From a virus, in the IMG/VR virus record IMGVR_UViG_3300023084_000038, positions 1 through 45,943 of that record: a stretch of 45,943 nucleotides of DNA, one strand, 5' to 3'. The position numbers and the translations under genes are program-made. Position 1 is the first letter of the stretch, and every line of letters starts with the position of its first letter. The notes under the pieces were generated by a model. It saw only the letters and a program-made list of their open reading frames with translations. It had not been told where the DNA came from and made no database searches. This document shows positions 1-45,943 of this stretch, in pieces.

Positions 1-704
1 CCGAAAGCATGCGAATATTTTTTCCATTCGTTGGGTTTAGGCATATCGTAAAACAAGCACGTTTCGGGTAACAACGAATTGTCATCTATTTCTTTTAAAA
101 TTTTCCAAAACTCCATACCAGCGTTAAAATGATTATAAGTATGAGTGTATGGCCATTGGGTTGTTTGATAGAAAAATCTAAACTCTTTTGTAATTTCTTT
201 TATAGCATAATAGGTTTGTATACCGTTTAATATATATTCTTTATCAGATACATTTAATATGTATTGTTTTTGAAATTTAGCATTAGGCCAAGGACCTCCA
301 GCAACAGTCGTTGGGATAAATTCATTAGAATTTTTATCGTACCAAGTATATCGATTTAAACTTGTAAAACCTACAAAAATTATATCATCTTTCTCAATTA
401 TACCAGAATTAATATCTTGCATAATACGATAAAACATGTAAGTATTACTTCCGCCCGGACGGGCTCTATTTATATAAGATTCTAACCCTAAAGAATTTGC
501 AATATATTGAGCATACGATCTTTTAAACATTAAGTCTCGATATTCTTCTTTTTTGTTTATTCTTTCAACATACTTATGATAGAAACCTCGTTCTCCTAGT
601 TTTACTTTTTCCAAATCTGTATCTTTAATTGACATATTAGCAAAGTCGGCATCTGCTAATTCGGAACCATATGTAAAACTACAACCGTATGCAAATAATT
701 TCAT
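1..704 (-). CDS. SGNH/GDSL-hydrolase-like protein, partial (3' end beyond window)
   Basis: The reading frame opens with ATG at 704 and runs without a stop off the left edge, giving 234 residues of an incomplete protein. The N-terminus has the SGNH block I pattern GCSFTYG (residues 7-13, candidate nucleophile Ser9). A block II-like ARPGGSNT follows at about 81-88 and a block III-like stretch VGFTSLNRYTWYD at about 111-123. These are the hallmarks of small phage and bacterial GDSL-like esterases, which often remove or add acyl groups on glycans. The catalytic Asp/His of block V would lie near the C-terminus, outside the window, so activity cannot be judged. Its ATG overlaps the stop of the preceding radical SAM gene by four bases (ATGA), so it belongs to the same operon. 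Substrate unknown; a glycan acyl group is a guess from the glycosyltransferases upstream. Confidence 0.7.
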   Translation of the reverse strand, partial: MKLFAYGCSFTYGSELADADFANMSIKDTDLEKVKLGERGFYHKYVERINKKEEYRDLMFKRSYAQYIANSLGLESYINRARPGGSNTYMFYRIMQDINSGIIEKDDIIFVGFTSLNRYTWYDKNSNEFIPTTVAGGPWPNAKFQKQYILNVSDKEYILNGIQTYYAIKEITKEFRFFYQTTQWPYTHTYNHFNAGMEFWKILKEIDDNSLLPETCLFYDMPKPNEWKKYSHAF

Positions 705-2002
705 TTATCTTCCTTATTATTTTTTTCATGAAATTCTTTAATTTCACAACGCTTATCACTAAATTTTGCCTCGTTCGCTACACTTTCATGAGAAAAAATT
801 CTGTCAATGTCACTATAACGACCACAGGTCATACTACAAAACAAAGTTTTACCTTCTGCTACACTAGGTTTATCCCAAGTGTCTGCAAAAACCCTATCTA
901 AATGTTCTTGTTCTAGAATTTCCTTTAGTGAGTAATTATGAAGGTCGAACTTTTCCCAACCATAATTATTCATATGATTATGCACTTGTAATGTTTCTAA
1001 ACTAGTGTATGTGCTGTTTAAATGGGTAGCTAGATAACAGCAAGGCATTACTATACCACTGCAATCTATAAAAACTTCTTTGTAGATTTTTTGATCTTCT
1101 CTACGGTTTTGGCTTTTACAGAATATTTTGCAAGTATCGTGTGTGCCAAATTCTTTTCCGTGTATTTTTTCTTCGTAGACTGTTCCTACTTGATCTGTAA
1201 AAGTTTTCTTTTTTGCTTTAAGATTTTTCATTTTCCAGTATTCTTCTGGACTAAATTCCCAGCTGGTATATTCCTCTTCACCTATAGGATTTTCTAAATT
1301 CCTATATTCAGGATTTTTTGGTGCATGTATCCAATAATCTAATGTGCCTTTTTTATTCAAAGCACCCATAGCTTTTAGACTTGTACCATTATCTACTCCT
1401 AATGCTTTTTTTGGAATGAAATAAGTAAATCCAATCTTCTTAGCAGTTTTTTTAGCCTTGTGTACTTCATGCTCATTGTGTGCAAATACAAGGAAATCCC
1501 ACGTACTAATATTATTATACTTATTGTACGCTTTAACATTTTGCAGTAGTTTTTCCCAAACAACATTACGCCTATATAAATGATTTGTTCTTTGCAAACC
1601 ATCTATGCTAAACGTAATGTTCCAGCCTTGTTCTTTTTTATTTGCAAATAAATTACCTACTTTGTCCCACCAATCGGGAGTACGCATGCCTCCATTTGTG
1701 TTTACATCAACCTTTGTGTTAGGACTTACTTCAGATATATATTCACATATTTCTAAAAAATCTCTTGCGACACAAGGATCTCCGTGTACTCCACAAAATA
1801 AAACTAACTTACACTTGGTAAGAATATCAGGAGTAAGCCATTTTTTAAATTTATCTAATGTAATTTGTTGTATTTTAAGATCAGGACGAGTAAGAGGACT
1901 GCTATTCATAAAACGAACACACATTGGGCAAGCAGCATTACAACCATTTGTAAGTTCTATATGAAGTTGATCTAATTCTTCAAACTTCCAAAATGCACTC
2001 AT
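701..2002 (-). CDS. Radical SAM protein with C-terminal SPASM-like cysteines
   Basis: This 433-residue protein has the radical SAM iron-sulfur motif CNAACPMC (Cys21, Cys25, Cys28) preceded by ELTNG. The usual GGEP SAM-contact motif is replaced by GVHGDP at about 71-76. After the barrel it has many cysteines (THDTCKIFC, IDCSGIVMPCC, LFCSMTCG), which fits a C-terminal SPASM/twitch domain binding an auxiliary 4Fe-4S cluster. SPASM proteins typically modify peptides or proteins, and some act on carbohydrates. It is the only one of the four neighbouring radical SAM proteins with the auxiliary cysteines at the C-terminus, so it probably belongs to a different subfamily. Its start overlaps the previous gene's stop by four bases and its stop overlaps the next start by four bases, which suggests translational coupling. 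Substrate unknown. Confidence 0.85.
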   Translation of the reverse strand: MSAFWKFEELDQLHIELTNGCNAACPMCVRFMNSSPLTRPDLKIQQITLDKFKKWLTPDILTKCKLVLFCGVHGDPCVARDFLEICEYISEVSPNTKVDVNTNGGMRTPDWWDKVGNLFANKKEQGWNITFSIDGLQRTNHLYRRNVVWEKLLQNVKAYNKYNNISTWDFLVFAHNEHEVHKAKKTAKKIGFTYFIPKKALGVDNGTSLKAMGALNKKGTLDYWIHAPKNPEYRNLENPIGEEEYTSWEFSPEEYWKMKNLKAKKKTFTDQVGTVYEEKIHGKEFGTHDTCKIFCKSQNRREDQKIYKEVFIDCSGIVMPCCYLATHLNSTYTSLETLQVHNHMNNYGWEKFDLHNYSLKEILEQEHLDRVFADTWDKPSVAEGKTLFCSMTCGRYSDIDRIFSHESVANEAKFSDKRCEIKEFHEKNNKEDK

Positions 2003-3219
2003 TTATGCTCCAGTACTTTTTTCAAATTAGGCCATGTGCTTTTTGCATCTTGCTTTCTATATTTGTCGTGTATCTCTAGTTTTGTAATAAATTCGTTCCA
2101 TTCTTTATCATCAGGTGTTCCTTGTTTTATAAAATTTATTATACCTGTAAGATAATGCCATGCTTTTTTGTTGTTTTGAGGAACATTTGTTTCTAAATTT
2201 TTAATTGCTATTTGTTTTGCGTATTCTGGCATAATTGATATATTAAAATATCTAGGATTGTGTACTAAATTTAAATACAACCCTATATGAGAATAATTTT
2301 TATACCAATGATCAATAACATTGTGTAAATCAAAAATATTTGTATTGCTGATAGTTACACACCAGCTTATACTCATATTACCATTTTCATTGTTAAGCTC
2401 AATTGCCTTTTGCATATTTTGCTTTACTAGATCCCATTTTGCAGGATACCGCATATATTCAAATTGATCTTCTGTTCCGTCTATGCTAAAGCTCAAGTTA
2501 ACGCTCCTAAAGTTTTTCCATAATTCAACTTCTTTAGGCCAATGCGTTCCATTTGTATTATAGTGTAGTTCTATATCTTTAGCATAACCGAGAGCGACTG
2601 CTTTTTCCAATAGTTTCCATTGTTTTTTAATCATAAACGGCTCGCCGCCGTAAAAATCAAATTGTTTTATAGTAGGAAGATGACTTTCAATATCTTGCCA
2701 GAAAGGACTGTCATCAGCATAAGTCATATTGTATTTTTTTAAATTGTCGGAAAAATCTTTAAATGACACTCCATCTTGTTTTTTGTATACATTATATTCT
2801 TCTTTGTACCATCCGCTGCTAATAGAGGCTTTGCATGTTCTACATGCAAGATTACATGTATTGCCTAGATTTAATTCTACTTTTGCAAGACCGTTGTATG
2901 GTTCAATTTGTCCTGTTTTTATTTCCCATTCATATCTTTCATTATCTCTTAGTCTTTTAGATTGCCGACCTGCATCTTCTTCTTCCCAACATAATCTGCA
3001 ACCTTCGTGTCTAACACCTTTTGATAGAGCTTTGCGTATTCTTTTAAACTCTTTTTTATGCATAATAGATTCTATGCTATCATTCCCAAGAGTCATATTA
3101 TGTTCTAAAGGGCGGTGCATACAACAAATTTTTGTTGTACCATTATTCATACCGCTCATAGCATGGTATGCATTTACACACCAACTGTGTTTATTTTTAT
3201 CATTTATCATATGATTCAT
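1999..3219 (-). CDS. Radical SAM protein with N-terminal twitch-like domain
   Basis: A 406-residue protein. The N-terminal 90 residues carry Cys14, Cys32/33 and GCRLCW (Cys74, Cys77) followed by an ED/S-R stretch, a pattern shared with the next two upstream genes and consistent with an auxiliary iron-sulfur 'twitch' domain placed before the barrel. The radical SAM motif CNLACRTC is at 122-129 and GGEP at 191-194. It is shorter and more divergent than its two neighbours (no HPP/HH stretch after the second cysteine). The chosen ATG at 3219 has AGGAG only three bases upstream; ATG at 3210 (Met4) is an alternative with a long spacer. The start lies 20 bases inside the upstream radical SAM gene. 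From memory, families of this N-terminal twitch type are annotated in marine phages, but their substrates are not established. Confidence 0.85.
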   Translation of the reverse strand: MNHMINDKNKHSWCVNAYHAMSGMNNGTTKICCMHRPLEHNMTLGNDSIESIMHKKEFKRIRKALSKGVRHEGCRLCWEEEDAGRQSKRLRDNERYEWEIKTGQIEPYNGLAKVELNLGNTCNLACRTCKASISSGWYKEEYNVYKKQDGVSFKDFSDNLKKYNMTYADDSPFWQDIESHLPTIKQFDFYGGEPFMIKKQWKLLEKAVALGYAKDIELHYNTNGTHWPKEVELWKNFRSVNLSFSIDGTEDQFEYMRYPAKWDLVKQNMQKAIELNNENGNMSISWCVTISNTNIFDLHNVIDHWYKNYSHIGLYLNLVHNPRYFNISIMPEYAKQIAIKNLETNVPQNNKKAWHYLTGIINFIKQGTPDDKEWNEFITKLEIHDKYRKQDAKSTWPNLKKVLEHK

Positions 3220-4555
3220 AAACTCCTTTACAGTAGTTATAAAACTCTGTATATTCCGGAAATGTTTCTAATAAGTTAGTGCCCAAACGTTTATCATTTT
3301 CAGTAAAAAAACTATAAAAGTCTCTTTGCCCTTGATGTATTTTTGCAGGATCTACAGGATTTGTCTTCATGTAATTAGTAACACGTTTAAACTTTTCATA
3401 TTCTTGTGGTTTAAATTTATCCATATTATCGTCAATAAACTTTAGTGTATCATCCATATAAGGAATAAAACTTTCCGGTAATATATTAATCATCCAGTGA
3501 GGCGGTTCTTTCAAATATGGTACATCAAAGCGAATAGCATCCATTCCAAATTCTTCTCGCCATTCTATCATCTTATGCATTAAACTTTTATAATTAGTTA
3601 CACATAAAACATTAAATGTACACATTAGACTAACTTCAAATCCTCTGCGCAATGCTTCTTTGAGATTTCTTTCCCAATGTTCTAGTTGTAAGCCTGTACG
3701 CATATATTCTGCTTGTGGTCCCCATGTATCAATACTCGTAAACATTGTAAATTTCTTAATTTTTTTCTGTTCTAAAAGACTTTCTATACGATCATACATA
3801 CGATCCATTTTTGCAGTAGTTACACCTAAGTTACTGTTTATGCTAATATCTAATTGAGGCGCTGGTTCTTTTTCTAATAAATCAAAGAACTGCATGGCAC
3901 CTGGATTCATTAGAGGTTCGCCGCCGGTAATACGTAACGTCCATAAATCTTTTTTAAGGCTTGGCCACCATTTCCAAAACGCTTCTACATAAGGATTGTC
4001 ATCTTTAGGACCATAGTATGTACCGTTCTCTAAAAATTCAATACCATATTGATTGTATGTTAGATCATAATTTCCATGTTTTTTAATTTCGTCCATCCAT
4101 AGTGTACTTGCTTGAGGACAGCAATATCCACAACGATAATTACATCCATTACCAAAAGAGACTTCTAAATAACGAGGATTAATAGGAGCATCCCACGGTA
4201 GTTTTGCTAAGTTTTCAATTTCGTCTACAGCAAAATTACTTGCACTGTGAAACATTCGATCACTCAAATGTTCGCCTTCTAGGTCTTCAATATTCCAACA
4301 GTAATAACACTCGTCTGGTCTTCCTCCTTCAAGCATAGTCTTACGCTGTTGTTTTTTCCATTCTGTATTATGCAATGCACTAGGATCAGCTTCTATTTCC
4401 TTTAATGGAATATGATGAGGTCGAGGATGATAGCAACTATGATTATCTCCTGTGTGCAAATATAGAGTTTGATGCAACCATTTCATTGCGCAAAACCCAG
4501 GTCCTACAGCATTTAGTCTTTTTGCTACTGCATCTACTCTTTCGTCTCTACTCAT
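3200..4555 (-). CDS. Radical SAM protein with N-terminal twitch-like domain (paralogue)
   Basis: This 451-residue protein is clearly a paralogue of the gene just upstream (4548-5960). Both share an N-terminal block with FC..KW, HSCYHP, LHNT..KK..R..ML.G.RP and EC..CW..ED. Here the auxiliary cysteines are Cys22, Cys41, Cys83 and Cys86. The radical SAM motif CNYRCGYC lies at 138-145, with an extra Cys146, and TGGEPLM at 210-216. No C-terminal SPASM cysteine cluster is evident. The start is ATG at 4555, eight bases inside the preceding gene. The two paralogues may work as a pair on one substrate or on successive positions, but the sequence does not show which. Confidence 0.87.
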   Translation of the reverse strand: MSRDERVDAVAKRLNAVGPGFCAMKWLHQTLYLHTGDNHSCYHPRPHHIPLKEIEADPSALHNTEWKKQQRKTMLEGGRPDECYYCWNIEDLEGEHLSDRMFHSASNFAVDEIENLAKLPWDAPINPRYLEVSFGNGCNYRCGYCCPQASTLWMDEIKKHGNYDLTYNQYGIEFLENGTYYGPKDDNPYVEAFWKWWPSLKKDLWTLRITGGEPLMNPGAMQFFDLLEKEPAPQLDISINSNLGVTTAKMDRMYDRIESLLEQKKIKKFTMFTSIDTWGPQAEYMRTGLQLEHWERNLKEALRRGFEVSLMCTFNVLCVTNYKSLMHKMIEWREEFGMDAIRFDVPYLKEPPHWMINILPESFIPYMDDTLKFIDDNMDKFKPQEYEKFKRVTNYMKTNPVDPAKIHQGQRDFYSFFTENDKRLGTNLLETFPEYTEFYNYCKGVYESYDK

Positions 4556-5960
4556 TTAATAACCTACATTTCTCTATAAAGTCTAATAGGGTTGGAAAAG
4601 TTTTTCGTATATCTGTGTTACGCCTAATATCGTGCTGTTTAAAAAATAGATCAAAATTTTTCATCGCACTCACTTCTTCTTGAGTATTTAACGGTTCTTT
4701 TGCCCATTCGTACAGTCGTTTGACTTTATCAATTTCATAATCCTTAAAACCTTTAAACCTGTTATGCACTGTTTCTTTGTTAGATTCCATAAAGTCTATA
4801 CTTTCTAGCAAAGGTTTTAACATTTCAGGTGTAGCAAGTTTCATACTTAACCATTTAGGATCGTGCAGCATAGGAGTATCAAACCAAATTAACTGCCTGT
4901 CGCTATTATAACTTTTCCTAAGTTTTAGTATTTGTTCCATATATTCTAACCAATTAGGCAAACTTAACAAATTTGCAGTTACAATAAATGTTAAACTGTG
5001 TTTTTGCATATTTTGCAAATACGCTGTAATGTTTTTATACAGTAAATTAAAATCCATCCCATTTCGTATATATTCTGCTTGTTTGCCCCAACTATCTAAA
5101 CTACAAAATAACATAAAATGATCCACTGCATCTTGATCTGTTATTTCTTTAAGGCTTGTTAAAAATTTATTCCATTGATCACCTGGCGGACAGCAATTAC
5201 TAGTTATAGACAGCTGTAAATCCTTTTTTGGATTTTGCTTTACATAGTCAAATACACGGAATGTATTTTTATCCATTAGCGGCTCGCCACCTGTCATACG
5301 GAAAGTTTTTAATGTAGGATATACTTCAGGAAAATATTCCCAAAATGCCTGTACATAAGGATTGTTAGGTGCATTGTTTATGCCTAAACTGTCTACCCAA
5401 AGTGGATCATTATGTTTAAATCCATCTAATTCGTATGCTCCAAATTTTTTAACTTCTTTATGCCATTCTGTTGACAAATGAGGGCTGCAATATGCACATT
5501 TTAAATTACATGCTTGATTAAAATTTACTTCTAGATATTTAGGTTTAGGATTTTCATCATTTTGTGCTGCTTCTATAAGTCCAGGTTCGTATACATCAAA
5601 ACTTCTATATGCACGATCGCTTATATTTCCTTGATCTTCTAGTGCCCAGCAAAATTCGCATTCTTTAGGACGGTCTCCTGCAAGCATCTTAGCACGTTGT
5701 TCTTTTTTGTATTGCGTATTGTGTAATGCATCAGGAGTTTCTTGTAATTCTTGAAGAGGTATATTGTGTGCTGGTGGATGATAACAGCTATGCGTTTTAC
5801 CTGTAGGTAAATGTAAACTTACACTATACCATTTAGCCAAACAAAAACTAGGACTAACCTTGTTTAATCCTTGTAGCAAATCCTTACTGCTATCAAAATA
5901 CTTAGAAATATGTGTTTGTTCTAGTATTTTTGTTTCATCACCTTTTATGTTATCAGTCAT
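4548..5960 (-). CDS. Radical SAM protein with N-terminal twitch-like domain (paralogue)
   Basis: A 470-residue protein and the first radical SAM gene of the cassette in transcription order. The N-terminal domain has Cys40, Cys59, Cys101 and Cys104 in the same spacing as its downstream paralogue (HSCYHPPAH, ECEFCW). The radical SAM motif CNLKCAYC is at 151-158 and TGGEPLM at 223-229. The pattern of N-terminal auxiliary cysteines followed by the barrel is what is known as the N-terminal twitch radical SAM type. The ATG overlaps the stop of the GT2-like gene by four bases (ATGA at 5960-5957), linking the radical SAM genes to the glycosyltransferases in one coupled operon. Function beyond S-adenosylmethionine radical chemistry is not predictable. 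Confidence 0.87.
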   Translation of the reverse strand: MTDNIKGDETKILEQTHISKYFDSSKDLLQGLNKVSPSFCLAKWYSVSLHLPTGKTHSCYHPPAHNIPLQELQETPDALHNTQYKKEQRAKMLAGDRPKECEFCWALEDQGNISDRAYRSFDVYEPGLIEAAQNDENPKPKYLEVNFNQACNLKCAYCSPHLSTEWHKEVKKFGAYELDGFKHNDPLWVDSLGINNAPNNPYVQAFWEYFPEVYPTLKTFRMTGGEPLMDKNTFRVFDYVKQNPKKDLQLSITSNCCPPGDQWNKFLTSLKEITDQDAVDHFMLFCSLDSWGKQAEYIRNGMDFNLLYKNITAYLQNMQKHSLTFIVTANLLSLPNWLEYMEQILKLRKSYNSDRQLIWFDTPMLHDPKWLSMKLATPEMLKPLLESIDFMESNKETVHNRFKGFKDYEIDKVKRLYEWAKEPLNTQEEVSAMKNFDLFFKQHDIRRNTDIRKTFPTLLDFIEKCRLLNE

Positions 5961-6877
5961 TCTGGATCGATCACAAACTTATTCCTGCGTTTACGAGTAG
6001 GAGTTTGATAAACTGTTTTAAAAAACTGGCTTTGTCTTGGTAATAACGGATTAGGATCAATAGGAATATTCAATTCGCTGATAAGATCATTGCCTAATGC
6101 TTGTATTTGTATTAACAATCCATCTTCTTTTTGTTTTTCATGTTGCCACATCTCGTTAAGATATTCGAAATCACGCACATTAACATAATCCCAATCTGTA
6201 CACATTGTCATATACAGTCCTTGTCTTGCACCGTATATTGCCCATAACCCGTTTTCTACATCAGAACCTATCATAGTCCATACAAATAACATATGCAAGT
6301 TTTTCCAATGACCGTTAAGGAATTGTTCTTTAGTAGGTTTAACACCTCTGTCTAGTGCCATTTTAACGCCTTCGCGAAAACCAGCTCGCCAGGCCTGCTG
6401 CGGAGTAGCATTATTGTATACATCGCTATAACAACTAGTCATTTGTATATAATTGTTGTCCCAGCAAAAATCAACTTGGTTTGTTCCATCTCCTGCATCT
6501 GCATTCTCATGTGTACGCATGTTTAACACATATTCTTTAGGCCAACATTTTAATCCGCCATTGCCGTACATTAATCCGTTAATAATATTTTGTCCGCACC
6601 AACTGATAACACTATTTTCTAGATCAGTATGTTCTTCAAAATCTATTTCTTGTTGTAAAAAATTAGGATCTACAATATTGTCGCCATCAACAGTGATAAA
6701 GCGATCTGTTTCACTTAACTCTGCACAGGCCTTGTGCGCAGCATCTGAGCCTTTTACACCGTGTACACGTTTAGCCCAAGGCACTTTACTACATAAATCT
6801 GCATAGTTCTTTTCTGCATTTGGTTCGTCATATGACAAATAGACTATATCATAATCAATAACTTTAAATTTTTTCAT
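5957..6877 (-). CDS. GT2-like (GT-A fold) glycosyltransferase
   Basis: A 306-residue protein. The N-terminal half reads like a GT-A nucleotide-sugar binding fold: an early strand (DIVYLSYDEPN, about 10-20), a central SDAAHKAC stretch, and the metal-binding DxD in FITVDGDNIVD (Asp64, Asp66). After the DxD the protein is less familiar, and it lacks the clear C-terminal features of large family 2 enzymes. No transmembrane segment or signal peptide is visible, so it should act in the host cytoplasm. One base separates it from the preceding gene, and it overlaps the first radical SAM gene by four bases. It may transfer a sugar to a virion protein or a host glycan; donor and acceptor are unknown. 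The GT-A call is stronger than the family number. Confidence 0.7.
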   Translation of the reverse strand: MKKFKVIDYDIVYLSYDEPNAEKNYADLCSKVPWAKRVHGVKGSDAAHKACAELSETDRFITVDGDNIVDPNFLQQEIDFEEHTDLENSVISWCGQNIINGLMYGNGGLKCWPKEYVLNMRTHENADAGDGTNQVDFCWDNNYIQMTSCYSDVYNNATPQQAWRAGFREGVKMALDRGVKPTKEQFLNGHWKNLHMLFVWTMIGSDVENGLWAIYGARQGLYMTMCTDWDYVNVRDFEYLNEMWQHEKQKEDGLLIQIQALGNDLISELNIPIDPNPLLPRQSQFFKTVYQTPTRKRRNKFVIDPE

Positions 6878-6878
6878 T

Positions 6879-7454
6879 TTATCTCACTATGTGTAAATAT
6901 TCTTCATCGACCCGAGAACAAATCAAGCTAATATCAGATCTTTTAGCAATATCTTTATTATATACTTTAACATCATATTCGTTGTTTGTCAATAAGTCTT
7001 TAAATTCTATATAGAAACTATCCAGTAACAAAGTAGGATCGTCTTCCTTTATAACAAAAATTTGCTTTTTTTGATTTGCATAACCAGAAGTTTGGCTGTA
7101 ATAAATTAAATGCTTGTCATCTAATGTTGTAGTTATATTCCATTTGCTATTTTTTGTATCCTGCGTTATTAAAAAAGCATTCTCTGTTGCTTGTAATACT
7201 TTTTTAATCTGTTTTATACTTTTGTCAGGATCAAATTCTTTTTCTTCTTGCACCTTTTTTACTAGCTGTGTAACTTCTTCATTCTTCGGACTAGAAAATA
7301 CGCCCCATTCATGAAATTTATAAATCCCATCACTAAATTTATTATAAGTTTCGAAGTCAGTATCTATATAGTTTTCACCAAGAGACTGATTTAGTTCGTT
7401 TGTTAAGCCACGTATACTTCCAGTATCTTTATCATAGTAAATGTAAAAACTCAT
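6879..7454 (-). CDS. Hypothetical cassette protein, 191 residues
   Basis: I do not recognise this protein. It is acidic and lysine-rich, starts MSFYIYYDKDTGSIRGLTN, and looks soluble, with no signal peptide, membrane segment or cysteine motif. The opening resembles short beta-hairpin starts of some phage proteins that begin by describing a value or parameter, but this is too weak for a call. A predicted helical stretch around residues 58-90 (NEEVTQLVKKVQEEK...) could form a coiled coil. The ATG overlaps the stop of the GT8-like gene by four bases, and its own stop is one base before the GT2-like start, so it is embedded in the cassette. It could be a partner or protein substrate of the enzymes around it; this is inference from position only. 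Confidence 0.7.
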   Translation of the reverse strand: MSFYIYYDKDTGSIRGLTNELNQSLGENYIDTDFETYNKFSDGIYKFHEWGVFSSPKNEEVTQLVKKVQEEKEFDPDKSIKQIKKVLQATENAFLITQDTKNSKWNITTTLDDKHLIYYSQTSGYANQKKQIFVIKEDDPTLLLDSFYIEFKDLLTNNEYDVKVYNKDIAKRSDISLICSRVDEEYLHIVR

Positions 7455-8281
7455 TTTTGTATCCTGCTTATAACTTTGTCTGTTAAAAAGTCATCTTCTA
7501 CATAATGTAACACGCCTGTTTGACTAAAATTACCAATCATAAGTCTAGCATTTTCATCCATATAACAGTCTAATGCATAAGTCCATTTTTCAGGTATATG
7601 TTTCCAGTTTTGTAATCTAGGTTTCATATGCACAAATGAAATTGGACTATTTTTATCAGTTATTTCATCTGTAATGCCTAACATTTTAGATGCTAGTGCG
7701 CAACTTACATCTACACTACACCATTTTTGATAATCAACAGGTGCAAATTTACCGTAAAAATATTCCCAATTAATCATAACCAGTTCTAGTAAAATAAAAA
7801 ACTGTTTTGCAAAATCGCCTTTTTTGAAATAATAAAACGCACTATACAAATCGGGTAAATTATTAGAATCAAAAACTTTACGATAATACCTACTAGAAGC
7901 AAGCTCGCCTCTGTATGTTTTTACATTTGTAGTAAAAAATAATTCTCGTTTTTCTAAATAATTCCACCAATGTTCTATATTTTGTAATACTAACATGTCT
8001 GCATCCATTACTATTGTATGATCGTAAGGACTTGCATGGTATACTTTCCATCTGTTCTCTATTTTCCAATCTGTATTGTTTGCTTGATCTGTCCATGGTA
8101 TAGAAATAATATTATCAAAAACAGACAGGTATTCGTCTGGCACATTATCGTTTGTTATGAGTGTAACCTTTTGATTAGAATTAAATTTATGGATACTGCA
8201 TGCAAGAGAATATGCTTGTCTTACATAATCAGTTTTATTGTTATTTTGTGCAAGAATGCAAAAACCTTTAGAGTTGCTCAT
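7451..8281 (-). CDS. GT8-like glycosyltransferase, copy 2
   Basis: A 276-residue protein with a GT-A-type start (GFCILAQNNNKTDYVRQA) and the DxD motif in HTIVMDADMLVL (Asp94 and Asp96 counting from the upstream TTG). It resembles the GT8/nucleotide-diphospho-sugar transferase type and is a clear relative of the next gene upstream: both begin with a short strand followed by AQNN, a YV(R/K)QA helix, and M-D-x-D after a strand. I place the start at ATG 8281; the open frame extends one codon further to TTG at 8284, but AGGA lies six bases before the ATG. It overlaps the upstream gene's stop by 14 bases. No membrane segment is seen. Sugar and acceptor unknown. Confidence 0.72.
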   Translation of the reverse strand: MSNSKGFCILAQNNNKTDYVRQAYSLACSIHKFNSNQKVTLITNDNVPDEYLSVFDNIISIPWTDQANNTDWKIENRWKVYHASPYDHTIVMDADMLVLQNIEHWWNYLEKRELFFTTNVKTYRGELASSRYYRKVFDSNNLPDLYSAFYYFKKGDFAKQFFILLELVMINWEYFYGKFAPVDYQKWCSVDVSCALASKMLGITDEITDKNSPISFVHMKPRLQNWKHIPEKWTYALDCYMDENARLMIGNFSQTGVLHYVEDDFLTDKVISRIQK

Positions 8282-9107
8282 CAATAATCCTGTTCAAACT
8301 AAATTTGTTCATTACATGCACATTAAGTTGTGATACACTTGCAGCATGATATTCCCAATCTTTTTCTAACAAAAAAGTAAATTTATCATCTTTTATATCT
8401 ATTAAAATGTCTCTATCTAATGTATGCCATAAATTTCCTGGCATGTTTAAGGGCCAGTTTGTTTTTTTAAATCCATTAATAATATGTATTGCTATACTAA
8501 ATGCAAAATCATTTCTAAACTTTTTCTCTATGATCTTATAAGTAAGTCTATAAAAACTCCAATTATCTCTAATATGTTTTATTAAATCAAATAGAAGTTT
8601 AGTATTATCTGTTTTTTCAAAATAAAACAAAGTAGCCCAATACATATCTATGCTTCTATCGCTTATGCGTTTTAATTCTGAGATATATCTATTTGTCTTA
8701 ATATCTATAGATTCTTTTGCAATTAAAAATTCTTGGTTGTAGTCAAACGCTTTTAATAATGTGTTGTTACCTATAATTAGATCTGTATCCATTACTATAG
8801 TTTTAGCAAATGGTGTTACATCCCATGCATCTGCCCTGCTAAGATTTCGCCATTCTAGTGTTTTTTCGCTATATAACCCGTCTCTAAACTTTTTCCTATA
8901 ATTAACAGGATGTCTCTGTAATTCGACTATTTCGTCAAAATAGACTTTATAGTTTTTATAATTTTGTTTTAGGTATTCTAAATTATCAGTTGCCAAACAA
9001 ACAGGTAACTGTAGATATTTTTTAATACGACTGGCACAAAATTGAGCTTGCTTAACATAATCTATATGGCTATTATTTTGTGCAAATAATAAAACACCTT
9101 GCGTCAT
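8268..9107 (-). CDS. GT8-like glycosyltransferase, copy 1
   Basis: A 279-residue paralogue of the following gene. It starts MTQGVLLFAQNNSHIDYVKQA and has the putative metal-binding DxD in KTIVMDTDLIIG (Asp107, Asp109). The two copies keep the N-terminal third and the DxD region but diverge toward the C-terminus, as expected for enzymes with the same donor type and different acceptors. The start ATG at 9107 overlaps the stop of the 115-residue protein by four bases (ATGA). It is the first recognisable enzyme of the cassette behind the promoter at 9475-9503. No signal peptide or membrane segment. The family assignment rests on fold-level pattern and the DxD; another GT-A family is possible. Confidence 0.72.
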   Translation of the reverse strand: MTQGVLLFAQNNSHIDYVKQAQFCASRIKKYLQLPVCLATDNLEYLKQNYKNYKVYFDEIVELQRHPVNYRKKFRDGLYSEKTLEWRNLSRADAWDVTPFAKTIVMDTDLIIGNNTLLKAFDYNQEFLIAKESIDIKTNRYISELKRISDRSIDMYWATLFYFEKTDNTKLLFDLIKHIRDNWSFYRLTYKIIEKKFRNDFAFSIAIHIINGFKKTNWPLNMPGNLWHTLDRDILIDIKDDKFTFLLEKDWEYHAASVSQLNVHVMNKFSLNRIIDEQL

Positions 9108-9451
9108 AGATTAATTAAACCTTCAACTGATCTGTTTTTCTTTATATTATTATATTCTGTTAGATAATTATTTGCTGCTTCAAAATATGTGCTGTATAGA
9201 TCTATACTAAATTGTTCTAGATCTTCAATCTGTACAGGAATTTCATTATCATCAATTAATACTGTGCTGGTTTGATTTAAAGAAATTAGTCCTTGCACAA
9301 ATGCTACTAACTCTCTAGTAACACTAAATTTACCACCATTATAGTAATGGATAGATTGTTCTTTAAATTTTTCTTGGATCAAACTACGCTGGTTGTTCAA
9401 CGTAATCATATAATTGGAAAAATCAAGTGCTTTTTTTAAACGTTCGTCCAT
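9104..9451 (-). CDS. Hypothetical protein, first gene of the cassette, 115 residues
   Basis: I do not recognise this protein. It is mostly helical in appearance (ERLKKALDFSNYMITLNNQ..., later FSIDLYSTYFEAANNYL), with a short beta-like middle (TVLIDDNEIPVQIED). It has no cysteines and no membrane segment. The ATG at 9451 is preceded by AGGAG at 9458-9462 with a spacing of six, and lies 24 bases downstream of a sigma70-type -10 box. As the leader gene of an operon of glycosyltransferases and radical SAM enzymes it could be a small scaffold, a regulator or a substrate protein. It is not an obvious RiPP precursor: there is no Gly-Gly leader boundary or Cys/Ser-rich core. Confidence 0.75.
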   Translation of the reverse strand: MDERLKKALDFSNYMITLNNQRSLIQEKFKEQSIHYYNGGKFSVTRELVAFVQGLISLNQTSTVLIDDNEIPVQIEDLEQFSIDLYSTYFEAANNYLTEYNNIKKNRSVEGLINL

Positions 9452-9457
9452 AAGAAA

Positions 9458-9503
9458 CTCCTATAATTATAGTTATTGTACTACAATTATAAAAGTTTGT
9501 CAA
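9458..9503 (-). promoter_or_regulatory. Sigma70-type promoter and ribosome binding site of the accessory cassette
   Basis: On the minus strand a perfect -35 TTGACA (9503-9498) is followed, after exactly 17 bases, by TACAAT (9480-9475). AGGAG lies at 9462-9458, six bases before the ATG at 9451. This fits host sigma70-type early promoters. No TATAAATA-like late motif is visible here, unlike the fibre genes upstream. The promoter sits in the 56-base gap after the 312-residue structural gene. No hairpin-plus-U-run terminator separates the two, so late read-through is also possible. Confidence 0.75.
9461..9472. repeat. Perfect 12-bp palindrome at the predicted start of cassette transcription
   Basis: CTATAATTATAG reads identically on both strands and sits immediately downstream of the -10 box, across the expected +1 and the edge of the ribosome binding site. 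It could be a repressor operator or a fortuitous AT-rich palindrome; such sequences are not rare in AT-rich DNA. Confidence 0.4.
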
Positions 9504-9507
9504 GTGA

Positions 9508-10446
9508 TTATGAGAACTGATTTCCTGCTGCAAATGCAATTGTGGGTGCCGGCACGCTAACATTTGCTCCTGACGGTTGTTTTATTGTGATTGTACTAGT
9601 TGTAGCACCATTAACATTTTCGTCTTCTGCTGGGCCTAAAGGTGGTGTGCCAGGTCGTTGGTCGCCGGCATCGTCATCACGCAATTCTACTCTAAACTCT
9701 AGTTGAGCACCGGAGTTTGCCCTAACGTATATTAAAATATCGTTTTCAGCATAAGGACTTGTTCCAGGCTCAGTTGCAACTTGCACCCAAGTAGTTCCAC
9801 TAGAAACGATATCATAATAGCCGTTTGCATTTGTATCTGCATCAGCAGCTGACAAAGTTTGTTTGTAGCCAAATTTAATAGTATTGATAGCAGCCATCAT
9901 AGCTTGCCAGTCTAGTGTTTTTTGTTCTGATCCAGTATATGTCATTACTAAATCTATACGTACTTCGCCGCCAGCATTAAAGAACGCTTTTGCTTCTGTA
10001 GCACTAGAAAAACTTGCAGTAAATTGATGAGTTCTTACACCGTTCCACCCGGCAGCAAGCGTAGCAGTTTGTCCTGCAACTAAACTAAATTGTCCGGCAG
10101 CAACAGTATATCTATTAGGGTCTCCACTAATTGTTGTTACAAGAGCTTCATATTGATTGTATTCTGTTGCACCAATAGTAGTAGATGTTGTAACGTTTGT
10201 TATTGTAGGAGCAGTACCAAATTGGTGTGTATAACACTTTGTAATATCAGATCGTAAATTATCCCATTGAGCTTCTGTAATGGAATTGCCTACTGAAACT
10301 TGGGCGCTTGATACCGCTTGATTGTAACCAGTAGCTGTAGTATCAGTGCTTCCTGCAGGTGATCCTAAAATTGAAGCTACGCTGCTTTGTAACGTATTAT
10401 AATCTAATTCTGTAATTTTATCGCCTGCAGATTTTGCCATGCTCAA
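9508..10446 (-). CDS. Virion structural / fibre-associated protein, 312 residues
   Basis: This protein begins MSMAKSAGDKITELDYNTLQ and has two related N-terminal segments (KITELDYNTLQSSVASILG and SITEAQWDNLRSDITKC), an internal duplication of a helical motif. The middle and C-terminal parts are Thr/Ser/Gly-rich beta-type sequence, ending in a Pro/Gly-rich linker (PGTPPLGPAEDEN) and a short beta tail. This composition is typical of phage fibre or decoration proteins of marine T4-like phages; I cannot assign a T4 gene. It is the last gene of the fibre block and has its own exact late promoter (TATAAATA, 10483-10476) and ribosome binding site (AGGAG). It might be a fibre tip, an adaptor or a capsid decoration protein. 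Confidence 0.7.
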   Translation of the reverse strand: MSMAKSAGDKITELDYNTLQSSVASILGSPAGSTDTTATGYNQAVSSAQVSVGNSITEAQWDNLRSDITKCYTHQFGTAPTITNVTTSTTIGATEYNQYEALVTTISGDPNRYTVAAGQFSLVAGQTATLAAGWNGVRTHQFTASFSSATEAKAFFNAGGEVRIDLVMTYTGSEQKTLDWQAMMAAINTIKFGYKQTLSAADADTNANGYYDIVSSGTTWVQVATEPGTSPYAENDILIYVRANSGAQLEFRVELRDDDAGDQRPGTPPLGPAEDENVNGATTSTITIKQPSGANVSVPAPTIAFAAGNQFS

Positions 10447-10475
10447 CTCCTAATAACTACGTATTTAACTTGTAG

Positions 10476-10483
10476 TATTTATA
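10476..10483 (-). promoter_or_regulatory. T4-type late promoter, exact TATAAATA
   Basis: The minus strand reads TATAAATACTAC, an exact match to the T4 late consensus, 30 bases before the ATG at 10446. It overlaps the stop codon of the upstream fibre gene. AGGAG follows close to the start codon. Confidence 0.8.
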
Positions 10484-11984
10484 CTTTTAAAACACATTCA
10501 ATTAATTTTTCTGATTCTTCAGTGCTCGATTCTAGTGCAATACCAACAAGTCCGCTAGTCATTACAGTTGTACAAATCCCGTCTTCCCAAGCATAAACTG
10601 CATCACCTTTATTGACTGCTCCTTTAACTCTTACAGGAACACGACCTTTTAAACCAATTGCTTGTCCTTCACATTCGCTGTTCATTAAGTAAGCAGGCTC
10701 TGCAGATATGACTCCGATGCACATTGTGCTAGATTTTGCAGCAGTAGTTTCAGCATCACCGCCTACACACATTGCTGTACCAATTGGATATTCTTGATCT
10801 GTTGTATATTTTTCTGCCAAGTCAGCATATCTTGCGCTTGTTGCTGTACCTTGGAACAGTACAGCATTTAAATTACCACTAGCATCTCTAATTGCAACAG
10901 TGTTACCCGATCCTACACCTGCACTATCAACAGCAGGAGATCTTGCTATTCCACTAACAACAATAGAATTTGCTTGGGTTGCTGTGCCTGTAAATGTTGT
11001 TGCATAAACATTTGTAAATGGACTTCCTGAAGCACCAAGTGTTACACTTTCTACTCCAGTATCAGCTGCATTTCTACCAGGCAATACCTGTCCTGGATTA
11101 AGTTCTATCACGTTTGTGGCAACACCGCTAGAACGTAATCTCCATTTTAATTTTGTACCTACATCATTTGCAATTACACCTTCGTTGTCGTTTTCAATAA
11201 ACAACTTTAGATCTAATCCATTACCTATAGCAATACCTGCATCATTACGGAAGTTCACAACTTCAGTAAACTCAGTAGTACCAGTTCCTGTTACTACATA
11301 GTTTGCTGCATCAATACCGCCTAATTTAAGTGCATTGGATGCTGTGCCCCAATATCTTTCTGTTCCACTTGTTACGCCGCCAGTTGCATTGGTTGTATTC
11401 TTTAAAGTAACACCTTTTCTAACAACGTCAAATCCAGCTATGGCATTTTCAGCGTCTGAGCTATCTATTGTAAATTCTGCGCCGCTAATTATAAAAACTA
11501 CTTCATCATTAATAGTAGCAGCAATAATACTTCTAGCATTGGAAGGGGTTAAATTATCTCTTACAGTACGGCTTTGCATTTGTGTAACACCGTCACCGGC
11601 ATCTTGGGGTCCTACTAGTATAAAATCTGCGCCATTGTAAGCATATAATTGTTCGTTAGCTGTATCCCACCAAAAATCGCCTTCGGCTAATCCTGCTGGT
11701 TGAGAAGATGCAATTTCTGCACCCCCTGTGGTACGCCATTTTGTTCCGTCGAAAAATTTTAATTTTGAGTTTCCACTATCAAACCAAACCTGTCCACTTA
11801 TTGCTTTGGGCGGTTGATTAGATCCTGCAAAATTTTCTAATAAAAATACAAAGTTTTCGTTTTGTATTTCACCGTATCCGGCATAATTTTTACCAACCAA
11901 TTTTAAATCAGTGGTTTGATCAATTGTGCCGTCTTCTACAACAGTAAGTGTTGCGTTGTTATATCTATTAATCGTATATGCCAT
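10479..11984 (-). CDS. Tail fibre protein with C-terminal AEKY-type domain, 501 residues
   Basis: The first ~120 residues carry the module shared with the two fibre proteins upstream: LVGKNY.GYGE..NENFV.LLENFA, then PP.A..GQVWFD...KLKFFDGT.WR, then a second QPA.L.EGDFWWDT...LY.Y repeat. This module probably attaches each fibre to the baseplate or to the giant protein. The middle is beta-rich with TGT/GNG turns typical of trimeric fibres. The C-terminal ~110 residues start at ADLAEKY (about 388) and contain GTAMCVGG, CIGVIS and a GRVPVRVKGAVNKGD stretch; I have seen this type of domain at the ends of phage fibre proteins and would expect it to be a tip or folding domain. A degenerate late promoter lies 25 bases before the ATG. 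Confidence 0.8.
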   Translation of the reverse strand: MAYTINRYNNATLTVVEDGTIDQTTDLKLVGKNYAGYGEIQNENFVFLLENFAGSNQPPKAISGQVWFDSGNSKLKFFDGTKWRTTGGAEIASSQPAGLAEGDFWWDTANEQLYAYNGADFILVGPQDAGDGVTQMQSRTVRDNLTPSNARSIIAATINDEVVFIISGAEFTIDSSDAENAIAGFDVVRKGVTLKNTTNATGGVTSGTERYWGTASNALKLGGIDAANYVVTGTGTTEFTEVVNFRNDAGIAIGNGLDLKLFIENDNEGVIANDVGTKLKWRLRSSGVATNVIELNPGQVLPGRNAADTGVESVTLGASGSPFTNVYATTFTGTATQANSIVVSGIARSPAVDSAGVGSGNTVAIRDASGNLNAVLFQGTATSARYADLAEKYTTDQEYPIGTAMCVGGDAETTAAKSSTMCIGVISAEPAYLMNSECEGQAIGLKGRVPVRVKGAVNKGDAVYAWEDGICTTVMTSGLVGIALESSTEESEKLIECVLKV

Positions 11985-12008
11985 GTTTATTAAACCCCTT
12001 GCGTACTG

Positions 12009-12016
12009 TATTTAGC
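12009..12016 (-). promoter_or_regulatory. Late-type promoter motif GCTAAATA
   Basis: The minus strand reads GCTAAATACAG 25 bases before the ATG at 11984. Position and the TAAATA core agree with the exact late promoter downstream at 10476. The first two bases differ from the T4 consensus. Confidence 0.6.
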
Positions 12017-12019
12017 GTA

Positions 12020-13954
12020 TTACGGATAATTAGCTGTTCCCGTGTGTACCCACGCACCACTTTGCACTTCAAATGTCATAGTGTATCTATCTGGTACAAG
12101 TGTAACTGCTCCAGACGTAGTGTTAGCAGCAGCAATATCTGATACAACACTTTCTGATCCTACATCATTAGCGTTTCCTGCAGGCTGCACTGTTGCAGCA
12201 TTTGTATAAGACTTCATAAGTGTTCCAGAACTATCTGGATCTGTTGTAACTGTTACAGGAATTCCTGTAACTGTAGCACCTGTATATGAAGTACAATGTA
12301 CTTTTGCAATACTGCCGTTCTGAGGAGTGCCAACTGGTGCAATACTTGTTAAGATTGCTTTTACATCATCCAATGGTCCTTGCCCTGTACCGGGAGGATT
12401 TGGATTGCTTAACCCTGTAATGTCAAGGCTAAAGTTTGTTGGTATTGTTGCAACAAGATTATCAACATATGCTTTAGTAGTTGCATCATCTGCTGCTGTT
12501 GGTGTATCTACTCCGTTTAGTCTTACCCCACTAAATGTTATAGTACCGCCAGTGTCTATGTTCATTGCACCGCTATTAACAATATTACCTGTTAGCGTCA
12601 AATCATTTAAAATACTTAGACTAGTCAACGTTCCTATTTGTGTCAATCCTAGAGCCGATGTAACAGTTGTTCCTATTCTAGTTTTTGTTAAAATAGTTGT
12701 GTCATCAATTCTATATTCTTTACCTGCTCGTAAATTAAAGTGTTGGTTAGATGTCCATGAAGAAGTTGCTTGTATCCAATGTAAGTCTTTAGACCCGTTA
12801 GTAGATCTCAAAGTGATGCCGCCGCCGTCCGCATTTGTATCATCACCTTCTGTACTATCGTCTAATAAACCAAGTTCTATATTAGGATCTTCTACACGTA
12901 ATGTAGAAACATTAAAATAGGATGAGTCACCTTTTACTGTTAAATCACCGTCTATTATAACATTACTTGTAAAATGTCCTGTTCCTGTGACATCAAGAGT
13001 GTAACTAGGAGTACTGTTAAAAATACCTACTTTAGATTCGCTAGTGTCAATAAGAATTGCATCAATCTGATCACTGCCTTTTCTTACTCTTAAAGCCAGA
13101 TCATAATTGGTTTGTACAGTTTCTATTGCACTTTTTGTGGTTCCAGAAATAACTTTGAAATGTGCATAGTCTGTACTACCTACACCAATCTTTACTCCAC
13201 TCGATCCTTTTACAAATAAATTGCCTATCATCGACTGTTCAATAGCATTTAATGAATCGTCTCTTTCGTTAGTTCTGACAAAGTCCACAGAAGAAAATGT
13301 GTTACCCTGAGTATCTACAAGATTTTCTGCATTCGTAGCAGTTCCATGATATTTAAAATCATCTGTGTACACAGGATTAAAACCTATTTTAACAGCTCGA
13401 CCTACTTCATATGGAGCAATAACATATGAGCTTGCAGGTGTAAATTCCTGTCTGCTATATATGCCGGCTAAAACTCCACCTATGTATTTCATTATAACAA
13501 TTCTAGCCTGGCCTGAAGTATCTACCATTGTATATGCTTCTAACCCAGTTTTACCTTGTCCTGAAGTATAACTAGGTCCAACTTCTGTCCAAGCAGTCCC
13601 ATCATACATATGGAATTTTCGATTATTATTGTCGATCCAAAGATCTCCTTCGACAGGATTGGCAGGTCTGTCAGGTGCTACAATTGGACCGCCTGCTATT
13701 CTAAATGTAGTACCGTTGTAAAGTTTTAATCTATTATCACTAGTATCATACCAAAGTTGGCCTTTTAAAGGATTAGCAGGAGCACTTGTTGCAGCAAAGT
13801 TTTCAAGTAGTGCTACAAAATTTTCATTAAATGCTTCACCGTAACCTTTGTAATTTTTTCCTACTAGACTTAAATCAGTTGTAGCAGTGTCAATTATACC
13901 ATCTACAAGTTCTACTAAAAGCGATCCGTCTGTTTTGTTTATTCTATAACTCAT
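12020..13954 (-). CDS. Tail fibre protein, 644 residues
   Basis: It shares the N-terminal attachment module (LVGKNYKGYGEAFNENFV, GQLWYDTSDNRLKLYNGT, then EGDLWIDNNNRKFHMYDGT) with its neighbours. The centre (about residues 250-490) is a fibre shaft of beta repeats, including IDGDLTVKGDSSYFNVS and a GGGITLRSTNGSKDLHW segment, followed by TAADDATTKAYVDNLV, a motif common just before the ends of phage fibre shafts. The C-terminal ~130 residues are a Thr/Val/Gly-rich beta domain with no recognisable enzyme or binding family; this is the part expected to vary with host receptor. The ATG overlaps the upstream stop by four bases (13954-13951), so it is translationally coupled to the collar-domain fibre. 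Confidence 0.82.
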   Translation of the reverse strand: MSYRINKTDGSLLVELVDGIIDTATTDLSLVGKNYKGYGEAFNENFVALLENFAATSAPANPLKGQLWYDTSDNRLKLYNGTTFRIAGGPIVAPDRPANPVEGDLWIDNNNRKFHMYDGTAWTEVGPSYTSGQGKTGLEAYTMVDTSGQARIVIMKYIGGVLAGIYSRQEFTPASSYVIAPYEVGRAVKIGFNPVYTDDFKYHGTATNAENLVDTQGNTFSSVDFVRTNERDDSLNAIEQSMIGNLFVKGSSGVKIGVGSTDYAHFKVISGTTKSAIETVQTNYDLALRVRKGSDQIDAILIDTSESKVGIFNSTPSYTLDVTGTGHFTSNVIIDGDLTVKGDSSYFNVSTLRVEDPNIELGLLDDSTEGDDTNADGGGITLRSTNGSKDLHWIQATSSWTSNQHFNLRAGKEYRIDDTTILTKTRIGTTVTSALGLTQIGTLTSLSILNDLTLTGNIVNSGAMNIDTGGTITFSGVRLNGVDTPTAADDATTKAYVDNLVATIPTNFSLDITGLSNPNPPGTGQGPLDDVKAILTSIAPVGTPQNGSIAKVHCTSYTGATVTGIPVTVTTDPDSSGTLMKSYTNAATVQPAGNANDVGSESVVSDIAAANTTSGAVTLVPDRYTMTFEVQSGAWVHTGTANYP

Positions 13955-16068
13955 GCCCCAACTCTTCCTGTATAGATAATATAGTTAATTGTTTGATATG
14001 GATTCATAATATTCAACTCTTCTCCTAACGAAGTTATAGGGTTTAATGGATCTATATCAAGTCTAATACCGCCAGTGTTTGATAATCTTTCACTAAGTTC
14101 ATCAGGTCCTGGTGTAAGTTTAGCGTTAGAAACTCCTGCTGGATCGGTACCCGGAGATATTTCTTCTCTATAAGCAAAAAATTGTCTACCGCTCGGATCT
14201 TTCATATCATGTTCGTGTTCTGGCAGATTTTCTACATCTATTGTAACTTGATCGTTACCGCTTGCTGCTCCAAGTACACTTGCATTTGCATCTCTGTTTC
14301 TAGTATCTGGAGATGTAATAGCAGGAGCAGATCCGCCCATAGATAGATTACCCATTGGGAATCTACCTCTCAAATCAGGAACTTTAAAAAACCCTGCTGT
14401 TGTTTCTATTTCTGCGCCGTAGGTAAAACCTAATATAGAAAATAAAGCACCGTATACACCTTGTGCTAATTCTTGACCATTACAAAATTTCCACCCTGAT
14501 GGTTCTGCTGTACCTGCATATGGCATAATAGAACCTATAGGAGTTAATCCACTTATAGAATCAAAAAGTGACGCTCTACTGATCCTTTTTAATCCTGTAT
14601 CTCCAGATGTTCTATTAATAATAAATTCATCATCTGATTGACTGGTTGTAATTTGTGTTTTACCCGAAATTAAACTGTTTTTAATTGTAACTTCAAAGTT
14701 TTTAAGGCCGCCGCCAGTCTGTCCGTCGAAGCTATTTTCTACTGTTTCTACATCGCCTTGTAAACGAAACGTTGTTGCAGACGTTAGTTTATCTGCGCTA
14801 CCTGCTTTACCCGAAACGTTACCAGACACAATACCTTCTAAATTACCTATAAACGTAGTTGCATACATTCTACGGAATCTTAAATCACTTCTTCCTATAT
14901 CTCTAGTATTATTGCTGTCAGGTAGTAATACATCACTTTCTAATTCGTCCACAACTAAGTCAATGTTACCCAAAGTTAAGGTTTTTTGTATTAAAGCGTT
15001 TTCACCTACGTTAAGACTTTTTGCAATTCCTGCTCCGCCTTTTACAATTAGAGCTCCGTCACTTATTCCTGTACTTTCAGTAATATCATTTGTTTTAATG
15101 ATTCCGCTTACTAATGCATTTCCTGTAACATCAAGTGCTTCATCAGGAGCTACATTGTTTATGCCAACCCTAAGATTAGAATCAACACGAAGTACAGTTC
15201 TGTTTGCTCCGCTGTTTCTTACTCTTATGTCAACATTAGACCCCTCAATGTTATGCTGTAACACACCAGCACTGCCTTCTATGCCGATATTCATTTCGGC
15301 GTTTATGCCATATGCTATACCTGTGTTATTTTGTACATTTAGAGGAAATGTCGTAGTAGATTCTGCATCACTTCTTAAAAAGTTACCTGCAGGTATTGCA
15401 AGATCGTTAATAATTAAACTTTCGGCTTTTTCAGCTGTTCCATAAAACTTAACATTATTAATACCATCACCGTCTGTGTCTCGAAGTGCTAAGTTAATGC
15501 CTGGCTTTATTGTTGTTGCAGCAAATCCTGGTATTGTTGCTTTAGGAACAAATTCATCAAAAGCGATAATTGCAACAACTTGTGCTCTAACTTGTACTTC
15601 TAAAACGGTATATTCTGCGTTATCTTGTCCTACAATTGTTGTAGGGAATGTACCTGTTGATAGTCCTTCACTAAATGTAGGCCCTACAAGTATCCAAGTA
15701 GATCCTGAAAAGAGGTATAGTTGTTGATTGTCAGTATCAACCCATAAATCACCATCTAGTGCTTCTGTTGGATCAGGTTGACTAATATTTTTTATTAATC
15801 CTCCTGAAGGTACCCATTGTGTTCCATCATAAATTAACAACTGATTAGTATCATTGTTATACCATAACTGTCCTTCAACTGCTCTTGATGGTTCTGTTGA
15901 TCCTGCAAAATTTTCTAAAAGATAAAGCAAGTCTTGTGAAATTATTTGCCCATATCCTGTACTGTTTTTTCCTGGTAGACTTATACTAGTTTCAGTATTG
16001 ATTGTTTGATCATCTACTGTAATTGGATTTTTATTAGCACTGTCAGTAAAATTTAATGTATATGCCAT
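13951..16068 (-). CDS. Short-tail-fibre-like protein with tail collar domain, 705 residues
   Basis: N-terminal residues ~20-150 are the module shared by all three fibres (LPGKNSTGYGQIISQDLLYLLENFAG, GQLWYNNDTNQLLIYDGTQW, DGDLWVDTDNQQLYLF). A beta-repeat shaft follows. From about residue 508 there is a phage tail collar domain like that of T4 gp12: PIGSIMPYAG, PSGWKFCNGQ, VPDLRGRFPMG (the signature D-L-R-G-R-F), and a late SLGEELNIMNPYQTINYIIYTG end. Two histidines in LPEHEHDM match the metal-binding H-x-H of gp12-like tips. In T4, gp12 forms the short fibres that lock onto the host surface. Because the N-terminus differs from T4 gp12, it is safest to call it a gp12-like collar fibre. Four bases separate it from the 204-residue gene. 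Confidence 0.87.
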   Translation of the reverse strand: MAYTLNFTDSANKNPITVDDQTINTETSISLPGKNSTGYGQIISQDLLYLLENFAGSTEPSRAVEGQLWYNNDTNQLLIYDGTQWVPSGGLIKNISQPDPTEALDGDLWVDTDNQQLYLFSGSTWILVGPTFSEGLSTGTFPTTIVGQDNAEYTVLEVQVRAQVVAIIAFDEFVPKATIPGFAATTIKPGINLALRDTDGDGINNVKFYGTAEKAESLIINDLAIPAGNFLRSDAESTTTFPLNVQNNTGIAYGINAEMNIGIEGSAGVLQHNIEGSNVDIRVRNSGANRTVLRVDSNLRVGINNVAPDEALDVTGNALVSGIIKTNDITESTGISDGALIVKGGAGIAKSLNVGENALIQKTLTLGNIDLVVDELESDVLLPDSNNTRDIGRSDLRFRRMYATTFIGNLEGIVSGNVSGKAGSADKLTSATTFRLQGDVETVENSFDGQTGGGLKNFEVTIKNSLISGKTQITTSQSDDEFIINRTSGDTGLKRISRASLFDSISGLTPIGSIMPYAGTAEPSGWKFCNGQELAQGVYGALFSILGFTYGAEIETTAGFFKVPDLRGRFPMGNLSMGGSAPAITSPDTRNRDANASVLGAASGNDQVTIDVENLPEHEHDMKDPSGRQFFAYREEISPGTDPAGVSNAKLTPGPDELSERLSNTGGIRLDIDPLNPITSLGEELNIMNPYQTINYIIYTGRVGA

Positions 16069-16072
16069 TTAA

Positions 16073-16687
16073 TTATCCCTCGTTAAATCCAGTTAAACTT
16101 TGTACTCTTACTGTATAATCAATCTGTATTAATCTATTAAGAGACTTTTGTACAGGATGGAAAATTACATGTGTTAAAAGCCTGCCATCTCCAGTTGGAG
16201 AATATGCTTTTAAACCTAACTCATCAAATACATACAAACTATTTGCATCTGTTGCTGTATCAAATGCATCCTGTCCGTTAGGTTCTCCATAATCTAACAA
16301 ACAAGTTATAAACGAATCTGTATAATTTGTACCACTTACATGACGAGTCTCAATTTTATTTCTAGCAGGATCTAAGTTGTTTATTGATCTATCGTCAACT
16401 ACTTTTGTAAAGGTTTGGTTGTAAAGACTTGCATTTGTACCTGTGCTATTAGGTGTTAGATATGTTATGATTCCTGTAGGATCAACACTTGTTCCCCCAT
16501 TACCAAATGCCATTTCATAAATCCAACCTTGTCCTTCATTGCCCAAACTTTCTGCAAGTGAAATACTCATGTTTTCATAATGAATAGCATTACGTTTGTC
16601 AATGATTACTTTACCAGTATCAGGCTCATGGATTTTGATGTGACCTTGTATTAGTAACCCTGTTTTTTCATTAATTTTGTCTGTCAT
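16073..16687 (-). CDS. Conserved-type baseplate/structural protein at the gp8 position, 204 residues
   Basis: The sequence includes LLIQGHIKIHEPDTGKVIIDKRNAIHYENMS near the N-terminus, a block I associate with structural proteins of marine T4-like phages, and a beta-rich C-terminus (LLTHVIFHPVQKSLNRLIQIDYTVRV). It lies directly after the giant gene and before the fibres, where T4 has genes 8-11, so a wedge or fibre-connector role is plausible. It is much shorter than T4 gp8 (334 residues), and I see no convincing alignment by eye, so I give no symbol. Transcription probably begins at the late promoter 20 bases before its ATG. Confidence 0.72.
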   Translation of the reverse strand: MTDKINEKTGLLIQGHIKIHEPDTGKVIIDKRNAIHYENMSISLAESLGNEGQGWIYEMAFGNGGTSVDPTGIITYLTPNSTGTNASLYNQTFTKVVDDRSINNLDPARNKIETRHVSGTNYTDSFITCLLDYGEPNGQDAFDTATDANSLYVFDELGLKAYSPTGDGRLLTHVIFHPVQKSLNRLIQIDYTVRVQSLTGFNEG

Positions 16688-16706
16688 TTTTTACATCCTG
16701 CTAGTG

Positions 16707-16714
16707 TATTTATC
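16707..16714 (-). promoter_or_regulatory. T4-type late promoter GATAAATA
   Basis: The minus strand reads GATAAATACACTAG 20 bases before the ATG at 16687, one mismatch from TATAAATA. It overlaps the stop codon of the giant gene and would start a separate transcript for the 204-residue protein and the fibre genes. Confidence 0.75.
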
Positions 16715-19700
16715 GCGGCAAGTCTACAGTTTTTGCCCGTAGGAACCTGGATATCTGATTATTTGTATCACCTAATGTTGTTCCAGGATCACTCCATAGC
16801 TTTCCTTGTTTCCTAATTATAATTATTCTTTCTCCTATGCCTGGAGGCTCAAGTAAGGTTAAAATATTACCTGTAACCTCAAATTCAGCAGCAAGTACAA
16901 TATCACCTTCTGGAGAATCTAATTGTGTAGGTACTGTGTTATCTGTATTGCTTATAGGTTGCTGATAATTATCAAGCGATGTTTTACGTAATCGGCGTCC
17001 TGCAACAAATACCTCAAACTCATTTACACTTTGAGCAACAAAATCCAACTCAAATTGTGTAGATGTTTCGTCTCCTATAAACACCGTTGTTAAAGTTTCA
17101 TCTTTATAAGGAACAGTGTTTTCAATGCCTTGGGGATAAACTTCTGTTCCTGTTGCATAAGAATTTTTTACTCCTGTTCCTAATGTTCCTCTTCTAATTT
17201 GTAATAATTTATTATCCTGTACTAAGAAGTACTCTATTCTTTCGCCTTCTATAAAGATTACAGATGGAATATTAGAGTTTGCAACTGGAATGGGCAAATT
17301 AGTAACATCTTCTAAAACAATTTCATCATCATACCACATAAGGTCTTGTGCTAATAGGAAATTATTACCTCCATCCAGACGCTTGTAATGTGTCCTATTT
17401 AGAATATCTTTAAATTGGCGCCATCCAAATTTATTTACAGTTGTAGGTGCAGCAAAATGAATAATTTCTAACTTATCATTTTCATCAATATCTGCATCTA
17501 TTTTAACATATCTTTTATTATCAGTGACATAGTAATCTACACTAGGCATCAATAAATCACCATTTATTGTTACCCAGACATATTGTGCATCCACTGCTGG
17601 ATATCGTAGTTCTACAAGTCCATTTCTAAGGTGTTGGATAGTATACCAGTCAGTTTTCAAGTCTTCTACAGTGCTGTCTATTCCTGTACCGGTTGTTATA
17701 TTAAGTCTATCAACAACGTCATATTTTATTCTTTCAAATCCTTGACTGTCATGATTGCTAAATTGATAAACCGTTATAGTGTCTCCTTCATTATAAGGAT
17801 CATTTAATTGTAAAATACCAGGAGTTTCTGTAAAGTTAAAATCTCCATCAAAAGTACCAAAATTGTATTCTCCGTCGGAAAGAACATAAATGTCAATAAC
17901 ATCTCCGTCATTTATTACTGTTCCTGGAATAAATCTAACTAACTGTCCTGGACTAGAGCTACTGCTTGCACTTCCTACAAAGTCCCATGAAACAATATTT
18001 TGTTTTTCCTCGTTGTTTATGAAAACTTTTATTTGGCCTGCCCTGACAGTTCCTGCAGGAAACTGCCATTCGTCAATCTTAAATTCTAACTGACCTGCTG
18101 TTGCTTCATGTCTCTTGTTATAACCTGCATTTAGTATTTTATTATTAACTTTAACTACAGTAAACCACTGTGTTGGGTTTTGCGAGAATGGAGTTTGACT
18201 AAGTTCAAAACTTGTTGTGCTACCATCTGCTGTAAAGTTGTCAATTAAAACTTCACTGTGGACATTGACACTTTCTATTGATTCTTTTTCAAAAAATGCA
18301 AATCTAATTTTACTACCTGCTTCTGGTGGCGAAGGTAATTTTATGACAACATTATTAGGAACAGCATATGTTTCGTCTGATCTATATATTACATTATTTT
18401 GTTTTTCGCCGTTTAAAGTTATGTAATAATCTAACGTATCCGTAAACCTTACGTTTGTTAAAAATTCTACAGTACTACCATCAGCAGTAAATTCGTCTAT
18501 ATCTATAATATCAGATCCAGATACACCTAGCGTAACAATGTTAATGCGCTCTCCATTTGTAGGTGCTGTTTCAAAAGTTATTGTTTTTTCTGCATAATCA
18601 ATTGTATAATCGCTAGATGATATTATTCTGTAGTCTATCTTTACAAATAAGTCATCTTTTAATATAGGTCCTGTGCCTATTCCAAATGTCGTTGTAGACC
18701 CATCGCCTACATAAACTCTCGAAGTAATTTGACTGGCGCCACCTTTGGGTCTTTCGTACACTTGTATATCTACAGTATCCAGCACCTGACCGGGTATCAA
18801 TTCCTCAGGGCCTGCTGATGTAGTAGGAGTGACAAATCCATCGCCATCTACTGTTATGTCTTCAGATCTTAAACCAGTTGCTGTTGTGTAACTTAAATTT
18901 CCTCCAGTTAGTATTGTATCGTAACCTGTTGGATCAATATCAAATGTGCCATCGCTAGTGGATTTTCTAAATATTATTTCGTCTCCGGCATCAAATGATA
19001 TTTCTTCTTCATTAAATACAATAAGTCCTGTAGAATCAACATTGTCGTCAGTTCTTGTCCATCCAGTTTCACCATTACCTGTAATACTTAACATCACAGC
19101 ATTTGGATTTGTTGGACTGCCGCCATAATCCGGATCGTCTATTCTAATTCCGTTTTTGTAAACATTGTAAACTGTAGATGCTTCCAATGGTGTGTTAAAT
19201 GTAAAGACTGTGGTACTATCTTCGTCTATAGTATAAATTTCATCCTCGTAGCTTGTATCATAGGTAGTGTCCCATGTTCCTTCGCCCCAGCCTTTTTCTC
19301 CATCCCAGCCACCTGGACCACCGAATCCAAAACTCTTTACTTCAACTCCGCCATAGTCAATGCCTTGCATTAATTGACTAAGGTCTTTGCCGGGCATGCC
19401 TACCGTAGGATTATAATAATGATTTATTCTATCTTGTGCTTGGAATAGATTAACTGATTTTTTATAAGTAACTGCAATCGGCACTCCTACAGCAGGCGCT
19501 TCTGTAAATTCTATTCTACCTACTTGTCTAGTATATCCTTTTGAAGTATCATTTATGTTTGTATAATTGTATTCGCTATCTAATAATTCTATTCCGTTTA
19601 CAGTAACCGTTACTGTATCCTTGTTTAAATTCATAGGCCATTTTAGATCGAAATCATATATATTGCCGGAACCTACAAATGATTCTGAAGAATCGATATT

Positions 19701-22700
19701 AGCATGCAAATATATTCCAGTAGTTCTATCAAATTTAACTACCGTATGCATGCTTCGTACAGGACTATCTCCTAACACAACAGATAGTTTTGCAGGCTTA
19801 CCGCCGTCTCTAAGATTACCATTAATAGTTATATTAGGTGGACTTATATAGTTACTTCCTCCATCTATTACTCCTACACTAGTAAGTGTACCATTCTTAC
19901 CTAAGTAGGATTTTAATATAGCATTTCCTTCTACTTCTATAACAGGTGGACTTAAATAACCCTCTCCCGGATCCGTAACTTCTACTCTTACAATTTTATA
20001 TGCTAAATTATCTAACCAATGTTTGTTCGGATATGTTTCTAGATTAGCGTCTGTGCCGATAATTGTTCCATCAAAAACTTTAACACTTTCTGGCAATATT
20101 GTTTTGTAAGCATCTTTATAAACAGGAGCCAAATCAAAATCTGTAACAACAGATTGAGTATTTTCTAAACCATCATAAGAACTTAAATATTCTCTAATCT
20201 TAGTACCAAATGGTTTTACTTCTTCTATATAAGCTTCATAACTAGGTAAGTTATCATTGTTAAATGTAATATCTTTTCTTAATGATCCTACATTATGTAC
20301 TGCTTTGATAAAACTTGTTTTAAATGCCCAATCTACGTACTTTTGTTCTGCAAATACGTATCTCAAACTTGCAAAGAATAAATTATTAAATTCTATTTGT
20401 AAATCATCTATGAATAAATTATTCCGTATAGCATCTAGTATTACTCGTAGTTCTATTGTTGGTTCATTATCATAAATTTTACTATCAAAACTAATAGTGT
20501 CATACCCTACATTTGAAGCTAACACATCATAAAGTTTACTACTAAATTCTATTGTGCCGTTTTCTCTACCTATTGTTTTATAATTTATAGTATAGTCAGT
20601 CGTGTCTTCATTTTGTATTTTTTCTAGTAATAACCATCCACCTGAGCCGATATTATTAATTTTAACCTTATTACCTATTGCTACATCAATAGAATTAAGT
20701 TCGTATGCATTGTCAATAACAAAATCTATACTAGTTAAATCGCTATATCCTGTTGAATACCAATCTATATAATCCCAATATAAACTTGTATCATATGATT
20801 GACTTCTTATTCTATTCCAAGAACTTGCTAAACGTTCGTATATTGCCCACTTACCTGAAATTCCTACATCGCTACTTACAAGCACACTAAATCTTCTAAC
20901 AGTTAGTAAAGTATCAACATCATAATTACTACCACTATTTTCTATTGTTACTCCTGTAACTTTACCTTGGCTATCTATTGATGTTGTTATTACTGCATCT
21001 TCTCCTTTTCCGCTAACTGTAACAGTAGGAGCAGTTCTATAGCCTCTACCAGCATTAGCAATAATAACACGAGTTATCTTACCATCATTAACAACCGGAG
21101 TTAGCTCTGCCCTTTCTGCTCTTGCTATACCAACAAATGCAAGATCGTCTACGCTATCAACTGTAGTATCATAAAGATTTAAAACAGCACTAGGAGCAAC
21201 TTCATTTGCAAACAATGGAGTTATAATTTTGTCATCTATAATAAGATTCTGTTTTAGAACTAGGTTAGTTCTTTCAATAAACTGCTTCAGTGCCTCCGTT
21301 TTGTTTATAAACCATCCCTGTCTAGGATTATTTAAGATACCATATCTGTATTTTTCTGAAACATAAGGATCAGGCACTGGTCTTGATTGTACATCATACC
21401 CTATTAAGCTATCAAACCATTTATTAACAATATCGTCTTTAGGCAAACTTGTCTCTAAACCTGCAGATATTATTTGATATTGATTATGTATGTTTTGATC
21501 TTGTTTTTCTATTGTGTAGAATTGTACGCTTAGTGCAACATCTTTTCCTTTTATTAAATCGTCACAATTGTAAAGTACAAATTGTGTAGGACTAATAAAT
21601 GCCATAAATCTATACCCTGCACCTGCAGGATCTTCAATATAACTTGCTATATCAGTAATGTTTAAAGTTCTAAATTCTACATTAGGAGTAATTTTTTTAT
21701 TTTTTACCCAAAAATAGTATTTTGTTTTAAATGATTGACTTACACTATCATATTCTCTTTTTGTACTGTAGATATCATCCCCATATAAACTTGTTCCACT
21801 ATATCCTTTAGGGAAATATTCGTTAGTATCTGCCCTAGTATCCCATACTGAAGGTAAAACATCACTTTGTACCCATTCGTACACGTCTATACTATTACCT
21901 GTAGATAACACATTCCAGTTTTGAGTACTGAAAATTACTGTATCTTGGTATGGCAATAAAAATTTAGCTGTGCTTAAATCCCACCAAACTTGACCTACGT
22001 ATTCTTTGCCCCATCCATTAGTGTCGTCTATAATAATACTTCTATCAGCTGCTGATACTGTAGTATATGTAGCAGGATCATAACTTGTTTTAAATCTTAT
22101 ATTTTGCTCTGCTTCGCCGGCAATTTTTCCTTGTAAAGGATCTATAAAATCCAAATAAGTTATAAGTTCTTTATCTTCTTTGTTATACAAGAATACTTTT
22201 TTAATTTTACTAATGTCAACAGATTGTTTTTCTTGTCTATGTATTGTCCATACAGGTAGCTCACTAGGACGTCTAAAATCAACAACTTGACCTTGGGTGT
22301 CTGTAATTTCTGCTTGTGAAAGTTTAGGTAATCCAACATAAACATGGTTGTCTTTTAAAAGTAAATTACGTCCAAAATAATTTATTTCAGGATCAGCTAA
22401 TTGTATTGTTTGTGCAAAAATTAATGTATTATTATAGTTTTCATAAAGGTAAACAACACCACTGTCATCATTTGTTGTTCTAAAAGATGTAAACCCGCCA
22501 TCAAAATAAGTTACAGGAGCTGTATTTTTTGCATATACAGATGGTCCGTCAAATGTAGTATTAAAATAAGAATCGGCATTTCTTGCAGAAACTGCAAGAG
22601 TGCCTCCATCAAAATCTACTTTCCATCCAAACATTTCTGCACGTTCGTTATTGTAACTGTTTAATGTTTGATATAACTCAAATTGTCCTGAGATCTGTTT

Positions 22701-25700
22701 GTAAACAAAAACTTGCCCTTGGTCTAATTTAACATCATCGTTATATGGTGCACCTACTGCAATAAACATACCATCATCACTAATAGCTATGCTTTGACCA
22801 AAACCAATTGTATTATCAGAAGCTAATATTTCTTGACTTCTCTCAAAGTGGCCGTTATTAGCTCTGTAAACAACTACTTTGTTTGGTTTGTCATTGTCGT
22901 AAAGAGCTGATGCAATTAAAACATCTCCGTTTTTTGAAACATCAAACGATGTGCCAAATTTATATAAAGCCCCTTGATCTAAAACTGTACTACCATCTGT
23001 GCTGTCATTAACAACGCTTTGAGATGTATCGTTTGGAATGTATCCAACATAATCTATTAAATCATCTGTCGACGTCCAATCTGTAGAATCAAATGCTCCA
23101 GGAGCAATATTTGTTTTTGAAGTGTAAAGTGTTCCTGTGTTTGCATCTGCAGGATTAGCAATATAAACAATGTCTCCTGTAAAATAATTTATAGAATCGT
23201 TAAACGCACCCTTAAACTTTTTGTTTTTAGCATAATCCCACGCAAATCTTATTCCATTTTCTATGCCATTTTTAAGCATATAAATTCTACCTGGATCTGA
23301 TTCCATTTCGGTGCCAGTTGCATGAATAAATGCTCTATACAAATCATTATACTTAGATGTGACGATCTGTGAACCTAAATAAAAATTATTCTTTTGCTCT
23401 GGTACAGTATATCCAGATAGAAAATCGTATACACCGGGTTTAGATCTAATGTAAACTGCAAACATACCCTGATTAGTCAATCCGCTTACAGTGCCTTCTA
23501 AATCTGTTGGAATCTTGTAAACTTGTGTCCATTCGTTATTTGTAGGACTAGGAACGTTTGCAGCTCTTGCTATTCCTTCAACAGTTTCACTGCCAAATGT
23601 ATCTTCTTTTTTATAGAACCAACATTCTGCATCAGACAAATAATCTAAGGCCGGTACAGGGATAATATCCTGTGCTTGTAATACAATTAATTTACCTATG
23701 TTAGCAGAATCAAAGCCCAGTCCAGTGTACTGTATTTGCCCCATGATACGATCTACTTGATAGATTGGATCCGGGTCTCCAGGAACACCTAAAAATTCTA
23801 TTTCAGCATTTTGTCCAAAGTCATCGCCTTCTGACCAGTTACCTACCTTATTTTTTACAAAAATAGTTACGTTTAAACCGTTTCGTTGATAAAAGGCAAC
23901 TTCTGCTGTTCCGCCTTGTGTTCTATCTCTTACAGTAAGGCCTACACGCGGCTCGAATGGTAGGCCTCCTGACGTAAATTTAGTAAAATCAAAATTAATA
24001 TATCCATCCCATACATCTACTACTGTGTGTTTTTTGTTTGTATCAGTTGTTGTAAGATTAATACTTGACAAATCGTTTACAATACCTACTCCATATCTAG
24101 GTAATTGATTTACATACAAATATATTTCATCCCCTGCTGTAACAGTATCTAATGTGCCATCAGTAATCTGTTTTGAAGCCCTAACCACAAACTTATCACT
24201 AAGTGTTGACCCGGATATGCCTCCGGGACCCGGAGAACCAGTAAAACTTAAGACTCTAATATATCCAGGAATGGTGTTTTGGCTGCTTGTTACAGCAGGA
24301 ACATTATCAAAGGTATTAACATAATATCTTCCTGTTGCAGTGCTGTCAGGAATAACATCATATATAACTAAACCTTTGCCTTCATCAGTATTTGTTGTAA
24401 GTGTAGTCGGAGTATACGGTACTCCGGTTTTTACCATCCAGTAACCGCCCCATACATCGCTGGTGTCGACCGAGTCTATAGGTGCTTGTGTTTCATATTC
24501 GCCTATAAAATCACCGTTGGTTTTAAACAAACTATCTGTTAAATTAAACGATCCATTAACATCTTTTAGATAAATCACTGTTTCAGCAGCATCAGAATAC
24601 ACATAAGCAACTGTTCCGCTACCTGTAGTGGTTTGTAGTATTTCTCCTTCAACAGGAATATTTGTTGCAGAAGAAAAATACAAAATTATATCTATTTTAT
24701 TTTGTATAGTTTTATCTAAATCTTCTAAATAAGAATTTGTTATTAGTGTAAAATCTCCATTAAAGGGCTGTTTTGCAACTAATACAGACTGACCTTGGTT
24801 TGAGTAAGTAATTTCATTCCATGCTAATCTAATCTCATCTCCAACTCCAGAACCTTCATACATTTCTTTCGGTGCTCTTATTAAAAAATGAGTTGTGGGC
24901 GTATTAGGAAATGCATACAAACCAGTGTTTGTATCGATAGCATAATTACCTACTAATAACACAGGCCCTTGCTGTGTAGAATCGCTTTCTATAGATAAAG
25001 TTTCAATTGCTTGTGTTGTTGATGCAAAGGGATCAAATAAAATATTATCTAATTCGCCTTGTATATCGACTGTAGCTTGCCAAAGGCTTTGGTTATCTTT
25101 TACAATAGATCCTTTTACATAATTTGTAGTTCTATTAAAATTCTGCTCGAATTTTGTTTTAACATTACTAGCATTTGGAGACCCTACAAACAAATATTGT
25201 GCATCAGGAGTCAAAGACACACTTGCTCCAAATCTTTCTAACGGATCTGCAAATTCTTCTGGCTCTATAGTTTGTGTTTGTATCCAAGTTGTAGAGTTAG
25301 AAGGTCTATTGTAAATATAAACCTTACCATTTTCATAATCAGGTGCTCCGACTGCCAGCGTAGCATTCCTGTTGTCAACACTAATTGCATTACCAAAAGA
25401 ATGGCCTAAGCCAGTGTTACCATTGTACAATCTTTCCTGAGTAACAAATGATTGATTATTTTTTAGTACTGACCATGCTCCTGTGTTGTCATCATCAATC
25501 CATATATAATCATTTTTATCTAAAGTTTTTTGTAAGATTTCATTAGCTTGTATAGGAGTACTAGCTCTAACCTTTACAAATTTAGAAAGTTGTCCGGTAA
25601 TATTTTCTGTATCTTCTATTGTAGTTGTTGTACTAAATGTAATCTTATTGTTAAGAATTTTTGTAATTACTACAAATTCCTCAAAATTAATTTTATTAAA

Positions 25701-28700
25701 CGATGTAGTAGAAGAAATGTCGCCTACAGCATTAAACTTGTATAAATCAGATATACCTATAACATCATTAACATTCAAATCTGTTACAGTTTTATTGACT
25801 GTAACAGTAATTTCGTCGGTTCCTTGTTCTATGTCTGTAATATTATAATCTGAATCTACATGCTTATATACACTCCAAGATCTATCTTCGTTTGCTACCC
25901 ATACATAATCTCCCTTTCGTATTTGGGAAATAAAGAAATCTGTAATATTAACATACTCTGCTACAATACCTCTAACATCTTGCTGATTTACATAACCGGC
26001 ATTCTTGATGTATGTGTTTAAAACATTTTTACCAGGGAAAGGAGAATGATCATAATCGTCATTCTTAACATAAGTTTCATATGGCAAAATTCTATAAACT
26101 AAATCTTTTGGTTCTGCTGGAAGAGAATTTACTAACTCAATTGGTTGAGGTGTAAGTCTAAATTTAGATTCGTCTAAAATATATTCTACTTCATCAAAAC
26201 CTTTTGCTGCACCAACTTGCCCATCCTTAATAGCCCATTCTTCATAAAACTCTAAACTATCCTTATCAGCACTACTTAGAACATCAAAAAGTTTTGTTAG
26301 TGCGTTTTGTGTGCCTTTATCCTGGATGTATCCTTGATAGAATTTATATTGGCTAACACTATCGTTAACAATATTTTCTAAATAATCTCTTTTTTGATAT
26401 CCTATCAAGTGCTGGGCTAATTTCTGCTGTTCTACGTCAAAGTTATCGCTATCTAAATCATAGAAATCTGCAAACTGATTAGTTCTATAATCAAAGTTTG
26501 CGTATAATCCTGCTTCTGGTTTGTCATCTAATCTAGCCCACTTTGATGCAGTAAAGGTTGCTTCGCCAGGAATTTTATTTTTTGCACTGTAGTAAAACTC
26601 TTTGTATTTTACAACATCACCAATAGAATAATCTTGCCAGGCTTCCCATTCGTTTATAATAACATTGTCATATATAAATCCTGGAATATTTAAACTGCCG
26701 TCCCATTCGTCTGTTTTGTAGCCTAAAATTTTAATTCGTTCTTGTCTGTATCCTGGTTGTAAATCATAAATTACATCACCAAATACAGTTTTGTTATCTA
26801 TCAAGCACACATGTTCTGTTTGTACAACAGGCAATCTAACTGCATATATTCCGTCTTCTGTGTTTTTGGGTTTAATTACAAACGTATTAGGTTCTCTACC
26901 CAAACTACTAAATTCTTCTACTAACTTTTTACCGTCTGCTTTGAAAAGGGTATAACCATAAAAACTATCAAAAATATTGTCTACAGAAGAATATTCTGTT
27001 TGGAACTTTAATTGGTTAGCTGCTGGACTTAGAGTGAGAACGGATCCTTCTGCCCAATTTTGGGTAGTCCAGAATAAAAACTCATTAACACTGTGACGCC
27101 AATTAAATACGGTTTTTTCGTTACCTTCAAAATAATCAAAAACAAATCCTATAGATTCTAAATATTCGCCATAACCTAATAAGAAATCAATTACGTCTTG
27201 TATTTTTGGAAGCAATGTTCCATAACTTAAGGTCAATACTGTATTTGAAAAGCGTTTTCTTACGAATGCAGTTCTGCCACCTATTAATGGTAAACTCGCA
27301 AGTTTGGCAAATTTACTATTATCAAATGTATTACCACTGACATGTGTTTCTTTAACTCTAAAATATGAGCCTTGGTTTTCAACATTTTGTCCTACTGTGT
27401 AGGTTTTATTCTCATTCCAAGTCAAATAAGGTTCTGAAATACCTCCAATGTTTATAGAGGGATCATTTTGTGTAGCAATAGACTGGAAGTAATTAAATTC
27501 TGCACTTTCTTTGTCATATCCTTTTACCACAAACCCGTCGGCACGTTTTTCGATAATTACACCACTGTATGATACAGTTTGTATAGGAGAACTAGTGTTT
27601 AAAAATATTTTATAATTTTCGTCAGGGATAAAAACATTGCCTTGATTAGTAGGTGTTCTACTATCGAGAATTAATTTGAACTTATCTTTGTCTGTAAATC
27701 CTCCTAACTTAAATCCTATTTGATTGGTTAGGTTTCGTATGTTGGACTTATAGTCAACATACGATGTAAGAACATCCGAAGACATATAGTTCGCAATATA
27801 GTTAGTAAGTCCAGCAGTGTACACTTGTGTAGTGTCTTTGCTAGTATTTGGAAATACAATATTTTTTAAATTGATTCTTTTGTTTGTTTCTTTATAAACA
27901 ATCTGATCAGCTAAATTTTTAACTTGGCGTATTCTATCAAAGCCTGTAGCAAATGCTTTGCTAGGACAATTAACAACCATAGATGTTAATAAAGCAAATG
28001 GAAATTCTGCACTGTTTCTCCATGCAGATTCTGCAGGGGCGCCGTCACCAAACACAAACGTATCATCAATCATTGATGAATCAAATTGAGTAATGTATCC
28101 TTTGTCTATAGGTGATAGTAAATTACCAGATGCATCTACAGGTATAACAGATTTTATGCCTGGGCGTTTATATTTTTCTAAAAATACAAGTTTCTTTCCG
28201 GGCTCTCTAACTATGCCTGCTTCTATGTCAGACCAAAGTATTTCGTTATTATATGTATACGGCGCAGGACCATAAACGTCTACCCACCAACTAGGCTCAA
28301 TACTAAATCCTAACATTTCCCATGGATGCGTATGAGGGCGATCTGTATCAAATGCTTCTTTATAAATTTGTCTCCAATAACCAGGTACTGCACTGCCAGT
28401 TATGCTTGGTAAGTTTTTATAATTAAATGTGAATTTATTTTCTCTTTCAAAGAAAGTATGTGCAGTATAATCAGTTTCTACAAAGTTGGCCCATTCAAGA
28501 AAATCTTTCAACATAGGCTTGTTTGCATCATGTCTTGTAATTTTTGCTTGTCTAAATTCTCCGCTGATAAAATCATGGATGTCAAATAAAGAAGTATCGT
28601 ACTCAACCTTAATATTGTTGAAAATTCTTCTTTCTAATTCGAAAATTAAATCGTCTCTATAATCATTATACGCAAAAATTCTACTTCCATCATGTCCTTG

Positions 28701-31700
28701 TATGTAAACTTTTGGATATTCGATGGTTACTGTATCGTTAGCTTCTATAGGAGTTCCAAAGATTACAGCATCTTCATCTACAGATCTATCAATTGTATAA
28801 TTACTAGTCTGCAATGCACCTTCAATATATACCTTGATCAAATTGTCAGGTATTATTTTATGTAAATCCGTTATAGCAAATCTAGTTTTATTACTGTTTG
28901 TAGGTGTATAAGAATTTATATAAGGTTGATATGTATTGTCAATAATAAATTGTGGGACATATTTAGGATATAAACCTAACTTGGTAGGAGTTGGTGGTAC
29001 ATAACTTCCGTTTGTATTTTCATATTCGTAAATATTAATTATGTCATCTACTGCTTTATCAGCGGTAATTACGCAAAATCCATCTGTATTAAAAGTATAG
29101 TCTACACCATAGGCAAGTTGCACATTATTTTTGTAAACTAATACAGACTTACGAGTTTGATCTGTTAAATTAAATACCGCTGATAGTGCAAAAAATATTT
29201 CATCACTATCTATTACAGTATAGGTATTTTTCTTAACAGCTCCTAATGCTATCATGTCAGAGAAATAAAACGGCATAGTATCTGTTTTATCTCTATTAAT
29301 AACTTTCATAACTTCGTCAAAGTGTTCTACTACTGGTTTGTCAATGCCTAGATTAGTAATTTCAGTAATAAAAGATCTCTTAAATTTTGCATACTCTCGT
29401 CTTGCAAATCTAATAGCATTAACAATATTACTGTCTTTGTCTAATATATGATACAAACTTAAATTTGTTGGAGCACTATGTTGTACAAATCTTCTACCAA
29501 ATTTTGAAATTGGGCCTATGTCTCTTAGATTTCCTATTCCAGGATAGACTCCAACGAACTCATGTGTGCCTTCTACTATTGTACCCACATGGTCATTTAC
29601 TTCTCCTAAAGTAAAATCAAGTAAGTTGTCATTATTTGGATTTCGTTCTACGTTAATAGGTAATTCGTAAAATCCATTGTCATTCTTTTTTGCAGAGCTT
29701 TTTGTTTTGATAATTATTACATCATCTAAATTTAGATCATTATTAAAAACAACATTATAATTGTTTTTTACATTAGTTTGTAAAGTATAATCTACTCCTT
29801 CAAAAACTAATGTATTGTTTTTGTATACCCTAATCCATAAGTCTTCTAATAATGCACTATTATCATAAACATCAATTTCAAATCCAACAGTAGTATTGTC
29901 AAAAACGTACTGTCTGATAACAGGTTGATCGCTATCTGCTTCTGCTTTTTGCCAACCATTAACTGTATCGTAATTTAGTCTGTCAGTATACTTCCGCAAA
30001 TATGCTATATCAGAGTTTTTAGAAAATATCTGATTGTTTAGTGTATATGTAAAACTGTCAGATAATAAATTAAAATCAAATACAATATCTCCAACATTTT
30101 CTATGCTTCTATATGATAAAGCTATTCCTAATTCTGTATCTGCTGATCCTGTACCTTCTTTATATGAAAATATCTTATTACCACCAAAATTAGAAGCAGG
30201 ATATACATTTAGATCGCTATAACTATTTCCTTCATCGTCAAACAGGTCAAACAACGGGGGTTGATTAGTTTGAGTTTTATCTTGACATGCTACCCATGAT
30301 GTACCATTGTAGTAAAAAAGTTTACCTTTATTGTTAACGCCATTTGATACAAGAACTACTTCATTTTCTAAAGGCTGGGTATCACCAACTTCTTTAAGGT
30401 AAATTTGTCGTTCCTGAACTAGCTCGCCGCCTACATTATGATTAATAAACTCTACTTCAAAAATTCTGCCATTTACTAAAATATCAGTATCTGCTGTAAA
30501 CAGAATACGCATACCTTCCGCAATGTCTATACCGTCAACATTATATCCTGTACTGCCTTCTATGATAGAAAATACGTCTGTAGTATAGTCGTCGATTAGA
30601 TCTACATCTTGCTTTGCTTTAGTGCCAAAATTAAATAATTTTAACTGAGATGCAAATTCTATAATAGGACGTTTTGCTCTAGCTGACTGATCAATTTCTA
30701 CAGGTTGATTATTTTCAGATGCTGCTGTTTCTATAACAGATTTATGGAACCAGCGATTGTATCTACTCCATAAATTTCCGTCGTTTGCTGACCTGTTTAT
30801 AATAAAATAATCCTTGTCTGTAGGATAACCAATAGCCCTACTATATGGTAATCTATCAAAACCCTCAGCATCAAATTCTAAAATTATATCATCCGTAAAT
30901 GCAGAGGGAACATTTAAATCTTTTTCTGATATTAATCGAATAGCAGTGCCTACTCCTTCTACATAATAATCACCAGTAGCATACTTTGCAGGTTCTACAT
31001 CTCCGATAAAATTAATTTTCATTCCATTAGAAAGAGAAAATCCATTAGATGTTTTATAAAATCTTTTACCTAATATTTCTTCATCGACATTTATAAACGT
31101 TGCTTCTTCAATATCTTTTACAATAATAGTTCCGGCAGCATCAATATCATTTGCTGCAACATAATAAATTGTGTCAGGAACATCGTCGCCTAGTATAAAG
31201 GTAGAAACACCTTTTTCTAAATTCTGTACATCGACACCGTTCTCAACAAGTATACTACTGCTGTCAAGGTCAAATCCACTTTCTAATGTCCTTTTTGTTT
31301 TTATTGTAAACGGAAGATTAGGAGTGTCTATTTCAAATTTATAAGTTTGTCCTCTATATAATGTAAGTGTAGGATTGTTAGTGCCCGGAAATGTTGAAAA
31401 CAAATAAGTGTTATTGTCCTGGTTGTCCCCAATTTTTACTGTGATAGAACTTTCAACATCTATTGTATTTCCCTTAACACTAATTGATTGAGGACCACTT
31501 GGTAGCCAGTAGTATTCTCTAAAATTGATAAATTTATCCCAATCTATATGAGGTTCCCATGCATAATATTCTTGGCTGTTAATTACACTGTGATCAACGT
31601 TTTGATTGAAAAAACTTCTTAATTGATTTACGTAATCATTGTAATCTTTATAAAAAGTAACATTACCTAAATCATCCTTAATAATACTTGCAGGCTCTAG

Positions 31701-31955
31701 TTGATAGTTTTCTCTATCAGAAGAAACATCACCTACATAATTATCTTTAGGATTAAATGCTTTAGATGTTTTGCGACCAACGTATCCATTGATTTTTTCA
31801 ACTACGCCAGGTTGTATTAATTGATCTAAGGTCGAACTTAAAAATTTAGTATTTGCCTGCGTTCTATAAAAGCGAGGTAAATGATTTTGACTTTTTCTTT
31901 TACTATTCCCGTTAACAGGTAGAGCTGATTCGTTTTGATCGTTTTCGAAAGCCAT
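16710..31955 (-). CDS. Giant virion protein, 5081 residues, at the gp7 position
   Basis: One uninterrupted frame covers a third of the window, directly after gp6 where T4 has gp7 (1032 residues). The N-terminus (LPRFYRTQANTKFLSSTLDQ, about 25-44; WEPHIDWDKF and REYYWLPSG a little later) looks like a conserved assembly domain. Further on I see several carbohydrate-binding-like modules of the pattern Y..G..V.......Y.......F....W, six FG-GAP-like blades in two groups, GxGYxxxPxVxVxG repeats (about 3625-3675 and 3990-4050), and a C-terminal series of GSTTxFxL..V.VNG beta domains. No signal peptide, membrane segment or enzyme motif is evident. It probably forms part of the baseplate or a large fibre-like extension. 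The start is ATG at 31955, two bases after the gp6 stop. gp7 homology is positional, not seen in sequence. Confidence 0.9.
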   Translation of the reverse strand: MAFENDQNESALPVNGNSKRKSQNHLPRFYRTQANTKFLSSTLDQLIQPGVVEKINGYVGRKTSKAFNPKDNYVGDVSSDRENYQLEPASIIKDDLGNVTFYKDYNDYVNQLRSFFNQNVDHSVINSQEYYAWEPHIDWDKFINFREYYWLPSGPQSISVKGNTIDVESSITVKIGDNQDNNTYLFSTFPGTNNPTLTLYRGQTYKFEIDTPNLPFTIKTKRTLESGFDLDSSSILVENGVDVQNLEKGVSTFILGDDVPDTIYYVAANDIDAAGTIIVKDIEEATFINVDEEILGKRFYKTSNGFSLSNGMKINFIGDVEPAKYATGDYYVEGVGTAIRLISEKDLNVPSAFTDDIILEFDAEGFDRLPYSRAIGYPTDKDYFIINRSANDGNLWSRYNRWFHKSVIETAASENNQPVEIDQSARAKRPIIEFASQLKLFNFGTKAKQDVDLIDDYTTDVFSIIEGSTGYNVDGIDIAEGMRILFTADTDILVNGRIFEVEFINHNVGGELVQERQIYLKEVGDTQPLENEVVLVSNGVNNKGKLFYYNGTSWVACQDKTQTNQPPLFDLFDDEGNSYSDLNVYPASNFGGNKIFSYKEGTGSADTELGIALSYRSIENVGDIVFDFNLLSDSFTYTLNNQIFSKNSDIAYLRKYTDRLNYDTVNGWQKAEADSDQPVIRQYVFDNTTVGFEIDVYDNSALLEDLWIRVYKNNTLVFEGVDYTLQTNVKNNYNVVFNNDLNLDDVIIIKTKSSAKKNDNGFYELPINVERNPNNDNLLDFTLGEVNDHVGTIVEGTHEFVGVYPGIGNLRDIGPISKFGRRFVQHSAPTNLSLYHILDKDSNIVNAIRFARREYAKFKRSFITEITNLGIDKPVVEHFDEVMKVINRDKTDTMPFYFSDMIALGAVKKNTYTVIDSDEIFFALSAVFNLTDQTRKSVLVYKNNVQLAYGVDYTFNTDGFCVITADKAVDDIINIYEYENTNGSYVPPTPTKLGLYPKYVPQFIIDNTYQPYINSYTPTNSNKTRFAITDLHKIIPDNLIKVYIEGALQTSNYTIDRSVDEDAVIFGTPIEANDTVTIEYPKVYIQGHDGSRIFAYNDYRDDLIFELERRIFNNIKVEYDTSLFDIHDFISGEFRQAKITRHDANKPMLKDFLEWANFVETDYTAHTFFERENKFTFNYKNLPSITGSAVPGYWRQIYKEAFDTDRPHTHPWEMLGFSIEPSWWVDVYGPAPYTYNNEILWSDIEAGIVREPGKKLVFLEKYKRPGIKSVIPVDASGNLLSPIDKGYITQFDSSMIDDTFVFGDGAPAESAWRNSAEFPFALLTSMVVNCPSKAFATGFDRIRQVKNLADQIVYKETNKRINLKNIVFPNTSKDTTQVYTAGLTNYIANYMSSDVLTSYVDYKSNIRNLTNQIGFKLGGFTDKDKFKLILDSRTPTNQGNVFIPDENYKIFLNTSSPIQTVSYSGVIIEKRADGFVVKGYDKESAEFNYFQSIATQNDPSINIGGISEPYLTWNENKTYTVGQNVENQGSYFRVKETHVSGNTFDNSKFAKLASLPLIGGRTAFVRKRFSNTVLTLSYGTLLPKIQDVIDFLLGYGEYLESIGFVFDYFEGNEKTVFNWRHSVNEFLFWTTQNWAEGSVLTLSPAANQLKFQTEYSSVDNIFDSFYGYTLFKADGKKLVEEFSSLGREPNTFVIKPKNTEDGIYAVRLPVVQTEHVCLIDNKTVFGDVIYDLQPGYRQERIKILGYKTDEWDGSLNIPGFIYDNVIINEWEAWQDYSIGDVVKYKEFYYSAKNKIPGEATFTASKWARLDDKPEAGLYANFDYRTNQFADFYDLDSDNFDVEQQKLAQHLIGYQKRDYLENIVNDSVSQYKFYQGYIQDKGTQNALTKLFDVLSSADKDSLEFYEEWAIKDGQVGAAKGFDEVEYILDESKFRLTPQPIELVNSLPAEPKDLVYRILPYETYVKNDDYDHSPFPGKNVLNTYIKNAGYVNQQDVRGIVAEYVNITDFFISQIRKGDYVWVANEDRSWSVYKHVDSDYNITDIEQGTDEITVTVNKTVTDLNVNDVIGISDLYKFNAVGDISSTTSFNKINFEEFVVITKILNNKITFSTTTTIEDTENITGQLSKFVKVRASTPIQANEILQKTLDKNDYIWIDDDNTGAWSVLKNNQSFVTQERLYNGNTGLGHSFGNAISVDNRNATLAVGAPDYENGKVYIYNRPSNSTTWIQTQTIEPEEFADPLERFGASVSLTPDAQYLFVGSPNASNVKTKFEQNFNRTTNYVKGSIVKDNQSLWQATVDIQGELDNILFDPFASTTQAIETLSIESDSTQQGPVLLVGNYAIDTNTGLYAFPNTPTTHFLIRAPKEMYEGSGVGDEIRLAWNEITYSNQGQSVLVAKQPFNGDFTLITNSYLEDLDKTIQNKIDIILYFSSATNIPVEGEILQTTTGSGTVAYVYSDAAETVIYLKDVNGSFNLTDSLFKTNGDFIGEYETQAPIDSVDTSDVWGGYWMVKTGVPYTPTTLTTNTDEGKGLVIYDVIPDSTATGRYYVNTFDNVPAVTSSQNTIPGYIRVLSFTGSPGPGGISGSTLSDKFVVRASKQITDGTLDTVTAGDEIYLYVNQLPRYGVGIVNDLSSINLTTTDTNKKHTVVDVWDGYINFDFTKFTSGGLPFEPRVGLTVRDRTQGGTAEVAFYQRNGLNVTIFVKNKVGNWSEGDDFGQNAEIEFLGVPGDPDPIYQVDRIMGQIQYTGLGFDSANIGKLIVLQAQDIIPVPALDYLSDAECWFYKKEDTFGSETVEGIARAANVPSPTNNEWTQVYKIPTDLEGTVSGLTNQGMFAVYIRSKPGVYDFLSGYTVPEQKNNFYLGSQIVTSKYNDLYRAFIHATGTEMESDPGRIYMLKNGIENGIRFAWDYAKNKKFKGAFNDSINYFTGDIVYIANPADANTGTLYTSKTNIAPGAFDSTDWTSTDDLIDYVGYIPNDTSQSVVNDSTDGSTVLDQGALYKFGTSFDVSKNGDVLIASALYDNDKPNKVVVYRANNGHFERSQEILASDNTIGFGQSIAISDDGMFIAVGAPYNDDVKLDQGQVFVYKQISGQFELYQTLNSYNNERAEMFGWKVDFDGGTLAVSARNADSYFNTTFDGPSVYAKNTAPVTYFDGGFTSFRTTNDDSGVVYLYENYNNTLIFAQTIQLADPEINYFGRNLLLKDNHVYVGLPKLSQAEITDTQGQVVDFRRPSELPVWTIHRQEKQSVDISKIKKVFLYNKEDKELITYLDFIDPLQGKIAGEAEQNIRFKTSYDPATYTTVSAADRSIIIDDTNGWGKEYVGQVWWDLSTAKFLLPYQDTVIFSTQNWNVLSTGNSIDVYEWVQSDVLPSVWDTRADTNEYFPKGYSGTSLYGDDIYSTKREYDSVSQSFKTKYYFWVKNKKITPNVEFRTLNITDIASYIEDPAGAGYRFMAFISPTQFVLYNCDDLIKGKDVALSVQFYTIEKQDQNIHNQYQIISAGLETSLPKDDIVNKWFDSLIGYDVQSRPVPDPYVSEKYRYGILNNPRQGWFINKTEALKQFIERTNLVLKQNLIIDDKIITPLFANEVAPSAVLNLYDTTVDSVDDLAFVGIARAERAELTPVVNDGKITRVIIANAGRGYRTAPTVTVSGKGEDAVITTSIDSQGKVTGVTIENSGSNYDVDTLLTVRRFSVLVSSDVGISGKWAIYERLASSWNRIRSQSYDTSLYWDYIDWYSTGYSDLTSIDFVIDNAYELNSIDVAIGNKVKINNIGSGGWLLLEKIQNEDTTDYTINYKTIGRENGTIEFSSKLYDVLASNVGYDTISFDSKIYDNEPTIELRVILDAIRNNLFIDDLQIEFNNLFFASLRYVFAEQKYVDWAFKTSFIKAVHNVGSLRKDITFNNDNLPSYEAYIEEVKPFGTKIREYLSSYDGLENTQSVVTDFDLAPVYKDAYKTILPESVKVFDGTIIGTDANLETYPNKHWLDNLAYKIVRVEVTDPGEGYLSPPVIEVEGNAILKSYLGKNGTLTSVGVIDGGSNYISPPNITINGNLRDGGKPAKLSVVLGDSPVRSMHTVVKFDRTTGIYLHANIDSSESFVGSGNIYDFDLKWPMNLNKDTVTVTVNGIELLDSEYNYTNINDTSKGYTRQVGRIEFTEAPAVGVPIAVTYKKSVNLFQAQDRINHYYNPTVGMPGKDLSQLMQGIDYGGVEVKSFGFGGPGGWDGEKGWGEGTWDTTYDTSYEDEIYTIDEDSTTVFTFNTPLEASTVYNVYKNGIRIDDPDYGGSPTNPNAVMLSITGNGETGWTRTDDNVDSTGLIVFNEEEISFDAGDEIIFRKSTSDGTFDIDPTGYDTILTGGNLSYTTATGLRSEDITVDGDGFVTPTTSAGPEELIPGQVLDTVDIQVYERPKGGASQITSRVYVGDGSTTTFGIGTGPILKDDLFVKIDYRIISSSDYTIDYAEKTITFETAPTNGERINIVTLGVSGSDIIDIDEFTADGSTVEFLTNVRFTDTLDYYITLNGEKQNNVIYRSDETYAVPNNVVIKLPSPPEAGSKIRFAFFEKESIESVNVHSEVLIDNFTADGSTTSFELSQTPFSQNPTQWFTVVKVNNKILNAGYNKRHEATAGQLEFKIDEWQFPAGTVRAGQIKVFINNEEKQNIVSWDFVGSASSSSSPGQLVRFIPGTVINDGDVIDIYVLSDGEYNFGTFDGDFNFTETPGILQLNDPYNEGDTITVYQFSNHDSQGFERIKYDVVDRLNITTGTGIDSTVEDLKTDWYTIQHLRNGLVELRYPAVDAQYVWVTINGDLLMPSVDYYVTDNKRYVKIDADIDENDKLEIIHFAAPTTVNKFGWRQFKDILNRTHYKRLDGGNNFLLAQDLMWYDDEIVLEDVTNLPIPVANSNIPSVIFIEGERIEYFLVQDNKLLQIRRGTLGTGVKNSYATGTEVYPQGIENTVPYKDETLTTVFIGDETSTQFELDFVAQSVNEFEVFVAGRRLRKTSLDNYQQPISNTDNTVPTQLDSPEGDIVLAAEFEVTGNILTLLEPPGIGERIIIIRKQGKLWSDPGTTLGDTNNQISRFLRAKTVDLPR
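16800..19690 (-). repeat. C-terminal tandem beta-domain repeats of the giant protein
   Basis: At least six divergent copies of one protein domain occur in about residues 4090-5050. Each has an opening like (G/D)(D/E)GST..F.L, a strand giving V.V.G or I.LNG.., a D-Y-T-V-D turn, and a closing F..AP..G..I.V. Approximate copies are at 19690-19440, 19240-18960, 18720-18530, 18510-18280, 18240-17890 and 17110-16800. Less regular relatives occur in the N-terminal third near 29930-29700, 29220-29030 and 28900-28720. Such domains are common in phage fibres as spacers or sugar-binding units. Boundaries are approximate. Confidence 0.65.
22318..22975 (-). repeat. FG-GAP-like beta-propeller blades, second group, in the giant protein
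   Basis: Four blades at about residues 2993-3212: FGTSFDVSKNGDVLIAS, FGQSIAISDDGMFIAVGAP, FGWKVDFDGGTLAVSA and FGRNLLLKDNHVYVGLP. Each is followed by a strand ending in V.VY or VYLY. This is the integrin-type FG-GAP pattern. Confidence 0.7.
25160..25415 (-). repeat. FG-GAP-like beta-propeller blades, first group, in the giant protein
   Basis: Two blades at about residues 2180-2265: GHSFGNAISVDNRNATLAVGAP...GKVYIY and ERFGASVSLTPDAQYLFVGSP. They match the four blades found about 730 residues later. Confidence 0.7.
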
Positions 31956-31957
31956 TT

Positions 31958-34900
31958 TTAGCTATTACCTCCTGATTGGATGCCAACATACGGTGTGGCC
32001 GAAGTTGTAACTATACTTCCATCTGCTTTAAGTCTAGATGCAGTTACTCCATCAATTATATCTATATCATCTACAGTTGCACCACTTATAAAAATTTCAT
32101 CTGCTTCTGATTTTACTTCAAATAAACTACCAAAACTTTGAGTGCTCTGATTAGGTACAACAACAAAGGTAACCAAGTCAGGGGTCAATTCTTGCATAAC
32201 ATATGCACTAAGTTCTGAAAAGTAAAAAGTTTCTCCAAATTCCCAATTTTCTAAAGCAAAAAATTGATTTACTGCTGTAATTACTCTAGATTTAAGATCA
32301 TTATCATTAATAACCTGATCAGGATTTTTTACAATTTTAAATTTTGCTTGCAAGTCTGTAGGTGCCTTATCGCCAAATAATATTTTATACTTAACTGGAT
32401 GATAAATCACTTCGTCACTAAGTGATTTTATTTTATTGATATTAATACCATAATTTAAGTAAAGCTCATCTGAACTAGGTGGCAACGGAGTACTAGAAGT
32501 AGTACCTTCTAAATATTGTCTAAAATTTGTATCATAATTTCTTGTTAACAAATAAGTGTCAATTATGTTACTAACACTAGGATCTATTCTAGTGTTTGCA
32601 TCAGCAGCATGCACGTACTGGAATTTTAATCCGTCTCTACCTAATCTTGCTTTGTAATCCTGTACAATAGTAAGTGTTCCTGCGGCTTTGTTTAATCTTT
32701 CTATTACATTTGTTTCTATATAATAAAATAGCTGTGCATCTTCGTATGCTGTTAACGACCCGATACTGTCTTTGCTTTCCAATACAATTATACCTAAATC
32801 ACTTTGTGAGATATAATTGTAATCTTCTACTGCATCAGAAGTTGTTTTTTTCTCTAAGAAAACATACTTGGTTAATGGGTTTGTTGTTTCATCTATAATA
32901 ACATCAAAAATATCAGGATCATCTACTACTCCGTCATCGTCAGAATCAAAGAAACTAACCTGAATTTTTTTACTGTTAACATATCCTTCTGCGTCTCTGT
33001 ATTCCTCTACAATTTCCCAAGGATAATCTATAGAAAATGCTTCAGCTGAGTCAGGTTGTTTGTTGATATTAAGTATATTAATTTTATCCTTAATAATTTC
33101 TCCTGATCTATTATCATATATTTTGTCGCTGCCGTCGTAGTAGAATCTTATTTCTTTATCGCTTTCAAAAACATATCTACTTGCTCTATATGTGATAGTA
33201 TACTTTTCGCCATCTGTTTCAAACAACAATAACCAACTAGAGTCTAATTGTTGGTTAGTATTATCCCCTGTCTTACCAATACTAAAATCACCGTTTATAT
33301 CTAAGTTGTTATTTGTGATAATTCTCCATTCGCCTACATTTGTATCAAAACGTAACCCAAATGTTTTGTAAACAAATGCTTGGTCAATAATTTGTGTTTG
33401 CACAGTTGTTTCTAGTGTGGTTGCAAGTCTAGGAATAACCTGTACAAGTTTACTCCCTGTAGGGATAATATCATTAAACACCACTGGTCCGTTGCCGTCA
33501 TCTCTTAGTACTGTTCCGTCTCCGCCTACCGTAATAACCTTTGTCCATAGATAAGATTTTCCGCCAGGTGGTATTTTTCCATCTGCTGGTATATCTTCCA
33601 TCATGTTATTATTTGTTGTATCGTAGTATTTTCCTTCAGATGGTAAAAATTTAAGCATGGAACTTGTTCTCACAAGTTTAAGTGTACTTGCTGTAAATGT
33701 TCCAAGTTTACTAATTACACCAGATGCATTAGTAAAATATCCTGTAGATAAATTAGTATCTGTTACTACATTTGTCCAGGTATTATTTAGGTCTCCTAGT
33801 AAAATTTTAGGAAAACTATTATAATAAAAATTCTTTACTTTTTTATCAGATAAAATTGGATTAATCACATTAACAATAGCTGCTTCGACATCTGTTCTAG
33901 TTGCAAAACTAAACGTTTGTTTAGGATTTAAAAATTCTTTGTAAATTATTCCATCGTCTGCAAATAAGTTTGTTTTAGAATATTTTCCTGTAGCATCTGT
34001 AAGATCAAAATATCTACTTATTCCGCTTGCTGTCCGATTAACACTTTTTACTTTAACTATTTCTTGGCTTATGCCTAATGGGCCAATTTGGTAATCTTCA
34101 GCTGTTACCATTCTATTTTGAGTATAGTATGTAGCAGGAGCATTTGCTTTAATGCTTGCATTGCTTTCACTTACAGTGCTATTATCGACTGTATATTTTA
34201 AACTAAAAGTAATTGTAAGGCTTTCGGATTTACCAGTGCGGCTAACGTAAGGAATTCTTACACTAACACCTTTCATATCACTTGGATCTATTACAATTCT
34301 TCTATTTTTACTAGTTCTATAGTACACTTTAAAATTACCTTGAGGCAGTGTACCAAATGTACCGTCACTAAAGATTAAACTAACCCTGTCATTTGCTCTA
34401 GTTAACACACTATAGATATTTCTTATGTTTTTACTTAAACTATTGTAGATAACATTGTTTCCTTCTACAGCATCAACTTTGTTCCAAAGCTCTTCTTCAT
34501 TTCCAAAATTATCTAACTTGTAAAGCCAAATATCTGAGTTATTAATGTTAACTGCATCTATAGCAACTACTTGATTAGTACTAGGACTAGAAATATTAAA
34601 TGTACCTTGGTCTATAGTTCCTTGGCGGAAATGACAGAAAAATCCAGTATTGGAACTAGCGGCGCCTCTGCCATCATCTCTCTGTAGGAAGGCAAAGTTA
34701 TTGCCAGGAAATGGTGCTTCTTCTTCTATTGCGCCGTCAACAACGTCTGTACTTACAACTTCAAATCTTGTTGTTACACCGTCAATAGTTTTGTTAAATC
34801 CGTATACAGGAACATCGCTATTTGTACTGTTAAATCTATATTGATATGTAGGTACTCCGTTTACATTATCTGTTTTTATAGGACGTCCAATCGTGTTATT

Positions 34901-35398
34901 AACTGGCAATGAAGCATTCATTACTTTAATAAATTGTTCAAACCAATTAGAATTTGCCGGGTCGTTCCATAGTATAGTTTGATTTGCAAGATTAAGATTA
35001 TTACTGTCCCTAACTTCTTCAGAGGTACTAACACTTTCCATCTTTAATAATCCATTAGCTGCTTGATTACGCTTTGGATTATAAGATAGCATCCTTGCTA
35101 GGCGGAGAACACTTTCTCTACGCTCTGCAAGTTCTAAATAGTTTTCTCTAGAATTAAGTTCTGTACGGAAGGCTAAATTCTGACCTAAAAACGCTATCAA
35201 ATCTATTAATGCAAGATATTCTGAACTTTCAATATAATCATTAAAATCTTCTGGATAATTTTGACGCAGATAATTTATCATAGTTCTGCGTAGATTGTCA
35301 AAATCGTAAGATTTGAAATCTGCGTTTCTGTATGACTGATAAATTCTTTTCCAATCTTCAGCTACAAGTAATCTATTTTGTCTGTCTGTTGATGACAT
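31958..35398 (-). CDS. 6: Baseplate wedge protein gp6-like, extended form
   Basis: A 1146-residue protein. The N-terminal ~150 residues (DWKRIYQSYRNADFKSYDFDNLRRTMINYLRQNYPEDFNDYI, then LIDLIAFLGQNLAFRTELN and RESVLRLARMLSYNPKR) match the opening of T4-type gp6, which forms the wedge backbone of the baseplate as a dimer. The C-terminal part (FKIVKNPDQVINDNDLKSRVITAVNQFF, then FYFSELSAYVM) fits the gpJ/gp6 core. T4 gp6 is 660 residues, so about 490 residues are inserted in the middle. I moved the start from a TTG at 35404, which touches the AGGAAG ribosome binding site, to the ATG at 35398, six bases after it. A late promoter lies upstream, and gp25 precedes it. Confidence 0.87.
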   Translation of the reverse strand: MSSTDRQNRLLVAEDWKRIYQSYRNADFKSYDFDNLRRTMINYLRQNYPEDFNDYIESSEYLALIDLIAFLGQNLAFRTELNSRENYLELAERRESVLRLARMLSYNPKRNQAANGLLKMESVSTSEEVRDSNNLNLANQTILWNDPANSNWFEQFIKVMNASLPVNNTIGRPIKTDNVNGVPTYQYRFNSTNSDVPVYGFNKTIDGVTTRFEVVSTDVVDGAIEEEAPFPGNNFAFLQRDDGRGAASSNTGFFCHFRQGTIDQGTFNISSPSTNQVVAIDAVNINNSDIWLYKLDNFGNEEELWNKVDAVEGNNVIYNSLSKNIRNIYSVLTRANDRVSLIFSDGTFGTLPQGNFKVYYRTSKNRRIVIDPSDMKGVSVRIPYVSRTGKSESLTITFSLKYTVDNSTVSESNASIKANAPATYYTQNRMVTAEDYQIGPLGISQEIVKVKSVNRTASGISRYFDLTDATGKYSKTNLFADDGIIYKEFLNPKQTFSFATRTDVEAAIVNVINPILSDKKVKNFYYNSFPKILLGDLNNTWTNVVTDTNLSTGYFTNASGVISKLGTFTASTLKLVRTSSMLKFLPSEGKYYDTTNNNMMEDIPADGKIPPGGKSYLWTKVITVGGDGTVLRDDGNGPVVFNDIIPTGSKLVQVIPRLATTLETTVQTQIIDQAFVYKTFGLRFDTNVGEWRIITNNNLDINGDFSIGKTGDNTNQQLDSSWLLLFETDGEKYTITYRASRYVFESDKEIRFYYDGSDKIYDNRSGEIIKDKINILNINKQPDSAEAFSIDYPWEIVEEYRDAEGYVNSKKIQVSFFDSDDDGVVDDPDIFDVIIDETTNPLTKYVFLEKKTTSDAVEDYNYISQSDLGIIVLESKDSIGSLTAYEDAQLFYYIETNVIERLNKAAGTLTIVQDYKARLGRDGLKFQYVHAADANTRIDPSVSNIIDTYLLTRNYDTNFRQYLEGTTSSTPLPPSSDELYLNYGININKIKSLSDEVIYHPVKYKILFGDKAPTDLQAKFKIVKNPDQVINDNDLKSRVITAVNQFFALENWEFGETFYFSELSAYVMQELTPDLVTFVVVPNQSTQSFGSLFEVKSEADEIFISGATVDDIDIIDGVTASRLKADGSIVTTSATPYVGIQSGGNS

Positions 35399-35423
35399 GT
35401 GCAACTTCCTTTTCCGTACACAG

Positions 35424-35431
35424 TATTTATT
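35424..35431 (-). promoter_or_regulatory. T4-type late promoter AATAAATA
   Basis: The minus strand reads AATAAATACTG 26 bases before the ATG at 35398, one mismatch from the T4 consensus, in the 57-base gap between gp25 and gp6. A ribosome binding site AGGAAG follows at about 35410-35405. Confidence 0.72.
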
Positions 35432-35455
35432 GAAATTGATAAACTGCGTATTTAA

Positions 35456-35905
35456 TTATATAGAGGCAAACCCATTATTTTCATCAAATGTTAGACGCAT
35501 ACTTTCAGAAATATTATACGGTAAAAAAGTAAGTGTAGTGTCTATTAAAATACCACTTTCAAACTGATCGACAATAATTTTGTCTACCTTTACTCTAGGA
35601 TCACTGTTTACAATTTGTGTAACATTTTGTACAATAGCATCTTTTAAATTATCTGTAAGTGGGTCAAAAAGTACGTCCCAAATAATAGTACCAAACTCGG
35701 GGTTTGATAATAACTCTCCTTGACGTACATGGAAGTTATTAATTATGTCCTGTTTTATGAGTGCTAAATCATACAAAACGTAACTTGTCGCTTCAGGATC
35801 AACTGTACTGAATCCTCTATAGGTTTTAGCGCCAATACCATAATCAGGTTTGACGTTTGGACTAACTGTTATCTCTTTGTATATTTTCTTTTCTTGCGAA
35901 CTCAT
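35456..35905 (-). CDS. 25: Baseplate wedge protein gp25
   Basis: A 149-residue protein of the gp25/GpW-like family. Recognisable features are YDLALIKQDIINNFHVRQGELLSNPEFGTIIWDVLFDP (about 45-83), LKDAIVQNVTQIVNSDPRV, and a beta-rich C-terminus with ILIDTTLTFLPY. Gp25 is a conserved part of contractile-tail baseplates that nucleates sheath polymerisation; length is close to T4 (132). It is preceded by the gp5 gene with seven bases between them, and the baseplate order gp53, hub-like protein, gp5, gp25, gp6 supports the call. Confidence 0.92.
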   Translation of the reverse strand: MSSQEKKIYKEITVSPNVKPDYGIGAKTYRGFSTVDPEATSYVLYDLALIKQDIINNFHVRQGELLSNPEFGTIIWDVLFDPLTDNLKDAIVQNVTQIVNSDPRVKVDKIIVDQFESGILIDTTLTFLPYNISESMRLTFDENNGFASI

Positions 35906-35912
35906 ACTATAT

Positions 35913-37481
35913 TTAACCTCTTAATCCGTCATCTGGTCCACTTGTTACAGTGGCTTTGTCAGGATTTTTTGTTGTAGAAGAACTAGTACTTGGAGTGGAA
36001 CTGCCACTTTCGCCGTTTTGTTGTTCTGTTTCCATAGGCGGACATTGCTCAAATGTATCTGGAACATTTTGCTGCCCAGCGTCTGTTGGAGTTTCTTTTG
36101 CTGTAGTTCCAATTAACTCGCCTTCTTTATTGACAGGAGGCGCTGTTGTTTCTGGTATATTATCCGTTTCTGTTAGTTCCGGAGTATGAGCTGCTGGGTT
36201 TAAGTTTTCAGAACCTTGCCATCCTCCTCCTTCAGGAACACGAGTAGGACTTGGTGCAGCACCAGCCCCTTGTGCTGTAGGACCATTAAAGTGTACTGGA
36301 TCTGAAGTGACAAATACTCCGCTTGCAGTTATATTTGTAGATCCTCCAGTGGTTATTTTTCCGTTGGCGGCTACTTTTAAGTTAAAGTCTGCTCCGCTTT
36401 CTTGCATTATGTTAGTACCCGACTTCATGTTTATAGCACTGCCGGCTTCCATAGTAATATTTCTATCTGCTTTTAAATTAATATCTGTCATAGAATGTAT
36501 ACTTACGCTATCTTTTGAAAAAATATCTATTTTACCGTTAGAAGTAAATTCTATGTAAGTACCATTTGCATGTTGTATATAAATTAGGTCTTCCGAATTA
36601 TGGAGCAGTACCTGATGTCCTGTTCTTGTTCTTAAACGTATAAGTTCGTTTGCAGGATATTCTGACAATCCTCCTTGATCTAAACTTGCATATGCACTAG
36701 GTCCTTCATTTGGTTTACTAGTACGGAATAGATTAGGATCGCCATCATCCATTACAAAAGTGCTTCCTCCTAACCTATTAAAAGGTACTTGTATTTGTCC
36801 TGATTCGTCTCCATACGAAGTTCTTGGTGCGCCATCCCTTCTGTCTGCAGGGCCAGGAGTACTCAATCCAAAAACCATACTCGGAGTTTCACGTCTAGCA
36901 CTAGAACTTGTGTGACCTCTAACCGTATCTCCCATTAGCCCGGATCTTTCTAAGGCTGCACATGCCTCTGCATCACAGGGTTTAATAAATTGAGTAGGGT
37001 TGTTTTTTTCTCCGGTCTCTGTTCTTTTGTTATACTCAACAACAGGCCTAGGCTCTCCAGGGTTTTCATCATTAAAACCTGTACTAGCTCTACCAGGAGT
37101 CATAAAGTTCATATATTGGTCTTGTACACATCCTATCCAAAAACCTTTACCCCTATTACCTTCTGCAAAGATTACTAATACCGTTGTGTCAACATCTGGT
37201 GGGACTGCCCAAAAACCATAACTGTTTTGACTGTGCTGACTGCCTTCGTTTTCGCTTACGCCTTTAAAAGGAGTTATTCCGTAAAACGGACTAAGGTAAC
37301 TAACTGTTACAGTTTGTCCAGTTGCTTCTGTAGAGTTACCTTCTTGATTGTGCCTAAGTAATTCTACTTCTAACTGTCCCATATATTCGCCGTCAAGATG
37401 ATTTTTTACTTTGGCTAAAAACGGTCCAGAACCTTCAATCTTTTCTACTGATTCATCTGATTTTCTTGTTTCAGTTGCCAT
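35913..37481 (-). CDS. 5: Baseplate central spike protein gp5-like, without a visible lysozyme domain
   Basis: A 522-residue protein. The first ~130 residues form a gp5/VgrG-type OB domain (FLAKVKNHLDGEYMGQLEVELL, SYLSPFYG, GFWAVPPDVDTTVLVIFAEGN, GFWIGCVQDQYMNFM). A linker follows, then RLRTRTGHQVLLHNSEDLIYIQHANGTYIEF and a run of short beta-helix repeats (DIFSKDSVSIHSMTDINLKADRNITMEAGS, about 310-390), as in the needle of T4 gp5. T4 gp5 carries a lysozyme domain between OB and helix; here that span holds no glutamate/aspartate catalytic motif I can recognise. The C-terminal ~110 residues are disordered and Ser/Thr/Glu-rich. The spike punctures the host envelope. The start ATG at 37481 is 10 bases after the preceding stop. 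Confidence 0.85.
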   Translation of the reverse strand: MATETRKSDESVEKIEGSGPFLAKVKNHLDGEYMGQLEVELLRHNQEGNSTEATGQTVTVSYLSPFYGITPFKGVSENEGSQHSQNSYGFWAVPPDVDTTVLVIFAEGNRGKGFWIGCVQDQYMNFMTPGRASTGFNDENPGEPRPVVEYNKRTETGEKNNPTQFIKPCDAEACAALERSGLMGDTVRGHTSSSARRETPSMVFGLSTPGPADRRDGAPRTSYGDESGQIQVPFNRLGGSTFVMDDGDPNLFRTSKPNEGPSAYASLDQGGLSEYPANELIRLRTRTGHQVLLHNSEDLIYIQHANGTYIEFTSNGKIDIFSKDSVSIHSMTDINLKADRNITMEAGSAINMKSGTNIMQESGADFNLKVAANGKITTGGSTNITASGVFVTSDPVHFNGPTAQGAGAAPSPTRVPEGGGWQGSENLNPAAHTPELTETDNIPETTAPPVNKEGELIGTTAKETPTDAGQQNVPDTFEQCPPMETEQQNGESGSSTPSTSSSTTKNPDKATVTSGPDDGLRG

Positions 37482-37491
37482 AGATTATTCC

Positions 37492-40215
37492 TTATCCAAA
37501 CTCGCCGCTGCGTCTAAAACCAAAACCGTTATTATCATTTGTAGTGTCAAACTCGCCGCCTTGAGCATTTCCAAATCCATTATTTGTATTAGGTCGTTGC
37601 TGCGGTCTTGGAGATGTCCTAGGTGCAGAAGATCTAGACGGAGATGCAGTTGATTGTCCACCTGTGCCATTTTGGCTTGACCCTTGTGTACCTCCTTGAG
37701 ATGCTTCAGGGGTAGGTGTAATTTGATTTTCTGGTTCTGCTTGTTGTACTGCACCGCCAGGTCCGTCAACTGGTGGTGTATTTGTTTCTAGATCTTGGTT
37801 TTTACGTCTAATCATATCTAAGGTTTGTGTAAACTCACCTTGATTAAATGAGTGTTTACACATTAAAACCTTATATACACCGCTAAACTGTCTTACAGGA
37901 ATAGCACCAAAACCAGGAAATTCCATAAACCCGTCTGGTCCGTAATCCAATGGAGTTCTAAAATTTAATCTTATGTCAACTTCGCTATCTTCATACGACA
38001 TACTTCCATCACTCAACATATTTAAAAGACCTCCCAAAGAAGGACTGCTATAATTGCCCATTCCGCTGTCTGCTAAGAAATAAGGATCTCCATGTATTGT
38101 AAGGTCGACTTGAAATAAATCTGTTGGACTGTTTATCAATGCCTCATTAAAGTTCATGGCAATTATATTTTCAGGAAATAACGGAAGTCCGCCAATGTCT
38201 GTAATATTTCTACTAGGAACATTTGACTTCAATCTACCAGCTTGTGGCAATGCTTCCGAATTTCCTTCAGGTCTTCCTGTGGTAGATCTTGTATTTCCTG
38301 ATGCAAGTTCGTCAGCACCTGCTGTTTTACTATCTGATGATGCTTGTCCTGAATCTCCGTTTATACCTGTAAAGAATGCAAAGTCAAATTTAATATCAAA
38401 ATCAACAATGTCTTTGTTTTTTCCTGTGTAGATATAATTATACTCTTTAACACATTGTCTTTTTAATTGTTCTATTCCCGGACTTACTTCTGTAGGTGTT
38501 TGGAAATTACTTCTATGTACCTTGTACGGAAGCACTCTATAGACAAATATTTTAGGAACTTCACCTGTTCGTTGTTCTTGTCTTTGTTCTGGAGCCAAGT
38601 AAACTTGAGAATCTATTCTAAACCAAGGAACCATGCCGTTTTCATCTGGTTCTGCTCTTACAACATTTCTTCCGAATTCACTTGCAATTATGACACCTTC
38701 TATTATGTCTTGCACACGCTTTCCGGTGGATACTGACATTGTTCTTACATCGTTTGATCTCTGCACCCTACATCTGTCTACTTCCCCAGGAACTGTTTCA
38801 GATTCTGCATTGCCCGCTCTTGACATAGGCTGCCGGCCACCGTCTAAATTAGAGCTTACAAGCGATGCCTTTCCTATGTCGTTCAGATTCTCTTCGTCTT
38901 CTACAAACTCTCGGATTTGCTCTCCTAACTGCGATCTTTCTACAGAAACACCTTGTACATTTTTAATACCTGGCTCAAAGTTTGCAGGTAGTTTTCCATT
39001 CTCTATTCCTGTAATACTTGCAAAGAGTTCTTGTAGATCTTCTTGATTTAATTCGCGCATACCATCTGAAGAACTACTTCTACTAGTTTGTGTAGTAGCA
39101 CCTTCGTTATTACTAACAGGCCCAAAATCTGATGCACCGTCACTTTCAGAACTTTCAGGGAAAATAATGATATAGTTATTAGCTGCATCATTCTGCTTTG
39201 CATCTACAAGTGCTAATTCTCTATTGTTAAGCATTACTGTTAAACTTTCCGCGCCTGTTTGCAAAATTTCAGCAACAGTTCTGCCTTTAATTTGCACATC
39301 AGTATGTGTTGATTGATTTTGATCACTTAGTGCAGTTTCATTGTAAGGAATGGCTTGGCAAGAATATTTGCTTCCTTCTTCGTCAACTGTAAATCTTACG
39401 TCAACAAACTTTATAGGATATACCCTTCTAGCTCTTCTTGCATTTACAGGACGTCCAAAATCATCCCAACCTTTAAATTGTATCGTCAAACAATAAGGTG
39501 CTTCTAAATAATTTACGTACCCTGCGGTTACCGCAGCAACATTAAGGGCTTGCAAAAAGTTACCCATACTATAAGGCTCTAATATATCAAATGTCATACC
39601 AGTAGCATTTGTAAGTCTTGTTGGTGTTGTTGGAGTAATAATAGAGTCTATCTGTAAATTATCTATAAAATATTCTGTTTTGCCGCCTGTTTCTACGCTT
39701 ATTCTAGATCCTCTTAGTGGGCCGCCGCCAGACCTACATATCGTTATCATAGGTTCTCGCTGCCTGTAAGTAAATGCAGGAAAATTAACTTCAAACGGTG
39801 TTAAACAACTTAATGTAATAATATAATTATAACTTGCAAATTGATCTAATTCGTTAGCTACTGTACCTTGACCGTTTAATGAGAGACCTAGTGCTGACAG
39901 CAAAGTACCCCCTATGCCGGGAATTCCTCCCACTAAACCAGATATAAAATTTTGTCCTGCTCCTCTTGCAAGGTTACCTATTGTATCAGATATACTTTGT
40001 CCTGTTAACCCATTTAAACTATTTGCTAGATCTACTGTTGCACCTGTAATCTGTGAGGTAGCACCTGTTACTGCACTAGCAACACTATCTACACTGATAT
40101 TTGCACTATTAGCAGTGTTATTTGCTATTGTTGATGCTGCTTCTGAAGCTCTATCTTCTATGCTTCTGCCAGCTGCTCTTAACCTTTCCGCAAAATTCTG
40201 AGCTTTAAATGCCAT
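37492..40215 (-). CDS. Large baseplate hub-like structural protein, 907 residues
   Basis: I do not recognise a named family with certainty. The N-terminus is Ala/Ser-rich and then Gly-rich and hydrophobic (GQNFISGLVGGIPGIGGTLLSALG, about 87-110). The core has FEVNFPAFTYRQREPMIT, a GGPLRGSRIS loop, LTIQFKGWDDFGRPVNARRARRVYPIKFVDVRF and a later DFDIKFDFAF. The last ~90 residues are a low-complexity Gln/Asn/Ser/Pro/Gly tail. Its place between gp53 and gp5 and the beta-rich core suggest a hub component binding the spike, the job of T4 gp27 (391 residues); this is inference from position. One base separates it from gp53. No peptidase or hydrolase motif is visible. Confidence 0.72.
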   Translation of the reverse strand: MAFKAQNFAERLRAAGRSIEDRASEAASTIANNTANSANISVDSVASAVTGATSQITGATVDLANSLNGLTGQSISDTIGNLARGAGQNFISGLVGGIPGIGGTLLSALGLSLNGQGTVANELDQFASYNYIITLSCLTPFEVNFPAFTYRQREPMITICRSGGGPLRGSRISVETGGKTEYFIDNLQIDSIITPTTPTRLTNATGMTFDILEPYSMGNFLQALNVAAVTAGYVNYLEAPYCLTIQFKGWDDFGRPVNARRARRVYPIKFVDVRFTVDEEGSKYSCQAIPYNETALSDQNQSTHTDVQIKGRTVAEILQTGAESLTVMLNNRELALVDAKQNDAANNYIIIFPESSESDGASDFGPVSNNEGATTQTSRSSSSDGMRELNQEDLQELFASITGIENGKLPANFEPGIKNVQGVSVERSQLGEQIREFVEDEENLNDIGKASLVSSNLDGGRQPMSRAGNAESETVPGEVDRCRVQRSNDVRTMSVSTGKRVQDIIEGVIIASEFGRNVVRAEPDENGMVPWFRIDSQVYLAPEQRQEQRTGEVPKIFVYRVLPYKVHRSNFQTPTEVSPGIEQLKRQCVKEYNYIYTGKNKDIVDFDIKFDFAFFTGINGDSGQASSDSKTAGADELASGNTRSTTGRPEGNSEALPQAGRLKSNVPSRNITDIGGLPLFPENIIAMNFNEALINSPTDLFQVDLTIHGDPYFLADSGMGNYSSPSLGGLLNMLSDGSMSYEDSEVDIRLNFRTPLDYGPDGFMEFPGFGAIPVRQFSGVYKVLMCKHSFNQGEFTQTLDMIRRKNQDLETNTPPVDGPGGAVQQAEPENQITPTPEASQGGTQGSSQNGTGGQSTASPSRSSAPRTSPRPQQRPNTNNGFGNAQGGEFDTTNDNNGFGFRRSGEFG

Positions 40216-40216
40216 T

Positions 40217-40519
40217 TTATAATCCGAGTACTCTTGTTAATTGTTCGCCTTTAGGCAAATAAATTTGTATTCCTGCTTCTAAATCATAAACAGGATCTTT
40301 AATAATATCCATATTACGTTGTGCAAAAACCCACCAAAGGTTTTTGTCTCCATAAAGGTCATATGCTAGTAGGTCAGGACGGTGGGTATATTGTACTTCA
40401 ACTGTATACAGCACATCGTCTGATTCTGCTGGAACTGGTCTAATATTTAGAATTCCTAAATATTGATTTTGTACATATTGAGTTTTGTAATATGGACTAC
40501 TAGAATTATAATTTGCCAT
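40217..40519 (-). CDS. 53: Baseplate wedge protein gp53-like, short form
   Basis: A 100-residue protein matching the conserved core of T4 gp53: VEVQYTHRPDLLAYDLYGDKNLWWVFAQRN followed by DIIKDPVYDLEAGIQIYLP. This LysM-like module holds the wedge to the hub. T4 gp53 is 196 residues, so this version is about half length, keeping the core and losing the rest. Its ATG shares one base with the upstream stop, and it is followed one base later by the 907-residue hub-like gene. The N-terminus is short and Tyr/Gln-rich. Confidence 0.88.
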   Translation of the reverse strand: MANYNSSSPYYKTQYVQNQYLGILNIRPVPAESDDVLYTVEVQYTHRPDLLAYDLYGDKNLWWVFAQRNMDIIKDPVYDLEAGIQIYLPKGEQLTRVLGL

Positions 40520-41430
40520 TAAATAAATCCTACTCCATTACTATTTGCATACCCACCAGCTATAAACTTATCTAAACTAAATGTATGTACTGCTCGTCTG
40601 CTGTATGTTGGCTGTACATTTACAAATATTTGTGATCTTGTAGGCACGTATGTTCCTTGTGGGCCTACATTAGGTACATGTATGTAGTCAACATCATTAG
40701 GCAATTCAACTGAAAACTGAGCTACTACTACAGGTACATTTTTAAACACAAAGTCTCCATAACCATTTAGTCTCACTACAGGAGGAGGAGACCCTTGATG
40801 ACTTGTATTACCATATGCCATTTTAGTAACAGCTCTTAGATAGTGTACGGCTGCAATCCAATATATTCCTTCATCTGCATTTTCTACTGTAAAGTCTCCT
40901 GTTATAGTAATAGCCTGTACTTGACTATGTTGGTATACCGGAAAAGGATAATTACTATGTGTAGGCTGCATAGAACCATAATTTGCAGAATGGTTAATCT
41001 GTATTGAGGGCGTGTAAGGCCAAATTAAGCCGTTTGTTTCGGCTAATTTTGAACCAAGAGGTCCAGGTAAATTGAAATTAGGTGGAATTGATAATCTCAC
41101 TCTCCAATCATCGACTCCTTCAGATCCCCACGACCCTTCTAAGAACCCGCCGCCATTTGGCATGCCAAATAACGGTAAGTTAACACCTCTTAGCAACCTA
41201 CCAAAGCCAGTTGCATCTACAACTTCTTCTACCACAGCTCTACCAAAATCACCAGCAACTCTTTCTCCAAAATTGACTGCTGATCCGACAAGGTTGCTAA
41301 TCGATTCTCTTGGACTAATAGAATTGCGAGCTTGTGACTGGGTGCTAGATGATGATCTACGTGTTCCTGATAAAACAGGATTGCCACTGCTATCTGTTAC
41401 AGGATTACCTCTACTGTCTACAACTGCCAT
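40519..41430 (-). CDS. Tail-tube/baseplate junction protein (gp48/gp54-like)
   Basis: A 303-residue protein and the first gene of the leftward structural block. The first ~80 residues are Ser/Arg-rich and then a Gly/Val-rich helix-like stretch (ISNLVGSAVNFGERVAGDFG). From about residue 95 it is a beta protein with a tube-like core: WRVRLSIPPNF, GLIWPYTPSIQINHSANYG, VQAITITGDFTVENADEGIYWIAAVHYLRAVTKM. T4 baseplates are capped by gp48 and gp54, which share the tube fold; this gene sits just before gp53, where such a protein is expected, but I cannot tell gp48 from gp54. ATG at 41430 is preceded by AAGGAGAC and a late-type motif. Another tube-like function is possible. Confidence 0.62.
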   Translation of the reverse strand: MAVVDSRGNPVTDSSGNPVLSGTRRSSSSTQSQARNSISPRESISNLVGSAVNFGERVAGDFGRAVVEEVVDATGFGRLLRGVNLPLFGMPNGGGFLEGSWGSEGVDDWRVRLSIPPNFNLPGPLGSKLAETNGLIWPYTPSIQINHSANYGSMQPTHSNYPFPVYQHSQVQAITITGDFTVENADEGIYWIAAVHYLRAVTKMAYGNTSHQGSPPPVVRLNGYGDFVFKNVPVVVAQFSVELPNDVDYIHVPNVGPQGTYVPTRSQIFVNVQPTYSRRAVHTFSLDKFIAGGYANSNGVGFI

Positions 41431-41450
41431 TTTTTTGTCTCCTTATACAT

Positions 41451-41458
41451 TATTTAGT
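41451..41458 (-). promoter_or_regulatory. Late-type promoter motif ACTAAATA
   Basis: The minus strand reads ACTAAATAATG 21 bases before the ATG at 41430. The TAAATA core and spacing agree with the four other late motifs. It touches the -35 box of the divergent gp55 promoter. Confidence 0.6.
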
Positions 41459-41501
41459 TGACAAAATTATCTACGTATATTATAATAGTTAAAATTTGGA
41501 G
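41458..41501 (+). promoter_or_regulatory. Consensus sigma70 promoter and ribosome binding site of gp55
   Basis: TTGACA at 41458-41463, exactly 17 bases, then TATAAT at 41481-41486: a perfect sigma70 consensus. GGAG at 41498-41501 lies five bases before the ATG at 41507. It implies early transcription of the late sigma gene by unmodified host polymerase. Confidence 0.85.
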
Positions 41502-41506
41502 TAAAA

Positions 41507-42343
41507 ATGAGAAAATTAAATTACCTAAACAACAAAGATATTTTAAAAGAAATACATAAATCTAAAAGTACATTTTGTAGCTATGTAGACCCCGACTATG
41601 CTCAATTTGATATAATTTTACCTAGTATAGAAAAAATTAATATTAGGACAATTGCAGAGGCAAAGCGTAACAAAGCAAAGCGTTTACAACAAGAAGATTT
41701 TGAACAACGAAAATCTGCAGGTGAAAAAGTTAAACTTATAGAGTGTGAAATAGATTATAGAAAGATTACTAAAGAAGAACTAATTTTTCGTATTATGATG
41801 TTTGATCATATACCAGAAGAACCTGGACGTAAAAAGAATCCAAAAACAATTGCAGATACAAAAGTTAAGTTAAATTTTCCACCGTTTCAACATTTTAAAT
41901 TTGACGACGATGGTAACTTACAATGTGTAGGTAAAAGTCACTGGCAAGGCGGTATGGAAAACGGATTTTTTAGTTTAGATCACGGAAGGGCAACTAATAA
42001 ACTTGCAATGATGTGGATGAAACTTGTAGACAGATATGCTACAAGAGGCAATGTAAGAGGATATACATATAATGACGAAATGAAAGGACAAGCAATACTG
42101 CAACTTTCACAGATTGGTTTGCAATTTGATGAAAGCAAATCTAATAACCCGTTTGCATACTACACAGCCGCTGTCACTAACTCATTTGTACGTGTTATCA
42201 ATATTGAAAAACGCAATCAAAACATCAGAGATGATATACTCGAACAAAACGGATTAAATCCTAGCTATACAAGACAACATGCCGGAGAATGGGAAGCTTC
42301 TCAAAAAAGAGAGGCAGAAATGTCAAAAAAATCAGTTGACTAG
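41507..42343 (+). CDS. 55: Late-transcription sigma factor gp55
   Basis: A 278-residue protein with the phage T4 late sigma features: a central segment GYTYNDEMKGQAILQLSQIGLQFDESKSNNPFAYYTAAVTNSFVRVINIEKRN corresponds to the sigma region-2-like part that reads the late promoter, and the end (DDILEQNGLNPSYTRQ) fits the family. T4 gp55 is 185 residues; here about 90 extra residues lie mainly before the core (TIAEAKRNKAKRLQQEDF..., FPPFQHFKFDDDGN). In T4, gp55 works with gp33 and the sliding clamp gp45; neither is in this window. Its predicted targets, TAAATA-core promoters, lie on the opposite strand nearby. It starts at ATG 41507 behind a consensus promoter. Confidence 0.92.
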   Translation: MRKLNYLNNKDILKEIHKSKSTFCSYVDPDYAQFDIILPSIEKINIRTIAEAKRNKAKRLQQEDFEQRKSAGEKVKLIECEIDYRKITKEELIFRIMMFDHIPEEPGRKKNPKTIADTKVKLNFPPFQHFKFDDDGNLQCVGKSHWQGGMENGFFSLDHGRATNKLAMMWMKLVDRYATRGNVRGYTYNDEMKGQAILQLSQIGLQFDESKSNNPFAYYTAAVTNSFVRVINIEKRNQNIRDDILEQNGLNPSYTRQHAGEWEASQKREAEMSKKSVD

Positions 42344-42387
42344 CATCAAAAAACCTGTTATTATTGTACAGTAAGAATAGAGGTAAA
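42336..42387 (+). promoter_or_regulatory. Sigma70-type promoter and ribosome binding site of gp47
   Basis: TTGACT at 42336-42341 overlaps the gp55 stop codon (TAG 42341-42343). After 17 bases comes TATTAT at 42359-42364. GAGGT at about 42380-42384 precedes the TTG start at 42393 with a spacing of eight. Two near-consensus boxes at ideal spacing make it a good early promoter. Confidence 0.7.
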
Positions 42388-42392
42388 ATATC

Positions 42393-43403
42393 TTGTTTAG
42401 GAAAGCAGCAGTATTCACTGACATACATTTTGGTTTAAAAGGCAACAGTCGTATACACAACGAAGATTGTGAAGAATTTGTAGATTGGTTTATCGAGCAA
42501 GCACAAGCAAATGGTTGCGAAACTGGTATCTTTTGTGGTGACTGGCATCACAATCGTAACAGTCTTAACCTTACTACTATGGATGCAACTATTCGTAGCC
42601 TTGAAAAACTAGGTAAAGCATTTGACAAGTTTTATATGTTTGTCGGAAATCACGATTTGTACTACAAAGACAAACGTGATGTAACGTCTACAGAATTTGC
42701 AAGACATATTCCTGGCATTACCGTTGTAGACAAGTTTACCGAAATTGACGATGTAGCACTTGTTCCTTGGTTAGTAGGCGACGAATGGAAAAAGATACAA
42801 AAATGTAAGGCCAAATACATGTTTGGTCATTTCGAACTTCCCCATTTTTATATGAATGCTATGGTGCAAATGCCCGAACACGGAGATTTGCGTGTAGAAC
42901 ATTTTAAACATCAAGAATATGTATTTTCAGGACATTTTCACAAACGTCAAGTACAAGGTAAGATACACTACATAGGTAACGCATTTCCTCACAACTATGC
43001 AGATGCATGGGACGACGAACGTGGTATGATGATTCTTGATAGAGAAAATAATGCAGAGCCAGAATATATCAACTGGTGGAACTGTCCAAAGTATCGCACA
43101 ACTTCATTAAGCAAGTTGCTAGATCCAGACGCTGACATAATTAAACCTAAGATGTATTTGCGTGTTACTATTGATGTTCCTATAAGCTACGAAGAAGCAC
43201 AGTTTATCAAAGAAAATTATATAGGGCAACACAACTGTAGAGAAATAAGTCTCATACCACAAAAACAAATTGAAGAGATTACAACAGAATTAGACATACA
43301 ACAATTTGAAAGTGTAGATCAAATTGTTGCAGGAGAAATTTCTGCATTAGATACAGACAACTTTGATAAAAAGATGCTATTGGACATTTATAACGAGCTA
43401 TGA
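42393..43403 (+). CDS. 47: Recombination endonuclease subunit gp47 (Mre11-like), TTG start
   Basis: A 336-residue protein with Mre11-type metallophosphoesterase motifs: FTDIHFG (Asp10, His12), GDWHHN (Asp50, His52/His53), GNHD (Asn86, His87), MFGHFELPH in the middle and GHFH at about 190. It is a nuclease that pairs with gp46 to resect double-strand ends for recombination and replication. T4 gp47 is 339 residues, so the length is normal. The frame starts at TTG (42393) with GAGGT eight bases upstream; no in-frame ATG occurs before residue 63, which is past the first metal motif, so TTG is needed. Its stop overlaps the gp46 start by four bases. Confidence 0.93.
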   Translation: MFRKAAVFTDIHFGLKGNSRIHNEDCEEFVDWFIEQAQANGCETGIFCGDWHHNRNSLNLTTMDATIRSLEKLGKAFDKFYMFVGNHDLYYKDKRDVTSTEFARHIPGITVVDKFTEIDDVALVPWLVGDEWKKIQKCKAKYMFGHFELPHFYMNAMVQMPEHGDLRVEHFKHQEYVFSGHFHKRQVQGKIHYIGNAFPHNYADAWDDERGMMILDRENNAEPEYINWWNCPKYRTTSLSKLLDPDADIIKPKMYLRVTIDVPISYEEAQFIKENYIGQHNCREISLIPQKQIEEITTELDIQQFESVDQIVAGEISALDTDNFDKKMLLDIYNEL

Positions 43404-45175
43404 TAAAAATAAAAGATTTAACAGTAAAAAACTTTATGAGTGTGGGTAATCAAACTCAAGCGGTTGATTTTAACCGAGAGCAACTCACACTCGTGCTTGG
43501 TGAAAATCTCGATCAAGGAGGTGACGATTCTGGCTCACGAAACGGTACAGGCAAAACAACCATAATCAATGCATTATCTTACGCACTGTACGGCCAAGCA
43601 CTGACCAACATCAAGCGGAATAATCTTATCAATAAGACAAATTCTAAAGGTATGTTGGTCACCCTACACTTTGAAAAAGACGGACAGGATTATAGGATTG
43701 AGCGAGGTCGTTCTCCTAACATCTTAAAGTTTTATATCAATGATCAAGAACAAGAAATGACAGACGAAAGTCAAGGCGATAGTCGTAAAACTCAGGAATA
43801 TATTAACAACTTGCTTGATATGAGTCACGATATGTTTAAGCACATTGTTGCACTAAACACATATACAGAACCTTTTTTAAATCTTAGAGCTAATGATCAA
43901 AGAGGTATTATCGAACAGCTTCTTGGTATTACTATATTAACAGAAAAAGCAGAAACACTAAAAGAGCAAATACGTGTTACAAAAGAAGCAATCACAGAAG
44001 AAACACATAAAATAAATGCTATTCAAAGTGCTAATGAAAAAATTAAAGAAAGTATTAATACTCTTGAAGGTAGACAACGTGCATGGCAATCCAAACAAAA
44101 ACAAGATTGCGAAAAATTATCTCAAGGTATTTCTCAGTTAGAAAAACTAGACATCGAAATAGAGCTAGAAACACACGAAAAATTACAAAATTGGAACGAA
44201 TTAAATGCAGCAATTTTGGCTCTTAATAAAGAAAAAAGCACATTAGACTCTGCACTGTTACGTGCTGATAAGAGCGTTGAAAAAGCCAAAAAAGACATCG
44301 TAAATCTTGAAGATGCAACTTGTTATACTTGTGGACAAGCACTGCATGACGACAAAAAAGCAGAAATTGAGTTAAGAAAAACAAAAGAACTTAACGATGC
44401 AATGGCTTATCAAACAGAAGTTGCTGAAAAATTAAAAGATGTACTTAAAGGTTTAGAAGATATAGGCGAAATTAATGGAAAACCTACAACTTTTTATGAA
44501 ACTGCAAAAGAAGCATACGAACATAGACAAAATGTTGACAGTTTAAAACAAACGCTTCAAACTAAACAAGTTGAAAAAGACCCATATCAAGAGCAAATAG
44601 ACGACTTAACTAGTACCGCAATACAAGATATTGACTGGGGACCTGTTAACAATCTTACAAGTTTCAAAGAGCATCAAGAATTCTTGTTAAAACTGCTTAC
44701 AAATAAAGATAGTTTTATTCGCAAAAAGATTATTGACCAAAATTTAGCATATCTAAACAATAGACTAACTTATTATCTTGATAAACTAGGTTTACCACAT
44801 CAAGTTGTGTTTCAGAATGATCTAAATGTTGAAATTACACAACTAGGACAAGACTTAGATTTTGATAATCTGTCAAGAGGCGAACGAAATAGGCTAATAC
44901 TAGGCATGAGCTTTGCATTCCGTGATGTTTGGGAAAGTTTGTATCAAAACATTAATCTATTGTTTATCGACGAGCTTATTGACAGTGGCATGGATACCGC
45001 AGGAGTAGAAAATGCCTTAGGAGTTTTGAAAAAGATGGGCAGAGAGCGTGATAAAAACGTTTACCTTATTAGCCACAAAGACGAATTAGTAGGTAGAGTA
45101 AACCATGTTCTTAAAGTTGTAAAGGAGAATGGGTTTACGTCATACGCTAATGACATAGACATTTTAGAACAATGA
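43400..45175 (+). CDS. 46: Recombination endonuclease subunit gp46 (Rad50-like ATPase)
   Basis: A 591-residue SMC-type ATPase. Walker A is SRNGTGKTT at about 46-54 (Ser where most have the first Gly), the zinc-hook CYTC at Cys308/Cys311 lies in the middle of the coiled coil, the signature is LSRGERNRL (about 491-499), Walker B NLLFIDEL (about 517) and a switch histidine in ISHKDE. The flanking regions, rich in Glu/Lys/Gln with heptad-like spacing, form the coiled coil. It holds DNA ends for gp47. Length matches T4 gp46 (560) plus a small extension. ATGA overlap with gp47 suggests coupled translation in equal amounts; its stop also overlaps the next start. Confidence 0.95.
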   Translation: MIKIKDLTVKNFMSVGNQTQAVDFNREQLTLVLGENLDQGGDDSGSRNGTGKTTIINALSYALYGQALTNIKRNNLINKTNSKGMLVTLHFEKDGQDYRIERGRSPNILKFYINDQEQEMTDESQGDSRKTQEYINNLLDMSHDMFKHIVALNTYTEPFLNLRANDQRGIIEQLLGITILTEKAETLKEQIRVTKEAITEETHKINAIQSANEKIKESINTLEGRQRAWQSKQKQDCEKLSQGISQLEKLDIEIELETHEKLQNWNELNAAILALNKEKSTLDSALLRADKSVEKAKKDIVNLEDATCYTCGQALHDDKKAEIELRKTKELNDAMAYQTEVAEKLKDVLKGLEDIGEINGKPTTFYETAKEAYEHRQNVDSLKQTLQTKQVEKDPYQEQIDDLTSTAIQDIDWGPVNNLTSFKEHQEFLLKLLTNKDSFIRKKIIDQNLAYLNNRLTYYLDKLGLPHQVVFQNDLNVEITQLGQDLDFDNLSRGERNRLILGMSFAFRDVWESLYQNINLLFIDELIDSGMDTAGVENALGVLKKMGRERDKNVYLISHKDELVGRVNHVLKVVKENGFTSYANDIDILEQ

Positions 45176-45375
45176 TTGACGACGATATACATGACAAATT
45201 AACAAAAGCATACATGCAGTATTTTAAGGCAAACGAAAAGTTTGAAGCAAGAAATAGTGTAAGAACGCATAGAGAAGCAAGGCGATGGTTAAGAGAAATA
45301 CGTAGTCTTGCTAAAATTCGCATGGAAGAAATACACGAAAAGCATCAAACCAAAAAAGATACAGAAAATAACTAG
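45172..45375 (+). CDS. Small conserved-looking protein, 67 residues
   Basis: A small, highly charged helical protein (MIDDDIHDKLTKAYMQYFKANEKF, then THREARRWLREIRSLAKIRMEEIHEK). Its start overlaps the gp46 stop by four bases, so it is co-translated with the recombination genes. I recall short proteins with a similar REARRWLREIR stretch near the gp46 genes of T4-like phages, but I cannot name a function. A basic, amphipathic helix could bind DNA or the gp46/47 complex. The frame ends at 45375; 18 bases then separate it from the next gene. Confidence 0.75.
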   Translation: MIDDDIHDKLTKAYMQYFKANEKFEARNSVRTHREARRWLREIRSLAKIRMEEIHEKHQTKKDTENN

Positions 45376-45393
45376 GCATCTATAAGTAAGTTC

Positions 45394-45843
45394 ATGCAAT
45401 GGACTTATGAAGGCAAAACAATTGACACAATACCAGACGAGTATGAAGGCTTTGTTTATCTCATAACCAATCTTACCACTGGGCAAAAATACGTAGGCAA
45501 GAAACTAGCAAAGTTTAAAACAACCAAGCCACCACTAAAAGGCAAGAAAAACAAACGCAGAGGCTACAAAGAATCAGACTGGCGCGACTATTGGGGATCG
45601 TCAGACAGATTACAAGCAGACGTAGACAAACTAGGCCCAGAAAACTTCACAAGAGAAATACTATACCTATGCAAAGGCCGTGGAGAAATGTCCTACATAG
45701 AGGCAAGAGAACAGTTTGACCGCCGTGTATTAGAGAGAGATGATTATTACAACGGTATTATTAATGTTAGAGTTGGCGGTTCAGACAAACTACGACAGGC
45801 ATTGCTAGAACATAGCATCAAGGCAAAACAATCCAACACATAA
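45394..45843 (+). CDS. GIY-YIG nuclease-domain protein
   Basis: A 149-residue protein. The GIY-YIG start appears as GFVYLITNLTTGQKYVGKK (residues 19-37: FVYLI and YVG for GIY and YIG), followed by a basic loop (KGKKNKRRGYKESDWRDYWGSS) that may carry the catalytic Arg (Arg64) and SYIEAREQF with the expected Glu103. The order and spacing match the single-domain GIY-YIG nucleases, including free-standing homing endonucleases of T4-like phages and small repair-type enzymes. There is no DNA-binding extension, so a small repair or restriction role is as likely as homing. The ribosome binding site is weak (AAGTAAG before TTC-ATG). It is followed by the G+C-rich non-coding tail. Confidence 0.8.
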   Translation: MQWTYEGKTIDTIPDEYEGFVYLITNLTTGQKYVGKKLAKFKTTKPPLKGKKNKRRGYKESDWRDYWGSSDRLQADVDKLGPENFTREILYLCKGRGEMSYIEAREQFDRRVLERDDYYNGIINVRVGGSDKLRQALLEHSIKAKQSNT

Positions 45844-45943
45844 GGTTGGCGGGCCAGTTTAGAAATACCGCTGTGGAAAAAGCTAGGGTGATACCTGCAC
45901 ACGTAACATATTGATCGACGCACCAGAGTGCGGAAGCCATCAG
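45844..45943. other. G+C-rich non-coding tail of the window
   Basis: The last 100 bases contain 52 G or C, far above the AT-rich genes around. There is no ATG on the plus strand; on the minus strand only a 40-codon frame overlaps the end of the GIY-YIG gene. Compact stems are present, including the hairpin at 45919-45932. It may be the start of a structured RNA, a leader or a DNA site continuing beyond the window. No match to a family I know. Confidence 0.45.
45919..45932. other. Perfect small hairpin CGCAC-CAGA-GTGCG
   Basis: A five-base-pair, G+C-rich stem with a four-base loop in the non-coding tail. No T-run follows on the plus strand, so it is not an ordinary intrinsic terminator there. 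Confidence 0.45.

Follow-up and report, generated by a model that had tools for sequence, protein, structure and literature searches.

Which task might a phage assign to a block of glycosyltransferase and radical SAM genes placed directly beside its fibre genes? The question is raised by one end of the window, the whole 45,943-nt stretch of viral DNA analysed here (IMG/VR record IMGVR_UViG_3300023084_000038), where closely packed minus-strand ORFs run from position 9451 down to the contig end (Table 1). A first-pass annotation had described a nine-gene cassette with eight complete genes and a partial ninth. Ten cassette genes actually lie within the window, nine complete and one cut by the contig end; the 191-aa ORF, p191, had seemingly not been counted. 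The tight packing that it reported is confirmed, with successive junctions formed by overlaps of 4, 17 and 4 nt, a gap of 1 nt, and overlaps of 4, 8, 20, 4 and 4 nt. The "nine-gene cassette" is, in turn, an artefact of the contig end: the islands of relatives run on for 30-43 kb, and the window takes in no more than the opening 9.5 kb of a longer island.

Table 1. Features of the cassette and its surroundings in the window.
Feature	Coordinates	Strand	Description and evidence
SGNH/GDSL-like gene	3..704	-	variable part, contig-end fragment; GCSFTYG motif
rSAM_D	701..2002	-	radical SAM of SPASM type, outside N_Twi, variable part; PF04055 35.8 bits
rSAM_C	1999..3219	-	N_Twi radical SAM, variable part; NF033640 315 bits
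rSAM_B	3200..4555	-	N_Twi radical SAM; nested in core-rSAM clade
rSAM_A	4548..5960	-	N_Twi radical SAM, sixth core gene; NF033640 310 bits
GT306	5957..6877	-	core, DGDN motif; fold of N-terminal half similar to nucleotide-sugar transferases (GT-A-like)
p191	6879..7454	-	core, fast-evolving; confident predicted fold, C-terminal beta-sandwich, weak PDB matches only
GT277	7451..8284 (ATG at 8281)	-	core, GT8-like, paralogue of GT279, DAD motif; profile and motif
GT279	8268..9107	-	core, GT8-like glycosyltransferase, DTD motif; profile and motif
p115	9104..9451	-	first core gene, no family match; followed by GT279 in 139/139 relatives
Sigma70-type promoter	9475..9503	-	TTGACA-17-TACAAT ahead of p115; 11/12
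F4	9508..10446	-	fibre-region gene directly upstream of cassette; preceded by two TAAATA motifs
F3, F2, F1	10479..16068	-	further fibre genes (context)
p204	16073..16687	-	conserved structural-region gene, unbiased anchor

The relatives belong to a widespread, uncultured group of large marine phages, namely marine jumbo T4-like phages. The order fibres-p115-GT-GT-p191-GT306-radical SAM hardly varies among about 150 distinct marine relatives. Of the 52 contigs anchored on p204 with at least 9 kb downstream, 46 show it. Among the six exceptions, one contig (L108) has the transferases with no p115 call, and another (L079) recurs as L257 in the set anchored on GT306. The homologues are thus not scattered, and the expectation that related phages keep the genes together holds for the first six; it does not extend to rSAM_B, rSAM_C, rSAM_D and the SGNH-like gene, which vary. 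The fixed unit is p115-GT279-GT277-p191-GT306-rSAM_A, and the remaining four genes are part of a variable tail. Four full islands of 30-43 kb, hypervariable beyond the core, each encode 10-22 proteins with a CxxxCxxC motif, and in one relative 44 ORFs reach 80 aa or more, 22 of which bear the motif. To our knowledge, this tail is among the densest radical SAM gene arrays of any phage. The islands further hold genes for PfkB-CTP_transf, epimerase, UDP-glucose dehydrogenase, heptosyltransferase-like GT9, aminotransferase, halogenase, carbamoyltransferase, sulfotransferase, 2OG oxygenase and AMP-ligase proteins, in some cases also AMP-binding, nitroreductase and GNAT genes, and on the right they are bordered by a convergent gene that encodes an Mtd_N domain. 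A bacterial source was considered and rejected, since N_Twi proteins (E 1e-40) occur in only 2 of 149 genomes of the phylum of the Neomarinimicrobiota MAG. Two contigs that turned up among bacterial sequences show the fibre-core order of the phages, and therefore probably come from phages and were binned together with bacterial DNA.

The glycosyltransferase assignments differ in strength. GT277 and GT279 match glycogenin in profile searches (E 5e-7), and both aspartates of their DxD motif are invariant across 14 sequences, placing them among GT-A, GT8-like enzymes; neither window protein gave a Pfam match (including GT8, PF01501), and a GT277 relative in contig L008 exceeds the PF11051 cut-off. 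The initial call of three GT-A-like enzymes therefore stands for these two and is weaker for GT306, for which it depends on the fold of a partial model (pLDDT 65), with Z 7-9 for the alignment of residues 3-155 with IspD-type and GT-A chains. This predicted match would fit a transferase and a nucleotidyltransferase alike, without separating them, and a PDB profile search with GT306 returned nothing. GT306 is the most conserved core gene, with 69-84% identity across phages, about the conservation of p204. The p115 and p191 families gave scattered single-member matches only against PHROG. For p191, a Foldseek match to TRAP1/Hsp90 in the PDB was dismissed as chance (TM ~0.13); structural realignment recovered beta-sandwich domains only (Z ~4), and its matches in a viral structure library are uncharacterised phage proteins. 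The SGNH-like call is likewise weak: the window fragment has the GCS motif but matches no profile, and the full-length proteins related to it in other islands reach sub-threshold GDSL matches only.

The presence of four radical SAM proteins was borne out. Each carries one CxxxCxxC motif, and PF04055 lies above its cut-off in three of the four, the exception being rSAM_A (22.5 bits, under 29.5). Three belong to N_Twi_rSAM (NCBIfam NF033640, curated cut-off 170 bits), with rSAM_B scoring 311 bits and the other two as given in Table 1. In contrast, rSAM_D reaches 45.7 bits against the same cut-off and is a radical SAM protein with a sub-threshold SPASM match only. rSAM_A groups with the first radical SAM proteins of relatives in one 28-row clade, and since rSAM_B is nested in that clade, it probably arose by duplication of the core gene.

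The promoter ahead of p115 is the top promoter match within 16.8 kb and, as proposed initially, is of host type; the late-sigma gene of the window is likewise preceded by such a promoter, at 12/12. Upstream of p115, a host-type promoter of 11-12/12 was found in 103 of 139 distinct relatives, compared to 0 of 601 control genes (Fisher p ~1e-95, uncorrected for relatedness). After thinning of the relatives, it was retained in 76 of 105, and shuffled sequences gave 3 in 2100. TAAATA-type motifs precede fib312, fib501, p204 and a gp6-like gene, and none was found before any cassette gene of the window, which agrees with the late-type motifs first noted at the adjacent fibre genes. Judged from its promoter, the core operon would be expressed mostly early. 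In a minority of relatives, one clade and a few scattered phages, a TAAATA motif replaces the host-type promoter before the core. Late read-through into the core is possible, as the sequence from F4 to p115 showed no terminator. Apparent promoters before GT306 were not counted, as they lie inside the p191 coding sequence and occur in a subset of relatives only.

The conserved order and promoter give good support to the view that the genes next to the fibres form a dedicated pathway of glycan type, driven by a host-type promoter of their own. We consider it most likely, at a probability of roughly 45%, that the segment forms the invariable start of a large, hypervariable glycan-tailoring island acting on sugars of the host envelope. 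Host RNA polymerase would transcribe the core operon ahead of the late fibre transcript, or separately from it. Soluble transferases might then build up a saccharide in the cytoplasm, or lengthen an existing one, and radical SAM, oxygenase, halogenase and carbamoyl enzymes might alter its sugars or its amino-acid substituents. As acceptor, a host envelope glycan synthesised on the cytoplasmic side of the inner membrane, the LPS core, would be most likely, and infected cells with the altered glycan would no longer bind competing phages. An acceptor reached from the cytoplasm fits because the islands hold no Wzx/Wzy-like polytopic proteins, the only polytopic ones being TctA and a fatty-acid desaturase. 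We counted in favour of action on the host envelope the GT8 relationship, the promoter, the fixed order, the sugar-nucleotide and LPS-type island genes, the precedents in PMC7029224 and PMC7824862, and, in Vibrio phage K566, N_Twi radical SAM and GT8 genes near PagP and LpxC. Against it were counted that these K566 neighbours may be unrelated to the radical SAM cluster, that the identity of GT306 exceeds what is expected of an enzyme acting on variable host LPS, the replacement of the promoter by TAAATA in some phages, and the possible read-through from F4.

A strong rival, and a quite possible one, is that the product of the core is a conserved glycan carried by a virion protein, be it the phage's own fibres or another one, and that the variable tail decorates this glycan differently from phage to phage. 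The core invariably follows the fibres directly, GT306 is conserved about as well as a structural-region gene, p191 is fast-evolving with a predicted C-terminal beta-sandwich, and the host-type promoter is exchangeable for a late-type motif. Moreover, in phages Phosso and Atu_ph07 a radical SAM operon without recognised transferases follows a fibre gene at a syntenic place; its radical SAM proteins belong, however, mostly to other subfamilies. Against this rival, the promoter of most relatives is of host type and not late, and LPS-type precursor genes, TctA and AMP-ligases are ill explained by fibres alone. A version in which the fixed operon starts a conserved fibre glycan that up to about 20 interchangeable radical SAM and tailoring enzymes diversify, early in most phages and late elsewhere, appears doubtful.

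The halogenase, carbamoyltransferase, AMP-binding, 2OG oxygenase, nitroreductase and GNAT genes of some islands might instead make a diffusible modified amino-acid or sugar compound (a toxin, siderophore or signal). Iyer et al. list a secondary metabolite as one option and proposed it for the cluster of cyanophage S-SSM6a. For the present island this is rather unlikely: the tailoring genes lie outside the core, the core always includes glycosyltransferases and always stands beside the fibres, and hydropathy indicated no dedicated exporter. N_Twi and SPASM domains are frequent among peptide maturases, and twitch-domain radical SAM proteins could crosslink or epimerise a peptide or virion protein to which sugars are added later. 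The weak family matches here and the interleaving of radical SAM genes with those for uncharacterised proteins in Phosso and Atu_ph07 would suit such maturation, but the window cassette, its largest junction gap being 1 nt, is too tight for a separate precursor gene, and its radical SAM proteins reach none of the equivalog maturase cut-offs; we regard this as very unlikely. Finally, phage transferases can glycosylate DNA, and two islands encode a QueC-like protein. These QueC matches are weak, however, and a pathway for DNA hypermodification, ill-suited to the place beside the fibres, the extreme variability and the sugar- and lipid-type tailoring genes, is highly improbable.

The first impression that no phage system is comparable proved too strong, as precedents exist in pelagimyophages (PMC7029224) and cyanophages (PMC7824862). 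The former have host-recognition clusters that include glycosyltransferases and radical SAM cassettes, and the latter carry LPS clusters and halogenase/carbamoyltransferase clusters; a change of the host surface was put forward for such clusters as an inference (PMC7029224, PMC7824862). Like the host recognition cluster known from pelagimyophages and cyanomyophages (PMC7029224), the present island is hypervariable, spans tens of kb in the structural region and combines fibres and glycosyltransferases with sugar genes (rfaE and UDP-glucose dehydrogenase among them) and radical SAM cassettes, and in these features it conforms to that class. The borders of the class are VrlC and gp14; on the right, the present islands end at the convergent Mtd_N gene. 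It differs in its fixed six-gene head, its conserved promoter, far more radical SAM genes and another phage lineage. Epimerase, PfkB, nucleotidyltransferase and transferase genes are shared with the clusters of cyanophages P-SSM2 and S-SSM6a (PMC7824862), and one relative (G003) has the halogenase, carbamoyltransferase and 2OG oxygenases as well; in contrast to those clusters, radical SAM genes dominate here, and the term "radical SAM" is absent from the text of PMC7824862. A tblastn search of INPHARED with p115, GT306 and rSAM_A gave no match in 50,697 phage records, which calls for caution as GT306 was, oddly, empty even at E 10. Among cultured phages, the jumbo Vibrio phage K566 similarly combines N_Twi-type radical SAM with GT8 genes, but its cluster is surrounded by hypothetical genes, close to those for the lipid A enzymes PagP and LpxC, and the remaining core families were not found in the K566 stretch examined. 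In Sinorhizobium phage Phosso and Agrobacterium phage Atu_ph07, the operon follows a giant structural gene, a p204 homologue and a fibre gene, and lacks recognised core proteins; in Atu_ph07 the locus encodes proteins AUZ94948-AUZ94954. Cyanophage ACG-2014f was rejected as a relative, since the neighbours of its distant GT8 gene after the fibre genes are not p115 or p191, and for the moraphages with conserved transferases (PMC12619734) no tie to the present lineage was established. The island directs attention to cultured phages that have related radical SAM operons, and whether host surface sugars or the phage's own fibres are the target of such chemical tailoring becomes directly testable. 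Phage host-recognition and LPS islands have so far been known as variable mixtures only; here, an orthologous six-gene head is separable from a variable tail, and its promoter is conserved well beyond chance. Compared to these precedents, the fixed core, the radical SAM expansion and the promoter dichotomy are new.

The window carries ten closely packed minus-strand genes, encoding p115, GT279, GT277, p191, GT306, four radical SAM proteins (rSAM_A to rSAM_D) and a truncated SGNH-like product. The first-pass annotation had recognized this packing but counted nine genes, seemingly leaving out the 191-aa gene, and its SGNH-like call on the last gene is a weak assignment. Neighbouring genes overlap by 4-20 nt or lie 1 nt apart, the spacing that a translationally coupled operon would show. 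All four radical SAM proteins contain one CxxxCxxC copy; rSAM_A, rSAM_B and rSAM_C score 310-315 bits against NCBIfam N_Twi_rSAM, above its curated cut-off, and rSAM_D scores 46 bits, below it. DxD is invariant in the paralogous pair GT277 and GT279, whose joint profile matches glycogenin (E 5e-7), and the N-terminal half of GT306, an unnamed family, appears in a model of moderate quality to resemble a nucleotide-sugar transferase. No characterised family matches p115 or p191; the confident predicted structure of p191 (pLDDT 92) has only weak structural neighbours.

The first six genes form a fixed head. Among distinct IMG/VR relatives, p115 is followed by GT279 in 139/139, GT279 by GT277 in 150/150, GT277 by p191 in 148/149, p191 by GT306 in 145/145 and GT306 by an N_Twi radical SAM gene in 110/122. 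Anchoring outside the cassette, on the structural-region gene p204, gave 52 contigs that extend at least 9 kb downstream, and 46 of these contained p115 and GT279. Among the remaining six, L108 encodes the transferases with p115 not called, additional fibre genes shift the cassette's place out of range in L050, L051, L055 and L079 (whose contig recurs in the GT306-anchored set as L257), and L095 is arranged differently. In the tree, the radical SAM proteins adjacent to and downstream of GT306 fall within a single clade with strong support (28 rows), in which the label 'first' costs three changes. rSAM_B also nests in this clade and appears to be a duplicate; rSAM_C is a separate deep lineage.

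Coordinates of features in the window and in related loci
Feature	Locus	Coordinates	Strand
Ten-gene cassette	window	9451 to contig end	minus
TTGACA-17-TACAAT	window	9503..9475	
5081-aa ORF	window	16710-31955	minus
Late sigma gene	window	41507-42343	
Tryptophan-halogenase-like gene	L025 (G003 island)	7571-8644	
Short AMP-binding gene, adjoining	L025	8813-9493	
TctA transporter, adjoining TctC-like gene	L025	11011-13480	
TctA transporter, adjoining TctC-like gene	L028	13785-16243	
Radical SAM/GT8 cluster	L276 (Vibrio phage K566)	10072-22858	
Radical SAM operon	L287 (Phosso)	22620-30769	
Radical SAM operon	L288 (Atu_ph07)	23424-31073	

The sigma70-type sequence before p115 is the top promoter match within 16.8 kb. 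Scores of 11-12 out of 12 occur in 103 of 139 distinct p115 upstream regions and in 0 of 601 controls (p204, two fibre genes, GT279, GT277), a comparison whose p-value takes no account of relatedness; 76 of 105 thinned p115 clusters and 3 of 2100 Markov shuffles score likewise. The late-type motif TAAATA lies near the start in 16 of 19 clusters scoring <10 versus 5 of the 86 remaining clusters (Fisher p 5e-12). Mapped on the p115 tree, the host-type and TAAATA states require about four changes, and there is one principal TAAATA clade. TAAATA replaces the host-type promoter in this clade and a few scattered phages (L010, L013, L053, L054, L059, L063, L064, L073, L075, L078, L213, L221, L245 and L247; also L080, L081, L086, L090 and L248). 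Several window fibre and structural genes are preceded by TAAATA, and the late sigma gene by TTGACA-17-TATAAT (12/12). Judged from these motifs, most lineages probably express the operon under early or middle control and some under late control; transcription may also read through from the fibre genes.

Past the head, gene content differs phage by phage. Four islands, 30-43 kb long, reach the far border, a convergent gene with an Mtd_N domain, and contain 22, 11, 12 and 10 CxxxCxxC ORFs. These islands additionally encode B12-binding radical SAMs, AMP-binding enzymes, UDP-glucose dehydrogenase, PfkB plus cytidylyltransferase, epimerases, a GT9-like protein, aminotransferase, GNAT, sulfotransferase, 2OG oxygenases, halogenase, carbamoyltransferase and TctA. 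In two islands, the gene beside the TctA transporter resembles its TctC binding protein.

The window phage is a T4-superfamily member, since it also encodes a gp6-like baseplate wedge, a late sigma factor, SbcC/SbcD-like genes and the 5081-aa ORF. Relatives have ORFs in the region of this 5081-aa ORF, and a giant structural gene occupies the corresponding position in Phosso and Atu_ph07. Its p204 is closest to those of Sinorhizobium phage Phosso (469 kb) and Agrobacterium phage Atu_ph07 (490 kb); p204, p115 and GT306 have at least several hundred IMG/VR relatives. L274 (335 kb) and L275 (153 kb), filed in a Neomarinimicrobiota MAG, show the fibre-core order and probably represent phage DNA.

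A glycan product is likely, given the conserved transferases and the conserved radical SAM protein, with a probability of roughly 0.75 when host and virion targets are combined. Wzx/Wzy-like proteins were absent from the islands, so the acceptor is probably met in the cytoplasm, where it would be LPS core on the inner membrane, a phage protein or a small molecule. We tentatively prefer the host envelope as target: the genes include LPS-type precursor genes and GT8/GT9-type transferases, and the cluster of Vibrio phage K566 lies near PagP and LpxC. Modification of the virion is a strong, somewhat less likely rival, favoured by the strong conservation of GT306, the constant position behind the fibre genes, the fast evolution of p191 and the radical SAM operon that Phosso and Atu_ph07 carry at the syntenic place.

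Islands of this kind are already known as the host-recognition clusters of pelagimyophages (PMC7029224) and, in cyanophages, as LPS and halogenase/carbamoyltransferase clusters (PMC7824862). The new elements here are an orthologous six-gene head, a promoter dichotomy and the extent to which radical SAM genes have expanded. In Vibrio phage K566, N_Twi-type radical SAMs and two GT8 genes adjoin PagP and an LpxC-like gene. The cultured jumbo phages Phosso and Atu_ph07 carry, after a fibre gene, a conserved operon in which radical SAM genes are interspersed with uncharacterised proteins, and Phosso also has a convergent gene resembling one beyond the far border of the marine islands.
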